In this document: piece by piece, positions 1-64,000 of the stretch
Numbering within the stretch: the first letter of the stretch is position 1
How the letters are laid out: every line of letters starts with the position of its first letter
DNA from: a virus
Strand: one strand, 5' to 3'
DNA: 64,000 bases
IMG/VR virus record: IMGVR_UViG_3300047548_001236
Span: 186,001-250,000 of that record
Notes under the pieces: generated by a model
Database searches by the model: none
What the model saw: only the letters and a program-made list of their open reading frames with translations
Told to the model about the DNA's origin: nothing
Position numbers and translations under genes: made by a program

Positions 1-260
1 GCGACGTCGTCAAACGTCTTATCGATCACCATCTGATACACCTGATCGATAGTGAATGCTTTTGCGAACTCTTGCCCAACGAAAGCTGCATCACGTGCAT
101 CATCGAAGCGAGCGATTGTCACCATCGAATAGATCCCCTTGCCACGAGTCGCCTGAGCATAGGCCGAGTAAGCCCGGATCTTCGGGTTGACAGCAGTGAA
201 TTTATATGCATTCAGCGAGTCTTGGATCGGGGAAAGTTCGAGGCCATTACGGTCATACAT
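1..260 (-). CDS. Hypothetical protein, 3' end outside the window
   Basis: The first 86 codons of a leftward gene that runs off the left edge. The ATG at 260 has a good ribosome-binding site (AAGGAG) and lies behind a TTGTCA-N17-TATATC promoter. The visible residues contain a Gly-Lys-Gly turn followed by a short beta-like stretch and an Ala/Asp-rich helix, which faintly recalls an AP2-like DNA-binding fold, but I do not assign it. Function unknown. Confidence 0.7.
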   Translation of the reverse strand, partial: MYDRNGLELSPIQDSLNAYKFTAVNPKIRAYSAYAQATRGKGIYSMVTIARFDDARDAAFVGQEFAKAFTIDQVYQMVIDKTFDDV

Positions 261-284
261 GTTAGATCTCCTTCTTGTGAGGAA

Positions 285-313
285 GATATAGTACAGAGAG
301 CACGTTTTGACAA
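285..313 (-). promoter_or_regulatory. Host-like sigma70 promoter
   Basis: On the minus strand TTGTCA and TATATC are separated by 17 bases, about 25 bases upstream of the ATG at 260. The same -10 box (TATATN) recurs at several other promoters in this window. Confidence 0.6.
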
Positions 314-490
314 CTAGTCTTTTGATAAAATCAGACCAGATTCTGTTAGTTGAACACGAATGGTATCACCTTCTTGTAGACCGAGATACTGGACGATCTC
401 GTCGGGAATAACCATGTTAACGTTATCGGGATCTCCAGGGATCTCCTGGAAGATCTCTTCGACCTTCCAGGATTTATTTTTCACGCTCAT
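314..490 (-). CDS. AbrB/SpoVT-like small DNA-binding protein
   Basis: A 58-residue protein whose second half (VNMVIPDEIVQYLGL, then EGDTIRV) matches the swapped-hairpin AbrB/MazE fold used by transition regulators and antitoxins. The start at 490 lies just after the stop of the upstream LemA-like gene (492-494), so translation is probably coupled. It could be a transcription regulator; no toxin partner is visible next to it. It ends in TAG, showing amber is used as a stop in this phage. Confidence 0.65.
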   Translation of the reverse strand: MSVKNKSWKVEEIFQEIPGDPDNVNMVIPDEIVQYLGLQEGDTIRVQLTESGLILSKD

Positions 491-491
491 A

Positions 492-1049
492 TCAGTTACC
501 TGCCGGACGGAGTTGCATGGGTTGTTCGATGCCGGTTTCAAACGCTTCATCAGCGCGGGCAGTCGACACGATTTGGTATTCATCAAGATCGATTCGCGGA
601 TACCCAGCAACGCTCATCCATGTACCTTGCCAGAACGAACCGAGGGAGGTTTCGTAGATACGCTTCTGGTCAACCAGCTTGGTTTGAGCAGCAGCAAACT
701 CAATGCGACCAGCTTCAATCATACGTTGCAGTTGAACGTAAACAGTCGAATCAATCTGAGGGTTTTGCTCTTGGATGAATTGGAACACAGCTCGCGATCC
801 ATCTTTCCCATAGCGACCTTCCAAAGCAGCGGTGACAACAGCGGTCAGGTCATCACGTTGCATTGCTGGAACCTGAGCAGCTTCTGCTACACGATTACCA
901 TATTGAGCAAGAATGTTGCGGTTGTTTTCATCCGTGGCAACGATCGACCGTTCCATGCGGTTTGCGGTATTGTAGGCTGAGATGTAGCTGACCGCACCAG
1001 TACCCACGAAGGCTCCGAGAACGATAGCAGCAATAAGACCAGTCTTCAT
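492..1049 (-). CDS. LemA-like membrane-anchored protein
   Basis: 185 residues. An N-terminal hydrophobic segment (about residues 4-22) is followed by YNTANRMERS and long helices ending in an F-GTWMSVAGYPRIDLDEYQ region, which is the general layout of LemA proteins (N-terminal anchor, helical extracytoplasmic domain). LemA function is poorly defined. The gene follows a large membrane protein (1068-2210) by 18 bases, and such pairs occur in other large phages. The fold call is by pattern only. Confidence 0.6.
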   Translation of the reverse strand: MKTGLIAAIVLGAFVGTGAVSYISAYNTANRMERSIVATDENNRNILAQYGNRVAEAAQVPAMQRDDLTAVVTAALEGRYGKDGSRAVFQFIQEQNPQIDSTVYVQLQRMIEAGRIEFAAAQTKLVDQKRIYETSLGSFWQGTWMSVAGYPRIDLDEYQIVSTARADEAFETGIEQPMQLRPAGN

Positions 1050-1067
1050 TTTGTTTCTCCTTGATGA

Positions 1068-2210
1068 TCAATAACGGTTGTATCGGTTAAACGGCATCTT
1101 GCCGTCTCTGATGTCATTTCTGGTCAGAAAGATAGTAGTGACAGGAGTGATGATCAACAGAATAATACCAGCAATCACATACAGCCACGTCGGAGGAGGA
1201 ATATCATCAGCCAGGTATTCGAAGTCACTCATGTCTTGCATGACGAAGTGTTGAGTAACTGCGCTCTTAATTACATCGTTGATGCGAACGGGATCGATTG
1301 TACCGATCGCGAGAATCTCGTCGCGAATAACAATGTCGACCATCTCGTTCTCGCTCCAGCTACGAACATCGACCCATTGAATACGATTTTGTTCAACACC
1401 GATGGAAACGACCACATCGTTGATGTTGTGAGCGTCCCACGCCTGGGCGAGACCTTCTGCCCAGTTCTGATCCCCACTAACAACGTTAATGATCACATTT
1501 GCGCGGGTGTTGCGGATCTCTGAGTTCAGCACGGACAGATCTTCATTCCATTGTTCCACCGTTTCCGAGTCGGCTTGTACACCGAAGTAGATCACACGGC
1601 GAGACTTATAGTAGTCGTACGTGCTAGGATATGCAATCGGTGGGACGTCTTCCAGCTTTTGGTTGAACAGGGTATCTGCTGCACCTTTAATGTAGTTGGA
1701 ATACGACACTTCCATCGTAACAGGATCACCGAGTTCAATCTCTGCAAAGCGAGGAGGAGTGATTGTGCCCTGAGCATCGACTCGGCGAATCTCATATGAC
1801 GAAGGAATATCAGACGAAACGAAGTAGCGAATCTCCCACGGATAGACTGAACGATATTGAGTCTTATACCGCGGCGTGCACGTCCTTTTCCCTTTTGAAT
1901 CTGTTGTACATGTTTGACCATCCCGTACTTGACGGGTTTGTTGATTTGTACAGAAACTATCAGGCCAGTCACGCCAAAACTGGTTGCACGATTCCCGTTG
2001 TGCGTTTGTATCGGTCACCACTCCGTTGACAAGCATCACATCAGCCGTTTGAGAATGGTATCCCGCCATCGACAGTAGAGTGATCACAATTGCTGTCAGC
2101 GCACCTTGAATTCCCATTTCAAACCACGAAAACTCGTGGTGATACTTCACCTTGGCGATCAGCACCCACGCGAAAAGAGGAATCAAGAAAAGAAGAATCG
2201 TTGCACCCAT
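1068..2210 (-). CDS. Membrane protein with large extracytoplasmic domain
   Basis: 380 residues. Two hydrophobic segments at the N-terminus (about 4-20 and 33-50) and one near the C-terminus (about 342-362) bracket a soluble domain of about 290 residues with four cysteines (about residues 75-112) that could form disulfides. A short basic tail follows the last segment. It sits immediately upstream of the LemA-like gene, so the two may act together in the envelope. I recognise no enzymatic motif. Confidence 0.75.
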   Translation of the reverse strand: MGATILLFLIPLFAWVLIAKVKYHHEFSWFEMGIQGALTAIVITLLSMAGYHSQTADVMLVNGVVTDTNAQRESCNQFWRDWPDSFCTNQQTRQVRDGQTCTTDSKGKRTCTPRYKTQYRSVYPWEIRYFVSSDIPSSYEIRRVDAQGTITPPRFAEIELGDPVTMEVSYSNYIKGAADTLFNQKLEDVPPIAYPSTYDYYKSRRVIYFGVQADSETVEQWNEDLSVLNSEIRNTRANVIINVVSGDQNWAEGLAQAWDAHNINDVVVSIGVEQNRIQWVDVRSWSENEMVDIVIRDEILAIGTIDPVRINDVIKSAVTQHFVMQDMSDFEYLADDIPPPTWLYVIAGIILLIITPVTTIFLTRNDIRDGKMPFNRYNRY

Positions 2211-2222
2211 TGCAATCTCCTG

Positions 2223-2531
2223 TCAGTGCATTGTGGTTGATGGCATATCCAGATAATCCATCATTTTGTAGGTATGCTCCTCATACCCTTGTTTGATGAT
2301 GTCAACACACGAAACGTAATCGTCACTGTTAGTTGTGATTACGGGGAAGATCATGTTGTTGGACATCAGAGGGAGGACCGTCGCAAAGAAATCCTTTGCA
2401 TGTTCGGGTGAGTCGAATCCGAAGGCTTTGGGAATGCCAAACGGATCCGTTTTGCTGAACACAGCATAACCTGCGACGGACCCCAAGAAGATTCCCTTCT
2501 CGGGGTTGATGGCGATTGTACGTTTCTTCAT
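2223..2531 (-). CDS. Hypothetical protein
   Basis: 102 residues with no recognised domain. The ATG overlaps the stop of the DUF2786 gene upstream (ATGA at 2528-2531), which points to coupled translation. The composition is that of a small soluble alpha/beta protein. Confidence 0.7.
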   Translation of the reverse strand: MKKRTIAINPEKGIFLGSVAGYAVFSKTDPFGIPKAFGFDSPEHAKDFFATVLPLMSNNMIFPVITTNSDDYVSCVDIIKQGYEEHTYKMMDYLDMPSTTMH

Positions 2532-3295
2532 GCGATCAATTTCACTCCTCCAGTAGGACCATCCTGCACTTCACGGTTGAAGCGGACACGGTCACCAGCT
2601 TCTTGGCCAGCCAGGTATGCACCGACGTTCACCTTCGGCTTCCCACCGCTGTAACCTTTTTTCATTTCAGCGAGGTTCAATTCTTCACGAGCAGCGCGCT
2701 CGACCAGCTGATGCTTGAGAACGATCAGTTGGTTGCCAGTAGCATTCTTCTTCACGTTTTCTTGCTTGAGTTCGGTCAGACGATTCCGCAGACGAACTGC
2801 CATCCCGATCAGGAACGACTTCCGAGCGGCTTTGCGCTGACCCGTGGGGAGACGCGACGAGAACATCTTCCATTCATATTCCATTGCAGCGTCGCAGACC
2901 TTGTAGATGTACTCTGCCAGCTCGACGTCAACTGCAAAGCCGTAGAACGTCAGATTCGAAGAGGTGTTCATGCGACGCTTGCCGTTAACGGTGCGACCCT
3001 GCTTGAACCCTGCAAACTCGAGGTCATTCCACACTTTGGTGTCAGTGTAGCGACCGATCGCCGCCGCGACGTAGTGGTCCAGAACCGACAGCTTCTTGCC
3101 ATCGTTGAAACGACGCTTGATGAAGTCCGACTGTTTGACACCTTTGTTGAGTTCTTCCAGGGTGATCCCGTGTTCAGCCATCAACTGCTCGGCACGAGCC
3201 ATTGCGCTGAATGCTTCCATTTCCGAAGCACCGTTGTCGACGGTCTTTTTCAGAAGAGCTTCGATCTTGGTGCGGACTTTGTCAAGGTTGCTCAT
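2528..3295 (-). CDS. DUF2786-domain protein
   Basis: 255 residues. The N-terminal 45 residues (LDKVRTKIEALLKKT ... MAEHGITLEEL) match the DUF2786 helical domain found in many phage and bacterial proteins of unknown role. The rest is a basic helical region resembling the C-terminal domain often joined to DUF2786. I chose the ATG at 3295, which has GGAG 11 bases upstream, instead of the ATG at 3304, which would sit too close to it. A promoter lies at 3329-3357. Confidence 0.75.
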   Translation of the reverse strand: MSNLDKVRTKIEALLKKTVDNGASEMEAFSAMARAEQLMAEHGITLEELNKGVKQSDFIKRRFNDGKKLSVLDHYVAAAIGRYTDTKVWNDLEFAGFKQGRTVNGKRRMNTSSNLTFYGFAVDVELAEYIYKVCDAAMEYEWKMFSSRLPTGQRKAARKSFLIGMAVRLRNRLTELKQENVKKNATGNQLIVLKHQLVERAAREELNLAEMKKGYSGGKPKVNVGAYLAGQEAGDRVRFNREVQDGPTGGVKLIA

Positions 3296-3328
3296 TGTGA
3301 TCATCTCCGTGTTTCATCACATGCCCGT

Positions 3329-3357
3329 CATATAGAGTGGCTTTGATTTCAAGTCAA
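3329..3357 (-). promoter_or_regulatory. Host-like sigma70 promoter
   Basis: Minus strand TTGACT-N17-TATATG upstream of the DUF2786 gene. The -35 box overlaps the stop codon of the gene at 3354-3761. Confidence 0.7.
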
Positions 3358-3761
3358 CCGAACAGTACACTCAATAATGCAGATAAAAGGTGAAGACCCA
3401 AAATACCGCCAAAGATTGCAAACAGAATCCACACAATAAGGTAGTCCCAAAACAGCGACCCGCTTGACCGTCTCTCACTCGGATCTCGGTCCCACTCCCA
3501 CGAATACATTGGCAGTGGTTCTGCAGGATTTCGTTTAGGCTTCGAATGTTTTTCCAACCGTTGTGTCGAGTATGAACCGTCCCCATACCGAGTTGTGATA
3601 GTGGTGTATGAGTGACCCTGGTTGTCGCTCGTTTGCGTCACTCTCACATTGCCTGTCTTGAGAGACGATGATTGAGTGACGCGACCGTTAGACGATTGAG
3701 TAGTTGTGTGACGACGGTTTCCGTTTGTGTGAGAATGGCGAGTGTGACGGTGCTTGCTCAT
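3354..3761 (-). CDS. Small membrane protein with Ser/Thr/His-rich tail
   Basis: 135 residues. The first 60 residues are low complexity (His, Ser, Thr, Arg, Asn), then a basic/Pro segment, then a C-terminal hydrophobic segment of about 30 residues (about 103-133) that would anchor it with the N-terminus in the cytoplasm. The start at 3761 has GGGAG upstream and overlaps the 3' end of the HD gene by 4 bases. Function unknown. Confidence 0.65.
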   Translation of the reverse strand: MSKHRHTRHSHTNGNRRHTTTQSSNGRVTQSSSLKTGNVRVTQTSDNQGHSYTTITTRYGDGSYSTQRLEKHSKPKRNPAEPLPMYSWEWDRDPSERRSSGSLFWDYLIVWILFAIFGGILGLHLLSALLSVLFG

Positions 3762-4210
3762 TGCTTTTCTCCCAGCTTTGCAAGGATCTCCCACATAAAC
3801 CGGTGGTAACGAGCCACGCGCTCGATGTCTTTCTCAGACACACCTTTCAGACGACGTGCGTCCGTATTGTGCGTCAGGTCAGCTTTCTTGACCTTCATAG
3901 CATCAACGTTTGAGAACACGCCAGCCTTGTATTCTTCATACGTTTGGCCGGGCATTTTCGTCAGCAGACGGACTGCCTCGATCACACGGTCCGTCATCCC
4001 TGCATCTCGCAGATCTTGGAACGACGTCTTTGTGTCTTCGATCACATCGTGCAGAAGAGCGACGCATTGCAGCTCCTCGTCCGTCTCCTCAAGTAAGGAC
4101 ATAACTTTGAACGGATGAAGGATGTAAGGATTGCCACCTTTATCGAACTGCCCGTGATGAGCATTGGTAGCAATCAGAATCGCCTTAGAGAGCAGTTCAC
4201 CTTTTTTCAT
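3758..4210 (-). CDS. SpoT/MESH1-like HD hydrolase (possible alarmone hydrolase)
   Basis: 150 residues forming a stand-alone HD domain. The motif order fits the RelA/SpoT hydrolase family: HHGQFDKGGNPYILHP (residues 18-33), LLHDVIEDT (52-60) and K-ADL-HN-D--RL (109-121). Family enzymes remove the 3' pyrophosphate of (p)ppGpp using Mn2+. There is no synthetase, TGS or ACT domain, so this resembles small alarmone hydrolases. Inference: it could reset (p)ppGpp or degrade a related signalling nucleotide during infection. It lies in a leftward run and its stop (TAATG) overlaps the next start. Confidence 0.75.
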   Translation of the reverse strand: MKKGELLSKAILIATNAHHGQFDKGGNPYILHPFKVMSLLEETDEELQCVALLHDVIEDTKTSFQDLRDAGMTDRVIEAVRLLTKMPGQTYEEYKAGVFSNVDAMKVKKADLTHNTDARRLKGVSEKDIERVARYHRFMWEILAKLGEKQ

Positions 4211-4521
4211 TATTTTTCTCCGATGCAGGAAAGTAGTTGGTTGGCATAGATGCCGATCCGCATGTTACCATTCTTGTCACGAACGCGCCAGTATGCAGCT
4301 TGCTTGGGGCTGAATTTCCCCGTCTTTTGAAAATACTGCGCCATCTTTGTGCCGACGGAAGCATGGCAGGGACGGAAGCCTCTGTTGTTACGATGCTTGG
4401 CGTCAAGAGCTTGCTGCTCGTCAAAGGTCTGACGTTCGTTCAGACGAACCAGAGCCCGAGCCACAGCAACGTCGTTGGTTGCGAGCAGGTCGATGATCTT
4501 TTCTTTGGTCCAGATGGTCAT
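4210..4521 (-). CDS. Conserved phage-type hypothetical protein
   Basis: 103 residues. The start at 4521 was chosen for its AGGAG site 10 bases upstream. The central part (NERQTFDEQ...KHRNNRGF) and the C-terminal YANQLL segment look like a family of small phage/plasmid proteins of unknown function that I have only a general memory of. The stop overlaps the neighbouring HD gene start. Confidence 0.65.
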   Translation of the reverse strand: MTIWTKEKIIDLLATNDVAVARALVRLNERQTFDEQQALDAKHRNNRGFRPCHASVGTKMAQYFQKTGKFSPKQAAYWRVRDKNGNMRIGIYANQLLSCIGEK

Positions 4522-4577
4522 GTGACTGTTCTCCTTTGGTAAGAAGAACATCATAGTTTCGTAAACCAAAGTCAATA

Positions 4578-5234
4578 TCAAAAAGCCACGCGCTCTCTGA
4601 TTTTTTTGAACTCATCGATGTAGTTTTCGGCTTTCTCCACAAAGATGATTGGATCTTCGTGGTCGACTGTCATCACCGTGACAATCTGGGGTATTGCCAT
4701 TCCTGTCCGCTCATAGAACATCTGAGCGTAGCAACTTTCTTGCAGGAAGTAGTTGGTGATATTCTCTTTCGTCTTGATCTTCTTACTGGTCTTAAAGTCA
4801 ACGATTGACCACACACCATCCCACTTAGCTACGCAGTCTGAACGTCCTGCCACTCTCAACGTATCAGAGTACAGAGGTATTTCAAGCCCTGCAATCAGAC
4901 CTATGTGTTTGTCAAGGAACGGTCTGATTCTATTGAAGCTCTCGATGTTAGAAGGCATATGACCCTTTTTATAGTTGGGGTCGTTCTTTAGGTAGTGCTC
5001 AGCAAGCTCATGTACAGCTGAACCTCTGATTGAGGCTCTTGTTTGAACACGTTTGACCTCCTCAGCGCCAACACGAGCTTTCCACTTTTCCAACCACGTG
5101 CTGTCTGTCCCAGCGGATAGAACAGTCGTTACCGAAGGATAACGGTTACCCTCTGGAGTAATGTAAATTCTACCTTTGTCTGTCATCTCATCTTGTAGAG
5201 ATGGCAGCTTAAGCTCTGGAACGTGTCTGAACAT
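4578..5234 (-). CDS. PD-(D/E)XK nuclease (Cas4/RecB/MGME1-like exonuclease)
   Basis: 218 residues. It carries RGSAVHELAEHYL (about 70-82), AGRSDCVAKWDG with the metal-binding Asp, and SIVDFKTSKK with the D-x-K half of the PD-(D/E)XK motif (about 145-154), followed by the Q-x3-Y type helix (QESCYAQMFYERTG). Such single-domain phage exonucleases act in recombination or DNA end processing. The ATG overlaps the stop of the 2H phosphoesterase gene (TAATG). Substrate is inferred. Confidence 0.8.
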   Translation of the reverse strand: MFRHVPELKLPSLQDEMTDKGRIYITPEGNRYPSVTTVLSAGTDSTWLEKWKARVGAEEVKRVQTRASIRGSAVHELAEHYLKNDPNYKKGHMPSNIESFNRIRPFLDKHIGLIAGLEIPLYSDTLRVAGRSDCVAKWDGVWSIVDFKTSKKIKTKENITNYFLQESCYAQMFYERTGMAIPQIVTVMTVDHEDPIIFVEKAENYIDEFKKIRERVAF

Positions 5235-5698
5235 TATTCCATCAAATCCTCTACCTTGACGTAGTCGAACGTCAAAGGAAATGTTGGCAATACTTTTGTG
5301 GATATGTCAACGGGTTTACGTGCGTATGAAAGGGATATGTGAGGGATGTAGTCGTCCCATTGGTCTTGATATCCAAGATCCTCATACTTCTTACGCAGCA
5401 TAGCAAGTGCACCAGACACTTCAACTTTCATCACGGGGACGTCTTTGTTCTCACCAAGCAAGCTGAAACCAATAGGGTGGACAGTATGCTTCTCGATTAG
5501 CTTGTAGCCAGGTTCTTGTTCGCGATGGTCGACGTCATTTGATGTGTAGAACACTGTTGTGTGGAATTCATAATCGTTAGGATCTTTTGGTTCGCCACTA
5601 TAACCATATCCGAGATCGAAGCTGTTTTCTGTAGCCCATTCTCGTAGTCTATTCTGAGTTGTGTCATCATATATGACAGCCACATATTTTCTTGTCAT
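5234..5698 (-). CDS. 2H phosphoesterase, Acb1-like candidate anti-CBASS enzyme
   Basis: 154 residues with the two H-x-[ST] motifs of the 2H superfamily: FHTTVFY (His46, Thr48) and YIPHISLSY (His120, Ser122). T4 Acb1 (gp57B), which degrades cyclic di- and trinucleotides and so blocks CBASS, has the same length class and closely similar motif spacing. The family also includes 2',5' RNA ligase-like phosphodiesterases, so the substrate is not settled. It is followed by the exonuclease gene with a TAATG overlap and preceded by the PAAR gene. Confidence 0.75.
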   Translation of the reverse strand: MTRKYVAVIYDDTTQNRLREWATENSFDLGYGYSGEPKDPNDYEFHTTVFYTSNDVDHREQEPGYKLIEKHTVHPIGFSLLGENKDVPVMKVEVSGALAMLRKKYEDLGYQDQWDDYIPHISLSYARKPVDISTKVLPTFPLTFDYVKVEDLME

Positions 5699-5709
5699 GT
5701 TATATTCAC

Positions 5710-6021
5710 CTAAGATGTTGACACCGTTCCTGACGAGGATACGATTGTTGCTCTGTATGGACCGCCACCGACTGAATCGCTTTGTCTTGCTGCAAGTAAA
5801 GCAGCTTCGAGTGTAGATGAAACTTGATCAGCCGATGTAATAATTCTACTGACATGACCACAATCCGCGATCACCATATCATCTTTCCGAGCAAGTTGCA
5901 AGCCGTTAGCGCTAACTGTGCCCGATGCTGTTACTATTGTACCGCCTACGGTTATTGGCGGATCGTGTGCAAAGCATGTACCGATCGTTCGATCGTTCTG
6001 TCTCGCAACGCCTCTACTCAT
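5710..6021 (-). CDS. PAAR-domain spike-tip protein
   Basis: 103 residues. The sequence starts with MSRGVARQNDRTIG, has the Pro-Pro-x-x-x-G turn (DPPITVGG) and the AR-D--IADCGH segment typical of PAAR proteins that form the sharp cone at the end of the tail spike. T4 gp5.4 is an example. The ATG overlaps the stop of the upstream gene (TAATG at 6021), so it is translated together with the presumed virion protein 6021-6728. Expected to be a late structural gene. Confidence 0.8.
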   Translation of the reverse strand: MSRGVARQNDRTIGTCFAHDPPITVGGTIVTASGTVSANGLQLARKDDMVIADCGHVSRIITSADQVSSTLEAALLAARQSDSVGGGPYRATIVSSSGTVSTS

Positions 6022-6728
6022 TATACCTTACCTTTCAACGATTGTATAGTGCTATTTAACGTCGACAGCAAGGTTGTCGGTGTACTTGGATTTACAATTG
6101 ACCCTGAAAGGGTGTTACGGGTCGAAAGCACTGCGTTGTAAAGCGACGACTGTCCTAAATTTGAAGATATTTCTGAGACGCTAAGGTTATTACGGACACC
6201 GTCTATGATGACGCTTGCGCCACTAGATACCTGATTGTTTGCGACGACGCTAGCTACAATTGACGAGCTGACAGCAGGAATTACTCTAACTGTTTTTGAC
6301 AAAGCAGGTAGTATTCCGCTGATTGAGTTGTCAATGGTTGAGACCATCACTTCCGCGACTTGCGTATCGTATGAATTGATGGTTGTTACGATTGTGCTAA
6401 AATCAGCATTTATCGAAGCAATTTCTCCTGGTAGGTACGAACCATAGTTATCCAGGACATCGCCAGCCAACGAAGAGGCAACGGCAGTGTTTGAGTCTAT
6501 TGAACCAACAGCATTGATAAATGGACCAAGCTGTTGTGAAAAAGCAGATTTGCTTTGAGCGATTAACGTGTTGATTGCGTTATTCGAATATGGTGTAACG
6601 CTACCAAAAATCGTCTCTGCTGTTCCAGCGAGGATCACAGCCTGTTCAAGGTTAGAATGTATGCTGTCAACAACAAGAGCTATTCGTTCTGCTGCGTTGT
6701 TAGCAGTCGTTGGTGTGTCAAAAATCAT
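6021..6728 (-). CDS. Putative virion protein
   Basis: 235 residues, rich in Ser, Ala, Val, Ile, Asn and Thr and poor in charged residues, as in phage fibre or baseplate-associated proteins. No known domain. The start at 6728 has GAGG upstream. It is coupled to the PAAR gene and lies downstream of a CATAAATA late-promoter-like box (6780-6787), which fits late expression. The structural role is inference from context and composition. Confidence 0.65.
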   Translation of the reverse strand: MIFDTPTTANNAAERIALVVDSIHSNLEQAVILAGTAETIFGSVTPYSNNAINTLIAQSKSAFSQQLGPFINAVGSIDSNTAVASSLAGDVLDNYGSYLPGEIASINADFSTIVTTINSYDTQVAEVMVSTIDNSISGILPALSKTVRVIPAVSSSIVASVVANNQVSSGASVIIDGVRNNLSVSEISSNLGQSSLYNAVLSTRNTLSGSIVNPSTPTTLLSTLNSTIQSLKGKV

Positions 6729-6743
6729 AACGCCTCTTTGTAT

Positions 6744-6780
6744 AAAAAGGGTCTGCAACTAGGTGAAGCAGACCCTTTCT
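6744..6780 (-). terminator. Intrinsic terminator after phoH
   Basis: An 11-bp perfect stem (6746-6756 with 6768-6778) and an 11-base loop are followed on the minus strand by TTTTTAT. It should stop transcripts from phoH before the virion gene. A late-promoter-like box sits just upstream of its 5' arm. Confidence 0.75.
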
Positions 6781-6787
6781 ATTTATG
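6780..6787 (-). promoter_or_regulatory. T4-type late promoter box (CATAAATA)
   Basis: Minus-strand CATAAATA overlaps the phoH stop codon. By T4 spacing, transcription would start about six bases downstream, inside the 5' arm of the terminator hairpin, towards the virion/PAAR genes. Confidence 0.5.
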
Positions 6788-7520
6788 CGATCTCTAGTTC
6801 TCTTTCTTTAGCGATCAAGTATTCGCGGACGAGGCCCGATCTCACGATATCGTCTGTTGTGAACTCGATAACAGCAAAACCGTCCATCTTACTGATCACT
6901 CGGATGAAGTCTTTCAGACCCGATACATCAGCGCGGTGCTTTGATATCTTGAGGTCATCTTGCTTCATATCACCACAGAAGATGATCTTTGAGCTTTCGC
7001 CAACACGAGTAATTACAGTGTCGAGTTCTTGGTAGGTCATGTTCTGACATTCATCGACAATAATGATTGCATTGTCGAATGTCAGACCTCTAACAAAAGA
7101 GGTTGACATGAATTTTACCATGCCCTTACCTTTAAGAATTTGGTATGCGTCACCTCTTCCAAACAGATCGTTAACAATGTCTTGGTATGGGGTTTCATAA
7201 TATCCCATCTTCTCCGTAAGGGATCCAGGCATGAATCCTTGCTCTCTTGATTGTACTGCAGAGCGGATGATGATGAGCTGGTCGTAATTTTCATTTTCGA
7301 GAACATCTTCAATTGCAAGCGCCATTGAAAGATATGTCTTTCCTGTACCGGCGCTTCCGATGTTTGCTATATGAGAGCCATTTTGATACGCTTTGACAAC
7401 CTTCTCTTGGTTTTTAGTCATTGGCGTAATGCGCTTCATAGCAAACTTCTTATTCAATATGTTCTCAACCTCCACTTCTTGTTGTCTTTTCTGTCTACGA
7501 CTTAGACGCTTGTTGGACAT
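6783..7520 (-). CDS. phoH: PhoH-like P-loop ATPase
   Basis: 245 residues. Walker A GSAGTGKT (55-62) and Walker B AIIIVDECQN (about 140-149), with the downstream GDMKQ-D motif, define the PhoH family, ATPases related to the helicase core of RecD-type proteins. PhoH is widespread in large phages; its role there is uncertain. The ATG at 7520 has AGGAGG with correct spacing. It is preceded by the FmdB-like gene. Confidence 0.9.
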   Translation of the reverse strand: MSNKRLSRRQKRQQEVEVENILNKKFAMKRITPMTKNQEKVVKAYQNGSHIANIGSAGTGKTYLSMALAIEDVLENENYDQLIIIRSAVQSREQGFMPGSLTEKMGYYETPYQDIVNDLFGRGDAYQILKGKGMVKFMSTSFVRGLTFDNAIIIVDECQNMTYQELDTVITRVGESSKIIFCGDMKQDDLKISKHRADVSGLKDFIRVISKMDGFAVIEFTTDDIVRSGLVREYLIAKERELEIA

Positions 7521-7540
7521 GAGGCCTCCTTGCAATCCCG

Positions 7541-7774
7541 TTAAGGATCGATTGTTGAGTGTTTATGTGCTGATTTAGCTTTTGAAAGAACATCGCGAAA
7601 CGAGTTGTCGGTCTTGCGAATACCGACACGTACCGGGTCAACGACTCCCGGAAATTTGATGAAAATTTGTTGGTGATCTGGATTGAGTTGTAGGTATTCC
7701 TGCAGCTCGGAATACTTCATGGTAACTTCAAACTCTTCGTGAGTCTGGTTATTTCGAATTGAGTAGACGGGCAT
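7541..7774 (-). CDS. FmdB-like conserved phage protein without zinc ribbon
   Basis: 77 residues. The start (MPVYSIRN), the middle (EYLQLNP) and the end (GIRKTDNSFRDVLSKAKSAHKHSTI) follow the layout of small phage proteins related to FmdB regulators, but the CxxC zinc-ribbon cysteines are absent. Good RBS (AGGAG) next to the ATG at 7774. Function unknown. Confidence 0.7.
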   Translation of the reverse strand: MPVYSIRNNQTHEEFEVTMKYSELQEYLQLNPDHQQIFIKFPGVVDPVRVGIRKTDNSFRDVLSKAKSAHKHSTIDP

Positions 7775-7793
7775 AAATTCTCCTAAACAAAAA

Positions 7794-7818
7794 GGGGATG
7801 GTCACGTAGACCATCCCC
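7794..7818 (-). terminator. Intrinsic terminator
   Basis: A 10-bp perfect stem (7794-7803 with 7809-7818), 5-base loop and minus-strand TTTTTG tract. It ends transcripts coming from the HAD phosphatase genes and lies only about 20 bases before the start of the FmdB-like gene. Confidence 0.8.
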
Positions 7819-7854
7819 ATCAAATAAATCATATCTACTTGTGATCTACCCATG

Positions 7855-7862
7855 TATTTATA
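7855..7862 (-). promoter_or_regulatory. T4-type late promoter box (TATAAATA)
   Basis: Perfect minus-strand TATAAATA overlapping the stop codon of the HAD gene at 7858. The predicted start lies about 30 bases before the terminator at 7794-7818, so it either reads through into the FmdB-like gene and phoH or makes a short RNA. Confidence 0.55.
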
Positions 7863-8466
7863 CAGGATGCAAGCTCTCTCCAGTGATATATGAGTAGATT
7901 TCTTTCCAGTTGTGTACCCTTGGAATCAAAGGGTGCTTGTAGTCCAGATTGTAGTGTTGGTTGAACAACAAAGGTTTCAACCCATATTTGAGACCATACT
8001 CTGCATTCTCTGGCACATCTTCTACCCAAAAGCATCCAGAGTTAGCATAGCTATGTAGAATTCCATCCTTTGCTTTTGAGTCTCCACACAGAATCAGACG
8101 TTCAAACGTAGTTTTTCCAAACATGTCGTGGATATTTTTCCAGCGAGCATCCCGAGAGGCAGGAATATCTGGGATTGCTGTAATGCAGTGAAACACGTAT
8201 CCATGTTCTTCGTGCAACTTGCGAATATACTTGATAGCATCTTTCATAGGCGGAAGAGTTGCCAGAGCAGCACTTTCATTGAACATCTTAGAAAGAAGAT
8301 TGCCTAGATCTGGAGTGATGTCATACTTCATATCCAGATCGTATTCGCCGGGATTGGGGCGTCCATAACCATTGGAGAACATCCACATAGCGAATGCATG
8401 CTCCCAGTATGCACACACGCCATCGTAATCCACGAGGATCACATTATCATAAAGAACGTCGGTCAC
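7858..8466 (-). CDS. HAD-superfamily phosphatase
   Basis: 202 residues. Motif I (VDYDGVCAYW), a GDSKAKDGIL lysine region and VEDVPENAE as motif IV are those of HAD hydrolases. It resembles the neighbouring 5'-nucleotidase-like gene (8469-8975) in general plan, and the two are separated by 2 bases, so they probably form a pair acting on nucleotides or phosphorylated ends. Substrate unknown. The stop codon lies within a TATAAATA late box. Confidence 0.75.
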   Translation of the reverse strand: MTDVLYDNVILVDYDGVCAYWEHAFAMWMFSNGYGRPNPGEYDLDMKYDITPDLGNLLSKMFNESAALATLPPMKDAIKYIRKLHEEHGYVFHCITAIPDIPASRDARWKNIHDMFGKTTFERLILCGDSKAKDGILHSYANSGCFWVEDVPENAEYGLKYGLKPLLFNQHYNLDYKHPLIPRVHNWKEIYSYITGESLHPV

Positions 8467-8468
8467 TG

Positions 8469-8975
8469 TTAATCCCTTTGTGGTTGGTGAAGACTGTAGA
8501 TTTGAACAGCATCCAAAATCTGTTCAAGTTGTTTCCTCGTGCTTTTGAAATCTTTATGCTGAATCGCAATCCCGCCATGCTCACGCCACGGAATGCAATT
8601 CTTTTCAAAGTCGTCGATCAGCACATCGCCAGGAGAATGCATAAACAAACACTTGTTCTTGCCTCCCATCATGGGAATCACTGTGACATCCGGCGACAGG
8701 TGTTCATACACCCAAGCTCTCTTCTGCACCGCTGCAACTGTGTAATTTGTCTTGGGACATGCAGTAAGGATGGTTGGGTTGAGATGTTGAATGCTATTGA
8801 AGAAATCAAGAGCACCTTCACAAAGTGGTAAGTTCCTGAAGAAGTTTCCGTGGCCGTTGATCCACTTCCACAGTGTGGGGTCATCCAGCGATTCGCTAGC
8901 GACTCCAAACTGTTCGAGGAAATACCTATCAAAGTCAGCCATGACCCCATCGAGGTCAAGATATATCCGTCTCAT
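8469..8975 (-). CDS. HAD-family 5'(3')-deoxyribonucleotidase-like protein
   Basis: 168 residues. DLDGVMADFD at the N-terminus, TACPKTN (motif II) and VLIDDFEKN (motif IV) match the NT5C/5'(3')-deoxyribonucleotidase group, which dephosphorylates (deoxy)nucleoside monophosphates. In phages such enzymes adjust nucleotide pools. Substrate not proven. Confidence 0.8.
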   Translation of the reverse strand: MRRIYLDLDGVMADFDRYFLEQFGVASESLDDPTLWKWINGHGNFFRNLPLCEGALDFFNSIQHLNPTILTACPKTNYTVAAVQKRAWVYEHLSPDVTVIPMMGGKNKCLFMHSPGDVLIDDFEKNCIPWREHGGIAIQHKDFKSTRKQLEQILDAVQIYSLHQPQRD

Positions 8976-9001
8976 AATCTTTCCTATATTAAAGACGAAA
9001 A

Positions 9002-9163
9002 TTATTCATCGTCTTTGTCAAATCTAGAGTATTTCTCTCCAGCCTTCTTGCGGCGCTCATCTCTCCGATGTTTCAGTTTCTGATCCTTACGACGACGGTC
9101 ATCGTCATCATCATCGCCCCACTCATCCCAGTCTTGGCGGAACTCCTTGAACGTCTTAGGCAT
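9002..9163 (-). CDS. Small highly charged protein
   Basis: 53 residues, starting MPKTFKEFRQDWDEWG, then six aspartates followed by an Arg/Lys-rich helix and an acidic end. RBS AAAGGAG precedes the ATG at 9163, and a TTGCCA-N16-TATAAC promoter lies at 9195-9222. The zwitterionic block structure suggests nucleic-acid or protein binding but nothing specific. Confidence 0.7.
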   Translation of the reverse strand: MPKTFKEFRQDWDEWGDDDDDDRRRKDQKLKHRRDERRKKAGEKYSRFDKDDE

Positions 9164-9194
9164 CGTAGTAATGAACTCCTTTGTTGATGCTCTT

Positions 9195-9222
9195 GTTATA
9201 CTAAATTATTTTGCCGTGGCAA
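9195..9222 (-). promoter_or_regulatory. Host-like sigma70 promoter
   Basis: Minus strand TTGCCA-N16-TATAAC ahead of the small charged-protein gene at 9163. The -35 box overlaps the end of the gene at 9206-9637. Confidence 0.5.
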
Positions 9223-9637
9223 CAGCAAAATCTTCGGGGAATGCAGCTACCACCACCTCTTTAGGAATACCTTCAAAGGGCTGCTGTTTCAGCATTTTAC
9301 ACAATAGCTCTGCATCGTTATTGTCGATGTCTTCAAGCAAACTGATGAACAGATGCTCTCGCTTGACTTGATTTAGGTTGTCGTATCCACCTCCCTTGAC
9401 AAAGATACGAAGACGGCGAGCTTCGTTGTAAAGCATCCCCTCAACGCCCACGTAGCTGTTCTTTTTCCACGGTGGAGGGGTATCCGGAATCAGAAACTCA
9501 ACGTTCTCTTTGTCATAGGTGTACTTCAAAACTGTTCTCAAAGCTGGCGACGCCTTGCTTTTCAGCCAATCGATCTTTTCCTGGTCTGTTACCATCTTCG
9601 ACGCTTTGTCGACGATTTCAGAAATTGAAAGTCTCAT
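9206..9637 (-). CDS. DUF6433-like T4-superfamily protein
   Basis: 143 residues. The pattern (SISEIVDKASKM, EKIDWLKS, LRTVLKYTYD, FLIPDTPPPW, YNEARRL--FV, EHLFISLLEDIDNNDAELL, AAFPEDFA) matches a family found throughout T4-like and cyanophage myoviruses (DUF6433) whose function is unknown. The ATG overlaps the stop of the 58-residue gene upstream (TAATG). Confidence 0.75.
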   Translation of the reverse strand: MRLSISEIVDKASKMVTDQEKIDWLKSKASPALRTVLKYTYDKENVEFLIPDTPPPWKKNSYVGVEGMLYNEARRLRIFVKGGGYDNLNQVKREHLFISLLEDIDNNDAELLCKMLKQQPFEGIPKEVVVAAFPEDFAVATAK

Positions 9638-9810
9638 TACATGCTCTCTCTTTTCATTTTGTTAAGGATAGCGTCAAACTCTGCAATGTTCATGTCAACG
9701 TATACAGAGTTTGACGGAACACCAGAATGCACTTTGCTTTCAGCCCACATACTCTTGTAGTTGGATAGTGCAATTTCAAGAGCCTGAATCTCTTTTCTGG
9801 TGATCTTCAT
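9637..9810 (-). CDS. Small helical protein
   Basis: 57 residues starting MKITRKEIQALEIAL, with two predicted helices and no known motif. The RBS upstream of 9810 is weak, which is consistent with read-through translation from RNase H 15 bases upstream. The stop overlaps the DUF6433 start. Confidence 0.65.
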   Translation of the reverse strand: MKITRKEIQALEIALSNYKSMWAESKVHSGVPSNSVYVDMNIAEFDAILNKMKRESM

Positions 9811-9824
9811 GAAAACATCCTCAA

Positions 9825-10685
9825 TCAGAAGTCTTGTAGATCCGGCATCAGGTTTTTCAACCCTCTCGCCATGAAGAAGTCCAGCAGACCAGACCTTGAT
9901 ACACCCTTCTCATGGTTGTATGCCTCGAGAACCATCCCGTGAAACTTCTCGGGAATCGAAGAAAGGTCGATGAGAGTCTTGTTACGTTCAAAACGCATAC
10001 GGGTAGTCTCATCCATACCTTCGGGATGGTTGCTAAACTCACTGATACGTCTTGCCGTCATAGGCTTCTGTCTTTCTCCAATGGCAATGGCATTATCTGG
10101 AGACAAGATGTTAGGAATACCATCACCCGTATCTCCTTTGAGAATGTGTTCTGTCAGATATTTATCCGGATCGGAGTTCTCGATCCATTTCTTCAACGTC
10201 GGGCTATATTGCTTGACGTTGGCATACTTATGCAATTGGATGTAGTCCTTATCACCTGACATGATGAGGAACTTTTCACTGCCGTCGTTCAACTGACGGC
10301 CGTATTGATGACATATGATACCGATGATGTCGTCAGCTTCAAGGTTATCGAACCTGAGAACCTTATATGGAAAGAAGGTATTCATCTCTTCACGGATCAC
10401 ATCCATAATCCTATACAGCTCAGCCCAATCGAGTTCTGACTCCTCACGAGACTTTCTCCGACTTGCCTTGTAATACGGAAACACCGACTTACGCCACGAA
10501 TTTTTTCCGTCGGCGCAGATCACTATTTCCCCATACTCTTTGAAGAATTTGCGGCGATAGCCACGGATTGAGTTGAGGAACATATGACGAACCATGTTCT
10601 CCTCAACTTCGACGTTTGTATGATTACCGATGTTTGCAAACAGAGATGCTATCATCACCTGGTTGAAATCAACAAGAACAGCCAT
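9825..10685 (-). CDS. rnh: T4-type ribonuclease H (FEN-family 5' nuclease)
   Basis: 286 residues, close to the 305 of T4 Rnh. The metal-binding carboxylates of the FEN/5'-exonuclease fold are visible: VDFNQVM near the start, ICADGKNSWRK (about 57-67), NLEADDIIG (about 115-123) and MSGDKDY (about 143-149), with the helix-hairpin region GDTGDGIPN. T4 RNase H removes RNA primers and some adjacent DNA from lagging-strand fragments. A strong promoter (10719-10746) precedes it. Confidence 0.9.
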   Translation of the reverse strand: MAVLVDFNQVMIASLFANIGNHTNVEVEENMVRHMFLNSIRGYRRKFFKEYGEIVICADGKNSWRKSVFPYYKASRRKSREESELDWAELYRIMDVIREEMNTFFPYKVLRFDNLEADDIIGIICHQYGRQLNDGSEKFLIMSGDKDYIQLHKYANVKQYSPTLKKWIENSDPDKYLTEHILKGDTGDGIPNILSPDNAIAIGERQKPMTARRISEFSNHPEGMDETTRMRFERNKTLIDLSSIPEKFHGMVLEAYNHEKGVSRSGLLDFFMARGLKNLMPDLQDF

Positions 10686-10718
10686 TATTTACCTCATTTA
10701 TAGTTATATGCAGTACTT

Positions 10719-10746
10719 ATTATAGCCGATGTACTGTAAGAGTCAA
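10719..10746 (-). promoter_or_regulatory. Strong sigma70 promoter
   Basis: Minus strand TTGACT-N16-TATAAT, a near-perfect host consensus. It lies 34 bases before the RNase H start and overlaps the stop of the glycosyltransferase gene. Confidence 0.8.
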
Positions 10747-11687
10747 GAGGTGATTTGGCCAAGCAGCTTGTTCCACTTGTGTTCGAAGCTGGCGATCGAG
10801 TTTCGATTGAGATACCGAAGAGACTTATTTACACCACCGTTAATGAAAGTGGGCTCGCTAAGCACTTTGGCAGTCATGTGGTAAGCTCTGTTCATGTGAG
10901 CTGTCGCATCCTCTGTGTAGTCATACATCAACGTGCACTCGGAGGCAGTCTCTGGTAGAGCAGCGAGATTTGGATGGATCACTAGTACATCAGACTTAAT
11001 GGCCTCGATCATCGCAATACACGACGTTTCTGGCCAGATGCAGGGATATAAGAAAATGTGCGACTTGTCTAACGCATCTAACACTTCTGCATTCGACTTT
11101 GCGCCGTGGTAGGTGATGTTTGGATGTTGTTTAAGCTGTTCGAATAGCTTCTCATACGGTTTGTCACGCTCTTTCCATCCATAGACCTCGAAGGACGAAT
11201 AAACATCGAGATGTAGGTTGTTAAACTGTTTCGTTAAAGCATCAAACACAGGATACAAAAGATGTAACCCTCTATGAGGAGTTGTGTGATAGATGAAATT
11301 GACTGTTTCCAAGTCACGGTTGTGAGGTTGGAACTGTTTTTCGATTGCATTCTCGATCACAGTGCAGTGTGAGTATGGAATCCCGTACATCATCATGTAT
11401 TGATCGCGTTGCCAGTAGGAGACAAATACAATCTTGGCAAATTGCTTGTATCCACCGTTTGCAAGGATTTTGCTTTCAGGATCAGCTGCCAAATCGTGTG
11501 CGTAGAATACATTCGGTACACCTTGGATATTGTTTTCAGGGCGTACACGCGAGAAGTGGATTACGACTTTCTTGAGAAGATCTGGATCGACAACACGGAG
11601 CAGACGATCTCTCATCTGCTCCGTGCCACCTCTTGCATTTCGCGAAAGGTTTGTGTCAGAAATTCTCCCTTGTACAAGGGCGCTCAT
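10743..11687 (-). CDS. GT4-type glycosyltransferase
   Basis: 314 residues. The C-terminal half has the GT-B donor-binding features of family 4: the YHTTPHRGLHLL loop after the first Rossmann domain, NITYHGAKSN, and PCIWPETSCIAMIEAI with the catalytic Glu-x7-Glu spacing. The N-terminal half has VFYAHDLA and FVSYWQRDQ segments. Phage enzymes of this type may modify DNA bases, virion proteins or host surface glycans; the acceptor is unknown here. Confidence 0.8.
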   Translation of the reverse strand: MSALVQGRISDTNLSRNARGGTEQMRDRLLRVVDPDLLKKVVIHFSRVRPENNIQGVPNVFYAHDLAADPESKILANGGYKQFAKIVFVSYWQRDQYMMMYGIPYSHCTVIENAIEKQFQPHNRDLETVNFIYHTTPHRGLHLLYPVFDALTKQFNNLHLDVYSSFEVYGWKERDKPYEKLFEQLKQHPNITYHGAKSNAEVLDALDKSHIFLYPCIWPETSCIAMIEAIKSDVLVIHPNLAALPETASECTLMYDYTEDATAHMNRAYHMTAKVLSEPTFINGGVNKSLRYLNRNSIASFEHKWNKLLGQITS

Positions 11688-11688
11688 A

Positions 11689-11964
11689 TTACGCCCCTTG
11701 CATCACGAACATTTTCTTTTCACGTTCCTTGGGGTTGCCCCACAGTTCGTTTGCACGAACGCGAATGAATCGACGATTCGTTTGCTCTTTATTGGGGTTT
11801 TCAATCGTAACCCAGGGGTTCTTGTTTGCCAACCAAGCTCGTTGGATATTGATTACCTTGTCCGAGGAATCGCGATCACGACGCATACCAGCAAGAGTGC
11901 TACCCTTGACGTTGCTGTGAATGCCCTTCGAAACGTAGGTTTTACCCGAAGCCTTTTTAGCCAT
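11689..11964 (-). CDS. T4-superfamily conserved basic protein
   Basis: 91 residues, strongly basic. The pattern (SGKTYVSKGIHSNV...STLAGMRRD..., then NPNKEQTNRRFIRVRANELWG) resembles a small protein family of T4-like phages with unknown function. It follows the 11980-12207 gene by 15 bases. Confidence 0.65.
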   Translation of the reverse strand: MAKKASGKTYVSKGIHSNVKGSTLAGMRRDRDSSDKVINIQRAWLANKNPWVTIENPNKEQTNRRFIRVRANELWGNPKEREKKMFVMQGA

Positions 11965-11979
11965 TATATAACTCCTTTG

Positions 11980-12207
11980 TCATAGCTTTTTAGATTTGAT
12001 CACGTCTAATTCGCGTAAAATGTCAAAGCAGAGTAACGTGATATCTGCTTTTGGGTCGTGTCTCAGAGATGATACCAGACGATCGACAAAAAGCAACTCT
12101 TTATCTTGGTCTGTAGACGAACTCAACGATTCGAATATCGTTTCAATATCGTAAGGATTTTCTCTGAAAAGACTTCGCCTTTGAGGCGGTTTAGTTTTAT
12201 TGTCCAT
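11980..12207 (-). CDS. Hypothetical protein
   Basis: 75 residues, helical, with basic ends. Weak RBS (AAAGGGAAAC). It is preceded by a 167-base gap containing a structured-RNA candidate and a late-promoter-like box. No recognised domain. Confidence 0.6.
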   Translation of the reverse strand: MDNKTKPPQRRSLFRENPYDIETIFESLSSSTDQDKELLFVDRLVSSLRHDPKADITLLCFDILRELDVIKSKKL

Positions 12208-12288
12208 TGTTTCCCTTTGCGTAGATCTTTGTAGATTGATTTCTAAGCGTAGGGGTGCTTATAGATATGTGTGGATCGCAAATGTTAT

Positions 12289-12364
12289 GCAGGGATCCAT
12301 ATGGGGTCATTGCACCCCTTGACGCAGCACAGGACTTGTGCTGTGGGTATTTATGAATCCCTGC
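12289..12364 (-). ncRNA. Candidate structured RNA / 5' leader (three-stem junction)
   Basis: An 8-bp outer stem (12289-12296 with 12357-12364) encloses two perfect hairpins: 12303-12307/12314-12318 (5 bp) and 12325-12331/12337-12343 (7 bp). The element fills most of the only intergenic gap above 150 bases in this half of the window. It is 76 bases long, but lacks T-arm and D-arm signatures and is not a tRNA. A CATAAATA box lies inside it, so late transcripts would begin in the second hairpin. Confidence 0.35.
12348..12355 (-). promoter_or_regulatory. T4-type late promoter box (CATAAATA)
   Basis: Minus-strand CATAAATA followed by CCC, as at the other late-type boxes at 13152 and 13911 (ATAAATACC). 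It would serve the genes at 11980-12207 and 11689-11964. Confidence 0.45.
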
Positions 12365-12374
12365 TTAGCTGTTT

Positions 12375-12578
12375 TTACGAGTGGAACAAACCGATCTTGC
12401 TCCATTCACCTGGTACGATACCTGAAAGAATGAACTCACGGTCTTCGTCGGTCAAATATGGCATCAAATCTTGCATGTTACCATATCCCTTTTCCCAGCT
12501 GATGTAATCATCAGGGTTGACTGGGATATCACGGGTCCGTTCAACCCCACTGATGGCACTCTTACGCGTGATTCTCAT
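12375..12578 (-). CDS. Conserved phage hypothetical protein
   Basis: 67 residues: ITRKSAISGVERTRDIPV, then WEKGYGNMQDLMPYLTDEDREFILSGIVPGEW. This arrangement is common in phage proteins of unknown function. It overlaps the end of the RuvC-like gene by 17 bases. Confidence 0.65.
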   Translation of the reverse strand: MRITRKSAISGVERTRDIPVNPDDYISWEKGYGNMQDLMPYLTDEDREFILSGIVPGEWSKIGLFHS

Positions 12579-13125
12579 TGTGTTTCTCCTTCATAAACCC
12601 CAGTTTAGCTATGTAGTATGAATCGACTATGTCCGACACAGGATTCCAGTCATTAGTGTTCACAATACCCAGTTCTTGACGAATGTCAACATTTGTCTCT
12701 TGTAAGAACGCTTCATACAAGTTGTCTTTTGCTGCGTTTCCTTTACCAGTCGCAAACTTTTTGATCTCTGAGGGAGCGAACACATAAAATGGTATCCCCT
12801 TTTTCCACATCGTGTACTTTAAAAGCCCTGTGTTTTCCGCAATTTGAAACACTCTTCCAACAGCACCGAAAGCATACCCTTCAATAAAAACGATTTGAGC
12901 CTCTGACACTATGTCAATCGACCAGCGTGAGAGGTTATCGTAACGTTGTGTGTCGCTTTCAAACTTGGGATACAGGGTTCCAAAGAACCTATCGTTATCA
13001 ACAAGGTTCTTCTGTTTTGTGGTCATATAGTAAAATCTGCAGTTCTCTACAGACCACGTGTCCCCTTTATGTACTGTTATTGCAGGACTGGTCAAACTAT
13101 AGTCAATACCGCAAACGGTCATCAC
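12562..13125 (-). CDS. RuvC-like Holliday junction resolvase
   Basis: 187 residues with a RNase H/RuvC fold: GIDYSLTSPA (first catalytic Asp), IVFIEGYAFGAVGRVFQIAENTG (second acidic residue), KKFATGKGNAAKD, and DIVDSYYIAKLG at the C-terminus (last acidic pair). Phage RuvC-like enzymes cut branched DNA before packaging, the role of endonuclease VII (gp49) in T4. Start ATG 13125 or 13122. Its ribosome-binding site is inside a hairpin that overlaps a late promoter (see 13129-13159). Confidence 0.8.
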   Translation of the reverse strand: MMTVCGIDYSLTSPAITVHKGDTWSVENCRFYYMTTKQKNLVDNDRFFGTLYPKFESDTQRYDNLSRWSIDIVSEAQIVFIEGYAFGAVGRVFQIAENTGLLKYTMWKKGIPFYVFAPSEIKKFATGKGNAAKDNLYEAFLQETNVDIRQELGIVNTNDWNPVSDIVDSYYIAKLGFMKEKHNENHA

Positions 13126-13128
13126 TCA

Positions 13129-13159
13129 ATACCTCTATTACTTTGTAGAGGTATTTATA
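13129..13159 (-). promoter_or_regulatory. Late promoter fused to an RBS-sequestering hairpin
   Basis: Minus strand: TATAAATA (13152-13159) runs into the hairpin ATACCTCTA / TAGAGGTAT, whose 3' arm contains the AGAGG ribosome-binding site of the RuvC-like gene. Transcripts from upstream would hide the site. By T4 spacing, late transcripts would start about six bases after TATAAATA and lack most of the 5' arm, leaving the site open. Confidence 0.65.
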
Positions 13160-13166
13160 GTGAAAA

Positions 13167-13424
13167 CTAGGAGTTCTTCGTCTTAGGCACCAGTATACAA
13201 TCTGGTTCTTGACCTGTAAGTACAGACATATAATACATCACCTTGTCCATGTTACCTTGGAACATTGCCTCAAGGTAGTCTGTCGCTTGATATATGTCTC
13301 TTGGATCGACCTCACTGTCAACCATATCATCAAACAAGGCTTCGCTGAGAGTGAGATCCTCCAACATCATTCGACGGATGATAATACTTTCATATATGTG
13401 GATCTCAGACTTTGTCTTGTCCAT
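13167..13424 (-). CDS. Hypothetical acidic protein
   Basis: 85 residues, mostly helical, acidic (LSEALFDDMVDSEVDPRDIY). Overlaps the glutaredoxin gene by 20 bases. Ends in TAG. No known domain. Confidence 0.65.
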   Translation of the reverse strand: MDKTKSEIHIYESIIIRRMMLEDLTLSEALFDDMVDSEVDPRDIYQATDYLEAMFQGNMDKVMYYMSVLTGQEPDCILVPKTKNS

Positions 13425-13656
13425 AATTTCCCAGCGTGTTTTCTATTTCGGACGTGAACTGCTCATATCCTCCAATATGCCGCTGATCCCACCAGATCTG
13501 TGGAACAGTTCTGACGTTAGGAAACATAGTTTTCAATTCATTCAAGTTTTCTTGGTTGTCGGTGTCTTTCCATTGGTATTCGAGATTATACCGATCAGCA
13601 AGAGCCTTCGCTTTAACACACCATCCGCATCTTGTGTGGCCGTATATCGTAATCAT
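13405..13656 (-). CDS. Glutaredoxin
   Basis: 83 residues with thioredoxin fold: TIYGHTRCGWCVKAK has the CxxC redox motif (residues 10-13), RTVPQIWWDQRHIGGYEQF has the cis-Pro loop and the GG that binds glutathione. It plays the role of T4 NrdC, supplying electrons to ribonucleotide reductase. ATGA overlap with the upstream gene (13653-13656). Confidence 0.85.
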   Translation of the reverse strand: MITIYGHTRCGWCVKAKALADRYNLEYQWKDTDNQENLNELKTMFPNVRTVPQIWWDQRHIGGYEQFTSEIENTLGNYGQDKV

Positions 13657-13883
13657 TTGTTTACATCCTTTCTAACTATCCAGTAAGTCCAACTCCGTAG
13701 GCAGTGTTCACTATTGAGGAAGAACATTTTGTCAATAAGCCAAACAGCGTTTGGCTTTCCCTGCCTTTTCCATTCGTAATTGCGCGCTGAGAATGTCTGG
13801 TTGCTATACCCACCTAGCATAACATTAAGAAGCACGGAAAGAGCAATGCCAACTCTTTCGATATATGCTATTGCTCTTTTCAT
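13653..13883 (-). CDS. Small conserved membrane-associated protein
   Basis: 76 residues. An N-terminal hydrophobic segment (IALSVLLNVMLGG) is followed by SNQTFSARNYEWKRQGKPNAVWLID and a Cys/Trp-rich end. Proteins with this pattern occur in other phages; function unknown. Its GGGAG ribosome-binding site is in the 3' arm of a hairpin next to an AATAAATA late-type box. Confidence 0.65.
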   Translation of the reverse strand: MKRAIAYIERVGIALSVLLNVMLGGYSNQTFSARNYEWKRQGKPNAVWLIDKMFFLNSEHCLRSWTYWIVRKDVNK

Positions 13884-13888
13884 GTGCT

Positions 13889-13918
13889 TGCTCCCAGTAT
13901 AATGCTGGGGTATTTATT
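13889..13918 (-). promoter_or_regulatory. Late-promoter-like box with RBS-sequestering hairpin
   Basis: Minus strand AATAAATA (13911-13918), then CCCAG / CTGGG with a 7-base loop. The 3' arm supplies the GGGAG ribosome-binding site for the ATG at 13883. This is the same design as at 13129-13159, with a one-base deviation in the promoter box. Confidence 0.5.
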
Positions 13919-14450
13919 TGACTACCTTATACGCTACAACATCCCACTTATTCATGTCATCATCTTTGTGACGGTGCATCCATTGAATTTGATACCAATA
14001 CTTGGCGTCACGGGGATCTTGTTTCATTCCACCACGCAGCTTGACTGCAATGATAGTATCGTCTGGCACGGGACGATAATCACCCCCGTGCCAGATTGTA
14101 TAGCCGTTTGAGTCTACTTCGGGTTGTTTTTGAACCTCTGGGAACAGATCGATGACATTATATTCTTCGTCAATCGTCGTCTCGAAAGCATCCAGAAAAG
14201 ATCTTTTCTGGATTGATTTGAGGTGCTCAATCGCTGAGAGCACGGGGTTAAGACAAACAACAGGCCACCCTACGATGGTACGTCCATCACTCATGGGATT
14301 ATCAAGAGCAATCAAAGCGATCGTTTGCGCGTGATCGCCCCAGCCCCCGATCTTACCACGCAGACCATCGTAACCCGTACCTGAGTGGATCACCTCGACG
14401 TAGTCGCCAAGTGCAGGAACGTCTCCTGTGTTTGCATCGTATTTAAACAT
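13914..14450 (-). CDS. Hypothetical protein
   Basis: 178 residues. The N-terminal part (DYVEVIHSGTGYDGLRGKIGGW) looks like a KOW/SH3-like barrel with a glycine-rich loop; the C-terminal half is Trp-rich with a WYQIQWMHRHKDDD segment. No enzymatic motif. The stop codon overlaps the AATAAATA box that precedes the next gene. Confidence 0.7.
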   Translation of the reverse strand: MFKYDANTGDVPALGDYVEVIHSGTGYDGLRGKIGGWGDHAQTIALIALDNPMSDGRTIVGWPVVCLNPVLSAIEHLKSIQKRSFLDAFETTIDEEYNVIDLFPEVQKQPEVDSNGYTIWHGGDYRPVPDDTIIAVKLRGGMKQDPRDAKYWYQIQWMHRHKDDDMNKWDVVAYKVVK

Positions 14451-14462
14451 GTCTGACTCCTC

Positions 14463-14873
14463 TCAGTCAACGATTCTCAAAATGTAGGTTTTCTTTTTGA
14501 AGAAGAAGTCACCCTTTTCAAGCGGCTTTCCCCAGCCATTCTTCTTCGCTTCGCTGGAAGACTTAAACAACTCCAGCTCAGCAAGTAGAGGTGCGAACGT
14601 AGTATAACCACAACTACTCAAAGAAACAACCTTAAGATTGATCGGGTATAGGTCACACTCGTGTTGAAACACATCCCAAGACAGCTCCCACCAGCCTGCC
14701 CATTTGCCAATGTACATTGCGTGAACATGCTGACATTCGTAAAATAACGATTTGTTGTCTGATTTTACAAGTTCTTTAAAATCATCAAAATCGGGAAACA
14801 AAGTAGATTGAGACTGGTTGCAAATCCATGCAACCAGTCGTCTTATATCACCCTTTGGTAAATCTTGCCACAT
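14463..14873 (-). CDS. Hypothetical protein
   Basis: 136 residues from the ATG at 14873, which has a strong GGGGGAG site and overlaps the stop of the RNA ligase gene (TGATG). Contains several Trp and Cys residues (WAGWWELSWDVFQHECDLYP), no recognised domain. Confidence 0.65.
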   Translation of the reverse strand: MWQDLPKGDIRRLVAWICNQSQSTLFPDFDDFKELVKSDNKSLFYECQHVHAMYIGKWAGWWELSWDVFQHECDLYPINLKVVSLSSCGYTTFAPLLAELELFKSSSEAKKNGWGKPLEKGDFFFKKKTYILRIVD

Positions 14874-16018
14874 CAATCTCCCCCTTTCAGAAGGAACAGA
14901 TTTGAGATGCATTTGAAGCTAAAGCTCGGATCTTCGTTGCACTTCCACACGAGACCTTCACGGATTTTATGATTGATGCTCGGACCATCTGCAAGAGCAA
15001 GACCTTCTTCAACAGAAGCTGGTGCTTTGTGACTGCGCTCAAGAAGTGGAACGTGGTCCAAATTGAGATTTGAACACGCATTTCTACGCTCAAGCGGTTT
15101 CAAGTAGACGTGGTGTTTAATGTCGAAAACGTCGAACACGAAGAACTTATGTTCAACAAATCCTTCACGGTTGCCCTGAATACCCGGGCCCATCACTTCA
15201 CCTTGAAAAGCAAACCCATTTGGAATACGATCACCGATCTTGAGAGCCATAGCAACGAAGGTGTTGTCTTTGTTCTCTTCGTTGATCTTAAGTTCGAGGT
15301 TCCGACTGCAAACGCGAAGCTCGCCTTCCCAACGGAAGATCGTACAGCTCGAACCATCCAGCTTCATCGTCACTTCATAGGTCGGCTCTTGGAAGTCGGC
15401 AGGCACTTCAACCGGATGCTCTTCAAGAGTTTGTGTTTCGGCATTCCAGACCTTCTCAGTAGCGAACCGTTTAGCCCGCTTTTGGATTTCGCCAAAGCAG
15501 TTCTGGATCCGCTCTTGATCAGTCTTCGGAATCAGCGAAGTCGGGAACATACCTGCAGCTTGACCAGCAAGTTGAGCAGGGATAGGTGCTTCCCACTTTT
15601 GAATACCGAGGATTTCAGTGAGATCAGTTCCTTCTTCAAAGAGACGAACTGGTTCCAAGTCACCAAATTGCACATACCCGCCAGGAAGGTATTGGATAAA
15701 TTGCTGAGGAAGCTCGCGAATTGTCTGTTCAATAGGAAGCAGCAATCCTTGACTAACTTGCCCACGAAGTTTGATAGTTCGCAGTCGCTCGCCTTTCACA
15801 CCATTGTATTCTCGGGGTTCTTGCCCCTTGGACAGGAAAGGAGCGAGCTCATGAGGCACCCAAGAGTCGATCTCACACATAACGACGAGCTCGCCTACAT
15901 CGTATTTGCCTTTAGCATCGACAATTTTCCAACCGTCAATAACATAAGCGCAGATTTTATCTGCATTTTCAATTGGTTCTACACCACTAATTCTGCGAAT
16001 CGTTGCCAACTTTCTCAT
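14873..16018 (-). CDS. RNA ligase, DraRnl/Rnl5-like with N-terminal OB domain
   Basis: 381 residues. The nucleotidyltransferase motif I is VTMKLDGSS with the adenylated Lys219; motif III is FFVFDVFD, motif IV EGLVWK, motif V FSFKCIS. About 210 residues precede motif I and contain an OB-like domain, as in the Deinococcus DRB0094 ligase family. Such ligases seal nicks with a 3'-OH RNA end. With the RnlA-like gene at 18077 the phage has two RNA ligases. The gene is overlapped by an EndoVII-like HNH gene. Confidence 0.8.
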   Translation of the reverse strand: MRKLATIRRISGVEPIENADKICAYVIDGWKIVDAKGKYDVGELVVMCEIDSWVPHELAPFLSKGQEPREYNGVKGERLRTIKLRGQVSQGLLLPIEQTIRELPQQFIQYLPGGYVQFGDLEPVRLFEEGTDLTEILGIQKWEAPIPAQLAGQAAGMFPTSLIPKTDQERIQNCFGEIQKRAKRFATEKVWNAETQTLEEHPVEVPADFQEPTYEVTMKLDGSSCTIFRWEGELRVCSRNLELKINEENKDNTFVAMALKIGDRIPNGFAFQGEVMGPGIQGNREGFVEHKFFVFDVFDIKHHVYLKPLERRNACSNLNLDHVPLLERSHKAPASVEEGLALADGPSINHKIREGLVWKCNEDPSFSFKCISNLFLLKGGD

Positions 16019-16409
16019 TACACATCTCCAAATACTGAATGGCTCTTTTTAATATATTGATATCGTCACTTAACAACCCAATTGCTTTGTTACACGCGTT
16101 ACAAAGCAATCCACGAACGTTTCCTGTATCGTGGTCATGGTCGATAGCAACTACATCGAGCGACTGTCCTCTCGTCTTCGTGGGCTGTTTGAGTTCCTTT
16201 TCACATATACCACATTTACCATTGAAAGCAAACCACAACACATCAAACCCTGACTCATCAACGCCATACTTTTTACTTGTATGCCAAAATCTTTTGTAGT
16301 TGGGATTTGACGAGGAAGCTCTTCGTGCAATGTCACATGGCTTGCATAACTTACCATTTGTAAGATTGCTGCAACCTTCTATCTGACATACTTTCATGGC
16401 CCTAGGCAC
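15987..16409 (-). CDS. EndoVII-type HNH endonuclease (possible homing endonuclease)
   Basis: 140 residues. It has two zinc-type Cys pairs (KVCQIEGC...KLCKPC and GKCGICEKEL...GLLCNACN) and the ββα-metal motif VAIDHDHDTGNVRGLLCN that defines recombination endonuclease VII relatives. It overlaps the RNA ligase start by 32 bases, as selfish free-standing nucleases often do. The listed start is a GTG with GAGGG upstream; the ATG at 16397 is an alternative. Confidence 0.75.
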   Translation of the reverse strand: MPRAMKVCQIEGCSNLTNGKLCKPCDIARRASSSNPNYKRFWHTSKKYGVDESGFDVLWFAFNGKCGICEKELKQPTKTRGQSLDVVAIDHDHDTGNVRGLLCNACNKAIGLLSDDINILKRAIQYLEMCNEKVGNDSQN

Positions 16410-16421
16410 GTGTTAATACCC

Positions 16422-16745
16422 TCAATCCGATGAGGAAGATGAGGATGAATAGCTGGAGCCGGAATCGTGCGAACTTGAAGACCAACTCGATCCAGAGTCG
16501 TGCGAATGCTTCGTAGGTTCGTCGTCCGACAGCATCAACGTATTGACAGGGGACAGTGGATTCATAACGCTCAGAGGGTCTGTCAACGGATCGTAAGCAG
16601 GTGAACTTTCACGGCGGGTAGAATACTTGTTCCCACCAACAATGTCACCCGATGCTCGAGCACCGCGCTGATCCACATATACAGGGTCTCGCTTTTTGCT
16701 TTCTGCTTTTTGCTCAGGCTTCTTTCTCTTGAACCAACCAAACAT
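16422..16745 (-). CDS. Ser-rich hypothetical protein
   Basis: 107 residues from the ATG at 16745 (GGGGAGGAATAAT upstream). Basic N-terminus (FGWFKRKKPEQK), acidic middle, and a C-terminal tail made almost only of Ser, Asp and His. The tail is low complexity and likely disordered. Function unknown. Confidence 0.6.
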   Translation of the reverse strand: MFGWFKRKKPEQKAESKKRDPVYVDQRGARASGDIVGGNKYSTRRESSPAYDPLTDPLSVMNPLSPVNTLMLSDDEPTKHSHDSGSSWSSSSHDSGSSYSSSSSSSD

Positions 16746-16746
16746 A

Positions 16747-16866
16747 TTATTCCTCCCCAAAGATATCAGCATAGAGCACATGTGCCCCTTCAACAGCATC
16801 AGGATAGTTTGCAACCATCACCAGCAAACATGCAATGATGACAGTAATTAGTGACAATTTTTCCAT
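16747..16866 (-). CDS. Small single-pass membrane peptide
   Basis: 39 residues. MEKLSLITVIIACLLVMVAN forms one transmembrane helix, followed by a short acidic tail. It starts one base after the stop of the gene upstream and ends one base before the next start (TAATATG at both joints), so it depends on coupled translation. Confidence 0.5.
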   Translation of the reverse strand: MEKLSLITVIIACLLVMVANYPDAVEGAHVLYADIFGEE

Positions 16867-16867
16867 A

Positions 16868-17041
16868 TTATTCTTTTCTTTGATCTTCGAGAACACGCAC
16901 GCGGTGAGCGAGCCTACGAATCTCTAGCATCGCTCGGAGCATCATGGTATACATTTCTTGAGTGTTGGGACGGTCATCGTCAGACTCCAACCGAACGGTC
17001 ATGTGAGCAATTTCGTCGGCGAGAGTAGTATGCTGTTCCAT
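16868..17041 (-). CDS. Small helical protein
   Basis: 57 residues, with an acidic first half and Met/Arg-rich amphipathic helix in the second half that could form a coiled coil. Starts just after the stop of the membrane gene 17046-17360. Function unknown. Confidence 0.55.
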   Translation of the reverse strand: MEQHTTLADEIAHMTVRLESDDDRPNTQEMYTMMLRAMLEIRRLAHRVRVLEDQRKE

Positions 17042-17045
17042 CACA

Positions 17046-17360
17046 TCAACCGTTCTTTGGGTAAATCATAAAGACGGCAGCTCGATCCGTTTCTGAGGAC
17101 TTACCATGTTTTTGATACATGTAAGTGTATGAAGCGTCAACGCGATGATCCTCACAAGTGATAATCACCATGTTGTCGATCTTACCGTAGCTACCAATAT
17201 CGGTAGCAGTGCATCCCTCAGGTAGCACGCTCTCCAGGTTTTGAATCTGTTCAGGTGAGGGAATGGCTGCTTTGCTATCATAGTAGATAGCTGCTCCGAT
17301 AATCCCTGCAACGAGGACGATGCCACCAACAACTCCCCAACCAACCACATCCATCTTCAT
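17046..17360 (-). CDS. Membrane-anchored periplasmic protein
   Basis: 104 residues: one N-terminal transmembrane segment (about 7-26) followed by a soluble domain with two cysteines (GCTATD and ITCED) that may form a disulfide outside the cytoplasm. Adjacent gene 17357-17557 also encodes an anchored protein with cysteines. ATGA overlap between them. Confidence 0.65.
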   Translation of the reverse strand: MKMDVVGWGVVGGIVLVAGIIGAAIYYDSKAAIPSPEQIQNLESVLPEGCTATDIGSYGKIDNMVIITCEDHRVDASYTYMYQKHGKSSETDRAAVFMIYPKNG

Positions 17361-17557
17361 TCTCCTTCTTTTGCATTAACACCACATTCGCCAGCCCACG
17401 CGAAGTCTCCGCTGTCAGGACAGTAAATGCCGTACCCGCGTTGGATTGCTTCGAGTCTCATGGAATTCGTACCATACCAGTCGCCGGCGATAAAAATCCC
17501 AACAACAATTGCTGCTAGGATAATAAGCCCTGCTTCAAAACCACTAGCTACTAACAT
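17357..17557 (-). CDS. Small membrane-anchored protein
   Basis: 66 residues with an N-terminal transmembrane helix (about 8-24) and a C-terminal domain of about 35 residues ending in GIYCPDSGDFAWAGECG. It resembles many short phage membrane proteins of unknown function. Confidence 0.6.
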   Translation of the reverse strand: MLVASGFEAGLIILAAIVVGIFIAGDWYGTNSMRLEAIQRGYGIYCPDSGDFAWAGECGVNAKEGE

Positions 17558-17807
17558 TGCTTTGCTCCTCTTTCTGCCAAAATGGATGATCGATGATGTA
17601 TTGAGCTGAAAGGATTACCAGTTCTTTTTCTTCATTCTTTCGACGTTCGGGATCTCGATGAACAAGGTGAAATACAACACTTTGATCAAGCGACTGAGCT
17701 TTCTCAATTCCAAATACAAACATATCCTTCGTCGAAGGTTTGACCTCATGCAGAAATTGAGTAACGTTGACCAAATCGATCACTGACGTGTCTGCAAACT
17801 CAACCAT
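17544..17807 (-). CDS. Hypothetical protein
   Basis: 87 residues starting MVEFADTSVIDLVN; the start overlaps the stop of the gene upstream (17800). Basic Arg/Glu-rich middle (HRDPERRKNEEKE). No known domain. Confidence 0.55.
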   Translation of the reverse strand: MVEFADTSVIDLVNVTQFLHEVKPSTKDMFVFGIEKAQSLDQSVVFHLVHRDPERRKNEEKELVILSAQYIIDHPFWQKEEQSNVSS

Positions 17808-18075
17808 TTGTCGGAACCTTTCTAATCTTGAGAGTTTTCTTCTTCTTGTCAATATCGATAATTGCACCGTTTGACAATAGATGGTTGTAGAGAGCTGTAA
17901 ACAACACGACAGCTTCCGAAAGATTTTTATCGTCGAATTTCAGCTCAATCAAACCATCTCTCGACGGTTTGACTGTTTTTGTGTTAGGTTTAAAGTGGGC
18001 GATCCACACATTGAGCGCATCGCCTGAGTCCCAGATGTAAAGATCACTGTCTTCCCCAAACCGCTGATATGCCAT
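17800..18075 (-). CDS. Hypothetical protein
   Basis: 91 residues. Beta-rich N-terminus followed by a helix and a Lys-rich C-terminal strand (DIDKKKKTLKIRKV). Directly downstream of the RnlA-like ligase with a 1-base gap, so part of the same transcript. Confidence 0.6.
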   Translation of the reverse strand: MAYQRFGEDSDLYIWDSGDALNVWIAHFKPNTKTVKPSRDGLIELKFDDKNLSEAVVLFTALYNHLLSNGAIIDIDKKKKTLKIRKVPTNG

Positions 18076-18076
18076 C

Positions 18077-19201
18077 TTAACCCTCCATCCAAGCCATCAT
18101 TGCGTCATACTTAGGCCCGTTGTTCACCGACTCCTTGACCTTCTTAAGAACAAGAGGACGAAGCTCCTTACCATCAAGAGCTGAGAAAATGAACGACGCG
18201 TCTTCTTTGTTATTGAGGTTGGGGATGAAGTTGATAGCAACATCCTTCTTTACACCACCGTGCAGAACCTTAGCCAGAGTCACCAGACCCTCCAGACGGC
18301 CCAGCACATTTTCCAGAGCAGCATCGAAACGCTTCTCATACGTACGGACAATCTGCAGATCGGTCGCATCCAACAGAGGCAAAACATCATCCAACTGTTC
18401 GTTGACGATGATATCTGCAATGTTGCGATCGGTGCGGATCAGGTCCTTGGTCTTGTGAATACGAACATACCAGTCGTTTTTGATTTTGATCATGTGACCG
18501 TTCACAAAACGAATAATGTCGCCTTCACGGCCCTGCTGTTCACGAGCACGAGCGATGTATTCAGACAGGTCTCCCTTTACTGAACCGTACTGAGGAACAA
18601 TCTCAAAACGATTGGTAAACGGCATGAAGTAGTTGCCCGAAACGTTGTTACGAGCGCCGAGAAGAACCAGACGAGCTTCGGCATAATCGATCACGATCTT
18701 GTTGGTAGGCGAAATATACTCGAAGATCGGCGTAATTTCGGATTCCATCACTTCTTCAAGCCAATCATATTGATCAGGTGAAAGCAACTTTTCAGCTTCC
18801 ACAGCAATGTCGGTCACACCCATCTTCGTGGCCAGGCGAACGATACCGTTCACAAGAACAGGACGGATCATCGAACCATCCATCTTCTCCATGATAACAT
18901 GAGGCATCGACATGTCGAGCAAACGCATCTGCGTCTCTTCACGCTCATTGACGTTGAAGAACTTGTGGAAAGGGCGGGACATGATCTTGCCCTTGGTATC
19001 AAAGATGATGCCACGACATTCCCGACGAATGCGACCAGTCAGGTCATCCACGCCCGTCATATCAAAAGTGTCGGCCATGGCAACTACATAATTGATCACC
19101 GTACCAAACTCACGTTCGGCAACGATGAATTCGGACCGTCCATCAATGTGAGGGAGGACATCATCAATCGTACGAATCTCGGGAAACGTGTAGTGCATCA
19201 T
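18077..19201 (-). CDS. rnlA: T4 RnlA-type RNA ligase 1
   Basis: 374 residues, same length as T4 RNA ligase 1 (374). The N-terminal RECRGIIFD...SRPFHKFFNVNE and motif I EKMDGSM with Lys106 match the Rnl1 family; motif III (EYI-P), and motifs IV (EGDIIRF) and V (MIKIKNDWY) follow. In T4 this enzyme reseals tRNAs cut by host anticodon nucleases. Here it may do the same with the P-loop kinase at 58713 as a possible end-healing partner. Start ATG 19201 or 19198. Confidence 0.9.
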   Translation of the reverse strand: MMHYTFPEIRTIDDVLPHIDGRSEFIVAEREFGTVINYVVAMADTFDMTGVDDLTGRIRRECRGIIFDTKGKIMSRPFHKFFNVNEREETQMRLLDMSMPHVIMEKMDGSMIRPVLVNGIVRLATKMGVTDIAVEAEKLLSPDQYDWLEEVMESEITPIFEYISPTNKIVIDYAEARLVLLGARNNVSGNYFMPFTNRFEIVPQYGSVKGDLSEYIARAREQQGREGDIIRFVNGHMIKIKNDWYVRIHKTKDLIRTDRNIADIIVNEQLDDVLPLLDATDLQIVRTYEKRFDAALENVLGRLEGLVTLAKVLHGGVKKDVAINFIPNLNNKEDASFIFSALDGKELRPLVLKKVKESVNNGPKYDAMMAWMEG

Positions 19202-19204
19202 GGT

Positions 19205-19408
19205 TTATCTCACTTTTTCAAATTTAGAAGGATCGGTTTTATACTCTTCGATGATCAGCCTGGCAAACTCTTGCAGGTTTTCCTCGGTCACGACAAACCC
19301 TTGACAATAGCCAAGATTTGCCCAATGCTCTTCACACCCTGAAAGAAACAGAGCCTTGTCAAAAGGTTCGACAAGCCCCATCTCTGCCAACTGCTCGTCT
19401 GTCCACAT
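19205..19408 (-). CDS. Hypothetical protein
   Basis: 67 residues with no recognised domain (WTDEQLAEMGLVEPFD...). The ATG overlaps the stop of the next gene upstream (TAATG) and the gene ends just before the RnlA-like ligase. Confidence 0.6.
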   Translation of the reverse strand: MWTDEQLAEMGLVEPFDKALFLSGCEEHWANLGYCQGFVVTEENLQEFARLIIEEYKTDPSKFEKVR

Positions 19409-19713
19409 TACGACGCCATCCTGAAATCGTCAGCAGGAATCGTCCACGAACCCATAGCCTTACGCGCATCGATTGCCTTCTCCATCAAGAACTGACAGAA
19501 CTTGCAACCTTCCACGTCGATAAACAGCTCAGGAGCAACACGAGCAACCTCGGCCATATGCTTGTGATAGTGACGGCTGTTTGCAAGGTGTTCGTCAGTC
19601 ATCGTACCCAGCGTATGCATTTGCCCACGCATACTGCCCCATGGAATATCACCAAGCACACCACCAGCCCGTTCGATCATTTCGTTCAGTTTAGTTTCGA
19701 AGTTCATTGACAA
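19408..19713 (-). CDS. Hypothetical protein with CxxC
   Basis: 101 residues (or 99 from ATG 19707). Helical with a GCKFCQF motif and several His residues (NSRHYHKHM), so metal binding is possible. Overlaps the end of the upstream gene. Confidence 0.6.
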   Translation of the reverse strand: MSMNFETKLNEMIERAGGVLGDIPWGSMRGQMHTLGTMTDEHLANSRHYHKHMAEVARVAPELFIDVEGCKFCQFLMEKAIDARKAMGSWTIPADDFRMAS

Positions 19714-19957
19714 TCTCCATCATGTCATAGTCGCGGCTTGTAATGGAAGTCCCGTCCAAGTTCCACACATATTTCCAGTCTTCTGTAGTAAAAAGATCGC
19801 TACAGGTTTCGTCTTCGGCTTCCTTGAAGAACGGGAAAACCATTGTATTGTCGCGCAAACGGATCAACGTCTTGACACCATGTCGTTGGTTGATGATGAT
19901 TGTATTGGTGAACTCGTTTGGCCGATTGCGATTGTAGTGTGTTGCAGGATTCAACAT
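19691..19957 (-). CDS. Hypothetical protein
   Basis: 88 residues from the ATG at 19957. No known motif. The gene lies between a small membrane-protein gene and a CxxC protein gene, and overlaps the latter by about 20 bases. Confidence 0.55.
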   Translation of the reverse strand: MLNPATHYNRNRPNEFTNTIIINQRHGVKTLIRLRDNTMVFPFFKEAEDETCSDLFTTEDWKYVWNLDGTSITSRDYDMMEIVNELRN

Positions 19958-19961
19958 CGTA

Positions 19962-20177
19962 TCACCCGAACAAGAACACGCCGGAAGCAGCCCACACAAC
20001 GAAGATCACAAGGATCCTCCAGAAGCTGTAAGAGGTGCGATACCCACGAACATACGCCTGCAGGCGTTCCATCCGAAGCTCATCCTCAGAACGAGGACGC
20101 AGCCCGTCATACGTGATCAGTAGTAGAACGATCGAGCTGATCACAAAGATAGCCCAAGCGAGGATAGTGCTAAACAT
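19962..20177 (-). CDS. Small two-helix membrane protein
   Basis: 71 residues from ATG 20177 (GGGAG upstream). Two hydrophobic segments (about 4-24 and 51-70) flank a basic loop. The start overlaps the end of the gene at 20170. Function unknown. Confidence 0.6.
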   Translation of the reverse strand: MFSTILAWAIFVISSIVLLLITYDGLRPRSEDELRMERLQAYVRGYRTSYSFWRILVIFVVWAASGVFLFG

Positions 20178-20424
20178 CGTATTTCTCCCAGTATTGTTCA
20201 ATCATTTGACCGCGAGCGAGGTCGATTTCTTCGGAGGTCAACACAACTTCGTCTCCGTTATCATCCTCAGCATAGAACTTGTAAAACTCTGGATCCTTCT
20301 CGATTTCGAAATAAGGACCGGTATCTGCCCATGCATCGTGATACCCATAGCCTTCATCATACAGTTCGGCTGACACTTCAAACTCAACACCGTCACGAGT
20401 GATGTACGCAATGTAATCAGACAT
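20170..20424 (-). CDS. Hypothetical acidic protein, first gene of an operon
   Basis: 84 residues, acidic, rich in Tyr, Asp and Glu (MSDYIAYITRDGVEF). The ATG at 20424 has AAGGAG upstream, and a strong promoter lies at 20447-20475. It heads the leftward operon that includes the RnlA-type ligase. Confidence 0.65.
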   Translation of the reverse strand: MSDYIAYITRDGVEFEVSAELYDEGYGYHDAWADTGPYFEIEKDPEFYKFYAEDDNGDEVVLTSEEIDLARGQMIEQYWEKYDV

Positions 20425-20446
20425 GTGTATCTCCTTTGTTAACGAA

Positions 20447-20475
20447 CATATAAGACATGTGGCGTTGGTTGTCAA
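20447..20475 (-). promoter_or_regulatory. Strong sigma70 promoter
   Basis: Minus strand TTGACA-N17-TATATG, 23 bases ahead of the ATG at 20424. It follows a terminator directly, so it begins a new transcription unit. Confidence 0.75.
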
Positions 20476-20492
20476 CTCGAATAATAAGGAAA

Positions 20493-20512
20493 GAGCGGCC
20501 GAAGCCGCTCTT
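20493..20512 (-). terminator. Intrinsic terminator (UUCG tetraloop)
   Basis: 7-bp GC-rich stem GAGCGGC / GCCGCTC with a TTCG loop on the minus strand, right after the stop of the VUT transporter, followed by a short T tract. The plus strand has TTTTTT on the other side, so it may work in both directions. Confidence 0.8.
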
Positions 20513-20514
20513 TT

Positions 20515-21135
20515 TTAGCCTTCCGACGTAACTTGCATCCTTCGCTTAAGATACAATAGAAGTAGACCATAAAGTGGTAGGAACACGATTGCGCCGACAG
20601 CAATCTTAATCACAACTTGCGATGTTGCAATAGCAACCCAGTTGGCAGCCATGTAAGCATCTGCCGAGCCTTTGAATGCTACAGCAAAAAACGTGTAGGT
20701 GTCAATTACGTTACTTGCAACTGTCGAAAGAGCAGGAGCTGCCCACCAGTTCGTGGTAAACTTTTCACGAACGAGTTGGAATACGTAAACATCGAGTAGC
20801 GTACCAACGGCATATGCGGTAGCACTAGCAAGACCAATTCGCAGAGCGACTGATAGAGGAGCGCCTGTCAAAAGGACAACAGCGATAGAGCTGATGATAG
20901 CTAACGGATAAGCCGCTGCAATTGTCGAACGCGCGATGTTTTTTCCAAGCAATCTAACAGTCAAGTCAGTTGCGAGGACAACGAATGGGAAGGTGAAGGC
21001 CGACCAGTTCATCATAATTCCAAACACCGTCAGTGGAATGCCGACCAGTGCGTTAGACACTGTGATGATTACAACATGCAGTAGTGCAAGTTTTATCACC
21101 ATTGAGGTGTCTACCCCTTCAAAAAATTTCAACAT
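20515..21135 (-). CDS. VUT/YhhQ family transporter (queuosine precursor uptake)
   Basis: 206 residues with about six transmembrane segments. The family pattern is visible in FPFVVLATDLTVRLLGKNIAR, ALRIGLASATAYAVGTLLDVYVFQ and WWAAPALSTVASNVIDTYTFF. YhhQ-type proteins import preQ0/preQ1. Several phages carry such transporters together with 7-deazaguanine DNA modification or tRNA-modification genes; none of those enzymes is in this window. It is the last gene before a terminator. Confidence 0.85.
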   Translation of the reverse strand: MLKFFEGVDTSMVIKLALLHVVIITVSNALVGIPLTVFGIMMNWSAFTFPFVVLATDLTVRLLGKNIARSTIAAAYPLAIISSIAVVLLTGAPLSVALRIGLASATAYAVGTLLDVYVFQLVREKFTTNWWAAPALSTVASNVIDTYTFFAVAFKGSADAYMAANWVAIATSQVVIKIAVGAIVFLPLYGLLLLYLKRRMQVTSEG

Positions 21136-21152
21136 GATTTCTCCTTAAAGTC

Positions 21153-21383
21153 TTAGTGTTGGGCCGTTCCAAGTTGACGTCGGCCTTGTTCTGACAAGTT
21201 ATAGACGATTTGTGGTCGACCCCGCCCTTGTCGCTTGACGGTAGTAGTTTCAACAAGTCCCATATTGACTAACTTGTTCATTAGATATCTGCTGCTTGGT
21301 TGACCCATTTCCACATTCTTCAATATTGTAGCAATAGATCTCGGATCGTCAAATACAGGTCGACGCCCGCGTGGCTTATTCAT
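21153..21383 (-). CDS. Winged-helix DNA-binding regulator
   Basis: 76 residues. ATILKNVEMGQPSSRYLMNKLVNMGLVETTTV then RQGRGRPQIVYNLSEQG looks like a winged helix: recognition helix followed by a basic beta wing with GRGRPQIVY. Immediately upstream of the VUT transporter, which it could regulate. ATGA-type overlap with the gene upstream. Confidence 0.65.
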   Translation of the reverse strand: MNKPRGRRPVFDDPRSIATILKNVEMGQPSSRYLMNKLVNMGLVETTTVKRQGRGRPQIVYNLSEQGRRQLGTAQH

Positions 21384-21615
21384 TGCGTTTTACTCCTTTC
21401 GATTGTATGTCTATTTTATCTTGTTCACAAGTAACTTTCCATTTTTCAAAGAAAAATCCATCGCCCTCAAGAACGATGGATTTATTAGGGTCTTGATATG
21501 CGGTCTTAATGTCTTCCATCATTACGGCTTTAAGGTCGTTGCATTGATCCAAAGTCATTGTTTTGGATCCCATCACAAGCACAACTGCCCCAGCATACCA
21601 TAGTGTAGCAAACAT
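21376..21615 (-). CDS. Small secreted or anchored protein
   Basis: 79 residues. The N-terminal 16 residues are hydrophobic (MFATLWYAGAVVLVMG), like a signal or anchor, followed by a short soluble domain with two cysteines. Function unknown. Confidence 0.55.
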   Translation of the reverse strand: MFATLWYAGAVVLVMGSKTMTLDQCNDLKAVMMEDIKTAYQDPNKSIVLEGDGFFFEKWKVTCEQDKIDIQSKGVKRNE

Positions 21616-21929
21616 TATTTCTTGCCTCCTTGAAAGACAATCAGATCGGCGGTTTTCTTTGGTTTGGGTTGTTGTGGTGTCTTCGTCTCACCTTTGCCAA
21701 GATACACCTTACCATACTCGACTCCGTTATGTCTCGAACCCGTAAGTGTGTCTTTCTTGACGGTATCTTTGACACGTCGTTTACCACAGCACGAGCAAAC
21801 CTGATACCACACCATGTGTTTAATTGGACCCCAGTTCTTGTCTTCATATGTTGTGGTAAAGCAATCTGTCATTTCGATTGTCCGGTACTTATGCAGACCA
21901 ATAGAGCACCCTAGTTTTTGAAACACCAT
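21615..21929 (-). CDS. Zinc-ribbon-like hypothetical protein
   Basis: 104 residues. LGCSIGLHKY at the N-terminus and VCSCCGKRRV in the middle form a possible zinc site (Cys, His, CxxC). The C-terminal part is basic and proline-rich. Coupled to its neighbours by single-base overlaps at both ends. Confidence 0.6.
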   Translation of the reverse strand: MVFQKLGCSIGLHKYRTIEMTDCFTTTYEDKNWGPIKHMVWYQVCSCCGKRRVKDTVKKDTLTGSRHNGVEYGKVYLGKGETKTPQQPKPKKTADLIVFQGGKK

Positions 21930-22657
21930 TACATTTCCTCACACCTTGCAGATAGCAATTCGGGATAGATCTCCCATCGACGGATCATAGTTTTCATTCG
22001 GAACCCATAACTTGTAATCACGCACTTCTGCCAGCCAGGAGCGATAGGAGCAGCGATGTAGTCGGGATAAAAGAAGTTGCCTTTGTTCAACAGACTCCAC
22101 ACTTGTGCAAACTCTGTAGGCTCGATACGGAAGTAGAGACTTTCGTCTTCCGAGCATGAGAAGTTTTCACCTTCTACAACGGTTGCTTCACAACCTTGAA
22201 CTGAAAATAGATTTTCGTCGGGATTGATCTCTTGTGCATTAGACAGATACACAATCTCGTCCACACGTCCTGTTGCCAAATACAAAGTAGAATGCCACAC
22301 AAAAGACGCAATGCTAACTGCAAACCATACTGTCAGCACTGTACCAGCGAGAGTGTATGCGCCCCGCTTACGCGAGAACACGCGTTGCCCATCAACCGTC
22401 GCGTATGCAAATCGATCCCAGATCTTGCGATAATTACGCCAAAGGAACCCAATCCCCAGCCAGTAGATGATTTTCCAAACAGGAGCTAAAAACGTGTTCC
22501 ACACGATTAGTGCAGATGAAGCAATCTGCATCCAAAACGTGTGCAAAAACCCAAATTTAGTCTTGGTCTTACCCAAGAACGAATTTGCATCGTTCTTGGC
22601 CTTTTCAATCTCTTCTTGAGCGAGTTCTTTAAGAATTTGGTTGACACGATCATTCAT
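21929..22657 (-). CDS. Membrane protein with extracytoplasmic domain
   Basis: 242 residues. Hydrophobic segments at about 40-58, 60-75 and 103-122 are followed by a soluble domain of about 110 residues with several cysteines (VQGCEATV, NFSCSED, KCVITS, ARCEEM). The layout suggests an inner-membrane protein facing the periplasm. No family recognised with confidence. Confidence 0.65.
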   Translation of the reverse strand: MNDRVNQILKELAQEEIEKAKNDANSFLGKTKTKFGFLHTFWMQIASSALIVWNTFLAPVWKIIYWLGIGFLWRNYRKIWDRFAYATVDGQRVFSRKRGAYTLAGTVLTVWFAVSIASFVWHSTLYLATGRVDEIVYLSNAQEINPDENLFSVQGCEATVVEGENFSCSEDESLYFRIEPTEFAQVWSLLNKGNFFYPDYIAAPIAPGWQKCVITSYGFRMKTMIRRWEIYPELLSARCEEM

Positions 22658-22938
22658 GATTTACCCTGTTGATTGATAAAGTCTTCTAGCACTGGCCTGA
22701 TCACCCTCCGCATGATTTCAGCAGCGGTCTCATCCATTTCATCACCTCGAATATCTGAATACCAGTGGTATCGAGGATTCCCGTTCTTATCCTTTTCCAG
22801 GATAGGGATTCCTAACGACACCGAATCGTTAACATCAAATTTGAGATAATCGTCGATGGTTGTGACCTCATCTATCACAGCTTTTAGTGAAATATCAACA
22901 GCTCTTTCGAGCTGTTCTTTCGTGAGGCCGCTCATCAA
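22654..22938 (-). CDS. Hypothetical protein
   Basis: 94 residues, acidic, helical ends with a central beta segment (GIPILEKDKNGNPRYHWYSD). ATGA overlaps with both the ClpB-like gene upstream and the membrane protein downstream, so the three are translated as a coupled set. Confidence 0.6.
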   Translation of the reverse strand: MMSGLTKEQLERAVDISLKAVIDEVTTIDDYLKFDVNDSVSLGIPILEKDKNGNPRYHWYSDIRGDEMDETAAEIMRRVIRPVLEDFINQQGKS

Positions 22939-25088
22939 GCGGCCTCACTCTTACGATTGGTAAACTGTGTGTCAAACGCCTTGGTTTCTTTGTTGTAAAC
23001 AAGTTCGAGAACAGTCCCTTGGATATCGTTTTCGAGGATCATATTGACAATCAGCGGTTCGATGTTTGCAACAACATACCCCTGCAGACCACGAGCACCG
23101 TGACGAGGCTGATAGTGATCAGCACAGAATGCTTTGATGCATTCGTCTGAGTAGACAATCTCCACACCACTTTGTTTGTATGCCGACTTCAAGCCGTTCA
23201 GCTCACGCTTGACAATCTTTTCGATCGAATCCAGCCCAAGTCGATCAAAACATACGATGTTCTGCCGACCAGCGAAGCGGTTGAGGAATTCTGGACGATA
23301 GACGCTATCCAGCTCCACGTTAGCAAGACGCTCAGCCTCTTCTGGAGAAAGAGTCTCGTCGAGGAAGAACGTTTGACCGATATTGGTCGTCATGATCACC
23401 ATCGACTCCGAGAAGTTGACCGTGCGACCGTGGTTATCGGTCAGGCGACCATCCGACAGAATCTGCAGGAACAGGTCGAACACAGCAGGGTCGGCTTTCT
23501 CAATTTCATCAAACAGAATGATGCGGTGAGGGTTCTGACGCATAGCATTGGTCAGGATACCACCACGTTCGCTACCTTCATAACCAGCAGGAGCACCAAT
23601 CAGCTTTGCGACAGAGTGCTTTTCCATGTATTCCGACATGTCGAAGCGAGTCAGAGCAGATTCATCGTCCTTGAGAGCATGAGCCAATGCTTTACAGACT
23701 TCCGTCTTACCAGTACCAGAAGGGCCCATGATCAGGAACGCTGCTTGAGGCTTGCCACCATTACGACGGCCAATACGTGCGACTTTGATCGCGTTGGCAA
23801 TCTTGTGAATCACTTCCTCCTGACCAAACACACGAGCGTTCAGCAGAGCTTCTAGGTTGCGAAGTTTCACTTTCTCATCCTCATTCAGCTTGGAAACAGG
23901 AATGCCCGACAGACGGCTAAACTCAGCAAGCACTTTTTCTTTCGTCAGAGCCAGTTGAGAGTTGATCTGCTCAGTCAACATATCAAACTCGGCACGGTTC
24001 TCGTTGATCACAAGTTCGTACTGACGAATCTGATTGCGGAGCTCGCGGACTGCAGGAGATTCAAAGCCACCCGAAGCTGCAACGCTCGCAAACATCTGGA
24101 TGCGACGAGAGTTTGCATCGGCTTCAACGACATCCTTTGCAGGAGGATTCTCAGCTTCCTCTTTCTTGATAGCAGCAATTTGCTCCTCAAGATCGATGAT
24201 AGCCACCTCACCATCACGCTGCAGTTGGAATAGCTCTTTGATGCGAGCTTGCGTCTTTGCATACTCCTGATCAAGAGCAATGATACGAGGATCATCTTCC
24301 TTGACGCCAGATGCGAGAAGATACGTCACTTGTGGATGTCGCTTGTGTGCATCAAGACGGTACGTTGCAAGAGCACGGTCAAGCAGGTTGCCAGAACGTT
24401 CAGGCTGAGCGCGTGACAAGCTGGCGTCACGTGAACGATACTTGTTTGTCAACTCGATTGCGGTCAGAACTGCATCATCTTCAATACGGATGTCGTGGTG
24501 TTTTGTCAGACCAAGAGCATTCGAACGAACAATGTCAATCAGATCCTGACCAAATGGCTCGTTCAGATCAATGATCGTATAGCATTGCTTCATGTCCGAG
24601 TGAGCAGCAAGAATCATGTCCAAATCAGGATCACGAGCTTCGAGGATCACTTGCGTGTGACCAGCCTTGACGGAAGCATTGAGCGAGTTGATGAAGTGAC
24701 TGCAGCCGTTGTTGCGTGCAGCCTCGATGAAGTCCCGAGTGTCTTCGATGATCAGAATAGAATCAGGAGTGCGCTTGAGGATCGTCAGTACCCCATTGAA
24801 CCCCTTGTTGATCTCTTCGTGATTGCCCGAAGCAAACAGCTCATCAACTTTCAGCCAGAACAGTCGTTTAGAGATGATATCGAACGGAACGTTAGGATCG
24901 TTCTTAAGAGCCTGGAGACCCATCACAAGTGCCGAAGCGCCTACACCACCAGGACCGACCAGAATGACTGATGCGGCTTTATTCCGCATCAGTACAGAAG
25001 TCAGACGCTTCATATCGTCAGCACGCCCGACCAGTTTGAAGTCGGGGTACTGTTTCAGAAGCTCATTACCAGTAATCAGATACTGCAT
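22935..25088 (-). CDS. ClpB/ClpA-like AAA+ protein with degenerate first ATPase domain
   Basis: 717 residues. The second AAA+ domain is intact: Walker A MGPSGTGKT (about 452-460), FDEIEKADPAVFDLFLQILSDGR with Walker B, the TTNIG sensor region, and the D2-small domain with the GARGL arginine. The first domain is altered: Walker A reads VGPGGVGASA (44-53), lacking the Lys, and the Walker B position reads ILIIEDTRDF. A coiled-coil middle region (about 270-390) replaces the ClpB M domain, and the usual N domain is missing. Probably an unfoldase or remodelling machine with one working ring. Confidence 0.8.
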   Translation of the reverse strand: MQYLITGNELLKQYPDFKLVGRADDMKRLTSVLMRNKAASVILVGPGGVGASALVMGLQALKNDPNVPFDIISKRLFWLKVDELFASGNHEEINKGFNGVLTILKRTPDSILIIEDTRDFIEAARNNGCSHFINSLNASVKAGHTQVILEARDPDLDMILAAHSDMKQCYTIIDLNEPFGQDLIDIVRSNALGLTKHHDIRIEDDAVLTAIELTNKYRSRDASLSRAQPERSGNLLDRALATYRLDAHKRHPQVTYLLASGVKEDDPRIIALDQEYAKTQARIKELFQLQRDGEVAIIDLEEQIAAIKKEEAENPPAKDVVEADANSRRIQMFASVAASGGFESPAVRELRNQIRQYELVINENRAEFDMLTEQINSQLALTKEKVLAEFSRLSGIPVSKLNEDEKVKLRNLEALLNARVFGQEEVIHKIANAIKVARIGRRNGGKPQAAFLIMGPSGTGKTEVCKALAHALKDDESALTRFDMSEYMEKHSVAKLIGAPAGYEGSERGGILTNAMRQNPHRIILFDEIEKADPAVFDLFLQILSDGRLTDNHGRTVNFSESMVIMTTNIGQTFFLDETLSPEEAERLANVELDSVYRPEFLNRFAGRQNIVCFDRLGLDSIEKIVKRELNGLKSAYKQSGVEIVYSDECIKAFCADHYQPRHGARGLQGYVVANIEPLIVNMILENDIQGTVLELVYNKETKAFDTQFTNRKSEAA

Positions 25089-25103
25089 TTATGTTTCCTT
25101 TGA

Positions 25104-26768
25104 TCAGAAATTGAACGGACGCTTGACTTTGGCAACGGGTTCGTCATTAGCTGCCTTTTGATCAGCCCCCATGACAATATCCGCCACCACAGCCTTGGAT
25201 TCAAGGACAGTCTGTGCGACTTCCTCAGCAGTTTTCTGCATCACTTCCAGATTCTCACGCATGGTTTGAATACCATTACGAGTGAACTCGGTAGCAACCT
25301 TGTTGACTTCGCCATACTGAGCCAGGCTCTCGATAGCCCGAACCAGATCGTTGTTGCGCTCTTGGTAGCCCATAGCAATCCGCATCGACTCCTTCTGAGC
25401 GATAACGTCAGTGTTGTTGGCCATCGCGTTCAGAGTTTCAGCTGTCATGGCATTCGACTCGGCGATAGCAGCAGCGCCGACCGCTTGGATGACAGTCGAC
25501 AGACGATCAGCAACACCAGCAACACCACGCGCGTGCATGTCACGAGCCATCTGGATCTGTTGCTGGTTCGCGTCCCGCATGTTCTTGATGCGGATCGAAG
25601 CCGAGGTCAGATCAGCGACAGTTGCAGTCGTATCGACTGCCGAAACTTCCAGCATCTGGATGTGTTCGTCAAGATCACGCTGCTTGGTTTCACGAGTGAG
25701 CTTCTGCACCATATTCTCGTTTTCACCAGGAACGAGAATCTGCTCACGCATCTTTTTGTTCTCGTTTTCAGCGCCTTTGACACCTTCACCAAGAATTGCA
25801 TAGATAAAGCTCATCTGGCCGTTCGCATCTTCCAGATTCTTCGTCTGATCGCCCATGTGAGCAAGGTGACCACGAATCGTCTCGATCTTTTCCTTGGAGG
25901 TCTGAACGAAGTTGACCGCCGACTTGATCAGATTCTCAGACCGCTTCTGGTGATCTTCGGTCGCCAGGTTCAGCATGTCTTTCAGCTTCGCCTTTGCTTC
26001 TTGGTTGGTGATCTTCGATTCAACCGTGGTCTGGTTAGCACGAGCAGCTTCCGCCTCTGCCGCAATCTTTTGCAGCTCAGCAGCAGCATTTTCCATTGCG
26101 ACTTTGTTGCGAGCAATCTTCTCGACCGATTCGGCTTTGATGCCACCGAAGCCAAAGAAGCCCTTGTTCTGCTCTTCGACACGGTTCTGAGCTTTCAGTT
26201 CATCGATGCGAGATTGCACCTTGGTGATCTGCTCATCCAGTTCACGCTGACGCTGAGCAATCGCTTCCTGACGCTTCTCTTCATCTTTGATTTCACGGAA
26301 AGCATCCAGAGTCTGATTCTCGGCACGCAGAACATGCAAAGCATCGATGATATCCGTCAGAGGCTTCATGTCGTTTTCAAAATCGATCAGAGCTGTATTG
26401 ATGTCCTCGAACACTTGCTTAAGCGTTGCGAAATTTTTGGTGTCGGACATCTTGATGATCTGCGTCGCCATCGCTTCACGCTCAGCTTGCAGATACTCTT
26501 TAAACAGATCGAACGCTTTGACACGCTCACGATTCTCTTCACGAGTACCAGCAAACGTCAGCAGCTTCGTAACGGCTGCTTGCTTGGCTTCCGGCGACAG
26601 AGCTTCATCAAAAATCGTCTTGAAGAAGGGATTGGTTTCAATATTCGCAAAGCGAGAATCCTTCGCCTTGGTTTCCTCCTTCTGCTTCGCAGTCGGAGTT
26701 GCACGACCCCGAACGGCCAGGATTTCTTCCAGCTGCTGCTGACGGGAAAGTTGTGCAGATGCGCTCAT
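25104..26768 (-). CDS. Large coiled-coil protein (weak TelA-like character)
   Basis: 554 residues, almost entirely helical, with long heptad-like stretches (about 150-290 and 420-540). It is one gene upstream of the ClpB-like protein with a 15-base gap and shares its promoter, so it could be its adaptor or substrate. The C-terminal region (MGYQERNNDLVRAIESL...) loosely recalls TelA/KlaA tellurite-resistance proteins, but I would not assign that family. Confidence 0.65.
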   Translation of the reverse strand: MSASAQLSRQQQLEEILAVRGRATPTAKQKEETKAKDSRFANIETNPFFKTIFDEALSPEAKQAAVTKLLTFAGTREENRERVKAFDLFKEYLQAEREAMATQIIKMSDTKNFATLKQVFEDINTALIDFENDMKPLTDIIDALHVLRAENQTLDAFREIKDEEKRQEAIAQRQRELDEQITKVQSRIDELKAQNRVEEQNKGFFGFGGIKAESVEKIARNKVAMENAAAELQKIAAEAEAARANQTTVESKITNQEAKAKLKDMLNLATEDHQKRSENLIKSAVNFVQTSKEKIETIRGHLAHMGDQTKNLEDANGQMSFIYAILGEGVKGAENENKKMREQILVPGENENMVQKLTRETKQRDLDEHIQMLEVSAVDTTATVADLTSASIRIKNMRDANQQQIQMARDMHARGVAGVADRLSTVIQAVGAAAIAESNAMTAETLNAMANNTDVIAQKESMRIAMGYQERNNDLVRAIESLAQYGEVNKVATEFTRNGIQTMRENLEVMQKTAEEVAQTVLESKAVVADIVMGADQKAANDEPVAKVKRPFNF

Positions 26769-26812
26769 ATTATAGATCTCCTCTTGAGATGAATGTTGTC
26801 ATGTAGGTAGTG

Positions 26813-26841
26813 ATATTATTGTATTTCGTTCAGGAATGCAA
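26813..26841 (-). promoter_or_regulatory. Host-like sigma70 promoter
   Basis: Minus strand TTGCAT-N17-TAATAT, 45 bases before the start of the coiled-coil gene. It would drive the coiled-coil / ClpB-like operon. Confidence 0.55.
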
Positions 26842-26850
26842 CTGCTATTT

Positions 26851-27195
26851 TTACAAAAGTGTGGACAGCATGATACCAATGATGCCAACCAACAGAAGAG
26901 CCATAGAGGTAGACCTCGACTGATGGTACTTTGTACTCAAATTCAAGTACTGTTTATGAAGAGCCCGGTACCGTTCATGGGTCAAGTTTGCCTGAGCCCG
27001 AAGAAGTGAAATTTCTTGATGGGCTTGTTTGATTGTATCGTGGTATTCCTTCATGTTTTCGTGGATAGTAGAGCTTGTATCAGCCGTTTTGGAAGGCGTA
27101 CCTCCACGCTTGCGTGCCATGCGCAAGCAAGCGATCGCTTCATCTTCGGATGACGTACTCATTGCCTTAGCTAGCAAGTCGTTCACAGTGGCCAT
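26851..27195 (-). CDS. Tail-anchored coiled-coil protein with DUF2786-like start
   Basis: 114 residues. The first 30 (VNDLLAKAMSTSSEDEAIACLRMARKRGG) look like the first helices of DUF2786, the middle is a coiled coil, and the last 18 residues (MALLLVGIIGIMLSTLL) form a C-terminal membrane anchor. The gene is divergent from the rightward LRV operon. Confidence 0.6.
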   Translation of the reverse strand: MATVNDLLAKAMSTSSEDEAIACLRMARKRGGTPSKTADTSSTIHENMKEYHDTIKQAHQEISLLRAQANLTHERYRALHKQYLNLSTKYHQSRSTSMALLLVGIIGIMLSTLL

Positions 27196-27265
27196 TAACG
27201 GATCCTTTAATTTTTCGGATTGGTATCGCGATCATACATCGCGGTTTGCAAGGTTTCAACTGTTT

Positions 27266-27273
27266 TATAAATA
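27266..27273 (+). promoter_or_regulatory. T4-type late promoter (TATAAATA) of the LRV operon
   Basis: Perfect plus-strand TATAAATA, 31 bases before the ATG at 27304, in the only rightward-facing intergenic region of the operon. I see no good sigma70 promoter in the same gap. This predicts late expression of the whole seven-gene operon. Confidence 0.65.
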
Positions 27274-27303
27274 GGTCATGTGGAATTTTGTTAGGGCCTT
27301 AAC

Positions 27304-28944
27304 ATGTTGAAATTTAAGCAGTATATCGTAGAATATCTGACGGACGAGCAAAGAGCTCGCTATAAGCAGTACAAGATGACACCGAAAGCTCGTCGTGACA
27401 CCGACCATTTTTTTGGTAAGGGTGTCGATGAGGTTCACGGTGAGATTGCCAACGACGACAAGTCAGAGATCCACACACGTCTGGAGAATCACCTTGGACA
27501 GCCTGTGTCACATGAAGACTACAAGCGCGGGGCAATTAAAGACAAGTATGGGCGTGATGTTAAGATCGGACGTTTGATCAAAGACAGCTCGCTGAGAAAT
27601 CAGTTTGACCAGGATCCGTCGAGGAAGCTGGAACGGGTAATTCACAAGACACGAACTGTTCGAGGAACAGAAGTAGCTGGGCAAACAAATCCTGTCCCTG
27701 ACGCTAACCACCCGACAGGTCACTCGTGGCATGATAGTAGCTGTAAGAACCTAGAGAGTGGTATCAACCGTCATTATCTACCCAAAGAAATCCAGCATGG
27801 AACGGTAGTGCATTTTGTCCACGATAGTAACGGACAAGAGATCTACAGGGCTACACTTCAACCCCACCATAACGAAAGTGGACGAGTGGCTTATAGTGTC
27901 GATGCAGAATATGGTATCAAACACCCACATTTTACAGCTGACGCTCACCGTGTTGCAACTGCTCTTAGTGGACAGTCTCGTGGTAACATTGTGCATGAGA
28001 AGCATGATGATGTTTACAATGACAATGGTGAGGAAACTATGATTCATCCAAAAGCCAGCGACGCGCAGTTGATGAAGCATCTTAAGACAGGTAATTGGTC
28101 TACAAAGTATGCCGTGCTCAAGCACCCAAATCTAAATCACAAGCATTTGATGCAGGCTGTTAAAGATGAGGACGAAGATAACGTGATGACCGCGTTGTCA
28201 CATCCAAATATAACGCACGAACACATTGAAAAGGCTATGAACAGACCTGATGCAAGCGACGAGTTGATAGGCATTGCCGCCAGCAACCCTAAAGCGACGT
28301 TAGAGCAACTGCAAAAAGGGCTTTCGTACCGTAGTGCTAGTGTTAGATATGAGGCAATGAAAAGTCCTAACGTGACGCCGGATATGTTGTCGAAGCTACA
28401 AGATGATAAGGATCGCCGAGTACGTTCTGCGGTTATAAAGCATCCTAATGCAGACGTATCTCATTTGAACCGCGCTATCAATGACCACGACTGGATGGTG
28501 CGAGCTGCCGTCGCCCGTAACAGCAAAGCACAGCCTCATCATCTTGATCAACTTGTGAACGACGAAGACAGCGATGTGGTCCACGCAGCGTCAAACAACC
28601 GTAACCTTTCCGCGGATCATATCACAAAAATCATGAAAAGCCCATTTGCTGACGCAAAGAAAAACGTGTTGTATCACAATAACTTCAATCCATCCCATCT
28701 CGGTATTGCAATACACGATAAGGATCCTGAGATCAGTATGTTGGCAGCTACCAATCACAGAGATATGTTGACACCAGAACATCTTGAGCATCTCGCTGAC
28801 CACAATAGCTGGCGTGTTAGACATACTGTCGCCAAGCACGAGCTAACGCCTATTAAAACACTCAAAAAACTAACAAAAGACGAAGACCCTGATGTTGTCC
28901 TTGCTGCTGGACAAAACCTGAAAAACAGTGAGAACCGTAAATGA
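27304..28944 (+). CDS. Capsid-targeted LRV-repeat protein 1
   Basis: 546 residues. The N-terminal decamer MLKFKQYIVE matches the T4 capsid-targeting pattern (aromatic at 4 and 7, Ile/Leu at 8, Glu at 10). A domain shared with four neighbours follows (about 11-235; HFFGKGVDEVHGE, GRDVKIGRLIKD, TVRGTEVAGQTNPVP, GHSWHDSSCKN, NGQEIYRATL, EYGIKHP). Residues 250-546 are about twelve 24-residue repeats of the type HPN-T-EHI-KA---D--VR--A, as in leucine-rich repeat variant (LRV) proteins. Predicted to be packed in the head and ejected; target unknown. Confidence 0.8.
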   Translation: MLKFKQYIVEYLTDEQRARYKQYKMTPKARRDTDHFFGKGVDEVHGEIANDDKSEIHTRLENHLGQPVSHEDYKRGAIKDKYGRDVKIGRLIKDSSLRNQFDQDPSRKLERVIHKTRTVRGTEVAGQTNPVPDANHPTGHSWHDSSCKNLESGINRHYLPKEIQHGTVVHFVHDSNGQEIYRATLQPHHNESGRVAYSVDAEYGIKHPHFTADAHRVATALSGQSRGNIVHEKHDDVYNDNGEETMIHPKASDAQLMKHLKTGNWSTKYAVLKHPNLNHKHLMQAVKDEDEDNVMTALSHPNITHEHIEKAMNRPDASDELIGIAASNPKATLEQLQKGLSYRSASVRYEAMKSPNVTPDMLSKLQDDKDRRVRSAVIKHPNADVSHLNRAINDHDWMVRAAVARNSKAQPHHLDQLVNDEDSDVVHAASNNRNLSADHITKIMKSPFADAKKNVLYHNNFNPSHLGIAIHDKDPEISMLAATNHRDMLTPEHLEHLADHNSWRVRHTVAKHELTPIKTLKKLTKDEDPDVVLAAGQNLKNSENRK

Positions 28945-30686
28945 AAAGATTCAAGTCGTTTCTATTGGAATATCTGACCGATAAACAGCGTGAGCGCTAT
29001 CAGCATATTGAAATGACACCTAAAGCACGTGCCGACTCCGATCATTTCTTTGGACAAGGAAATGATGAGGTGCATGGTAGTTTACATTCGATGACCGACA
29101 AATCCGAGATCCACAGGAAGATTGAAAATCACCTCGGACAAGAAATATCACACGAAGACTATAGAGCAGGTCTTGCTAGAGACCATCTAGGTAGACAGAC
29201 GCGTATCGGACGATTGATAAAAGACGATTCGTTGAGGAACGAGTTTGCGAAGGATCCTACAAGAGAAGGATCGCGTAGCGGTCAATCGCAATATACAACA
29301 AGAACAGTTCGTGGAGTGGAAGTTGCAGGACAGACAAACTCTGTACCTGATGCACAACATCCAAAAGGCCATTCGTGGGGTAACATAAGCTGTAAGAACA
29401 ACGAGACGGGAATAAACAAACACTATCTCGAAGATGAAATCAAGCACGGTACCGTTACTCACTTTGTTAAGGATCACAACGGCCAGGAGATCTATCGTGC
29501 AACACTACAACCTCATCATAACGATGAGGGTCATGTTGCGTATGCAATTGATTCGGAATATGGTATCAAGCACCCATCATTCACCGAAGACGCAAAAAGA
29601 GTAGCAGCCAAACTGTCTAATGCTGATCATACGAATGGTCTGTTTAGAAAGCACGGTAAAGTTTACCATGATAGTGAAGATAGTTATATGCTGCATCCTA
29701 ATGTATCATCAGAACAGCTTCACAAGTATATAGCGGCTCCGTCAGACGAATATGACGATCGCAAGCTACTCGTGAAAAGATTGGCAATAATGCACCCCAA
29801 CTCTGACAGCACTCATATCCAACGAGTGCTGGATCAAAAGGATACCCATCCTGTACTTTTGAACCGAATTGCAAGCCACCCTAAAATAACAGATGAACAA
29901 ATCAGCCGTCTATTGGACAATCCGCGCAACGGTGTTCGAAGAACTGTTGCTTCTAATCCTAACATTAAAGATCATCACATACGCAAGGCGCTGGCAGATA
30001 CGGATAACACCGTTCGTGCGAACATCATGTCAAATCCATCGACACCTACCCATCATATAATTAATGGAACAAAAGACCGCAGCTCGTTGGTTAGAGCTAC
30101 TGCATATGCAAATTCGAAGCTTCCGAAAGAACACCTTATCAAAGGTTTGGACGACGAAAGTGATCAGGTAAAAGCTACTGTTGTGGGAAATCGTTCGATA
30201 TCAGGTCAACATTTGACAGATGCGTTAAGAAATCCTAGCGAGCATGTAAGAGCTGCTGTATTTGACAATCCAAATGCAACTCCAGCTCATATAGAGCTTG
30301 CAAAGAAAGACCCTCATTGGCAAGTACAAATGAGAGCAGCCTCTCATAAAAATGCCACGAGCGACCAGCTACACGATTTCATTGATCACGGTTTCAGAGA
30401 AACCCATGTTAGTGTAGCAAAGAACCCTAATGCAAATATCAGCCATCTTAATAAACTGTATGACGTTGGTAACACGGATACAAAATTTGATGTGCTCGCT
30501 CACCCCAATGTCGATTCCAACCTTATTCACAAAGTAGTGAGCAACGACGCAGAAACGGACGATATTAAATATCATGCTCTAAAGCATCCAAATGCAACAG
30601 TTGAAAACCTTAAATGGGCTTCGCGTAATTCAGCGAGTCCGTTCCTCAGAGACGCTGCCCGTAAAATACTTGGAGCTAGAACATGA
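28941..30686 (+). CDS. Capsid-targeted LRV-repeat protein 2
   Basis: 581 residues, paralogue of the gene at 27304. Decamer MKRFKSFLLE, then the shared domain to about residue 237 (DHFFGQGNDEVHGS, TRIGRLIKDDSLRNEF, GVEVAGQTNSVP, NGQEIYRATLQPHHN, SEYGIKHP), then about thirteen LRV-type repeats (NPNIKDHHIRKALADTD, NPSTPTHHI and similar). The ATG overlaps the stop of protein 1 by 4 bases (ATGA). Paralogues differ mostly in the repeats, which suggests different binding targets. Confidence 0.8.
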   Translation: MKRFKSFLLEYLTDKQRERYQHIEMTPKARADSDHFFGQGNDEVHGSLHSMTDKSEIHRKIENHLGQEISHEDYRAGLARDHLGRQTRIGRLIKDDSLRNEFAKDPTREGSRSGQSQYTTRTVRGVEVAGQTNSVPDAQHPKGHSWGNISCKNNETGINKHYLEDEIKHGTVTHFVKDHNGQEIYRATLQPHHNDEGHVAYAIDSEYGIKHPSFTEDAKRVAAKLSNADHTNGLFRKHGKVYHDSEDSYMLHPNVSSEQLHKYIAAPSDEYDDRKLLVKRLAIMHPNSDSTHIQRVLDQKDTHPVLLNRIASHPKITDEQISRLLDNPRNGVRRTVASNPNIKDHHIRKALADTDNTVRANIMSNPSTPTHHIINGTKDRSSLVRATAYANSKLPKEHLIKGLDDESDQVKATVVGNRSISGQHLTDALRNPSEHVRAAVFDNPNATPAHIELAKKDPHWQVQMRAASHKNATSDQLHDFIDHGFRETHVSVAKNPNANISHLNKLYDVGNTDTKFDVLAHPNVDSNLIHKVVSNDAETDDIKYHALKHPNATVENLKWASRNSASPFLRDAARKILGART

Positions 30687-32110
30687 AACCATTCAAATCT
30701 TTCCTTCTTGAATACTTGACAGATGCACAACGTCAGCAGTATAGTCAGTATAAAATGACTGATAAAGCTCGTGCAGACACAGATCACTTTTTTGGTGTTG
30801 GCAACGATAAAGTTACTGGTGCCTTGGGTCATACTACCGATAAATCCGAGATCCATCGAAAAATTGAAAAACACCTTGGTGCTGAAATATCTCACGATGA
30901 CTACCGTGCAGGCATTACGAAAGACAAATACGGTCGTGATGTTCGTATTGGCAGGGTGATAAAAGACGATAAGCTGAAAGCAGAATACGCAAAAGACCCA
31001 ACAAGGGAAGGAGCAAAGGTTGGCTCGCAATTCACAACCTCTACCGTGAGAGGGATTGAAGTTGCCGGACAGACTAATCCTGAACCAAACGCTGAGCATC
31101 CGAAAGGACACTCGTGGAGAGATCTTAGCTGTAAGAACGTCACCTCTGGAATTCAACGTCATATATTAGCCAACGAAATCGAACGTGGGACTGTTGTCCA
31201 CTTTGTCCACGATCGTAACGGACAAGAAATTTACAGGGCTACATTGCACCCTCACCACAACCAAGAGGGCCATGTGGCTTATGCTGTCGATTCGGAATAT
31301 GGTATCAAGCACCCAGCTTTTATGAAAAGTGCTCGCGACACTGCAGAGAAACTATCAGGTGAGTTAAAGGGAAGCCCTGTTTTTGAGAAAGACCGCGAGG
31401 TTTATGATGATAGTGGCGTAAGCCATATGATCCACCCGTCTGTTAGCAGTGAAGGGTTGACAAATCATCTAAAGTCGTCAAAGTTTACTGAACGTTATGC
31501 TGTATTGAGACACAAAAACGTTACGCCTGAGCACATTGAGATGGCGGTTAACGATTCAAATAGACACGTGAGACGTGAAGTAGCAAAATCACTTTTGTTG
31601 AAGCCTGAACATATCACAAAGATTATGGATAACCCAAATGAGAATAGTAGAGTGAAGATGGAGGCTGTCCAGAATCCTAATGCAACTGCTGAACATATAT
31701 CAAAAGCATTAGACTCTGATGATCATGATGTCCGTCTTTATGCCATGAGAAATCCAAACGTTAATGCAGATCACATATCAAAAGCGTTGGACGTGGACCA
31801 ACCACATCATATTCGTCAGATGGCGTTACAACACCGAAAAGTCACGCCTTCACATATAGCAAAGGTTCTCAGCCATAACCCAAGAGTACTAGATAGAAAC
31901 ACTCTTGCTATACAAGAGCAGGCAGCCGCACATCCAAATGCATCGAAAGAAAATATTGATCAAGCGTTACAACACCGCGAGCATACCGTGAGAGAGTTAG
32001 CGATAAATAACAGAAATGCAACGGACGAGCAAATCAGCCGGGGGTTGGACGATCCTCACCCGATGGTCAGAATATCAGCTAGATATGCAAAGAAAGCAAG
32101 AGAACAATGA
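30683..32110 (+). CDS. Capsid-targeted LRV-repeat protein 3
   Basis: 475 residues, the shortest paralogue. Decamer MKPFKSFLLE; shared domain to about 235 (DHFFGVGNDKVTGA, GRDVRIGRVIKDDKLKAEY, GIEVAGQTNPEP, HSWRDLSCKN, NGQEIYRATLHPHHN); about nine LRV-type repeats follow (KNVTPEHIEMAVNDSNRHVRREVA and similar). ATGA overlaps at both ends. Confidence 0.8.
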   Translation: MKPFKSFLLEYLTDAQRQQYSQYKMTDKARADTDHFFGVGNDKVTGALGHTTDKSEIHRKIEKHLGAEISHDDYRAGITKDKYGRDVRIGRVIKDDKLKAEYAKDPTREGAKVGSQFTTSTVRGIEVAGQTNPEPNAEHPKGHSWRDLSCKNVTSGIQRHILANEIERGTVVHFVHDRNGQEIYRATLHPHHNQEGHVAYAVDSEYGIKHPAFMKSARDTAEKLSGELKGSPVFEKDREVYDDSGVSHMIHPSVSSEGLTNHLKSSKFTERYAVLRHKNVTPEHIEMAVNDSNRHVRREVAKSLLLKPEHITKIMDNPNENSRVKMEAVQNPNATAEHISKALDSDDHDVRLYAMRNPNVNADHISKALDVDQPHHIRQMALQHRKVTPSHIAKVLSHNPRVLDRNTLAIQEQAAAHPNASKENIDQALQHREHTVRELAINNRNATDEQISRGLDDPHPMVRISARYAKKAREQ

Positions 32111-34311
32111 TTAGATTCAAAACATTCATTAACGAAGACGTTTTACTCGAGAACCGTATCGAGTTCCTCAAGCAACAAAACCCAACAATCGACACGACTC
32201 ACGACACCTTGGCTAAGCACAAGGACGCTGGGGCAATCATTGACCACTTTGCTAAGAAGGCGGACCCAACGCCAACCAAGGCTCATACTCAGTGGATCGT
32301 CAATCAATATAAGAAGCAGACAATCCGTCAGGAAGATGCCCCTCAAATCAAGTCAACGCTGAATGATTTTGAAACAGTGAAGCCTCGCCTAGAAAAGAAG
32401 GACCTCAACCAATACAAGGATATTGGTGAGTTGAGAGACGCTGTCGCTACTCAGAAGAGCCAAGCAGAGAAGGTCGTGAAGGCAAAGAAAACAACCGCTG
32501 CAAACAAGTCTGCTGATCTTGAAAAGATGTACGATGAAGACGGTGTGACTGGATATAAAATCCCCAATAAAGAGTCGAGCATCAGGAACTACGGTCCTGC
32601 TGGCGAGGTGAAACAGACACACTGGTGCACCGCTGCCAACTCAGGCAACAACATGTTCAACCACTATAAAGGTGGCAAGTATACCATGCACTTCCCTAAT
32701 GGAGAAGTGCTGCAATTCCACCACCAATCCAATCAAATCATGGACAAATACGATCGTCGCGTTGAAGAAGGCGATCCACGTTTTGCACCGTATGAGCACC
32801 ACATCACCAAATTCATCCACCAAACCAAGCCCCTCGAGAGCGATTCAAAGATCGATAGGTTCCACCACTATGAACCATACGAGATAGATGATGCGATTGC
32901 TGGATACAAGAAGAGGTTGAGTGATAGCAACAATGATCCTACTGCCAGTGGGGTCAGCTACCACCACACAACAAAAAATCTGACAGACATTAGCGAAAAG
33001 GCTAAGCTAAGTGACAAGCAATTCGATGCGATCCATTCTCTTCCTATTGGTAAAGATTACCTTAACCGACCAGAGGGCGTTCCACTCAGCCTGAGCAAAA
33101 ACAAAAAGCTGACACATGAGCAGGTGGGTAAGTTGCTAGGCGCCCATGACGAGAAGGTGCTTGATCATCACGAAGAGCAGCTTGCACAGAACCCTGTTGT
33201 GAAGGACGAACATATTGACGCATTGCTCAAATCACCGAGACTCAGCAAAGAAGCATTCCACTCGCTGGCCAACAATCCTAACTTGAAACAACATCACATC
33301 GACGCTCTTATCAAAGATCCAGAGACGCATGATAAGCTGGGTAGCAACCACGCGATCACTTTGACCAAGGATCATCAGGATCAGATAATAGATAGTGGCA
33401 AGTGGAAGGAAGGGTTTGCACATCGCAGTGACCTGCACCCTGATACCGTCGAGCATTTGCTGGGAAGTGGGTATGGAGCACACATCCATACGCACCTGGT
33501 CAACAACCCACATGTTGAGATGGATGATCGCCAGCTTCGTAGTTTGCATGCGCAGCACAATAGAGGCGAGTCTGCAATTTCTGGAGCCATCTTCGATTCT
33601 CCAAAGACGTCTCCAGAGACGAGAGAGCATGTGTTCAATACTCATATGGATCATCTTGAAAGAAGCGGTGGAGGTTCTAGCCCTGCTCTTGATACGATGA
33701 TCCGTTCCAAGCATTTCACAAAAGACCACCTCGATCGAGTGCTGGATGTTGCTGACAAAACAGATAAACAACCAGGTGCAACGAACACAATGAGAATATA
33801 CGCTTCGAGATATCTCAAGGCATCACCTGCTCAGCTTGATCGTCAGGTCAACGCTAGCAAGCAAGGCACCGCTCCAGTAGGTTATCTGCTTGACAATAAG
33901 AACCTGAAACCCGAACACTTGAAAACGTTGTTCAACGCTGCAGCTTCTAGCAAAACGGAGTATGAAAAGGAAAAGGTGATGGAGCATCCATCCATCAACG
34001 GGGATGTTCTCCATCACGTGTTCGATAGTGGACATAGCTGGGATAGAACACGTGTTCTACACCACCCAAAAGTTCAAATGTCTCACTTCCAAAAAGCTAT
34101 GGATGTGGGTCAATCCTTGCATGGCGCGATATCGTCTTCACCGAGTGCTCCGCCTTCGACTCTGAGTAAGCTGGCTGACTCGCCGTTCTCGTTCGTGCGT
34201 CAAAACATTGCGAGTCACAAGAACACACCTCAAGAAACCCTTGCTAACCTAGCAAACGATTCAGCCGAAGAGGTGTCGTCCATTGCTAAGAAGCGTTTGA
34301 AGTTGAAATAA
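32107..34311 (+). CDS. Capsid-targeted repeat protein 4, with distinct WCTA-type domain
   Basis: 734 residues. The decamer MIRFKTFINE fits the same capsid-targeting pattern, but the next 250 residues differ from the paralogues: a Lys-rich helical part, then THWCTAANSGNNMFNHYKGGKY and LQFHHQSNQIMDKYDRR, a pattern I have seen in other phage repeat proteins of unknown function. Residues about 290-734 are degenerate LRV-like repeats. The base composition and repeat spelling are more divergent than in the paralogues. It may be an older member or a different module on the same delivery signal. Confidence 0.75.
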   Translation: MIRFKTFINEDVLLENRIEFLKQQNPTIDTTHDTLAKHKDAGAIIDHFAKKADPTPTKAHTQWIVNQYKKQTIRQEDAPQIKSTLNDFETVKPRLEKKDLNQYKDIGELRDAVATQKSQAEKVVKAKKTTAANKSADLEKMYDEDGVTGYKIPNKESSIRNYGPAGEVKQTHWCTAANSGNNMFNHYKGGKYTMHFPNGEVLQFHHQSNQIMDKYDRRVEEGDPRFAPYEHHITKFIHQTKPLESDSKIDRFHHYEPYEIDDAIAGYKKRLSDSNNDPTASGVSYHHTTKNLTDISEKAKLSDKQFDAIHSLPIGKDYLNRPEGVPLSLSKNKKLTHEQVGKLLGAHDEKVLDHHEEQLAQNPVVKDEHIDALLKSPRLSKEAFHSLANNPNLKQHHIDALIKDPETHDKLGSNHAITLTKDHQDQIIDSGKWKEGFAHRSDLHPDTVEHLLGSGYGAHIHTHLVNNPHVEMDDRQLRSLHAQHNRGESAISGAIFDSPKTSPETREHVFNTHMDHLERSGGGSSPALDTMIRSKHFTKDHLDRVLDVADKTDKQPGATNTMRIYASRYLKASPAQLDRQVNASKQGTAPVGYLLDNKNLKPEHLKTLFNAAASSKTEYEKEKVMEHPSINGDVLHHVFDSGHSWDRTRVLHHPKVQMSHFQKAMDVGQSLHGAISSSPSAPPSTLSKLADSPFSFVRQNIASHKNTPQETLANLANDSAEEVSSIAKKRLKLK

Positions 34312-34322
34312 GAGAGCCAAAC

Positions 34323-35297
34323 ATGGAATACGAACTCACATCTCAGAAGCTCGACAACAACACCCATCTAGTGAAGAACAAGCACACGAACGAGCCAGTC
34401 GCCATACTGAAAAGAACTGGCGGCTACAAGCGAAATGAAGTCAAGTCGGAATGGCACCCCGACTACAAGCTGTTGCACCCTGAGGTTCACGAAAACCTTC
34501 TGACGAGAAACTTCCACAAGCCACATGACAGCGTTTCTGATGCTGTTAGCAACATCACATACATATCGCAAGATCACGCATTTGGTAAAAACTCGCGAAT
34601 CGATCCTATCAAAACACGGTATGCCGGCGATTTTGATACCAAGACACCTTATGGCCAAGATACGAAAGGGCATAAGTGGCATGTGTTGGACGATGACGGG
34701 AAACACGTCGCTTCTATAACGTCATTCCACGGACCAAACCAAATTCACCGCGAGTCTCCTGTAAGTGTCGGTTGGGTCAAATCGTTCAACGATAGCGTTC
34801 CCGATAGTGTCAAAGAAGCGGCAAATTCAAAGCACGGAGGTCAGACTCTTTATGCGACGATGAACCGTATTCGTTACATGATGGACAACAAGGGTAAAGA
34901 GCCTCGCTTTGTCGGTACGCATGTCGACCCTGCGTCTAAGACTAAGATGTTCAAAACGAATCTACCACCAGAAGAAGCGTCGAAGGCGTATGAAGAGCAT
35001 CTAGCAAAGAGGCTAGGAAACGGCTACACGTTTACACGTCACGGACCCACGCTGTTTACAGCAGAGAAGCCAGCGCAAGGAAGGTACGATAGAACTTACC
35101 AACACCACGTTATAGCTATGCCTGGTCAGCTTCATCATATCGAGTCTTCGCTCCATCACCCAGACTACGATACAACGACCAACAAGAACAAGGAAGTTGT
35201 TGAGTCGTATATGCTGAATCCTAATAAGAGACCTTACCCGTTGACGCTCGAAGAGCATCTCAAGGCACAACGTTTCCTCCTTAAAAAGGCTAGATAA
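34323..35297 (+). CDS. Unknown protein inside the LRV operon, without capsid-targeting start
   Basis: 324 residues. Unlike its six neighbours it starts MEYELTSQKLDNN, with no targeting decamer, and has no LRV repeats. Residues about 110-130 (GHKWHVLDDDGKHVASI) recall the GHSW...NGQEIYRATL segment of the paralogues, so it may share the same small beta domain. Rich in His, Lys and Tyr. It could be a chaperone, a companion enzyme or a virion protein. It ends directly before the next gene with no gap. Confidence 0.7.
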   Translation: MEYELTSQKLDNNTHLVKNKHTNEPVAILKRTGGYKRNEVKSEWHPDYKLLHPEVHENLLTRNFHKPHDSVSDAVSNITYISQDHAFGKNSRIDPIKTRYAGDFDTKTPYGQDTKGHKWHVLDDDGKHVASITSFHGPNQIHRESPVSVGWVKSFNDSVPDSVKEAANSKHGGQTLYATMNRIRYMMDNKGKEPRFVGTHVDPASKTKMFKTNLPPEEASKAYEEHLAKRLGNGYTFTRHGPTLFTAEKPAQGRYDRTYQHHVIAMPGQLHHIESSLHHPDYDTTTNKNKEVVESYMLNPNKRPYPLTLEEHLKAQRFLLKKAR

Positions 35298-37391
35298 ATG
35301 CGCAGCTTCAAATCGTATCTGATAGAGTATATAACCGACAGCCAACGTGAACGTTACAAAAACGTCCACATGACCGACAAAGCTCGTGCCGATACCGATG
35401 AATTTTTCGGTGTCGGTAACGACAAGGTTCACGGCGAAATCGAACACGGTGAAAAGTCCGAGATACATAAGCAACTCGAGAACCATCTCGGGCGAGAGGT
35501 ATCTCATGAAGAATACAACAAGGGAACCGTGAAAGACAAACACAACCGTGATGTGAAGATCGGACGTTTGATCAAGGACAATGACCTACGTATTCAGTTT
35601 GACAAGGACCCATCTCGTCAGATTGCAAAAGCACCCACTCTGAAAACAACGACCGTTCGCGGTGTTGAGGTTGCAGGGCAGACAAACCCTGTACCCAATG
35701 CTGAACATCCTGAGGGACATTCGTGGAAGGGTTATAGCTGTAAGAACATTGAGTCAGGAATCAATAGGCGTTATCTCGAGCCAGAAATCAAGCACGGGAC
35801 TGTTGTTCACTATGTACATGATCACAACGGCCAAGAAATATATCGAGCAACGCTTCACCCGCACCATAACGAACATGGTGATGTTGCATATGGCTTGGAT
35901 GCTGAGTATGGTATCAAACACCCGAAGTTCACAGCTGATGCCCAGCGCGTCGCGAAGGAGCTCTCTGGTGAATATAAGCCAGGAACGTTCTGGAAGCACC
36001 CGGAAGTATACAACGACAACGGCAAGAGTAATATGTTCCACCCTGGCATATCCGAAGGGCATATTTCAGATATCTTAACACACGGTTCAACCAGTGACAA
36101 ACATGATATCATGATGCACCCTGCTTTCACAAGCGATCACGTGTCCAAGGTTCTGAAATACGAACCAAATGGAGCACTGAGAGGACACGCTTTATTGAGA
36201 AGCGATCTTGTGACACCAGAACACATCACGACAGCTTTGAACGATCCCGACGACCACGTTAAGCGTATGGCTCTACACAACGGGTCCAAAATTACAGCGG
36301 ATCATGTTAAACGAGCTCTTGAGCCTGACATGCCAGCGGACATTCGCCGTCATATGGCTAAAAACCGCCATGCAACACCTGAATTGCTTTCACAAGTTAT
36401 CAAGCACGATCCGAACTCGGAAGTTGTGCAAACGGCTGTAATGAACAAGAATGCTACCCCAGAACATATAACTCAGGCTTTACAACATCCTGACGTTTAC
36501 GTGAGACAAGCGGCATTGACGCGTTCTGACCTCGTCAATGACAGCCATCTGCACACCGCTGTCCGTGACTCCAGTCCTCGTATCACAACACATGCAGCTT
36601 TTCATCACAAAGCTAAACCAGAACATCTCGACTACATTATGGATCATGGACATAACAACGCACTCGAAGCTATGTTCCACCGTGAAAGCAACGCAACGTC
36701 TGAACACATTGGCAAAGCTCTTCGTAGCACCGATCCAAGATTCACGACAACTATAAAAGAGTTCGCTGCATCACATCCCAACGCATCTTCGGAAAATATC
36801 ATGGATGCGTTGAAACTAAACAACCCACGCATCACCTATGATGTGATCGATAATCACGATAATCTCAGCAAAGAGCATATGGATCACATAGTGAAGCATA
36901 CGCCTGATGATGACGATATGATATCCGCAATATCTCGTCACCCATCGTTGCGTGCCGAGCACATTACGCATCTTCTCGATAGACCGGGCATATCAAAGAA
37001 CATATTCGCAAGTCGTATATACAAACAGCTAGCCAACCACCGGAATCTCGCTCCGGAACATATGGAGAGACTGGCCAAGCACGACAACTGGAATGTTCGA
37101 AATATCATTGCCAATCGTCACGATGCTCCTGCTCATGTTCTCTCACATATCGTCAGACACGATCCAGAAGAAGCAAACAGATATGATGCTATCATGAACG
37201 ACAACACTCATCCGGACGATCTGGAGCATGCTGTCAAACATGATGAAAGCGTATTCAATAAGGAAGCTGCACTGCGCAACTTCAATACGCCGGTACATGC
37301 AATCAAGCACGTTTTGGATACATATAAGACAGGCGATCTGAGAAAACAAGCCATTAGCTCTCTGCGTCAAAGAGGAATACAAGCCGAATGA
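35298..37391 (+). CDS. Capsid-targeted LRV-repeat protein 5
   Basis: 697 residues, the longest of the five close paralogues. Decamer MRSFKSYLIE; shared domain to about 235 (EFFGVGNDKVHGE, NRDVKIGRLIKDNDLRIQF, GVEVAGQTNPVP, HSWKGYSCKN, NGQEIYRATLHPHHN); then about eighteen LRV-type repeats (NKNATPEHITQALQHPDVYVRQ and similar). The ATG starts immediately after the stop of the 34323 gene. Confidence 0.8.
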   Translation: MRSFKSYLIEYITDSQRERYKNVHMTDKARADTDEFFGVGNDKVHGEIEHGEKSEIHKQLENHLGREVSHEEYNKGTVKDKHNRDVKIGRLIKDNDLRIQFDKDPSRQIAKAPTLKTTTVRGVEVAGQTNPVPNAEHPEGHSWKGYSCKNIESGINRRYLEPEIKHGTVVHYVHDHNGQEIYRATLHPHHNEHGDVAYGLDAEYGIKHPKFTADAQRVAKELSGEYKPGTFWKHPEVYNDNGKSNMFHPGISEGHISDILTHGSTSDKHDIMMHPAFTSDHVSKVLKYEPNGALRGHALLRSDLVTPEHITTALNDPDDHVKRMALHNGSKITADHVKRALEPDMPADIRRHMAKNRHATPELLSQVIKHDPNSEVVQTAVMNKNATPEHITQALQHPDVYVRQAALTRSDLVNDSHLHTAVRDSSPRITTHAAFHHKAKPEHLDYIMDHGHNNALEAMFHRESNATSEHIGKALRSTDPRFTTTIKEFAASHPNASSENIMDALKLNNPRITYDVIDNHDNLSKEHMDHIVKHTPDDDDMISAISRHPSLRAEHITHLLDRPGISKNIFASRIYKQLANHRNLAPEHMERLAKHDNWNVRNIIANRHDAPAHVLSHIVRHDPEEANRYDAIMNDNTHPDDLEHAVKHDESVFNKEAALRNFNTPVHAIKHVLDTYKTGDLRKQAISSLRQRGIQAE

Positions 37392-39319
37392 TAAAGTTCA
37401 AATCGTTTTTGTTGGAATATCTAACAGACAAGCAAAGGGAACGGTATAAAGACGTTCGCATGACCGATAAGGCTCGCGCTGACACGGACCATTTCTTTGG
37501 AGCTGGGAATGACAAGATACACGGCGAGATCGAGCATGACGACAAGTCAGAAATTCATCACCAGCTCGAAGCCCATCTAGGCCAGCCTATTTCTCACGAG
37601 GATTACAAAAAAGGAACGACTCTCGATCGTCACGGTCGAGAAGTGAAGATTGGCCGTCTGATTAAGGATAACGACCTTCGCAATCAGTTTGACCAAGATC
37701 CATCACGTAAGATAGCCAAAACGTCAACGCTCAAAACCACAACGGTACGTGGTACGGAAGTAGCTGGCCAGACAAATCCTGAGCCAAACGCAGAGCATCC
37801 AAACGGCCACTCGTGGCACGACATAAGCTGTAAAAACGTTGAGAATGGCATAAACAAGCATTATCTTGATAAAGAGATCCAACACGGCACCGTTGTCCAT
37901 TTTGTTCACGACCACAACGGGCAGGAAATCTACCGAGCAACATTACACCCACATCACAACGATGAGGGTCATACCATCTACTCCGTCGATGCGGAATATG
38001 GTATAAAACACCCCAACTTCACACAGGATGCTCATCGTGTCGCGAGCCAGCTTTCTGGCGAGTATAAAAGGGGAACATTTGTCAAAAACCGCAATGTGTA
38101 TAACGACAATGGAATGAGGTATGCTCTTCACCCAGCAGCACCTGGAGCTGAGGTTGATAAAGAAACCCACGAAGAACTCGCAAAACCGTACGAAAAGCAG
38201 AGTGCTGAGAAGCTGAGAGTGCTGCTAACACATCCAAATATTTCAGGCGAAACGTTGTCACACGTTCTACACACTACTCAGGAGACGCCTGCAGACGTAT
38301 GGGGTCTTGCAGCTAAACACCCAAATCTGAAAGGTGAACACCTAGAAAAAGCGTTGAACAGCACACATAGTCACACAGCGACTTCGGCTCTAAAGAATCC
38401 TAATGTTACAGCCGAACATCTGCATAAAGTGTTGGACGCTCCAGATACCAATCGTAACTGGGCTCAAAAACGAGCTGTGTTCGAATCCCCTGCTGTCAAT
38501 TCGAGCCACATTGAGAAAGCTCTCAAGACCGATCCTAGCGATGATTTGTTTCATGCTGCAGCACAACATCCTAAGACAACATCTGCGCAGTTGAACGTTG
38601 TCGCTCAGCATTACCCATACATTGCTCTCCAACACAGAAACGTCAAGCCATCCAACATCGATAAATGGTTGGATAGTGACGATGGTCGTCTACGTCAAGG
38701 AGCTGCTCTGCATAAAGCGGCTACTGATGCTAACCTCACAAAAGCTCTGTCACAGGATCCTGAAACGCGATCAGGCACTGTTTGGGCTGCTCTAGGCAAC
38801 CGTAACATAAAACCACATCACATCGAACCGTTTCTGAATCACAGTAACAGAGAACTCCGCATTGCGGCTGCTGAAAGTCCTGGAATCTCTCCTGAGCAGA
38901 TTGATAAAGTTCTTGACCACGAGAAAGATCGGCATGTTTTAAGTACATTGATCCACAGAACCAATACCAAGGTTACAGATGCACATCTACGCAAGGTTCT
39001 GAACGGTGATTATCCGATGAGAGTTAAAGAAAAGGTAGCAGAGCATCCGAACATATCTTCTGATACGATCAACAAGGCGTTGGATTTTGCTCATCAAAAC
39101 GATAATGGGAAGATGGCGCTCGACGCTCTTAGTCACGACCACGTAACCTCAGACAACCTACACCACGCGTTGAAACTCGACAATCCTCGCATCGAGAGCG
39201 ACGTCTTGTGGCATAATCAGGCTACACCAGAACACTGGGAATACGTTGCCAAGCACAGTAAAAGCCCAGGTAACGTTGCTGTTGCCGAGCGGTTCCTGGC
39301 AAACGGTAGAAGAGGATAA
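37388..39319 (+). CDS. Capsid-targeted LRV-repeat protein 6
   Basis: 643 residues. Decamer MIKFKSFLLE; shared domain to about 240 (DHFFGAGNDKIHGE, GREVKIGRLIKDNDLRNQF, GTEVAGQTNPEP, HSWHDISCKN, NGQEIYRATLHPHHN); then about sixteen LRV-type repeats. It is closest to protein 5 in the first 150 residues, pointing to recent tandem duplication. Last gene of the operon; a terminator follows within 10 bases. ATGA overlap with protein 5. Confidence 0.8.
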   Translation: MIKFKSFLLEYLTDKQRERYKDVRMTDKARADTDHFFGAGNDKIHGEIEHDDKSEIHHQLEAHLGQPISHEDYKKGTTLDRHGREVKIGRLIKDNDLRNQFDQDPSRKIAKTSTLKTTTVRGTEVAGQTNPEPNAEHPNGHSWHDISCKNVENGINKHYLDKEIQHGTVVHFVHDHNGQEIYRATLHPHHNDEGHTIYSVDAEYGIKHPNFTQDAHRVASQLSGEYKRGTFVKNRNVYNDNGMRYALHPAAPGAEVDKETHEELAKPYEKQSAEKLRVLLTHPNISGETLSHVLHTTQETPADVWGLAAKHPNLKGEHLEKALNSTHSHTATSALKNPNVTAEHLHKVLDAPDTNRNWAQKRAVFESPAVNSSHIEKALKTDPSDDLFHAAAQHPKTTSAQLNVVAQHYPYIALQHRNVKPSNIDKWLDSDDGRLRQGAALHKAATDANLTKALSQDPETRSGTVWAALGNRNIKPHHIEPFLNHSNRELRIAAAESPGISPEQIDKVLDHEKDRHVLSTLIHRTNTKVTDAHLRKVLNGDYPMRVKEKVAEHPNISSDTINKALDFAHQNDNGKMALDALSHDHVTSDNLHHALKLDNPRIESDVLWHNQATPEHWEYVAKHSKSPGNVAVAERFLANGRRG

Positions 39320-39320
39320 G

Positions 39321-39344
39321 AAAAAAGCCCCTTTCGGGGCTTTT
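39321..39344. terminator. Bidirectional intrinsic terminator
   Basis: GCCCC-TTTC-GGGGC stem-loop (39327-39340) flanked by AAAAAA on the left and TTTT on the right. It ends the rightward LRV operon and, on the other strand, the leftward operon that finishes at 39347. Confidence 0.85.
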
Positions 39345-39346
39345 CC

Positions 39347-39577
39347 TTAGGGACGAGCGATTAGCGTGTCCAGCTTTGCATTGATTTGTCGCAACGCTTC
39401 TGCTGTTGCCTCTGATTCAGTACGAGAAGCTTCCATCTGCGTTGTAGCAGTTTCGAGTTTGAGAAGCACTTCATCGATCCGCGGTTGGACAGTTTGCGTT
39501 GAAAGAAGATACGCAAGACCGATTGCGGCAATCGCCATAAGCGGAAGAGTGAAGAAGACAGCTTTCAAAAATGACAT
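39347..39577 (-). CDS. Small membrane-anchored coiled-coil protein
   Basis: 76 residues from ATG 39577 (AAAGGA upstream). An N-terminal transmembrane segment (FFTLPLMAIAAIGLAYLL) precedes a helix with heptad spacing (VLLKLETATTQMEASRTES). Such proteins occur as phage spanin- or envelope-type subunits, but no specific role can be assigned. Confidence 0.6.
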   Translation of the reverse strand: MSFLKAVFFTLPLMAIAAIGLAYLLSTQTVQPRIDEVLLKLETATTQMEASRTESEATAEALRQINAKLDTLIARP

Positions 39578-39595
39578 GTATTTTCCTTTCAAGTG

Positions 39596-39985
39596 TTAGC
39601 TGTAGTTAACGTGGATTTGAGCGAAGTAGTGGAAGTTACCCATCGGTTCTTTGATTGACCGAACAACAAACTCTGGAACAAAACGACCGAACCGTTCGAT
39701 GAATTGATCTTTATCAAGAATTTCGGCGCCCATTGCCATCCAACCATCAAACGTCTCGGCAAAGTCGCGAATTAAGATGTCCTCGACTTTTGTCTTTAGA
39801 ACGCCTCGATTAAACACAACCCTACCATTTTCATCTCGTTGTTCCTCGAAGTGAGGCTTAACCTCATAATCTTCATCTTTTGGGTGAAGATACGTGATCA
39901 GGATGGAAATAGTTCTACCTTCACCGGTTGCTGCGTAGTCTGATACAACGAAGTGCACTTTATCACCTTTTGAAATAATACACAA
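39596..39985 (-). CDS. Hypothetical protein
   Basis: 129 residues, alpha/beta, no recognised motif. Overlaps the end of the gene upstream by 23 bases. Listed start 39985; a start further in is possible. Confidence 0.6.
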   Translation of the reverse strand: MCIISKGDKVHFVVSDYAATGEGRTISILITYLHPKDEDYEVKPHFEEQRDENGRVVFNRGVLKTKVEDILIRDFAETFDGWMAMGAEILDKDQFIERFGRFVPEFVVRSIKEPMGNFHYFAQIHVNYS

Positions 39986-40235
39986 CAGACGTTCCAGTCA
40001 GACCATTGCACGAGATAGTAACGTCTACAAATTCGAGATTGCCGTCCTCTGACGCGTGTTCGGAAGCCCATTTATATGCTTCCTCGAAAGAAGCAAACCC
40101 CTCTGTCAGGTGAGCATACGAGTAATGACGCCAATAGTCTTCGTCATACTCAGATGGTTTTGGTGAAGGATAGAACAGGATGGGATGGTAAGTCCCACCC
40201 TGTGTATCTTCTGCGATACAGATTTTGTTAGTCAT
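39963..40235 (-). CDS. Hypothetical protein
   Basis: 90 residues, Tyr-rich, acidic (PSEYDEDYWRHYSYAHL). The ATG overlaps the stop of the DNA ligase gene by 4 bases. No known domain. Confidence 0.6.
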   Translation of the reverse strand: MTNKICIAEDTQGGTYHPILFYPSPKPSEYDEDYWRHYSYAHLTEGFASFEEAYKWASEHASEDGNLEFVDVTISCNGLTGTSVVYYFKR

Positions 40236-41572
40236 GCGAAGCTCATTGCCATTTGCTTGATCTCCAGAGCACGCTCGAGAGTATCGGTTTCGGTTTTGTC
40301 AGTGCGAACCTCATCAAAGCGAGGGTGAGACAGAGCATAGTGCTCACTGTCACGACCACGGGTGATGTCATTGCAGGTGACGGCGATAATCTTGCCGATG
40401 TACCAATCACGATTGCTGTTGATCTTCTCGAGCTGTTCATCGCTGAACCCCGAGCACGATCCCTTGATCTTGTCATCGTCGGTCTTGTATTCAATCGCAC
40501 CAAACGTCTTCTCACGCTTGGTTCCGATCCGACCTTCCTTGAAGCCGGTGACACGAACGTCAATCGTCATCTCAAGCTTCATCTTCAACTGATGCTTGCT
40601 GGTGCCGTCCTTGAACACACCATCTGCATCCTTAAGAATGCCACCTTCAAGACCCTGTTCCATCCAAGCTGTGACTTTGTCGAATGCTTCCGGAATGCTG
40701 GACACCAGATGAGATTCGATCAGTTTCAATTGACGGTGTTCAACATTTGCAAGGATTTCGCTGAGAGTCCGAAGACGCTTGGCATACTTGGTGGTGTTTT
40801 TCACCTTACGCGAAGCATCCGTATATTCTTCGGGAGTAACATAATCCCACAGATGGAACACGATCTTATCCATCGGAGGATTGTCAGAATTCAGAAGACC
40901 GTTGCTTTCCGCACGGTTCTCAGTCCCTTCAACAATCATCTCACCCATGTAGTGACCATCAGGCAGCACGTCGATCAGATCGTTTGCAAACGTGTAGTCG
41001 TACTGCTCACCGCTACGAGACAGGAACTCGATCTTACCACCGGAGACTTGCATCTCACGATACGTCCCATCTGCCTTCAACTGAATGAAAGCAGGGAACT
41101 TGATGTCCTTTGCAGTCTTGGCAGTAAACACACCGCAACGCATGTAGACAGGTTTTGTGATCAGATCGCCGAACACTTTGTTGATCTGCGTACGGCCACA
41201 GTTAATACGCAGATCGCGATTAATCACTTTGATCAGAAGATCGCGGTCGGTAGCATCCATCGAAAGGAACACGCGCTCCATCGCCTCGATCGCATCATTG
41301 CCAGTCACGAGACGTTCAGACAGCTTGTGCTCGAGGAAGTCGAGAGCTTGCTCGAGCGTAGTCGTTGCATTTTCCGAAACTGGGAAAGGATTGCCTCCCA
41401 GTTTCTTGTACCAATGATTCATCGTCAGATAATAACGATAGATCACCTTATCGTAGGTCATTTTCAGCACACGCTGTAGCAGAGCGTTGTCTTTGTGCTT
41501 CTTCAAAACAGCGACCTTGTGGTTCGAGCTGTTGCTGGCGTTCAGTTCCTCAACAATATTGTGGATGCTCAT
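40232..41572 (-). CDS. ATP-dependent DNA ligase (T4 gp30 type)
   Basis: 446 residues; T4 gp30 has 487. Motif I is IQLKADGTYREM with the adenylated Lys166, motif III IVFHLWDYV, motif IV LEGGILKD, motif V HQLKMKLE, and an OB-fold C-terminal domain follows with the YIGKIIAVTCNDI strand. It seals nicks during phage replication and recombination. Confidence 0.9.
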   Translation of the reverse strand: MSIHNIVEELNASNSSNHKVAVLKKHKDNALLQRVLKMTYDKVIYRYYLTMNHWYKKLGGNPFPVSENATTTLEQALDFLEHKLSERLVTGNDAIEAMERVFLSMDATDRDLLIKVINRDLRINCGRTQINKVFGDLITKPVYMRCGVFTAKTAKDIKFPAFIQLKADGTYREMQVSGGKIEFLSRSGEQYDYTFANDLIDVLPDGHYMGEMIVEGTENRAESNGLLNSDNPPMDKIVFHLWDYVTPEEYTDASRKVKNTTKYAKRLRTLSEILANVEHRQLKLIESHLVSSIPEAFDKVTAWMEQGLEGGILKDADGVFKDGTSKHQLKMKLEMTIDVRVTGFKEGRIGTKREKTFGAIEYKTDDDKIKGSCSGFSDEQLEKINSNRDWYIGKIIAVTCNDITRGRDSEHYALSHPRFDEVRTDKTETDTLERALEIKQMAMSFA

Positions 41573-41589
41573 GACGAAGGGTCTCCTGA

Positions 41590-41739
41590 TTATTCATCTT
41601 CCTCTTCGTCATACACCCACTCTTGATCCGAGTCAACGAACCCGTCATCATACAGTGCCTCGAAAATCTCATCGACCATGTGATCCTGGCCTTCGATCAA
41701 CATCAAGCACCACTTTGCGTATTGTTCAGCTGTTGCCAT
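41590..41739 (-). CDS. Small acidic protein
   Basis: 49 residues (MATAEQYAKWCLMLIEGQD...), ending in a strongly acidic tail. RBS GAGGAAC upstream of ATG 41739. It overlaps the 53-residue gene upstream in another frame. Similar short acidic proteins with a YAKWCLML helix are seen in phages; function unknown. Confidence 0.6.
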   Translation of the reverse strand: MATAEQYAKWCLMLIEGQDHMVDEIFEALYDDGFVDSDQEWVYDEEEDE

Positions 41740-41887
41740 TTTTCTGTTCCTCTTCCTTCAAAACATTGATTGCCTTATCCCAATACTCCCACTGCTCAAC
41801 ACCGTATGAGCGAAGGATCGCTAAGAGTTCGTGCTCCTTTAGAAGCCTTTCGTACTCTTCTCTATATATCACGACTTTATCATTCAT
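41726..41887 (-). CDS. Small coiled protein
   Basis: 53 residues (MNDKVVIYREEYERLLKEHELL...), predicted amphipathic helix then a short Trp-containing segment. Starts inside the end of the nucleotidyltransferase-like gene and ends inside the next gene. Function unknown. Confidence 0.6.
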   Translation of the reverse strand: MNDKVVIYREEYERLLKEHELLAILRSYGVEQWEYWDKAINVLKEEEQKNGNS

Positions 41888-43040
41888 CAGAAACCCTTTC
41901 GTCGATTCTCATCCTCGTAACTTGGATCTCTCCCGACTTGTTGATCATTTTCAGATCACCAGCGCGATATGAAACCTTAAACACGTCACGGCTTGCTCCA
42001 ACTCGTGAACGAGCCTGTTTTAGATCTTTGAAGACAAACAAGTACGGGCTATTTAGTTCCTCTGTCTCCTGACCAGGAACATACACGACCTTCTTTCCGT
42101 ACGTGTTATACAACCCTGGCCCGTATGTTCCGTTCCCGTTGTCTTTCAGAACCTTGTACCCGTAGAGGCGGAACTCAGGATCGTTTTCGTTCAACAGAGT
42201 GTAGTTTTTGGGTTTGGCTTCACCTAAAAAGCGTGTTGCCACCATAGTTTCAGTATCAACGAGGAAGTATTCGCCGTCAGCGTTGACAACAACCGTTTTG
42301 AGATCACGTGAGAAAAGATCCTCCAAGTATTCCCCAGTCGACATCTCCTCTGTGATTTCTTTATCACGTTCGTAGTAGGTGAACGATTCGATGTCCGCTA
42401 ATACCTCCAGCGCACGTTCCAGTGTGAATTGTTCATCTTCGACTCGGAGACTGATCTCACGACCGTATGTTCCACCAATTTGTGATTCCAGCTCCTGCCA
42501 AGATGTGGGCAGACCCTTATCAATGGCGGTCAGAATCATGCGGATGTGTTCGGGTTTACCAATATGGTATCCCTTTGCGGTGTATTTGGTCAACCTAAGA
42601 AGACTGTTTAACGGATATCGAGTATTGGGATTGAAACGAATTGTCTTGGATGCGATGTCAGGATAAAAGTCTGGATGAAAGGTATGTTCCTTAGTATCGC
42701 AATCGAACGCGCCCATGCAAACAGTGAAGTCGAAATGCTCGAAGATCTTCTCAGCAGTCTCAAAGGTATCGTACGTCATGACTTGGATAATGCCACGTTC
42801 ACCTTTGTCATTGGTGATGTCGTTTGATTTGAACGTGACAGCACGATCGGAGATGTTGACAACAAAACACCCATCTTCTTCAATCAGAGTGTAGAATGCG
42901 TCGATCATGGCCTTATCGGTCTTGGGATACACATCATAATCGTTCGTTTCAGTCTTCGTGGCTCGAGACAGAACAGCACCGCCAGCAATGAAACATCCTG
43001 GCAGGTTAACTTCATATCCTTTGGGCATTCTACTCATCAT
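41880..43040 (-). CDS. Nucleotidyltransferase-like protein
   Basis: 386 residues from ATG 43040, which overlaps the upstream stop (ATGA) and follows AGGAG. The segment CFIAGGAVLSRATKTETNDYDVYPKT has the GG...(N)D-x-D arrangement of the polymerase-beta-type nucleotidyltransferase fold (as in CCA-adding enzymes). The remainder is mixed alpha/beta with a GGTYGREISLRVEDE region. Substrate unknown; RNA or protein nucleotidylation is possible. Confidence 0.65.
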   Translation of the reverse strand: MMSRMPKGYEVNLPGCFIAGGAVLSRATKTETNDYDVYPKTDKAMIDAFYTLIEEDGCFVVNISDRAVTFKSNDITNDKGERGIIQVMTYDTFETAEKIFEHFDFTVCMGAFDCDTKEHTFHPDFYPDIASKTIRFNPNTRYPLNSLLRLTKYTAKGYHIGKPEHIRMILTAIDKGLPTSWQELESQIGGTYGREISLRVEDEQFTLERALEVLADIESFTYYERDKEITEEMSTGEYLEDLFSRDLKTVVVNADGEYFLVDTETMVATRFLGEAKPKNYTLLNENDPEFRLYGYKVLKDNGNGTYGPGLYNTYGKKVVYVPGQETEELNSPYLFVFKDLKQARSRVGASRDVFKVSYRAGDLKMINKSGEIQVTRMRIDERVSDE

Positions 43041-43225
43041 GCATCTCCTGTTTTGTCTAACCAATCTTTCAACTTAATGTAGTCGCTTTCCACCATGTAG
43101 ATGCAATTACCCGACCTCACGGCCTGTCCTTCGAGCACCTCAAGGAATTGATCCGATCCATCTTCCTTATACAGTCGATGACCGCTGTGAACCACAATGA
43201 TGTCCGTTCCCGTAAATGTATTCAT
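43037..43225 (-). CDS. Hypothetical protein
   Basis: 62 residues from ATG 43225 (GGAG nine bases upstream). Beta-rich with a TDIIVVHSGHRLY start. No recognised domain. Confidence 0.6.
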   Translation of the reverse strand: MNTFTGTDIIVVHSGHRLYKEDGSDQFLEVLEGQAVRSGNCIYMVESDYIKLKDWLDKTGDA

Positions 43226-43229
43226 TCGA

Positions 43230-43439
43230 CTAATCTCCAATCACGACTGTAGTTGTTGTGTAGCATTCAAAATCGATTCGCGTTTCAGATCCATCTGCAT
43301 TGACTCGGTAGAGTTGGACAACGTGGTCGCTCTCGATCAATTCCGCAATCTCTTCGCGGACAACATTGATATCGTCTGAATCTCTCGTTGGTACGGACGG
43401 TCCACCACCACCGTAGCCTTGTGCCTTAATTCTGTACAT
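43230..43439 (-). CDS. Hypothetical protein
   Basis: 69 residues from ATG 43439 (GAGG upstream). A glycine-rich turn near the N-terminus (GYGGGGPSVP) and mixed alpha/beta remainder. Overlaps the upstream gene's 3' end. Confidence 0.6.
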   Translation of the reverse strand: MYRIKAQGYGGGGPSVPTRDSDDINVVREEIAELIESDHVVQLYRVNADGSETRIDFECYTTTTVVIGD

Positions 43440-43695
43440 TGTGGTATTTCCTCTTGATTTCATTTTCGATTTCTACGGCCATGATATTTACAAGCTCGTG
43501 TTCGGGATTCAGACCCATAATAACCGAGAGATCGTGAATCAATTCGTTCGATGCATTGCTTTCCAACATCAGCTCCGCACCGTTGACTACTGTTGAGAAA
43601 TTATAGCTGATATCGTTCCAGGATTTTCCCTGCCGAATGCATTTAATGAAGTAGTCGACGCCATCAACAGTTACCGTGAAATCATCAAGAGTCAT
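43426..43695 (-). CDS. Hypothetical protein
   Basis: 89 residues from ATG 43695 (GGAG nine bases upstream). A beta N-terminus (FTVTVDGVDYFIK) and a helical, acidic C-terminus. Function unknown. Confidence 0.6.
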   Translation of the reverse strand: MTLDDFTVTVDGVDYFIKCIRQGKSWNDISYNFSTVVNGAELMLESNASNELIHDLSVIMGLNPEHELVNIMAVEIENEIKRKYHNVQN

Positions 43696-43921
43696 GCCAT
43701 ACATCTCCAGGAAAGTCAGCTACCAAACGTTCATGATCGTTGGGATCATCGAACACAAAATAATCCCAAGGCATGTCGTCTCCAGTGCATCGGTATGAGG
43801 ATGATTTGATCCAAGTGTAGAAACGTTTGTATTTCGGTCCAAAACCTCTACTTCTATAGTGCCTGATACCATCTTCACCGTCATACCAAAGGATGCCCAG
43901 GACGTCTGATTCGTTCACCAT
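43685..43921 (-). CDS. Hypothetical protein
   Basis: 78 residues, aromatic-rich (FYTWIKSSSYRCTGDDMPWDYFVF). Overlaps the stop of the metallophosphoesterase fragment by 7 bases. Function unknown. Confidence 0.6.
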   Translation of the reverse strand: MVNESDVLGILWYDGEDGIRHYRSRGFGPKYKRFYTWIKSSSYRCTGDDMPWDYFVFDDPNDHERLVADFPGDVWHDS

Positions 43922-44490
43922 ATCCGCAGCTCCTCGATATTGACTGGAGTGTAATCGACTACCTCAACGCAAACATTGCGATAAGGTCCAGGAGGCGATT
44001 CCATGCTATGAATATGTCCGTGAACATTGAGCAGTTGCTTGGAGAAGTCCACGCTACTGTAGAGACCGCTTTCGTGACGTGGATCGTGAGTTAGGATCAA
44101 GCCAAACTCAGGATACTTACGCCAGAACATCACTTTCTCAAATAGCCAGCGACCTTCTGAGTCTTTGCCAGAAAGATAACGAATGTCATCGTGGTTGCCA
44201 ACAATCAGTCGCTTGTGGCCATTGAACTTACGCCAATCAACCTCGAACTTCGCCCGATGTTCAGGTGTGCGGTCATAGAAAACGTCCCCGAGGTGGTAGA
44301 CGATGTCATTGGGTTTGACAACACTATTCCAGCCTTCGAGGATGCGTTCGTTCATTTCTTCAACAGAATTGAAGTCACGAACACGACGGCCCTTGAAATC
44401 GTAGAACGTCAGTATATCCGGTTGGTTGAACCCCGGCTAATAGTGTGTATCAGAAATAACCCAAATATCACGGGCTTTTCTCGTATACAC
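43915..44490 (-). pseudogene. Metallophosphoesterase, 3' part, split from its start and carrying an amber codon
   Basis: Calcineurin-like phosphoesterase. From the GTG at 44490 (AAGGAGG nine bases upstream) the frame reads RDIWVISDTHY, then TAG (44437-44439), then PGFNQPDILTF and the rest of the enzyme: YHLGDVFYDR, VGNHDD, LTHDPRH and NVHGHIHSME, which hold the metal-binding Asp, Asn and His residues. Without read-through the DxH metal ligands are lost. An ATG at 44355 would give 146 residues without them. The intact start, MWVISDTHYN, lies at 44936, beyond an inserted nuclease gene. It is either broken or needs recoding. Confidence 0.75.
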
Positions 44491-44498
44491 ACTATTAG
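44437..44498 (-). promoter_or_regulatory. 14-bp perfect inverted repeat over start and amber codons
   Basis: Arms 44485-44498 and 44437-44450 are exact reverse complements separated by 34 bases. On the minus strand the first arm contains the nuclease stop and the GTG start of the phosphoesterase fragment, and the second arm contains its His-Tyr codons and the amber codon. In RNA this would pair the start codon away. Confidence 0.6.
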
Positions 44499-44908
44499 AC
44501 CTCCTTTCTCCTAGACCATCTCTCTCCATTTTCGTACCCTTCTATATTTTTCAACGTGTCTTTTTGTTCAGGCCAATAATACGTAGTGTGCCTTATTTTG
44601 TGAAACAACTCATCTAGTGTTATAACATCATCTTGTTTTTTAGCTGATATGGAACAGTTTTTTGAATGGGTAATTATGTTACAGTTCTCGACATGGTATA
44701 ATATGTTAGGAAACACCCCAAGACGAAACCCACTGTTACGAGAAAACGTGTGGTCACGTACTACACCGGTTGGGTTAGATTTCGCGTTGAATACCCCGAT
44801 TTCGTTTATAACGGGGAACGACTCGACCATCAAATCAAACATACGGTATTTCCAGTCCGATTCAACGAAATAAATTTGATAGTCTGTTTTTTCCGAAAGA
44901 GGCAGCAT
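44495..44908 (-). CDS. HNH-type homing endonuclease inserted in the phosphoesterase gene
   Basis: 137 residues. GVVRDHTFSRNSGFRLGVFPNILYHVENCNIITHSKNCSIS is the H-x-x-x-S...GF--GV-P-I--H--N--I---N pattern of phage HNH endonucleases, with the closing W-EQ-------IEGYENGERW motif. The ATG at 44908 lies inside the tenth codon of the phosphoesterase start (MWVISDTHYN), and there is no RBS, so it is probably translated by coupling. Its stop lies in the inverted repeat ahead of the re-made phosphoesterase start. Confidence 0.7.
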   Translation of the reverse strand: MLPLSEKTDYQIYFVESDWKYRMFDLMVESFPVINEIGVFNAKSNPTGVVRDHTFSRNSGFRLGVFPNILYHVENCNIITHSKNCSISAKKQDDVITLDELFHKIRHTTYYWPEQKDTLKNIEGYENGERWSRRKEV

Positions 44909-44936
44909 TGTAATGGGTGTCAGATATCACCCACAT
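44862..44936 (-). pseudogene. Metallophosphoesterase 5' fragment
   Basis: ATG 44936 begins MWVISDTHYN, the normal phosphoesterase start with the DxH metal motif, then continues into the inserted sequence and stops after 24 residues at 44862. Its WVISDTHY is repeated in the 3' part at 44440-44463 with seven of the eight codons written differently, all synonymously. Confidence 0.7.
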
Positions 44937-44940
44937 GTCT

Positions 44941-45318
44941 CTACTCATCAGACACCTTCTTTCGTACAAACGACAATTTCTTACGGTCGATGTGGAAACT
45001 GAAATCGTTAGCCCACCGATCGCGTACTCTCTCGAGTGCGTTAGCGATTGATACGAACGCGCTGCGTTGCATCTCGTTTTTGGTCAGCTTCGATCCCTCT
45101 TCAAGAATAGCAATCTCGTCATTGAATGCTTTCAACAGCTTCGCTTCAAACGACGCAATGAACGCAATCTGTGCTTCGACCGCTTCCAGACGTTGGGTCA
45201 GCTTTTCAATCACTTCGTCTCTCGGATCGGGTTTAACCTCCGGTTTTTCATCAACCGGAGGAGGGAGCTGAGTTAGCAGCTTCTTTGAGATTGGAACTTC
45301 TTTAACCTCTGCCATCAC
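44941..45318 (-). CDS. Coiled-coil hypothetical protein
   Basis: 125 residues; GTG at 45318 or ATG at 45315 overlapping the stop of the upstream gene (TGATG). A Pro/Lys N-terminus is followed by a long helix (DEVIEKLTQRLEAVEAQIAFI...) with heptad spacing. Function unknown. Confidence 0.6.
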   Translation of the reverse strand: MMAEVKEVPISKKLLTQLPPPVDEKPEVKPDPRDEVIEKLTQRLEAVEAQIAFIASFEAKLLKAFNDEIAILEEGSKLTKNEMQRSAFVSIANALERVRDRWANDFSFHIDRKKLSFVRKKVSDE

Positions 45319-45485
45319 ATGAGGAACCCTTCTTTCTGAACAGCTTTCTTTTCCAGGTCAGACAGACAAACGAACTTTGCAGTGAACTTACCATCAGCAA
45401 GTTTGACAGTGGTATATTCCACATACTTCAACTGCGTCTGGTTGATCTTACGAATCAGCGAGGACAGCGTTTGATACGATTTCAT
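45315..45485 (-). CDS. Small basic protein
   Basis: 56 residues (MKSYQTLSSLIRKINQTQ...). Good RBS (AAGGAG) and a clear promoter at 45509-45537. Lys/Gln-rich helix then beta segment. Function unknown. Confidence 0.65.
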   Translation of the reverse strand: MKSYQTLSSLIRKINQTQLKYVEYTTVKLADGKFTAKFVCLSDLEKKAVQKEGFLM

Positions 45486-45508
45486 TGTCGGTCTCCTTGT
45501 CTACCTCT

Positions 45509-45537
45509 AATATAGGAGAGTGAACTGACGGAGTCAA
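45509..45537 (-). promoter_or_regulatory. Sigma70 promoter with -35 box in a hairpin loop
   Basis: Minus strand TTGACT-N17-TATATT. The TTGACT hexamer is exactly the loop of a 9-bp perfect inverted repeat (45523-45531 with 45538-45546) that begins at the stop codon of the Dda helicase gene. The repeat may be a weak terminator or a repressor site. Confidence 0.7.
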
Positions 45538-45540
45538 CCG

Positions 45541-46647
45541 TCAGTTCTTTAGCAACGTGATTTTATCTGATGCACGGGTGATCGCAGTATACAACCAACG
45601 TTGCCATACATCTCTAAAACACCACGACTCATCGTAGATCAACACATTATCCCACTGACTACCTTGACTTTTGTGGCACGTGATAGCGTATCCATAGTCA
45701 AACTCTTGCGACCCTTTCAGCGTTTTCCAGTCAGGTTTAGCAGCGTCACTAACAAAGAAGCTCTTGTGGACCTTGACTTTAACAGGCAACTCATTAGTAC
45801 CATCATCACGATCCAATGTGTAATGGAAAAAGTTGGTCTTGTACTTCTGTTGGTTAATGCTCCAGATCGTAAACATTCCACCGTTGAAGATGCCCAAGTC
45901 ATGGTCATTCTTCAAACAGATTAACCGATCCCCTACAACAGGAGCGTCTGGATCCAGTTTCAACAGCTTACGGACTTTGCGATTGAGGTCATCTCTTGTT
46001 ACGTTTCGCCCGACAAGAATTTGACTCGCATTCAAAGCGTCTTGAGATGAGATCTTGCTAACGACACGACTTTCACCATAATCACCGAAATCGGGATATG
46101 TTCCGTTTCGGACTTGCGTTGCAAGATACACGATCGGGTTATCTTCTGCTTGACGGTGAATCTCTGTCAGCATCACATCAGGCTTTGCATCCGTGAAGAA
46201 ACCAGCACCTGAGACGGGAGGAAGTTGTGCAGGATCGCCGAGCACGAGAATTGGTTTTCGGAATGAAAGTAGATCCTTCGCCATTTTTTCGTCGACCATT
46301 GAACATTCGTCAATAATCAGCAAGGCAGCATCTTTCAAAATGCTACCATTCCGATTGAGACGGAATGTCACTTCGCCGGTTTTGTCATCGACATCTGCAA
46401 TATAGATCAAGCTATGGATTGTACGTGCTCCGACACATCCATTCTTTTGCATGACAAGCGCAGCTTTGCCTGTGAAAGCTGCATACAGAACATCACCATC
46501 GATTGTCTCAGCGAAATGCCTCGCGAGAGTCGACTTGCCCGTCCCTGCATACCCAAACACACGGAAGATTTGCTTCTTCTTGGATTCTTGATAGAACCAC
46601 TTATCGACAGCCTTCAAGGCTGCTTCTTGTTGGGGTGACCATTTCAT
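45541..46647 (-). CDS. dda: Dda-like SF1B DNA helicase
   Basis: 368 residues; T4 Dda has 439. Walker A GYAGTGKST (32-40), motif Ia FTGKAALVM, Walker B LLIIDECSM, motif III LGDPAQLPPV, motif V GYAITCHKSQGSQWDNVLI and motif VI WLYTAITRASDK all fit the 5'-3' helicase family of Dda and RecD2. T4 Dda helps start origin replication and clears proteins from DNA. Confidence 0.9.
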   Translation of the reverse strand: MKWSPQQEAALKAVDKWFYQESKKKQIFRVFGYAGTGKSTLARHFAETIDGDVLYAAFTGKAALVMQKNGCVGARTIHSLIYIADVDDKTGEVTFRLNRNGSILKDAALLIIDECSMVDEKMAKDLLSFRKPILVLGDPAQLPPVSGAGFFTDAKPDVMLTEIHRQAEDNPIVYLATQVRNGTYPDFGDYGESRVVSKISSQDALNASQILVGRNVTRDDLNRKVRKLLKLDPDAPVVGDRLICLKNDHDLGIFNGGMFTIWSINQQKYKTNFFHYTLDRDDGTNELPVKVKVHKSFFVSDAAKPDWKTLKGSQEFDYGYAITCHKSQGSQWDNVLIYDESWCFRDVWQRWLYTAITRASDKITLLKN

Positions 46648-46649
46648 TG

Positions 46650-46868
46650 TTATTTCCCGTTATCAATGAATTCGATTGCTTGAGATTCCCACTCTGCAAT
46701 ATCGGAAACATCCGGTCCAAAAACAGGACTGTAGGTCATCGATACCTGACGTTCAAGAAGAACCTTAGCACCTTCTTTAATTGTCAGCACTCCGTAAAAC
46801 TCATCTGTTTGCTTAACAGAACACTGATACTTGTTGTCCAGATCTGCTTTCCACAGAACGTCTTTCAT
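46650..46868 (-). CDS. Hypothetical protein
   Basis: 72 residues, beta-rich N-terminal part and acidic helical end. ATGA overlap with the gene upstream; it ends just before Dda. Function unknown. Confidence 0.6.
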   Translation of the reverse strand: MKDVLWKADLDNKYQCSVKQTDEFYGVLTIKEGAKVLLERQVSMTYSPVFGPDVSDIAEWESQAIEFIDNGK

Positions 46869-47119
46869 AATGCATTCCTCGCTTCATTGAATGTCATCTC
46901 ATCAACGATCTGTATCTCCGAATCCGTTTCAATCCAGGCACGAGCACCGCATGAGAGTTGTGAACCATTGTATACCAATTTCGATGGTCCGTCAATCAGT
47001 ACCTCTCGGCCATACCTGACAGTTTTGCCCGTCTTGATCGTATATACAGGTCTATCTAAACCGTCCTTTGCATTCATCGCTATGTGCTGACGGTTGACGT
47101 GGATAATGTGCTTTGTCAT
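46865..47119 (-). CDS. Hypothetical protein
   Basis: 84 residues with a beta-rich pattern (IIHVNRQHIAMN...PVYTIKTGKTVRYGREVLI). Resembles small phage proteins with an N-R-x-H start but has no known role. Confidence 0.6.
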   Translation of the reverse strand: MTKHIIHVNRQHIAMNAKDGLDRPVYTIKTGKTVRYGREVLIDGPSKLVYNGSQLSCGARAWIETDSEIQIVDEMTFNEARNAL

Positions 47120-47120
47120 A

Positions 47121-47630
47121 TTAACCGACCCTCTTCTCTACAATAGCTTTAGGTAGAATAACAAAGCCATCAAATCCAGGGACAACATGAACAGACCACG
47201 CATTAAACACACGTCCCCTATACGGATCGTTGTAAGCAAGGTCTGTCTTAAACATCATCGGACTGTAAAAGTAAGGTGTGTTGATGTCGGATTCATGAAC
47301 CGTTTGAAAATACGTGTCTTCACCCATTACGACAACGTAATCATCTGGTGTGATTGTTGTATTGAAATCGTATTCATAGTTGTGAATTGCTTTCATGATT
47401 TTATCGGAAAGCAGCTTACACTTAGCGGGAGTGTAATCGTACATTTCAGTAACTACATCATCGTAGTAAGGTTGTAGATACCCACGTTTGACCATTTGAT
47501 TGAAAACCCAATCAAATAGATCTCGTGTCACATGCCAACCCTTGAACATGTTCGATTTCTTGTATGCATCCTCGACAAGTAGCTTTTTGCTGATTCGATT
47601 GACTTTTGCATAACGAATTGTGTCTCTCAT
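47121..47630 (-). CDS. Hypothetical protein
   Basis: 169 residues from ATG 47630 (GAGGTGAAT upstream). Basic N-terminal third, Tyr/Asp-rich remainder, no recognised motif. Confidence 0.65.
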   Translation of the reverse strand: MRDTIRYAKVNRISKKLLVEDAYKKSNMFKGWHVTRDLFDWVFNQMVKRGYLQPYYDDVVTEMYDYTPAKCKLLSDKIMKAIHNYEYDFNTTITPDDYVVVMGEDTYFQTVHESDINTPYFYSPMMFKTDLAYNDPYRGRVFNAWSVHVVPGFDGFVILPKAIVEKRVG

Positions 47631-47651
47631 ATTCACCTCATAAATGTAAAT

Positions 47652-47677
47652 GGGTGAGGAGCCGAAGCTCCTCACCC
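47652..47677 (-). terminator. Hairpin with UUCG loop, probable terminator
   Basis: 11-bp perfect stem with a C(UUCG)G loop on the minus strand, overlapping the stop codon of the 75-residue gene. No strong U tract follows (ATTTACATTT), so termination may be partial or it may protect the RNA end. Confidence 0.6.
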
Positions 47678-47899
47678 TCTGTAATGACCTACTCCCTCGT
47701 AGTCACATTCCCACTGTCCACATTCAGGACAACGATCTTTCCGATGAGGATATCCGTACCCATTCAGATCTTTACGATCCTTAAAGAACGTCTTTGGCGT
47801 TCCGTCAGGATACCGTAGACCTTTGTTGCGCTCATCGTTCATTTTCCAAATGAGCCCCATCATCACAGCATCGTCAAATGGTGTCTTTTCAGTATACAT
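47672..47899 (-). CDS. Zinc-knuckle-like small protein
   Basis: 75 residues. RCPECGQWECDYEGVGH near the end is a possible zinc site. The coding end forms part of a terminator-like hairpin. It is directly downstream of the NAMPT gene with a 2-base gap, so it is in the NAD operon by position. Confidence 0.6.
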   Translation of the reverse strand: MYTEKTPFDDAVMMGLIWKMNDERNKGLRYPDGTPKTFFKDRKDLNGYGYPHRKDRCPECGQWECDYEGVGHYRG

Positions 47900-47901
47900 G
47901 A

Positions 47902-49347
47902 TTAGTACCTCCCAGTTTCACGAGGAATGTATTCGCTTTCCATCAAAGCAGCTCGCTTGCGAATTGCTTCGAACGTGTCTTCGATCAACAGCTCACCGTT
48001 CTTGAACACGGTCCGCAGAATGTTTTGCTTGGATACCTCCTCGGGCAGCGTTCTGAAACCGCAAGAACCAATACCACACTGGTATTCGAGAGCAAGACGG
48101 CCTTTTTTGGACTGCTTGCCCTTGTCAGTGATCGGGTCTTTACTGAAACCTTCCCACTCACCGTTGTTGATACGAATGGCCGAAGCCTTCATCGCATATT
48201 TCAGCGAATCGCGGTTCCAAGCCTGCAGAAGACCACCGCCCATACCGAAGGCGATGTTATCGGCACTGAACCCAGCAGCTTTGAGGTTCTCAAGGATAAT
48301 GGGCAACGTGTGTTCGTTGATACCATCTCCCTGAATCACTCGGATGTAAGGAGGAAGGACTTTATATCCCTTACTGTTGATCGTGTATCCAAACTTCTCA
48401 GCAAGGATCTTAACGACCTCGACAGGAACTGTTTCGGGATCACCACTGTCAGGACGTACCACCAAGGTGCCGCCCATGTTGACGATCTTATCTTTCAGCT
48501 TGTCGCCCCAAAGATCACGGCATGCCGCATAGATGTCAAAGCTGTCCGAGACACATGCAAGGATCTTGCCAGGCCCACCAAACTTGTCCAGCATGTTTTC
48601 GAATGCCTTAACTTCGTTTTCACGGCCCCAAGAAGTAATCGTGCTGTGTTCAGAAGCGGGAATTGAGAATCCAACAACCTGATCAGTGTTGTAGTACGCC
48701 ATCACCCCTTCAAGAGCTTCGAACGTGTCGGTGCCCATGAAGTTGACAAGGTGTCCCATACCACCAAGGATTGCTGTTTCACCCGAGCTGGCACCACGAG
48801 CACCAAAGTCGTGCAGTTTGAACGTCAGTTGATCCATCACAGGAACATCCGACGTTTCGTGTAGGGCTTTAGCAATAAGCACCTTCATCTTGCGGCTCTT
48901 GGTCGCAACAGTGGAAGGATACCATACACCACGCAGCAGAGCGGTTTCAATGTACGAGGTCAGCCACCACAGACGAGGATCGGTGTTGACAACCTGCACT
49001 TGAACGTTGTGAGTTTCCATGAACGTTCCTTCCGGAACAGCCTGGATCTCGAGAGGGAGAAGCCCACCATACTCTTTGACGATGATCTCCCAACCTTCAC
49101 GGTTGAAAGGCAGGCCATGTGCAGTAACAATACGCTCTGCACGATCGATATCCTTCATCGTGATCGGAGTCAGTAGGTAGTCTTTGATGAATGCTTGCAG
49201 TCCAAAGAATACCGACATATCTTCACCACCACGTGACTCGATGTACGAGCTGATGTGAGTGGTTCCCTTGGGATATTGCATCCATTGGCTGAACTTGTAG
49301 CTGTCGGTGCGAACGATGGTACTGATAAAGCTAAGTACAGTCTTCAT
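47902..49347 (-). CDS. nadV: Nicotinamide phosphoribosyltransferase (NAMPT/NadV)
   Basis: 481 residues, full family length. It makes NMN from nicotinamide and PRPP. Family marks: IVRTDSYKFSQWMQYP (N-terminus), LHDFGARGASSGETA, VGFSIPASEHSTITSWG with the catalytic His, VRPDSGDPE for phosphate binding, and GFSADNIAFGMGGGLLQ. In phages NAMPT with NMNAT forms an NAD+ rebuilding pathway against NAD+-depleting defences. Its ribosome-binding site sits in a small hairpin loop (49348-49366). Confidence 0.93.
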   Translation of the reverse strand: MKTVLSFISTIVRTDSYKFSQWMQYPKGTTHISSYIESRGGEDMSVFFGLQAFIKDYLLTPITMKDIDRAERIVTAHGLPFNREGWEIIVKEYGGLLPLEIQAVPEGTFMETHNVQVQVVNTDPRLWWLTSYIETALLRGVWYPSTVATKSRKMKVLIAKALHETSDVPVMDQLTFKLHDFGARGASSGETAILGGMGHLVNFMGTDTFEALEGVMAYYNTDQVVGFSIPASEHSTITSWGRENEVKAFENMLDKFGGPGKILACVSDSFDIYAACRDLWGDKLKDKIVNMGGTLVVRPDSGDPETVPVEVVKILAEKFGYTINSKGYKVLPPYIRVIQGDGINEHTLPIILENLKAAGFSADNIAFGMGGGLLQAWNRDSLKYAMKASAIRINNGEWEGFSKDPITDKGKQSKKGRLALEYQCGIGSCGFRTLPEEVSKQNILRTVFKNGELLIEDTFEAIRKRAALMESEYIPRETGRY

Positions 49348-49366
49348 AATAGAAACTCCTTCTATT
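49348..49366 (-). promoter_or_regulatory. Hairpin displaying the NAMPT ribosome-binding site in its loop
   Basis: AATAGAA / TTCTATT (7 bp) with the loop GGAGT, directly before the ATG at 49347. The Shine-Dalgarno bases are the loop itself, a layout that can favour or regulate initiation. Confidence 0.45.
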
Positions 49367-49404
49367 GTTTGTGTTATGCCAAGACTCTCTGTCCTGGGCT
49401 TTGT

Positions 49405-49704
49405 TTAAGCAGCGGCTGGTTTAGCCTCCTGCCATTCTTTAGTCCACCGATCCAGTTCTTTGTAACCAGTGGGCCAATCATTCAAACCGAGGTCGGTCAG
49501 CTTACCGCAGCAGGGGCATTTGAAACATACTGCAGGGTCGCGATAACCCCAAGTAACTTCTCCACCCGTCCCCGGAAAATACTTGAGATCGTTGAACTCA
49601 ATCTCCAACAGAGCGTTACAACCTTCGCCACCATTACCCCATGCAGTACAACGATGGCGCATAGCCCATTTTTCGCCAACTCGGCCAGGTTCGATGATTT
49701 TCAT
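49405..49704 (-). CDS. Zinc-ribbon protein
   Basis: 99 residues. MRHRCTAW---GEGC and CFKCPCCGKLTDLG give two cysteine pairs of a zinc ribbon. It sits between NMNAT-Nudix and NAMPT in the same transcript. Function unknown. Confidence 0.65.
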   Translation of the reverse strand: MKIIEPGRVGEKWAMRHRCTAWGNGGEGCNALLEIEFNDLKYFPGTGGEVTWGYRDPAVCFKCPCCGKLTDLGLNDWPTGYKELDRWTKEWQEAKPAAA

Positions 49705-49716
49705 ATTATGTTCTCC

Positions 49717-50817
49717 TCACAGTACAGGAACAAAATAGTCGATCATGAAAGCATGATCTTCGAAGAACCGATCGCGCTGCTTTCCAATCTCATTCAGTGG
49801 AACCCAAAACGCTTTTTCAGCATCATCAGATCCTTTCACTTTGGGAAGCTCGCCAACACCAAGATCGATGTAGAACGCTTGGGTGATGGTACGCCCACGA
49901 GCCGAACGATTCGGAGCATCAAAAGTCTTGGATGCCTTGATAGACCCCTTTAGAACAGCAACAGGAACCTTGATCTTGGTTTCTTCTTTCAACTCACGAA
50001 TGCAACCATCAACCATCGTCTCTTCTTGGTTGAGGAACCCTCCGGGTAATGCCCATAAATTTTTTCCCGGCATGTCACCGCGCTTGACAAGCAGGATGTG
50101 ACCCGACTGAACCACAACAGCATCGACAGTCATGAAGGTCGGCGGGAACGGTGCAGCCTTCCACGCCTCTTTGTACTTCTTGATCATCTGGTATTCAACA
50201 AGAAGTTTACCCCATGCTCCACCAGTATTACTGTTATTTGAGATAATCCGTTTCATTTCCCAATGAGATTGTGAAGGCATAACTTCCCTGATGGAATCGT
50301 ATTCCTCGTAATCAGTGGAATCAAAAAGCGACTTTCGAATGTCGGTGGCATTGATACCATCGACGTTAGGCACTTCAACATGGTTCTTCCACTTCGGGAA
50401 GATATTCAAGTAGTAGCTAGTGTGATCTTTCGAGTGACCAATCAGGCCAACATCGTTGAAATGCGGGCCGAGTGTTTCATCAACGACCTTCTGCACTGCA
50501 TTGACCCACTTGTTGTCGTCATAGGGGTAGTCAGAGACAGGGACAACGAGAACACGAGGGCTGGTTGCGAAGCCTTTGAGACTGCCAGCATCCCATGAGA
50601 CGACTTCGTCCTTATAGACAGCATCGATCATGGCCTTGCGTTCTTGGAATGTGAAGGGATTTCGAATGCTCCGAGCAGCGAAACTGGATCCGACTACAAC
50701 GACAACCTGTTTGGCTTGCTTGAGCGCGGCATCAATGACCGCCTTGTGTCCATTATGAAACGGCTGGAATCTCCCTACAAACACAAGAGCATCCCGCATT
50801 TTAGTGGTATTTGACAT
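49717..50817 (-). CDS. Bifunctional NMN adenylyltransferase / Nudix hydrolase
   Basis: 366 residues. Residues about 8-200 form a nucleotidyltransferase domain (VFVGRFQPFHNGHKAVIDAAL; GHSKDHTSYY; ATDIRKSL), which makes NAD+ from NMN and ATP. Residues about 220-366 hold a Nudix domain with GGFLNQEETMVDGCIRELKEET, typical of ADP-ribose pyrophosphatases in the NadM-Nudix fusion family. With NAMPT it completes NAD+ synthesis from nicotinamide, and the Nudix half could remove the ADP-ribose left by NADases. Confidence 0.9.
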   Translation of the reverse strand: MSNTTKMRDALVFVGRFQPFHNGHKAVIDAALKQAKQVVVVVGSSFAARSIRNPFTFQERKAMIDAVYKDEVVSWDAGSLKGFATSPRVLVVPVSDYPYDDNKWVNAVQKVVDETLGPHFNDVGLIGHSKDHTSYYLNIFPKWKNHVEVPNVDGINATDIRKSLFDSTDYEEYDSIREVMPSQSHWEMKRIISNNSNTGGAWGKLLVEYQMIKKYKEAWKAAPFPPTFMTVDAVVVQSGHILLVKRGDMPGKNLWALPGGFLNQEETMVDGCIRELKEETKIKVPVAVLKGSIKASKTFDAPNRSARGRTITQAFYIDLGVGELPKVKGSDDAEKAFWVPLNEIGKQRDRFFEDHAFMIDYFVPVL

Positions 50818-50835
50818 ATTAGAACTCCTCTAATG

Positions 50836-50843
50836 TATAAATA
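50836..50843 (+). promoter_or_regulatory. T4-type late promoter box for the homing endonuclease
   Basis: Plus-strand TATAAATA, 94 bases before the ATG at 50930. Homing endonuclease genes of T4 are commonly late transcribed, so the placement fits. Confidence 0.55.
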
Positions 50844-50929
50844 GTTTCGCAATCTCTTTGCAAAACGTTCTTCGCGGTAGTACCAATACCCAAGAACTCT
50901 ACGATAAACAGTTTAGGAGCATCGCAGCT

Positions 50930-51649
50930 ATGGATATTTATATTTCCAACAAGTACACTCGCACATATTTCACTATCATCAATAAGTCCCTTTCAGAAAA
51001 CAGGAAAAGGACGGATTCACGCATTTATGAGGAACATCACATTGTCCCTAAATCGTGTGGAGGCCCAAACGAAGATGCCAATCTCGTACTCCTTACCCCC
51101 AAAGAACACTACGTGTGTCATCGACTTCTCCCAAAGATGGTAACGTCTAAGACCCATTATGAGAAAATGATATACGCCTTGTGGTCACTTGTCAACGGTA
51201 ATGGCAGGTCTAAACGATACTCACCTAGCGGTAAGATATACCAGCAAATCAAAGAAGAACAAAGAACTGTACGATCTGAACGCATGAAAGGTGAGAGAAA
51301 TCACTTCTATGGTAAAACTCACTCTGACGAACTGAAAGCCAAGATGAGTATAGATAACCCCGCAAAAAGAGAAGACGTCAAGGTAAAACTTCGAGGCCCT
51401 AGACCAGGATTTATGCCTCATAATCACTACACTGGGTGGTCGGATGCTACCAAAGAGAAATTGAGGCAGGCTAACATAGGCAAGAAACTGTCAGATGAGA
51501 CCCGACAAAAGATGAGCAGAACAAGATCAAACAAAGTGTGGGTTAAAAAGGAAGGTGAAAAGTCTCGACATATACAGTCTGAATACTTACCCACCTTCCT
51601 GGCTGATGGTTGGTGTCTGGGCAGACACCTTACACGACGTAAGCCATAG
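50930..51649 (+). mobile_element. HNH homing endonuclease with NUMOD3 repeats
   Basis: 239 residues from ATG 50930 (TAGGAGC upstream; an upstream in-frame start exists at 50858 but without an RBS). EEHHIVPKSCGGPNEDANLVLLTPKEHYVCH is the HNH nuclease core. NHFYGKTHSDELKAKMS and two later segments (GWSDATKEKLRQANIGKKLS, DETRQKMS) are NUMOD3 DNA-binding repeats. It is antisense to the genes on both sides and splits the NAD+ salvage operon between NMNAT-Nudix and the 51655 gene. Confidence 0.85.
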
Positions 51650-51654
51650 TCAAA

Positions 51655-51894
51655 TCACTCGGAAGTCAAGTCTTCTGCGGGGATTTGGCTGAGAAGTTTG
51701 GTGGCGGCTTTCGTAGCGTCGTCGACCAGTGCTTGAGGAGAATACCCCAGCAGTTTAGCAACAATCAGTCCGGCGTAGACCGATGCGAGTAGATCATCCT
51801 CAGTGTTTTCACTGTTTTCCAGTCTGCCAAGCCAGTCTTCCATATGAACTGCAGCGCGGGCGCTGATCTTGGCGATTCGTTCTTGTTCATCCAT
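51655..51894 (-). CDS. Hypothetical helical protein
   Basis: 79 residues, acidic, helical (ISARAAVHMEDWLGRLENSENTEDDLL...). It lies 2 bases after the NadR-like gene and is separated from NMNAT-Nudix by the antisense endonuclease. Function unknown. Confidence 0.65.
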   Translation of the reverse strand: MDEQERIAKISARAAVHMEDWLGRLENSENTEDDLLASVYAGLIVAKLLGYSPQALVDDATKAATKLLSQIPAEDLTSE

Positions 51895-51896
51895 TA

Positions 51897-52937
51897 TCAG
51901 TTCCTTTCATATTCTCTGATAGGTGTGGTGTAGTAGTCAAACATCTTGATCACATCGTTAGCGACTTCACGACGCTGCTTGCGCAAGTCTGTGTTAGCTA
52001 CGACGGTGTATTCACAATCGAACTCTTCAAGTAGATCGATCCAGAATTGAGTTTGGCTTTCACGCTTATCGCCACCGTAACGAAGAGGATCCTGCTCAAA
52101 CGGAATCTGATCATTCATCACGATGTATAGATCGGACTTAGTTTTCTTAGCATAGTGGGTGACCAGGTCGATATCTTCATCCGTCCCACCACCCCAAAGA
52201 CGGTAGTAGCCCAGCGTGCTAAACAAGTCCGTGTCTTGGAAGATGAATGCCTTGTCATACAAGTCGTTCTGAGCTGCCTGTTGTACAGCATACTGCCCGT
52301 GAATGATTGCACGCATCTTTTCATCAGTGATTTCGGGACCAACCGTTTTGAGATATTCACGAGCCCATTCGGGAACGAAGTGCCCATAAAGCTCCTCTGC
52401 CAACCACTTGGTCATAGTAGTCTTACCGCAGCTTTCAGCTCCAAACACTGTTACCGTCTTGCGAATGTGCTTTTGGAACTCCGGAAGGATGAAGTCAAAG
52501 TTTCCGATAAGATCTTGACGTACTTCCGTTCCTCTGATCGGAACGGTCTCGCGGTAGCGATTGCACGGCATAAACTTGCACCCGAGCACGTTGGCCATAT
52601 CGATTCCGTACAGCTCGCTTGCGACAAAATAGTCGTCTGGTTTGACGTCTACAAACTCTTCCACGATATCACGCCACACTTTCCAGAAGTTTGGATGCTC
52701 GCTGGGTTGTTGAGGGACGTCACGATGAAGGTGGTGGATCTTCACACGAGAATCGGCATTATATGCCGCTCTGAAAGCGTCAACTCTATCTTTACCGTTG
52801 ACGGGCTCTCTTTCCATCGAGCCAACAATCACATGAACCGTACCACGCCACGTCACCAACGACCGTGCAAAATCGATTAGATACTTGTGCCCGAGAGTGG
52901 GCACAAGTGCTGTCATAAGAATGATTGCGTTAGGCAT
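51897..52937 (-). CDS. NadR-like NMN adenylyltransferase / ribosylnicotinamide kinase
   Basis: 346 residues from ATG 52937 (GGAGG upstream). N-terminal half: ILMTALVPTLGHKYLIDFA (T/HxGH nucleotidyltransferase motif) and RGTEVRQDL. C-terminal half: P-loop FGAESCGKTTMTKWLAEE (about 160-175), EWAREYL, DTDLFSTLGYYRLW. This is the NadR plan without the N-terminal repressor domain: it phosphorylates nicotinamide riboside to NMN and can adenylate NMN to NAD+. It pairs with PnuC next door. Confidence 0.9.
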   Translation of the reverse strand: MPNAIILMTALVPTLGHKYLIDFARSLVTWRGTVHVIVGSMEREPVNGKDRVDAFRAAYNADSRVKIHHLHRDVPQQPSEHPNFWKVWRDIVEEFVDVKPDDYFVASELYGIDMANVLGCKFMPCNRYRETVPIRGTEVRQDLIGNFDFILPEFQKHIRKTVTVFGAESCGKTTMTKWLAEELYGHFVPEWAREYLKTVGPEITDEKMRAIIHGQYAVQQAAQNDLYDKAFIFQDTDLFSTLGYYRLWGGGTDEDIDLVTHYAKKTKSDLYIVMNDQIPFEQDPLRYGGDKRESQTQFWIDLLEEFDCEYTVVANTDLRKQRREVANDVIKMFDYYTTPIREYERN

Positions 52938-52947
52938 TTTTGCCTCC

Positions 52948-53223
52948 TCAGAGTTTCTGACGAACAAATCCAGTCGGTTGGGTCAGCATTTCGACAGCTT
53001 CGAGAACAAAGAATTGAATCCCTGGATTTGCCTTGGCAAGCCTTTCAGCTTCCCGAACTGCATCTTGACGATTAGCGTGCCGTACTTTTGGAGAATTACC
53101 GTCACCGGTAATCATCCAGAACTTTTTCGAGCTGTTTTCCATTTCATTTCCTTTCAAAACATCATCATATCCGATCCACCAGGATCTTGGTTTGCACGTA
53201 TACCAGTTTGAATCGTTTTCCAT
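52948..53223 (-). CDS. Conserved phage hypothetical protein
   Basis: 91 residues from ATG 53223, which overlaps the PnuC stop (TGATG) and has GGAG nine bases upstream. An internal ATG at 53142 (MENSSKKFWMITGDG) gives 64 residues and matches the usual start of this small phage family, but its RBS is too close. The core is KFWMITGDGNSPKVRHANRQDAVREAERLAKANPG-QFFVLEA. Function unknown. Confidence 0.6.
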   Translation of the reverse strand: MENDSNWYTCKPRSWWIGYDDVLKGNEMENSSKKFWMITGDGNSPKVRHANRQDAVREAERLAKANPGIQFFVLEAVEMLTQPTGFVRQKL

Positions 53224-53933
53224 CACAACCATCTCCGATTTGCATAATAATCATTTAGCCGTTCTTCCTCAGTGGAAGTGTCTTTTGTCATAGAACGCTT
53301 CCACTGAACATGACCGATAACGGTGTTTGCAAGGAAGAAGATATACTGGAAGGCAACCAGAGTCAACCCACTATAGATGAAGAATGGAATTGAAACAATG
53401 TCAATACCTGCCCAAAGAGTCCAGTTTTCAAGCTTCTTGTTATCCAGCATCAACTGAGCAACGCCGCTAGCGACAGCAAGACCTACGTCGATTGGGTTCA
53501 GACCGGCAAGGCCAGCAGGGTTGAACAACATATTTGCAACAAGGAATAGACCGAGAATTGCAAGACCGACAGCACCGTATCCTGCATACCATTTCAGAGG
53601 AATGCGAGTGACGGGCCGAGTGTTGTCGTCGCTCCCCCAACGGAACCAACCGTAGATCAGCGAGAACACTAGGTAGAGGTTGAACACCGCAAGTGCCAAC
53701 ATACCCCATTGGTAAAAGAGAACGGAATAAGCAGCGGTTGTTACAATACCGATTGGATAGTTCCATCGGGACTGGCGAGTGCACAACCAGGTGCAACTAT
53801 ATGAAGTGAAAACCGCAAACACTTCCAGCCAGTTGAGAGCCACGATCCATCCCATCCAGAGACCGACACCGTAGCTGAGAGCAGTAAGCACCACTGCAAG
53901 GGCGATAGATTCAAGAATATACTTGGTAGTCAT
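53223..53933 (-). CDS. pnuC: PnuC-family nicotinamide riboside transporter
   Basis: 236 residues from ATG 53933 (AAGGAG nine bases upstream), about seven transmembrane segments. The family marks are W-(N/S)YPIGIVTTAAYSVLF in the middle and ENWTLWAGIDIVSIPFFIYSGLTL near the end. PnuC imports nicotinamide riboside (or NMN), which NadR-type kinases trap. It is the first gene of the NAD+ salvage set. Confidence 0.9.
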   Translation of the reverse strand: MTTKYILESIALAVVLTALSYGVGLWMGWIVALNWLEVFAVFTSYSCTWLCTRQSRWNYPIGIVTTAAYSVLFYQWGMLALAVFNLYLVFSLIYGWFRWGSDDNTRPVTRIPLKWYAGYGAVGLAILGLFLVANMLFNPAGLAGLNPIDVGLAVASGVAQLMLDNKKLENWTLWAGIDIVSIPFFIYSGLTLVAFQYIFFLANTVIGHVQWKRSMTKDTSTEEERLNDYYANRRWL

Positions 53934-53944
53934 CTGCAAAAACT

Positions 53945-53975
53945 CCTTTTGCTATGAAACGTAGACCTCTCTGGT
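53945..53975 (-). other. Hairpin ahead of pnuC
   Basis: CGTGGACC / GGTCTACG (8 bp with one G-U pair) and a 5-base loop on the minus strand, in the short gap before pnuC. It may be a weak terminator for the upstream gene or a leader structure. Confidence 0.35.
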
Positions 53976-53993
53976 CCACGTGCTTGTTTTGTA

Positions 53994-54185
53994 TCACCAG
54001 ATAGGATCTGGTGCACCATCAATTATCACTTCTGTGATGAAGTATGCTCGGAACAGCCGCAGTTTCGTTTGTTCGAACATAGCCTCTGCTTCAACGGCTT
54101 TGTCGTGAGACGAGTATACACCCAACACGTAGGAACCATCATATCCCATGTCTCCACGAAGGACAAATACTTTATCACCGCTCAT
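53994..54185 (-). CDS. Hypothetical protein
   Basis: 63 residues from ATG 54185, which overlaps the stop of the upstream small gene (ATGA). Beta-alpha-beta pattern (KVFVLRGDMGYDGSYVLGVYSS...). Function unknown. Confidence 0.6.
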   Translation of the reverse strand: MSGDKVFVLRGDMGYDGSYVLGVYSSHDKAVEAEAMFEQTKLRLFRAYFITEVIIDGAPDPIW

Positions 54186-54334
54186 TGCACATATTCCCAT
54201 TTCTCTTCTTCGATATACATACCCTTCATCTCAGGATACATATTCTCGTAAAAGTCTTTCCATTGTTCCGCGTCACCCAGCAAAGCAAATGCGGCTACCG
54301 GACCTAGCGTGGGACATTTGACAGTGTAACGCAT
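54182..54334 (-). CDS. Small hypothetical protein
   Basis: 50 residues (MRYTVKCPTLGPVAAF...), ending in an acidic Glu/Trp segment. Start overlaps the upstream stop (TGATG) and stop overlaps the next start (ATGA). Confidence 0.6.
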   Translation of the reverse strand: MRYTVKCPTLGPVAAFALLGDAEQWKDFYENMYPEMKGMYIEEEKWEYVQ

Positions 54335-54546
54335 CAGAAAAACTTCTCCTCAAGAGTCGTCATCCAATATTCGAAGTCACCCCAGCCCATCTGTTTGGGG
54401 GTAACCAGACCCAATCGATCAGTAACCTTGTATTTGATCTTCTTGTACTCCAGCATAGATGCCATGCAGAATACTGTATGAGTCTCGTCGGCAACGACAG
54501 TACAAGTCTTACCCCATTCGGGTTCATACCAAGTGATCATTCGCAT
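54334..54546 (-). CDS. Hypothetical protein
   Basis: 70 residues from ATG 54546 (AGGTGA upstream; ATG 54540 is possible). Mixed alpha/beta, with Trp-rich ends. Function unknown. Confidence 0.6.
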   Translation of the reverse strand: MRMITWYEPEWGKTCTVVADETHTVFCMASMLEYKKIKYKVTDRLGLVTPKQMGWGDFEYWMTTLEEKFF

Positions 54547-54554
54547 TTGTTCAC

Positions 54555-54743
54555 CTATTTGTTGAATACAAATAATGGATAACCCTTTTGACGGCACTCG
54601 TCAACGGCTTCTTCATATGTGATAGCATTTAATTTGGTTTTTTCGTTCAAACGAACAGTACACCATCCCGTTGTGTGTGGATTGACGTGACTCTTACAGT
54701 ACACCCACACTCCTGAACCAAAGAAGCGTTCATCGTCTGTCAT
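54555..54743 (-). CDS. Hypothetical protein
   Basis: 62 residues from ATG 54743, which overlaps the stop of the upstream gene (ATGA). Contains VYCKSHVNPHTTGWCTV and CRQKGYPLFVF, so cysteines are conserved-looking, but no family is recognised. Confidence 0.6.
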   Translation of the reverse strand: MTDDERFFGSGVWVYCKSHVNPHTTGWCTVRLNEKTKLNAITYEEAVDECRQKGYPLFVFNK

Positions 54744-55120
54744 TGCTTGATAAATCCCCAAGCAATGCAGCCACCTCGAACATCTTTATCGCACGCTGCT
54801 AAAGTATCGTGATTGTCCATGATCGATGTAACGGTTTCACTACCGTCCATAAACCCGACCAACCAAAGTGGGATCAGAATTAGATTGCCGTCCCAATTTC
54901 CAAAACCAAACTCGTATAGGGTTTCACGATCCAGTTGTTTCAGCTCATTCTGTGTAATCGTTGGGATCTCTTCATATCCAAAATCCTTGGCGCGGGAGAG
55001 ACCTCGAGCGAGTTCTTGGAACGCAAACTCCACACTCCATGAGTTGTGATATTCATTGACCGACGATGCAGCATTCAGCACACGACGACGAGCTCTTTTC
55101 AGTTTTTCAATCGTATTCAT
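54740..55120 (-). CDS. Conserved phage hypothetical protein
   Basis: 126 residues. Basic helical N-terminus (IEKLKRARRRVLNAASSVNEYHNSWSVEFAFQEL), then GNLILIPLWLVGFMDG and a CIAWGF end. Small phage proteins with this pattern exist, with no known function. Confidence 0.65.
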   Translation of the reverse strand: MNTIEKLKRARRRVLNAASSVNEYHNSWSVEFAFQELARGLSRAKDFGYEEIPTITQNELKQLDRETLYEFGFGNWDGNLILIPLWLVGFMDGSETVTSIMDNHDTLAACDKDVRGGCIAWGFIKQ

Positions 55121-55134
55121 TTAGCTTTCTCCTG

Positions 55135-55404
55135 TCATCCAAAAGGTTGGTTATCACCACGAGTGATGGCAAGAATCTGTCGATACTTCTCTGCTTGGTC
55201 TTTTTCAATTTGAGTTGGAGAAGCGTGCACTTCATGTTCATACGATTCACTATCAGCAATCCTACCGATCGCGAAAGCATAGTTTTTAGCAGCCATCTCT
55301 TTCATGATAGCGAGTCTCTCCGCCAGACTGGGGTTATTCTCATATCGAATAAGAATACTTTGAAGGTCGAGCAGAATTTGGACATCTCTTTTCGTCAGCA
55401 TCAC
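55135..55404 (-). CDS. Hypothetical helical protein
   Basis: 89 residues, helical, no motif (LTKRDVQILLDLQSILIRYENNPSLAERLA...). ATGA overlap with the upstream gene. Function unknown. Confidence 0.6.
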   Translation of the reverse strand: MMLTKRDVQILLDLQSILIRYENNPSLAERLAIMKEMAAKNYAFAIGRIADSESYEHEVHASPTQIEKDQAEKYRQILAITRGDNQPFG

Positions 55405-55613
55405 GCGTTCTCCCGCATCCGAAGGTATTCGTTGATGTCGTCCTGGATTTCATTCAGAGTCACGAGCCCCGCCTGCCAATCGGCATAGATCCGTTGATAC
55501 ACTTTGTTCTGATCAACGGGGATCTTCCCATATTGTGCATTGACGTGTTGAACATGGAGAAACACCAATTGGCGAATCTTCCGCTGAACGAGTTGTGTGG
55601 GTTCGGTCATCAC
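55401..55613 (-). CDS. Hypothetical protein
   Basis: 70 residues (ATG 55613 or 55610), helical and basic at the start, acidic at the end. Overlaps both neighbours by 4 bases. Function unknown. Confidence 0.6.
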   Translation of the reverse strand: MMTEPTQLVQRKIRQLVFLHVQHVNAQYGKIPVDQNKVYQRIYADWQAGLVTLNEIQDDINEYLRMRENA

Positions 55614-55768
55614 ATGGTTTCCTTCAAGCGCTTGTTGATGATTTGATTGATCCTATCGGTGATCAATTTTTTTGCCCACTCGGGTGCGGGATCGGAGGGG
55701 ACAAGAGTCAGAGCCTTCCGCAACTGAGCATTTGTCAGGGCATTCAGACGAGCCAGTTCTTTTTCCAT
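55610..55768 (-). CDS. Small helical protein
   Basis: 52 residues (MEKELARLNALTNAQLRK...). AGGAG with proper spacing before ATG 55768. Two helices with a Pro-rich turn between them. Function unknown. Confidence 0.6.
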   Translation of the reverse strand: MEKELARLNALTNAQLRKALTLVPSDPAPEWAKKLITDRINQIINKRLKETM

Positions 55769-55772
55769 TTGA

Positions 55773-56105
55773 TCACTCCTCGTCTTCATCATCTTCATCC
55801 TTCCAGCGATTCTTCCACAGCCATTCGTGGCTGCCTGGCTTACGTCCCATGGCGCGACCATCCACCCACTCTCCCACGGTACGAGCCGTAAACGAAAGGG
55901 TACCCGTGTTGGCATACACCTCAACACTATCCTCCATGGTGATCTTGCCCTCGCTCAGGAGCTTGGTCAGCAGAGCCAGGATGGGCGAACGGTACGACAC
56001 AGCCGTCACTCCCAGAGCCGTAGCTGCCGGCTTCATGGTGTACTCACTCTTACCCCGAGTCTTCTTGACCGAGCCGGTATCGATGCGGATCACGTTGTTG
56101 GTCAT
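55773..56105 (-). CDS. Hypothetical protein
   Basis: 110 residues with a strongly acidic C-terminal tail (DEDDEDEE). First gene behind a TTGCCC-N17-TATATT promoter. The codon choice is more GC-rich than in nearby genes. No known domain. Confidence 0.6.
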   Translation of the reverse strand: MTNNVIRIDTGSVKKTRGKSEYTMKPAATALGVTAVSYRSPILALLTKLLSEGKITMEDSVEVYANTGTLSFTARTVGEWVDGRAMGRKPGSHEWLWKNRWKDEDDEDEE

Positions 56106-56130
56106 CTTTTATCTCCTTGCTTATGAATAC

Positions 56131-56159
56131 AATATAGGCCAAACCTCGATCCGGGGCAA
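56131..56159 (-). promoter_or_regulatory. Host-like sigma70 promoter
   Basis: Minus strand TTGCCC-N17-TATATT ahead of the gene at 56105, starting the leftward run of small genes to pnuC. Confidence 0.6.
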
Positions 56160-56174
56160 GAGCTGTTTTCAAAA

Positions 56175-56951
56175 TTATAGAATGAAATTGACTCTTTGCT
56201 CGATGGGCAGATCACCAAAGAATCCCACATCGACAGTCATAATTTGACGTCGAGTAACAAGCAGATCAGTGGGCCATTTGTTTTCGGGAATGTTCTGCAG
56301 TTCTTCACTAGTCAAATAGGATTCCACCTTGACTGGCTTGACATAGGCCCCATACTTCCATTGATTGGGGATCTTGTCCCACCATACGTCATATTCATTC
56401 TCAAGAATGGTGGTCATACTTTCTCCATTCAGGCCATGCATTAGCTTGGCTCCTGCTGTCCAACGAAACAAAGAAGAAATGCTGTTTTTACGTGCGTCCT
56501 GGGCTCGCCATAGCAACACATTTGAGGCTTCGATGTCAGAAGGAATTTCCCAGGTTCTACAATCAAAATAGGCCAGTCTATCGACAGGAATGTGGCCCAT
56601 AGTCTGGATCAGCACGTTGAAGTGTGCAGTTGCCATGGAAGCAAACACTGAGTTGATCTTGGATACTTTACCATTAAAGATCCGCTCGCCTTCAACGGGA
56701 GGGTATAGTAGGGTGATTTCGTCCGACTGTGTATAACCTACAGAGGCATGAGTCTCTTCAACCAGACGCTTGGTTGTGGTCACCATAGCGTTGGTAATTC
56801 CGTGATCGAAGGGTTTCTTGAAGCCCTTCGTGAATTTGCTAAAGCCCTTGCCATCAATTCGCACAGCCATCCACTTGTTGGGATCGATCTTGGCAGACGT
56901 GTAGGCCTGCTCATACTTCTTCATTCGATCACCAAATTCATCATTTTTCAT
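56175..56951 (-). CDS. Thg1-like 3'-5' tRNA polymerase
   Basis: 258 residues. VRIDGKGFSKFT (30-41, metal-binding Asp33) and GYTQSDEITLLY (72-83, Asp77-Glu78) are the catalytic carboxylate motifs of tRNA-His guanylyltransferase and Thg1-like proteins, which add nucleotides to RNA 5' ends in the 3'-5' direction. Bacterial and phage relatives repair 5'-truncated tRNAs. It fits with the two RNA ligases as an RNA-repair tool. Confidence 0.85.
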   Translation of the reverse strand: MKNDEFGDRMKKYEQAYTSAKIDPNKWMAVRIDGKGFSKFTKGFKKPFDHGITNAMVTTTKRLVEETHASVGYTQSDEITLLYPPVEGERIFNGKVSKINSVFASMATAHFNVLIQTMGHIPVDRLAYFDCRTWEIPSDIEASNVLLWRAQDARKNSISSLFRWTAGAKLMHGLNGESMTTILENEYDVWWDKIPNQWKYGAYVKPVKVESYLTSEELQNIPENKWPTDLLVTRRQIMTVDVGFFGDLPIEQRVNFIL

Positions 56952-57166
56952 CTTGAAATTTCCTGTTTGATCGATTCCATCGAATCAGGTTGTGTTAGAG
57001 CTTCTTCTAAAAATTCGGACACAAACGAGACGATCGCTGGACTACCTCGTTTGTGGAAGGATAGTGTATCTGAGGCGAGATTGAACCTGGAAATATCCGC
57101 AACAGCAAATCCAAGTTCTGTGTATTTGTCTTTCAGTTGTTTGAGATTTTCCTCTATTGTTATCAT
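56948..57166 (-). CDS. Hypothetical helical protein
   Basis: 72 residues: helical start (IEENLKQLKDKYTELG), short beta part, helical end. ATGA overlaps with both neighbours, upstream of the Thg1-like gene. Function unknown. Confidence 0.6.
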   Translation of the reverse strand: MITIEENLKQLKDKYTELGFAVADISRFNLASDTLSFHKRGSPAIVSFVSEFLEEALTQPDSMESIKQEISR

Positions 57167-57429
57167 TGAGCCTGGTCCTGTTGCTTGAGGTTTTCAATGT
57201 AAATCACCCGATCTGTGATTGTGCCTGCGCAGAACTCGCGAGTGACGTAGTGGACCATTTCATCACGATTGAATGCATATTCAGCACCACAAGATTGAAT
57301 CATGGCCATATTCTCATCGTGAGTCTGAGATCCCGAAAGGTAGAACAACGTGGCAATCCCCAAGATTACCACGACAATGGCAATAGCAACGCCGATCCCA
57401 AATACAGCTTCCCAACCCTTCTCACTCAT
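57163..57429 (-). CDS. Membrane-anchored protein
   Basis: 88 residues from ATG 57429 (GGAGAAGG upstream). One transmembrane helix (about 8-31) and a short soluble part with two cysteines (SCGAEY, FCAGT). ATGA overlap with the HD gene upstream. Function unknown. Confidence 0.6.
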   Translation of the reverse strand: MSEKGWEAVFGIGVAIAIVVVILGIATLFYLSGSQTHDENMAMIQSCGAEYAFNRDEMVHYVTREFCAGTITDRVIYIENLKQQDQAQ

Positions 57430-58046
57430 TGGCCTTCTCCCTTCACTAGATTTGCGAGCGCGATTGATAAGTCGATCCCATTCAGCACGCTCTCGTAGAA
57501 CTCTTTGTGCTTCGGATCTCGACTGACGTTCGTAAGCACGCGCTCTCGCAACCCTTGCATAAACACTGCACTTTGGCTTGCGAATGCTTTTGGATCGATA
57601 GAGTAAAGATTGCATGATTCTTCCATGATGTTGGCAAAATTACGAATGGTTGATGAAGTATCTGTCAGACCATGTAGATCTGCCCTGATGATGGCAGAAA
57701 GATCAGGCGACGTAACAAGATGATCAACAGTACCATAGATCATCTCGGACCCACGTGCAAGAACATAATCATTGATCTTGTATTTGGGGATGTTCCCATT
57801 GAACGTCAGCATGATGGCAGAACGCTTTTCCTTCTCTGGGAGTTTGTCATACACAATATCATGAAATAACACAGCCCAGTCAAGAGCCTCATCATAGGGC
57901 TCATTGGTTTTCTCCAGATAGGCATACATTGATTGAACATGATCGTAGTTGTGATACGTCAACCCCAAATCCTTGGTGTAGTGTTGGATAGCTCCAACAG
58001 CATCTTTTGCAAGATCGAGGTCTGTGATACGAGACCAATTATTCAT
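57426..58046 (-). CDS. HD-domain metal-dependent hydrolase
   Basis: 206 residues from ATG 58046. LTYHNYDHVQSMYAYL and LDWAVLFHDIVYD supply the His and His-Asp metal ligands of a family of predicted HD phosphohydrolases. Substrate unknown. It differs from the SpoT-like HD protein at 3758. Confidence 0.75.
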   Translation of the reverse strand: MNNWSRITDLDLAKDAVGAIQHYTKDLGLTYHNYDHVQSMYAYLEKTNEPYDEALDWAVLFHDIVYDKLPEKEKRSAIMLTFNGNIPKYKINDYVLARGSEMIYGTVDHLVTSPDLSAIIRADLHGLTDTSSTIRNFANIMEESCNLYSIDPKAFASQSAVFMQGLRERVLTNVSRDPKHKEFYESVLNGIDLSIALANLVKGEGQ

Positions 58047-58698
58047 CATCTTCATCCTCTTCGTCGCCGATGAACACAATACGAGCAGCGACGATCTCTC
58101 CTTTGTCATTGCGACCCACGTAGCAATTGTACCCACCATCACCATAGCCCGAATGAGTAGCAACGCCAAACCCTACGTTGGCGATACCAAGATAGTTTGG
58201 CTCAGAGCGAACACGTGTAGCAGTCCTCATGGAGTCGATGATATCACGGACTCGCTCGTTGGAAAGTTCTTTTGATTCTGTGTAAATCTTTTCCAATCTC
58301 TCAATCATATCTTCGGTATAAAGGGGTTCTTCCCAAATCCTTTCATCACCGGCGGTCCCGGAGCAGACCTTTCCGTAGAACGTATCCAAATTCATGTATT
58401 CGCCAGTCTCGCCTTCGGGATACTGGGTTTCATCAAAGAATCCGGCCTGGCCACTATCAACACCAACATGAATTTCTGTCAGTTCGTGCGCATCGACATT
58501 ACCGATAAAGTCACCATGCCAAATGCACAGTTCAGCAATCCGATCACCCCAACCAGTTTGTTCATGAGACGCGACAACCTTCTCAGCAATCCATGCACCA
58601 GGAAGAACATTTTCAAGAACACCGGCACACCACGTTCCCTTGGTGTAACAGGGATCGGTGACACGGAGTTGGTTAGAAGTCAAGTGAAAAACGGTCAT
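58039..58698 (-). CDS. DUF4241-like phage protein
   Basis: 219 residues. VTDPCYTKGTWCAG, GVDSGQAGFFD and GVATHSGYGDGGYNCYV are the patterns of a family (DUF4241-like) common in bacteria and large phages, with no known function. The last residues (EEDEDDE) are acidic and overlap the start of the HD gene. Confidence 0.7.
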   Translation of the reverse strand: MTVFHLTSNQLRVTDPCYTKGTWCAGVLENVLPGAWIAEKVVASHEQTGWGDRIAELCIWHGDFIGNVDAHELTEIHVGVDSGQAGFFDETQYPEGETGEYMNLDTFYGKVCSGTAGDERIWEEPLYTEDMIERLEKIYTESKELSNERVRDIIDSMRTATRVRSEPNYLGIANVGFGVATHSGYGDGGYNCYVGRNDKGEIVAARIVFIGDEEDEDDE

Positions 58699-58712
58699 AA
58701 TATATCCTTATG

Positions 58713-59220
58713 TTAGATTGGCTGTCCGTAGATATCATAGAGGGTAACCGAGTGGAACCCCTCATCAACAGAAGGTTCAACATAGCTGCGAACCATACTC
58801 TCGATCACGTTATCGGGAATGGTTTTCCCGGGACGATTGGCGAGACGACGGCGCAGCTCATCCCACTCCGATTGATCTCGGGGCGGCACCATGCAAATGC
58901 AATGCCTGGTGTAGATTTTGGGAGTCTTGGCCAAGATGCTGGCTCGCTTCTTGGGGGACATATTGGTCTGATCCCAGTATACGTCAATTTTACATTCAAA
59001 CGCCATAGTCAGCAACTCATTCATGCGTTTGGTTGCAGGATCAATATACTTGGAGAATCCGAAGTCATAGCTCCATCCATTAACATTGGACCACTGTTCA
59101 ATCAGGGCATCGGTGCTGTATACGAATACGTCTCCTCCGAACTCAGGATCATCAACGAACTTCAGAAAAGACGACTTGCCAGAACCAGGCAACCCCCACG
59201 AGAACAGTCATGTTACGCAT
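58713..59220 (-). CDS. P-loop kinase (polynucleotide-kinase-like) with apparent frameshift
   Basis: Joined reading gives about 169 residues. ATG 59220 (GGAGGG upstream) or 59211 starts MTVLVG; after a run of five G (59193-59197) the correct continuation LPGSGKSSFLKF lies one base further on. With four G the frame would be continuous. The rest (YSTDAL, WDQTNMS, RRRLANRPGKTIP, EPSVDEGFHSV) resembles the 5' kinase domain of T4 Pnkp. It is either a real frameshift, a +1 slippage site, or a homopolymer error in the sequence. Confidence 0.65.
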
Positions 59221-59415
59221 TCAGCGAATCCCTCCAATATTTTGCTCACACCACACACTGTGGAGCTGCTCCATAACAGCCTTGATATCTCGGTTCTCAC
59301 GATCAGACAAGCGGATTTCATTGCCGTTGACCATATTGACAACTCCTCGGTCAATATTAACCGAGGAGACGTTATCCAAATTGATGATGTGGGTTTGGGT
59401 AAAGAACAGTCTCAT
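59221..59415 (-). CDS. Small hypothetical protein
   Basis: 64 residues from ATG 59415 (GAGG upstream). Beta-rich first half and a helix (RENRDIKAVMEQLHSVW) at the end. The stop lies just before the kinase start. Confidence 0.6.
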   Translation of the reverse strand: MRLFFTQTHIINLDNVSSVNIDRGVVNMVNGNEIRLSDRENRDIKAVMEQLHSVWCEQNIGGIR

Positions 59416-59426
59416 TAGGTTTCCTC

Positions 59427-59714
59427 TCAGAACATAACAGAACGAACGATTTCGACGGGAGCGCCAAGATCGCGAACACGAAACTTTTTGCGAATCGAAC
59501 AGCCGTGCTTGTTGCAGAAGTCGGCGTACCACTGCTCATCACTACGGCACTGGTTGTTTGCAGCTTCTTCGGTGGTGAACGACCACTTCAACTGCCAGTA
59601 GTTGTCAGGATCAATTCCGTTCAGACGCATTTGAGCTTTGTGCTCGGCCGGAAGATCTTCAAGATACTCGACCACGAACTGGTTGATACGCTCGATGTAG
59701 GTTTCGTTTTCCAT
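59427..59714 (-). CDS. Hypothetical protein
   Basis: 95 residues from ATG 59714 (AAAGGAG upstream), first gene behind a clear promoter. Acidic helical N-terminus, then CRSDEQWYADFCNKHGCSIR, a cysteine-containing segment. Function unknown. Confidence 0.65.
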   Translation of the reverse strand: MENETYIERINQFVVEYLEDLPAEHKAQMRLNGIDPDNYWQLKWSFTTEEAANNQCRSDEQWYADFCNKHGCSIRKKFRVRDLGAPVEIVRSVMF

Positions 59715-59740
59715 GGCTGATCTCCTTTGCCTATGCAATG

Positions 59741-59769
59741 GATATAGGATTAAAACGTAGTGAAGTCAA
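59741..59769 (-). promoter_or_regulatory. Sigma70 promoter
   Basis: Minus strand TTGACT-N17-TATATC for the genes at 59714 and 59415 and the P-loop kinase. Confidence 0.7.
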
Positions 59770-59776
59770 CCAGCTT

Positions 59777-60412
59777 TCACCGATTGACTTCAACTTCCAT
59801 GAAATAATTTGCAGAGCCTTCGTCGATAAGATCACGAATCTCATCAGCGGTATCAGTGATCGAGTACTTGTAGCTGGTCGAAGTGTACGATTTCTTTTTA
59901 CCTTCGATGATATCCAGCATCAGCCGCTTGAGAATGTGCCAGGTGTAGGAGAAGTCTGAGAACCAGATCTTCTCTTCGGCCAGCCGCAGCATCTGCTTGT
60001 CGACCCCTTTCGGAGCCCACCCTCGAGCAAACATCTCATCGAGATTATGGTCCCAACAGTGCTCCTTGACATAATCATTGACGAGGATTGCATAGTCGTT
60101 GTACTGATCAGCCAGTTTCTCAACCGAAATCACAAATGTATCGCTGGCACCCACATAGCTATGATCGCAGCAACGACATTCCGTGTAGACTGTCTCCGTG
60201 ATTGCGGCTCGTTGATCGCGGAAAGTCGTGGGATCGACGATGGGTAGTTGAGGAATATGTTTGTAAACTCCAAGGGTACGGAACCCCCAGGCAGTCAACA
60301 AACCGCTGCTATCCACATAACCGTTACGTTTCAGAGACCGAAGCGTCCGACCGTCAATTTGACCACCTCCGTGAATTGTTTGAAGGTGGGTGATGATCGC
60401 AGCGTTGTTCAT
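59777..60412 (-). CDS. Hypothetical protein
   Basis: 211 residues from ATG 60412 (AGGAG nine bases upstream). The N-terminal 60 residues (IDGRTLRSLKRNGYVDSSGLLTAWGFRTLG) look like a small winged-helix domain. CRCCDHSY gives a possible metal site. Single-gene unit with its own promoter. Function unknown. Confidence 0.6.
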   Translation of the reverse strand: MNNAAIITHLQTIHGGGQIDGRTLRSLKRNGYVDSSGLLTAWGFRTLGVYKHIPQLPIVDPTTFRDQRAAITETVYTECRCCDHSYVGASDTFVISVEKLADQYNDYAILVNDYVKEHCWDHNLDEMFARGWAPKGVDKQMLRLAEEKIWFSDFSYTWHILKRLMLDIIEGKKKSYTSTSYKYSITDTADEIRDLIDEGSANYFMEVEVNR

Positions 60413-60438
60413 TTTCACATTCTCCTTTTGTCTAAACA

Positions 60439-60467
60439 GATATAGGAGGGTTCGTATACAGATTCAA
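60439..60467 (-). promoter_or_regulatory. Sigma70 promoter
   Basis: Minus strand TTGAAT-N17-TATATC before the gene at 60412. Confidence 0.65.
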
Positions 60468-60485
60468 CAAGTATATTGTAAATGA

Positions 60486-60734
60486 TCACCACTCAACCAC
60501 GTTGACACGGAACGATGCAAACGATGAGATGTCGATCACGCAATTGTGGATATTGATGTACCCATTACCATCGCTGCTGTTGAACACTTGTTTGATCAGG
60601 TTCTTAATCTGATCGATCCCCTCTTGAATCTGTTCAGCGTCAGCTTCATCATCGATGGGAGCTGTTTCAAGCAGCACCCAGTGGACACCACCATTCTTGA
60701 GAAGACCTTCGATGCTCAGCGATTTCTTTGCCAT
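60486..60734 (-). CDS. Hypothetical protein
   Basis: 82 residues; helical acidic centre (DDEADAEQIQEGIDQIKNLIKQVF) and beta-rich end. It sits 3 bases after the gene at 60738. Function unknown. Confidence 0.6.
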   Translation of the reverse strand: MAKKSLSIEGLLKNGGVHWVLLETAPIDDEADAEQIQEGIDQIKNLIKQVFNSSDGNGYINIHNCVIDISSFASFRVNVVEW

Positions 60735-60737
60735 GAT

Positions 60738-61004
60738 TCAGCTCCAATCCATTTCCACAAATTCGGTGCGACCACCGGGTTCAATGCGTTTGCCTTCAAC
60801 GATGATGGCAACGGGACCATTCCACTCGTACCACATACCATCGCGAACGGTTTCACGAGACGACCATCCAATATCACGGAAGTCGCCGATGCACAGACCA
60901 TACGCATAGCCAGATGCATCAATCACTTCGATAACTTCACCGGCCTTGATCTTTTCGATTGCTTCGGCCAGCAGTTGCTTCTTTTGTTGGTAGGCTTCGA
61001 TCAT
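60738..61004 (-). CDS. Hypothetical protein
   Basis: 88 residues from ATG 61004 (GGGAG upstream). Helical start, then a beta-barrel-like part (VIEVIDASGYAYGLCIGDF...GPVAIIVEGKRI). Its transcript starts with a 12-bp hairpin. Function unknown. Confidence 0.6.
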   Translation of the reverse strand: MIEAYQQKKQLLAEAIEKIKAGEVIEVIDASGYAYGLCIGDFRDIGWSSRETVRDGMWYEWNGPVAIIVEGKRIEPGGRTEFVEMDWS

Positions 61005-61019
61005 TGTGTTGTCTCCCAT

Positions 61020-61063
61020 CGACAGCAAAGGTCCTGTCATCACTGCTCAGTCCTTTGCTGTCG
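61020..61063 (-). promoter_or_regulatory. 5'-terminal mRNA hairpin
   Basis: 12-bp perfect inverted repeat (61020-61031 with 61052-61063) and a 20-base loop. With the -10 box at 61072-61077, transcription should begin at or just before the first stem base, so the RNA would start with this stem-loop. It may protect the 5' end. Confidence 0.55.
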
Positions 61064-61071
61064 TTGTAGGA

Positions 61072-61100
61072 GATATAGGATCACTCTTCTGGAGTGTCAA
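61072..61100 (-). promoter_or_regulatory. Sigma70 promoter
   Basis: Minus strand TTGACA-N17-TATATC before the genes at 61004 and 60734. The -35 box overlaps the 3' end of the ClpP-like gene. Confidence 0.75.
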
Positions 61101-61731
61101 CAGTCTCAATGACTTTTTTCTGAGCTTTTTTCTTAGCACCTTGTTGCTCAGACTTCTTTTGGCGAGCCTTGAGTCGCTTGATCACCTCATGACCATCCAT
61201 CCAGATGTCCTTGTTATTGAGGATGGATACGATTTCTTCTGGAGACAGGAAGTCGTTGTAGATCTCTTTGAGAAGACGCTCAGACCACTTGCGTTCATGC
61301 TGTAGCTGGTCGAACATCTCACCACCTTTACCAAACACGCCTGAGCTGTAGTTATGGAACATGAACATCGAATGCTCAGATACTTCGAATGTTTCAGCAC
61401 AAAGGAAAATCATGGTTGCCGCTGACATGCATGCACCTTCGACAGACATGATCACTGTTGCTGCAGTCTCTTGTAGCACTCTCATAAACTGAATTGCAGT
61501 GAACACATCACCGCCATATGAGTTGATGTAGATCTTGACAGCATCATTCTCACCAGCATGACGGATCGTATCGAACCATTGGATATATTCATCTGCTGAT
61601 TCAATATCACCGCTGAGGTAGAACTCGTGGACGTTGATGATAGGCTTTGTGAAGAACCTTTCATCCTGTTTTTGCGATTTCCCAAATATGTCCAGTAGGT
61701 CTAGCTTGCCGCCTGTTTTGTTATTCTTCAC
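61081..61731 (-). CDS. clpP: ClpP-like serine protease
   Basis: 216 residues. IYINSYGGDVFTAI (oxyanion loop), VEGACMSAATMIFL with catalytic Ser103, and FMFHNYSSGV with His126 match the S14 family. The C-terminal 30 residues are a Lys/Gln-rich tail not found in bacterial ClpP. In phages ClpP-like proteases can act as prohead proteases or with AAA+ partners; the ClpB-like protein in this window lacks an evident ClpP-docking loop, so I do not pair them. Confidence 0.85.
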   Translation of the reverse strand: MKNNKTGGKLDLLDIFGKSQKQDERFFTKPIINVHEFYLSGDIESADEYIQWFDTIRHAGENDAVKIYINSYGGDVFTAIQFMRVLQETAATVIMSVEGACMSAATMIFLCAETFEVSEHSMFMFHNYSSGVFGKGGEMFDQLQHERKWSERLLKEIYNDFLSPEEIVSILNNKDIWMDGHEVIKRLKARQKKSEQQGAKKKAQKKVIETVDTPEE

Positions 61732-61744
61732 GTTGATGTCCTTC

Positions 61745-62317
61745 TCAGAAGTTGTGATTTTCTTTATATTGCTTGAGCCACTTCAACGCGGCTTCTCTCT
61801 CTCTTTCCCAACGGGGAATGTGTATGTCCCAACCAACAGAGTCAGGCCATGTATCCGATTTTTTATATTCCGGGATTTTCTCAAGATTGGCAATAGCTTC
61901 GTCAATGGTGAGGTTACCATCCTTACCAAATGCACCACGAACCTTGTAAGCGGGGTGCTTACCAAGCCCTTCAAGGGTACTGATCCCCAATGCTTCTTCG
62001 ACGTGACAACGGATACAGGAGCAGGGAACACATATACAATCACCCATATGTTCGGCGTTCAGATAACTGAGGAACGAGGTGACTTCTTCGGACTCGGTTG
62101 TCATGTTGCAGATGGGGCCCCATTTGGCGAGTTTATTACTGACAGCTTCGAGAGTCGGGATGTTGTCTTTATCGATTTTGCCATCGAGCCACATATGGAC
62201 GGAACATAGAATTTCAGTATATTCTTCATTTTGTAAGTAGAGAACGACACGTTCCTTGTCACGTTCGTCGACCTCTATAGTAGTGTTGAATGGGTTTGGT
62301 TGCCAGTTAATTTTCAT
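61745..62317 (-). CDS. Hypothetical protein
   Basis: 190 residues from ATG 62317, overlapping the upstream stop (ATGA). The centre has a cysteine cluster (MGDCICVPCSCIRCHVEEALG) that probably binds zinc. Acidic N-terminal half. Function unknown. Confidence 0.65.
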   Translation of the reverse strand: MKINWQPNPFNTTIEVDERDKERVVLYLQNEEYTEILCSVHMWLDGKIDKDNIPTLEAVSNKLAKWGPICNMTTESEEVTSFLSYLNAEHMGDCICVPCSCIRCHVEEALGISTLEGLGKHPAYKVRGAFGKDGNLTIDEAIANLEKIPEYKKSDTWPDSVGWDIHIPRWEREREAALKWLKQYKENHNF

Positions 62318-62583
62318 TCGTCGTATATCTCCAGTCTCGCTTGCTTTGCACGGTATCCTCCGTCGTGCCAACGTTGGATGCGAATCGACAGTTCGCCCTC
62401 ATCTAAAGGTACAAGATTAGTTTGGCAGTGCTTTCTCCAGGCTTGTCTAGCTGTCTGAGCAAACGTGCCGTGACTCATTTCGGGCCAGATTTTGTCTTTA
62501 TGTTTGACGTCCCACGGAGAAAGTGGAGGTACAATCACCCACCCATCGAGATAGTATGTTTTGGTTTCATTTGGTTTCGTCAT
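62314..62583 (-). CDS. Hypothetical protein
   Basis: 89 residues; WVIVPPLSPWDVKHKDKIWP in the first half and a basic helical second half. Overlaps the upstream gene by 17 bases. Function unknown. Confidence 0.6.
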   Translation of the reverse strand: MTKPNETKTYYLDGWVIVPPLSPWDVKHKDKIWPEMSHGTFAQTARQAWRKHCQTNLVPLDEGELSIRIQRWHDGGYRAKQARLEIYDE

Positions 62584-62839
62584 ATGGTGTCACCTCAAAA
62601 CGGCAATGCGATAGCCACTGCGGCTCTATATACTGTTTGGCTACTTCATGGAATCGTTCTTTCCATCTCTCAACACCTTCATCTGACAGACGACTAAACG
62701 TATAGTCTACTTTATGCGGAGGAACGATGGATCTCCAGAACACCTTTTCGTAATTCTGGGTGATTAGGATTCTCTCAATGTTTGACAGAGCTTCATCGCC
62801 TGTAAACGGAATAGTCACTTTCAGCTTGTTACTTGGCAT
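62567..62839 (-). CDS. Hypothetical protein
   Basis: 90 residues, alpha/beta (LKVTIPFTGDEALSNIERILI...). Overlaps the end of the upstream gene by 11 bases. Function unknown. Confidence 0.6.
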   Translation of the reverse strand: MPSNKLKVTIPFTGDEALSNIERILITQNYEKVFWRSIVPPHKVDYTFSRLSDEGVERWKERFHEVAKQYIEPQWLSHCRFEVTPYDETK

Positions 62840-63137
62840 CCCAATAGTCCTTTGGCATATTGGTCCAAGGAGTAGACCAGTAGAACACGATCCAGTACAG
62901 ATTCAATTGAGCGTGAGGGCAATCGTACCAAAACTTGTGTAGGCCAAACACAGGCCATCCTAGCACTGTTTTGAACCAACCATCATCCGAGCTTTTTCTC
63001 AATGCATCGCGCATCTCTTTATCGATTCGACCGACTTTGAAGTAGTAGAAGTAGTGATCAGTGCCGAGTGTCTTCTCGGTCTGGTAGAATTCAATCCCTT
63101 CACGGACGATCTTAAAATTCCAGGGATACTGTTTCAA
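62829..63137 (-). CDS. Hypothetical protein with TTG start
   Basis: 102 residues. The best start is the TTG at 63137: it overlaps the upstream stop (TTGA) and has AAGGA nine bases before it. A GTG at 63197 would overlap the upstream gene by 64 bases. Trp/Tyr-rich C-terminal half (FGLHKFWYDCPHAQLNLYWIVFYW). Function unknown. Confidence 0.55.
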   Translation of the reverse strand: MKQYPWNFKIVREGIEFYQTEKTLGTDHYFYYFKVGRIDKEMRDALRKSSDDGWFKTVLGWPVFGLHKFWYDCPHAQLNLYWIVFYWSTPWTNMPKDYWDAK

Positions 63138-63319
63138 CTTTCCTGATCCTTCTTTGAACTCATCGTATTGAGGTAAAGCTCGTATGCAGACTCGCACGCA
63201 TCACATTGTTTACCATCTACTTCTCCATAACCACCATTACAGGTGTTGTTTCCACACTTACCGCATATGACAACGTCGTGCTCACATAAACTACAGTAGT
63301 CCCAGTAATGATTCATCAT
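63134..63319 (-). CDS. Cysteine-rich zinc-ribbon protein
   Basis: 61 residues with seven cysteines (YCSLCEHDVVICGKCGNNTCNGG and QCDACES), enough for two zinc sites. Coupled at both ends by short overlaps. Function unknown; a binding role is likely. Confidence 0.65.
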   Translation of the reverse strand: MMNHYWDYCSLCEHDVVICGKCGNNTCNGGYGEVDGKQCDACESAYELYLNTMSSKKDQES

Positions 63320-63594
63320 CAGTCCTTTTCATACACATAAAACGTTGGCTCGTAATCAAGCTCGAACGAGAAGTCGGTGGGTTTGTTAACGCCCTGCTGT
63401 TTGACTCGAACAGTAGACTTGCCGTTATCGTTACGCATCCACTCCCAACCATCCATGTTGCTGTGAGCATATTGAAGGAACTTTTCAGCGACCAACGACT
63501 CCCACCCAGGGTATTCCATCATTGTCCAGTGCTCATCGTCGTCATCTTCATCGCCGACAATCCAAGCCTGATACTCAACCTGCGAGCCCATCAA
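63319..63594 (-). CDS. Hypothetical acidic protein
   Basis: 91 residues (ATG 63594 or 63591), acidic, aromatic-rich (AWIVGDEDDDDEHWTMMEYPGW). Overlaps the upstream gene by 4 bases. Function unknown. Confidence 0.6.
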   Translation of the reverse strand: MMGSQVEYQAWIVGDEDDDDEHWTMMEYPGWESLVAEKFLQYAHSNMDGWEWMRNDNGKSTVRVKQQGVNKPTDFSFELDYEPTFYVYEKD

Positions 63595-63836
63595 TACACC
63601 TCTCTATGATTCGTATGTTCTACAAATCCACACAACGCGCATGTTCTAACGTCGTAATAACCGTCAAGTCTTCCATATTCATCATCTGTTGACTTATGCT
63701 GGACATTGACAAAGTTGTCGGGGTGAGGACACGCAGCCTGAAAATCTTTAATCTCCTGACGAAGACCTTTGATCGCTTGCTCGTGATCCTCTATATCTTT
63801 ATATATCTGAACCAACGGTCTCTTTGCTTTAACCAT
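63591..63836 (-). CDS. Zinc-finger-like hypothetical protein
   Basis: 81 residues from ATG 63836 (GGAG upstream). A helical first half (IEDHEQAIKGLRQEIKDFQAACPHP) is followed by a second cysteine pair (TCALCGFVEH), so CPH...CxxC may bind zinc. Function unknown. Confidence 0.6.
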   Translation of the reverse strand: MVKAKRPLVQIYKDIEDHEQAIKGLRQEIKDFQAACPHPDNFVNVQHKSTDDEYGRLDGYYDVRTCALCGFVEHTNHREVY

Positions 63837-64000
63837 TCTTCTTTTTCTCCAATCGGTAGGCGCCTTCTGGCTTATCAAGGGATGCAAGAAAATCGTCGAA
63901 CATGTCAGGAGACATAACGATTTCAACATGATTGTCGATATCCTCATTCCATTGACGAATGATAATACAGTCATCGTATAGGTTAAACGTCACGTCTTCA
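63829..64000 (-). CDS. Hypothetical protein, 5' end outside the window
   Basis: The last 56 codons of a gene that starts beyond the right edge. Acidic, with a VEIVMSPDMFDDFLASLDKPEG helix and a basic end (EKKKNG). The stop overlaps the next start. Function unknown. Confidence 0.6.
   Translation of the reverse strand, partial: EDVTFNLYDDCIIIRQWNEDIDNHVEIVMSPDMFDDFLASLDKPEGAYRLEKKKNG

Follow-up and report, generated by a model that had tools for sequence, protein, structure and literature searches.

A late operon of tagged alpha-solenoid proteins that are probably packed into the head of a T4-superfamily jumbo phage

A 64,000-nucleotide stretch of a metagenomic virus genome (hereinafter, the window) contains, at positions 27304-39319, seven plus-strand genes, six of which encode proteins that start with a decamer resembling the leaders of T4 internal head proteins. 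We consider it likely that these are internal head proteins of a jumbo phage of the T4 superfamily that are packed into the prohead, trimmed and ejected, and plausible that they bind targets in the host.

The phage and its head genes

The window corresponds to positions 186001-250000 of a virus record (G000) that is 282,855 bp long; the phage is known here from this metagenomic record, that is, from sequence alone, and stretches of the genome were read directly, with the remainder covered by pattern search. The genome encodes a gp23 capsid protein (E 1.8e-146), a gp22-type scaffold (E 2.3e-61) and, at G000:172909-173583, a gp21-type prohead protease of the S77 family (E 3.8e-38), the enzyme that the first-pass annotation had proposed to look for. 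Given these genes and the 66% identity of the capsid protein to those of Sinorhizobium phages phiN3 and phiM12 and of Methylophilales phages, the phage evidently belongs among the jumbo phages of the T4 superfamily. The tagged proteins are thus encoded together with a cognate S77 protease and a gp22-type core, as is characteristic of T4-type internal proteins that carry a capsid-targeting sequence (CTS).

The operon

The operon consists of the following elements (window coordinates).

27266..27273, plus strand: late promoter box of the T4 type, TATAAATA; the first ATG follows 30 bp downstream
27304..28944, plus strand: LRV/HEAT protein 1, 546 aa, leader MLKFKQYIVE; N-domain at about 11-250, alpha-solenoid at about 253-545
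27304..27333, plus strand: residues 1-10 of protein 1, a leader of the capsid-targeting type with a predicted cleavage after Glu10
28941..30686, plus strand: LRV/HEAT protein 2, 581 aa, leader MKRFKSFLLE
30683..32110, plus strand: LRV/HEAT protein 3, 475 aa, leader MKPFKSFLLE
32107..34311, plus strand: protein 4, 734 aa, leader MIRFKTFINE-DVLLE; different N-domain (WCTA motif), C-terminal LRV-type array
34323..35297, plus strand: seventh gene, 324 aa, without leader, family match or repeat
35298..37391, plus strand: LRV/HEAT protein 5, 697 aa, leader MRSFKSYLIE; degenerate repeats
37388..39319, plus strand: LRV/HEAT protein 6, 643 aa, leader MIKFKSFLLE; degenerate repeats

The first-pass annotation had described a late operon of six ATGA-coupled genes. 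The positions of the six open reading frames and their M-x-x-F-K-x-[FY]-[IL]-x-E starts are as it gave them, and so is the late promoter; the seventh gene, however, has to be added, and the coupling by 4-bp ATGA overlaps holds for four of the six junctions but not for the other two, with gaps of 11 and 0 bp. The TATAAATA box occurs 5 times in the window against 0.81 expected, and the identical box precedes the genes for gp21, gp22 and a head-core protein elsewhere in the genome, which points to late expression together with the head genes. A further paralogue lies outside the window, on the minus strand (G000:44755-46635, GTG start). Just upstream of the operon, the minus-strand region 22935-26768 of the window encodes a ClpB-type AAA+ ATPase (PF07724, PF10431), adjoined by the gene for a 554-aa protein without a Pfam match, whose sequence resembles TelA-type proteins.

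The leader as a probable capsid-targeting sequence

The N-terminal ten residues of IPIII are enough for packing in T4, mutagenesis of the leader assigned residues 4 and 7 to targeting and residues 8 and 10 to processing, and gp21 cleaves after L/I-X-E (PMC9026906). The correspondence to these four positions that was noticed at the outset holds in a larger sample: among 29 leaders, 20 of them found via body homology alone and some of the others picked by pattern, residue 4 is Phe and residue 10 is Glu in all, residue 7 is aromatic in 28 and residue 8 is Leu or Ile, with positions 2, 3, 6 and 9 variable. Aromatic residues 4 and 7 in a short N-terminal leader, followed by [LI]-x-E at positions 8-10, are the hallmark of a T4-type CTS. 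At the DNA level, a strict degenerate motif matches the complete genome (283 kb) 9 times and a looser version 13 times, and neither has any match in the reversed control; matches at window positions 3788-3817 and 8913-8942 were left uncounted on account of uncertain starts. A similar scan of isolate T4-like phages, which gave 0-2 clear tags each with similar counts in several of the reversed controls, was not used as evidence, and the candidate leader MIRLFKTFIKE in L031, L032 and L039 was dropped as lying inside a longer open reading frame.

The junction between leader and body is conserved as well. Homologue leaders that differ in length or sequence (FLKEETLLE, FLREYVEIKE, EELLKE, TLKE and TLKQLNE, as well as SLLE inside a fusion) still finish in [LI]xE directly before YLT[DP], and most members of the protein 4 family keep LLE before [ND][RK], so that protein 4 may be cut after Glu15. 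The fusion (L033:1112-6580) is an 1822-aa protein in which the LRV-family domain follows SLLE behind a long region with DACW...VPNCVP-type motifs, which we presume to be associated with T4-like core-region genes. Inside the bodies, in turn, the cleavage motif is avoided: [LI]xE is found 0 times in the mature N-domains against 9.5 expected in six proteins and 0 times against 22.1 in fourteen, and in the repeats it reaches 0.31-0.32 of the expectation, compared with 1.09 in ordinary window genes and 2.27 in gp22. This depletion is supportive only, given that it was counted on related paralogues, which are not independent, and that some control motifs also deviate. Scaffold proteins destined for degradation (gp22, gp67 and gp68) are expected to have many internal gp21 sites; the operon proteins show the opposite pattern.

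Furthermore, the same tag stands before at least five unrelated bodies in this one phage, as expected of a T4-type CTS. They include the following.

G000:18758-19117: tagged GNAT acetyltransferase (PF13508)
G000:42757-43164, minus strand: 135-aa protein tagged MKTFKQFITE, no family match
G000:66407-66784: small protein tagged MLRFREFIFE
G000:14437-15726 (L024:4437-5726), minus strand: triple-module GNAT-like protein, leader MLSFSQFLKE
Gene between portal and protease in G000 (gp67/68 position): protein tagged MKKFRQIISE

In the triple-module protein, the inner junctions repeat the cleavage site (SINE/AGD, SINE/SEE), and the first of them resembles the tag-body junction of single-module relatives (LAE-AGD, LKE-AGD); this suggests a polyprotein from which the prohead protease might release individual modules for delivery. 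Nearby on the minus strand, G000:17499-17951 and 18066-18524 encode a pair of related proteins whose tags are off-register (MLTFHQFVVME-S and MLSFKTFMLAE-A), adjoining an untagged SIR2-family gene at 16794-17483 (PF02146, E 3.8e-46). The 135-aa protein contains a stretch, YHESPGHVADSFRKHGI...YGIFATIG, that we would tentatively liken to ADP-ribosyltransferase-like folds.

Taken together, the fixed [LI]xE junction, the unrelated tagged bodies, the motif counts and the internal-site depletion argue for a removable tag, and the protease and other head partners, the T4-matching positions and a homologue recorded in virions (see below) argue for capsid targeting as its role. That the decamer is a functional capsid-targeting tag we regard as very probable.

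Homologues and a virion record

One virion record comes from Pseudomonas phage PA5oct, which encodes an S77 protease and whose EST35_0205 protein (482 aa, start MKLFEVFTLYE-DK), a homologue of protein 4, is annotated 'structural protein, ESI-MS/MS'. The entry says 'structural protein' only, without virion location or cleavage state, the identity to protein 4 is 31% over the N-terminal 226 residues only, and this single virion record in the family concerns a homologue of protein 4, not of the five paralogues. Among metagenomic relatives, one homologue adjoins gp23 and another lies between gp15 and the small terminase gene; an S77 gene is present on 6 of 13 relative contigs. Leaderless domain homologues are found in Dickeya phage JA13, Lu11 and Erwinia phage phB78, in which no S77 protease was detected. 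Agrobacterium phage Atu_ph07 departs from this co-occurrence of protease and leader: it has an S77 protease, and its N-domain homologue starts MQYTDLIEALKP, without F4 and F7, an apparent exception that counts against our reading. A protein in L044 joins the two groups: it has a T4-like leader (MKTFFSLMEE), and its body stands midway between the leaderless type and that of the window.

Protein bodies

The N-terminal domain attributed at first sight to five of the six tagged proteins is indeed common to them, with 61-70% identity to the first, and the sixth (protein 4, at 32107) has another N-domain. When the outside paralogue is added to the five, mean pairwise identity is 64% in the N-domain and 24% in the repeats. 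The repeats themselves require a correction: the period, given initially as 24 residues, was measured as 26, clearly in the first three proteins and weakly in the others, and the arrays of 35298, 37388 and 32107 are degenerate. Their assignment to the LRV family stands in part, as 27304 and 32107 alone pass the curated Pfam cut-off for LRV (PF01816) and the other tagged proteins fall below it; the cut-off for HEAT (PF02985) is passed by 27304 and 35298, and 28941, 30683 and 37388 fall below both.

The AlphaFold2 model of protein 1 (mean pLDDT 90.2) consists, in this order, of unfolded residues 1-8 (below 50), an alpha/beta domain and a solenoid that extends to the C-terminus, and in the PDB it matches solenoids of the HEAT, importin and artificial alphaRep types; the model of protein 4 is poorer (mean pLDDT 76.5). 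On the strength of these models, the repeats appear to be 26-residue alpha-solenoid units of the HEAT/LRV kind. Other searches were uninformative: a PDB sequence search with profiles of the N-domain and of protein 4 gave nothing useful, PADLOC gave no match, PHROGs gave no informative match for the operon and a pattern scan of GTDB genomes found no cellular relative of the N-domain. A PHROG 'methyltransferase' match of 35298 falls in the repeats and was not accepted as function.

Tandem copies and hypervariable repeat positions

A 40-kb contig carries 14 full and one partial tandem copy of such genes, found by their bodies and not by the tag, each starting with M[IL]xFKxFL[LI]E-YLTD, and intact as well as broken copies occur on a second contig of that dataset. 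In G002 (L058, approximately 25298-28323 of the contig), decaying tandem LRV genes are seen as partial copies and stop-containing frames beside intact ones, a sign of birth and death of paralogues.

N-domain identity among the copies of the 14-copy phage is 86%, against 64% in the repeat regions. The repeat unit, AL-ND-K-xxx-VR-x-AAA-x-HPNANAEHLHK, is nearly fixed except for positions 5-7 and 10, so that there are 3-4 hypervariable positions per unit (2.7-3.6 bits of entropy, followed by positions 14, 4 and 11). The pN/pS ratio is about 0.95 for the hypervariable codons, compared with 0.25 for the remaining codons of the unit and 0.17 for the N-domain; codon analysis of these positions found no clear positive selection, and the values fit relaxed or diversifying selection, the latter not being proved. 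The units of the window phage are too diverged for a clean profile, with the same positions among the most variable.

Competing explanations

Could the operon proteins be packed without being delivered? As core or filler proteins, they would enter via the leader but serve head assembly, through core size, DNA condensation or an inner-body-like role, and would not be ejected binders. T4 core proteins do use the same route, the gene in the head-core position of this genome has the same leader, and homologues are located in head gene clusters. Yet a digested scaffold is rich in [LI]xE, at 2.27 times the expectation in gp22, and the operon bodies are nearly free of it; moreover, a structural part would hardly be expected to show either a copy number between 1 and at least 14, with decay of copies in G002, or a hypervariable repeat face. 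We regard this explanation as unlikely.

Five of the six proteins are paralogous, so their starts are not independent, and the decamer might be a conserved amphipathic start of the family, with the proteins acting in the infected cell after late expression. This is very improbable in our view: the same start precedes at least five unrelated bodies, indels in the leader preserve the [LI]xE junction, residues 1-8 are unfolded in the AlphaFold2 model, and the leader is absent from the distant homologues in the three phages without a detectable S77 protease. Nor do we give much credence to outer or tail-associated adhesion proteins that would sit on the virion surface or neck and bind the host surface, which we would place near the bottom of the scale of probability. 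Solenoids are able to bind surface ligands, one homologue is encoded between neck and terminase genes and the wording of the PA5oct record is compatible with such a location; however, a protease-trimmed core leader sends proteins inside the T4 head (PMC9026906), and Pfam and PHROG searches gave no signal, fibre or decoration-protein match for the operon proteins.

A proposed course of events

Under the preferred explanation, that of internal head proteins that are packed and ejected, the operon proteins would be made late and enter the scaffolding core via the leader, and the prohead protease would cut after Glu10 (after Glu10 and/or Glu15 in the case of 32107), so that the folded body would stay whole inside the head. 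Packing via the core and trimming after the Glu are strongly indicated by the sequence features described above. The mature bodies would then leave the head with the DNA and enter the next host; that the body is kept and ejected is likely, and we infer it with moderate confidence from the precedents of the T4 internal proteins, of Alt and of IPI, which inhibits the gmrS/gmrD restriction enzyme (PMC3012670). Thus, of the initial suggestion of capsid-packed, ejected proteins, the packing part has gained support from the protease, the junctions, the unrelated bodies and PA5oct, whereas the delivery part derives from the T4 precedent.

The alpha-solenoid arrays are plausible binding surfaces, diversified by duplication and by the hypervariable repeat positions. 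The T4 precedent and these hypervariable surfaces suggest that the solenoids bind host factors, for which we see close to an even chance. It is plausible that the delivered proteins form a mixture of binders, neutralising or redirecting proteins of the host, with defence factors as the likeliest class, and the label 'effector' is plausible to the same extent. In its most specific form, this would be a head-delivered repertoire, with one tag and anchor domain, variable solenoids and an injected library directed against host (defence) proteins that evolves by duplication, repeat exchange and decay; we put this forward tentatively, as somewhat less than an even bet. Should the binding interpretation be true, the family would represent a natural library of delivered binders and a source of new anti-defence factors, as well as a directly testable case of phages that carry ready-made counter-measures. 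The tag rule itself ([LI]xE plus aromatic residues 4 and 7) offers a simple way to compile the delivered proteins of metagenomic phages of the T4 type.

Relation to known systems

The closest counterparts are T4 IPI, IPII and IPIII, late head proteins with diverse bodies behind a conserved N-terminal leader of about 10 residues with aromatic residues 4 and 7, an aliphatic residue 8 and Glu10; the T4 ipII record (X04567.1) annotates a leader at -10 to -1 plus a mature chain. The bodies of T4 internal proteins are small and these proteins are few, unlike the window proteins, which are solenoids of 475-734 aa in expanded paralogue sets. T4 Alt, an ADP-ribosyltransferase, is a large packed protein that gp21 trims and that acts on the host after its delivery (PMC9026906, PMC9958956), but it is an enzyme encoded by a single gene, without a repeat array. 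The inner-body and ejection proteins of phiKZ and SPN3US are also paralogous head proteins of jumbo phages, which the prohead protease cleaves after Glu and which are ejected (PMC5694885, PMC9026906); they differ in the S/A-x-E or A-x-E motif, the mostly long propeptides, the lack of solenoids and a different head lineage, and the operon proteins have [LI]-x-E sites and no PHROG match to phiKZ-type proteins. EST35_0205 of PA5oct shares with protein 4 an N-domain and a leader and is recorded in virions; unlike the window set, it is a single gene with N-terminal homology only.

The packing tag of T4 is known, and it has already been proposed that T4-like phages carry varied proteins by means of it (PMC9026906). 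The literature searched contained no phage LRV or HEAT internal proteins, in line with the first-pass suggestion of an undescribed family, and as far as these searches show, a large, expandable set of tagged solenoids with hypervariable faces has not been described. We classify the family as T4-type CTS-tagged internal proteins, expanded as large hypervariable solenoids.

The jumbo phages Lu11, Dickeya JA13 and Erwinia (Alexandravirus) encode a similar N-domain (VAG...W..SC core) followed by helical repeats, but differ in having neither a T4-type leader nor a detectable S77 protease. Three proteins of Lu11, encoded by genes 0206-0208 (L027:4851-10369), start with MKIQLA[VT]A or MRIQLAVAA, perhaps a different leader shared within a phage in which no S77 protease was detected.
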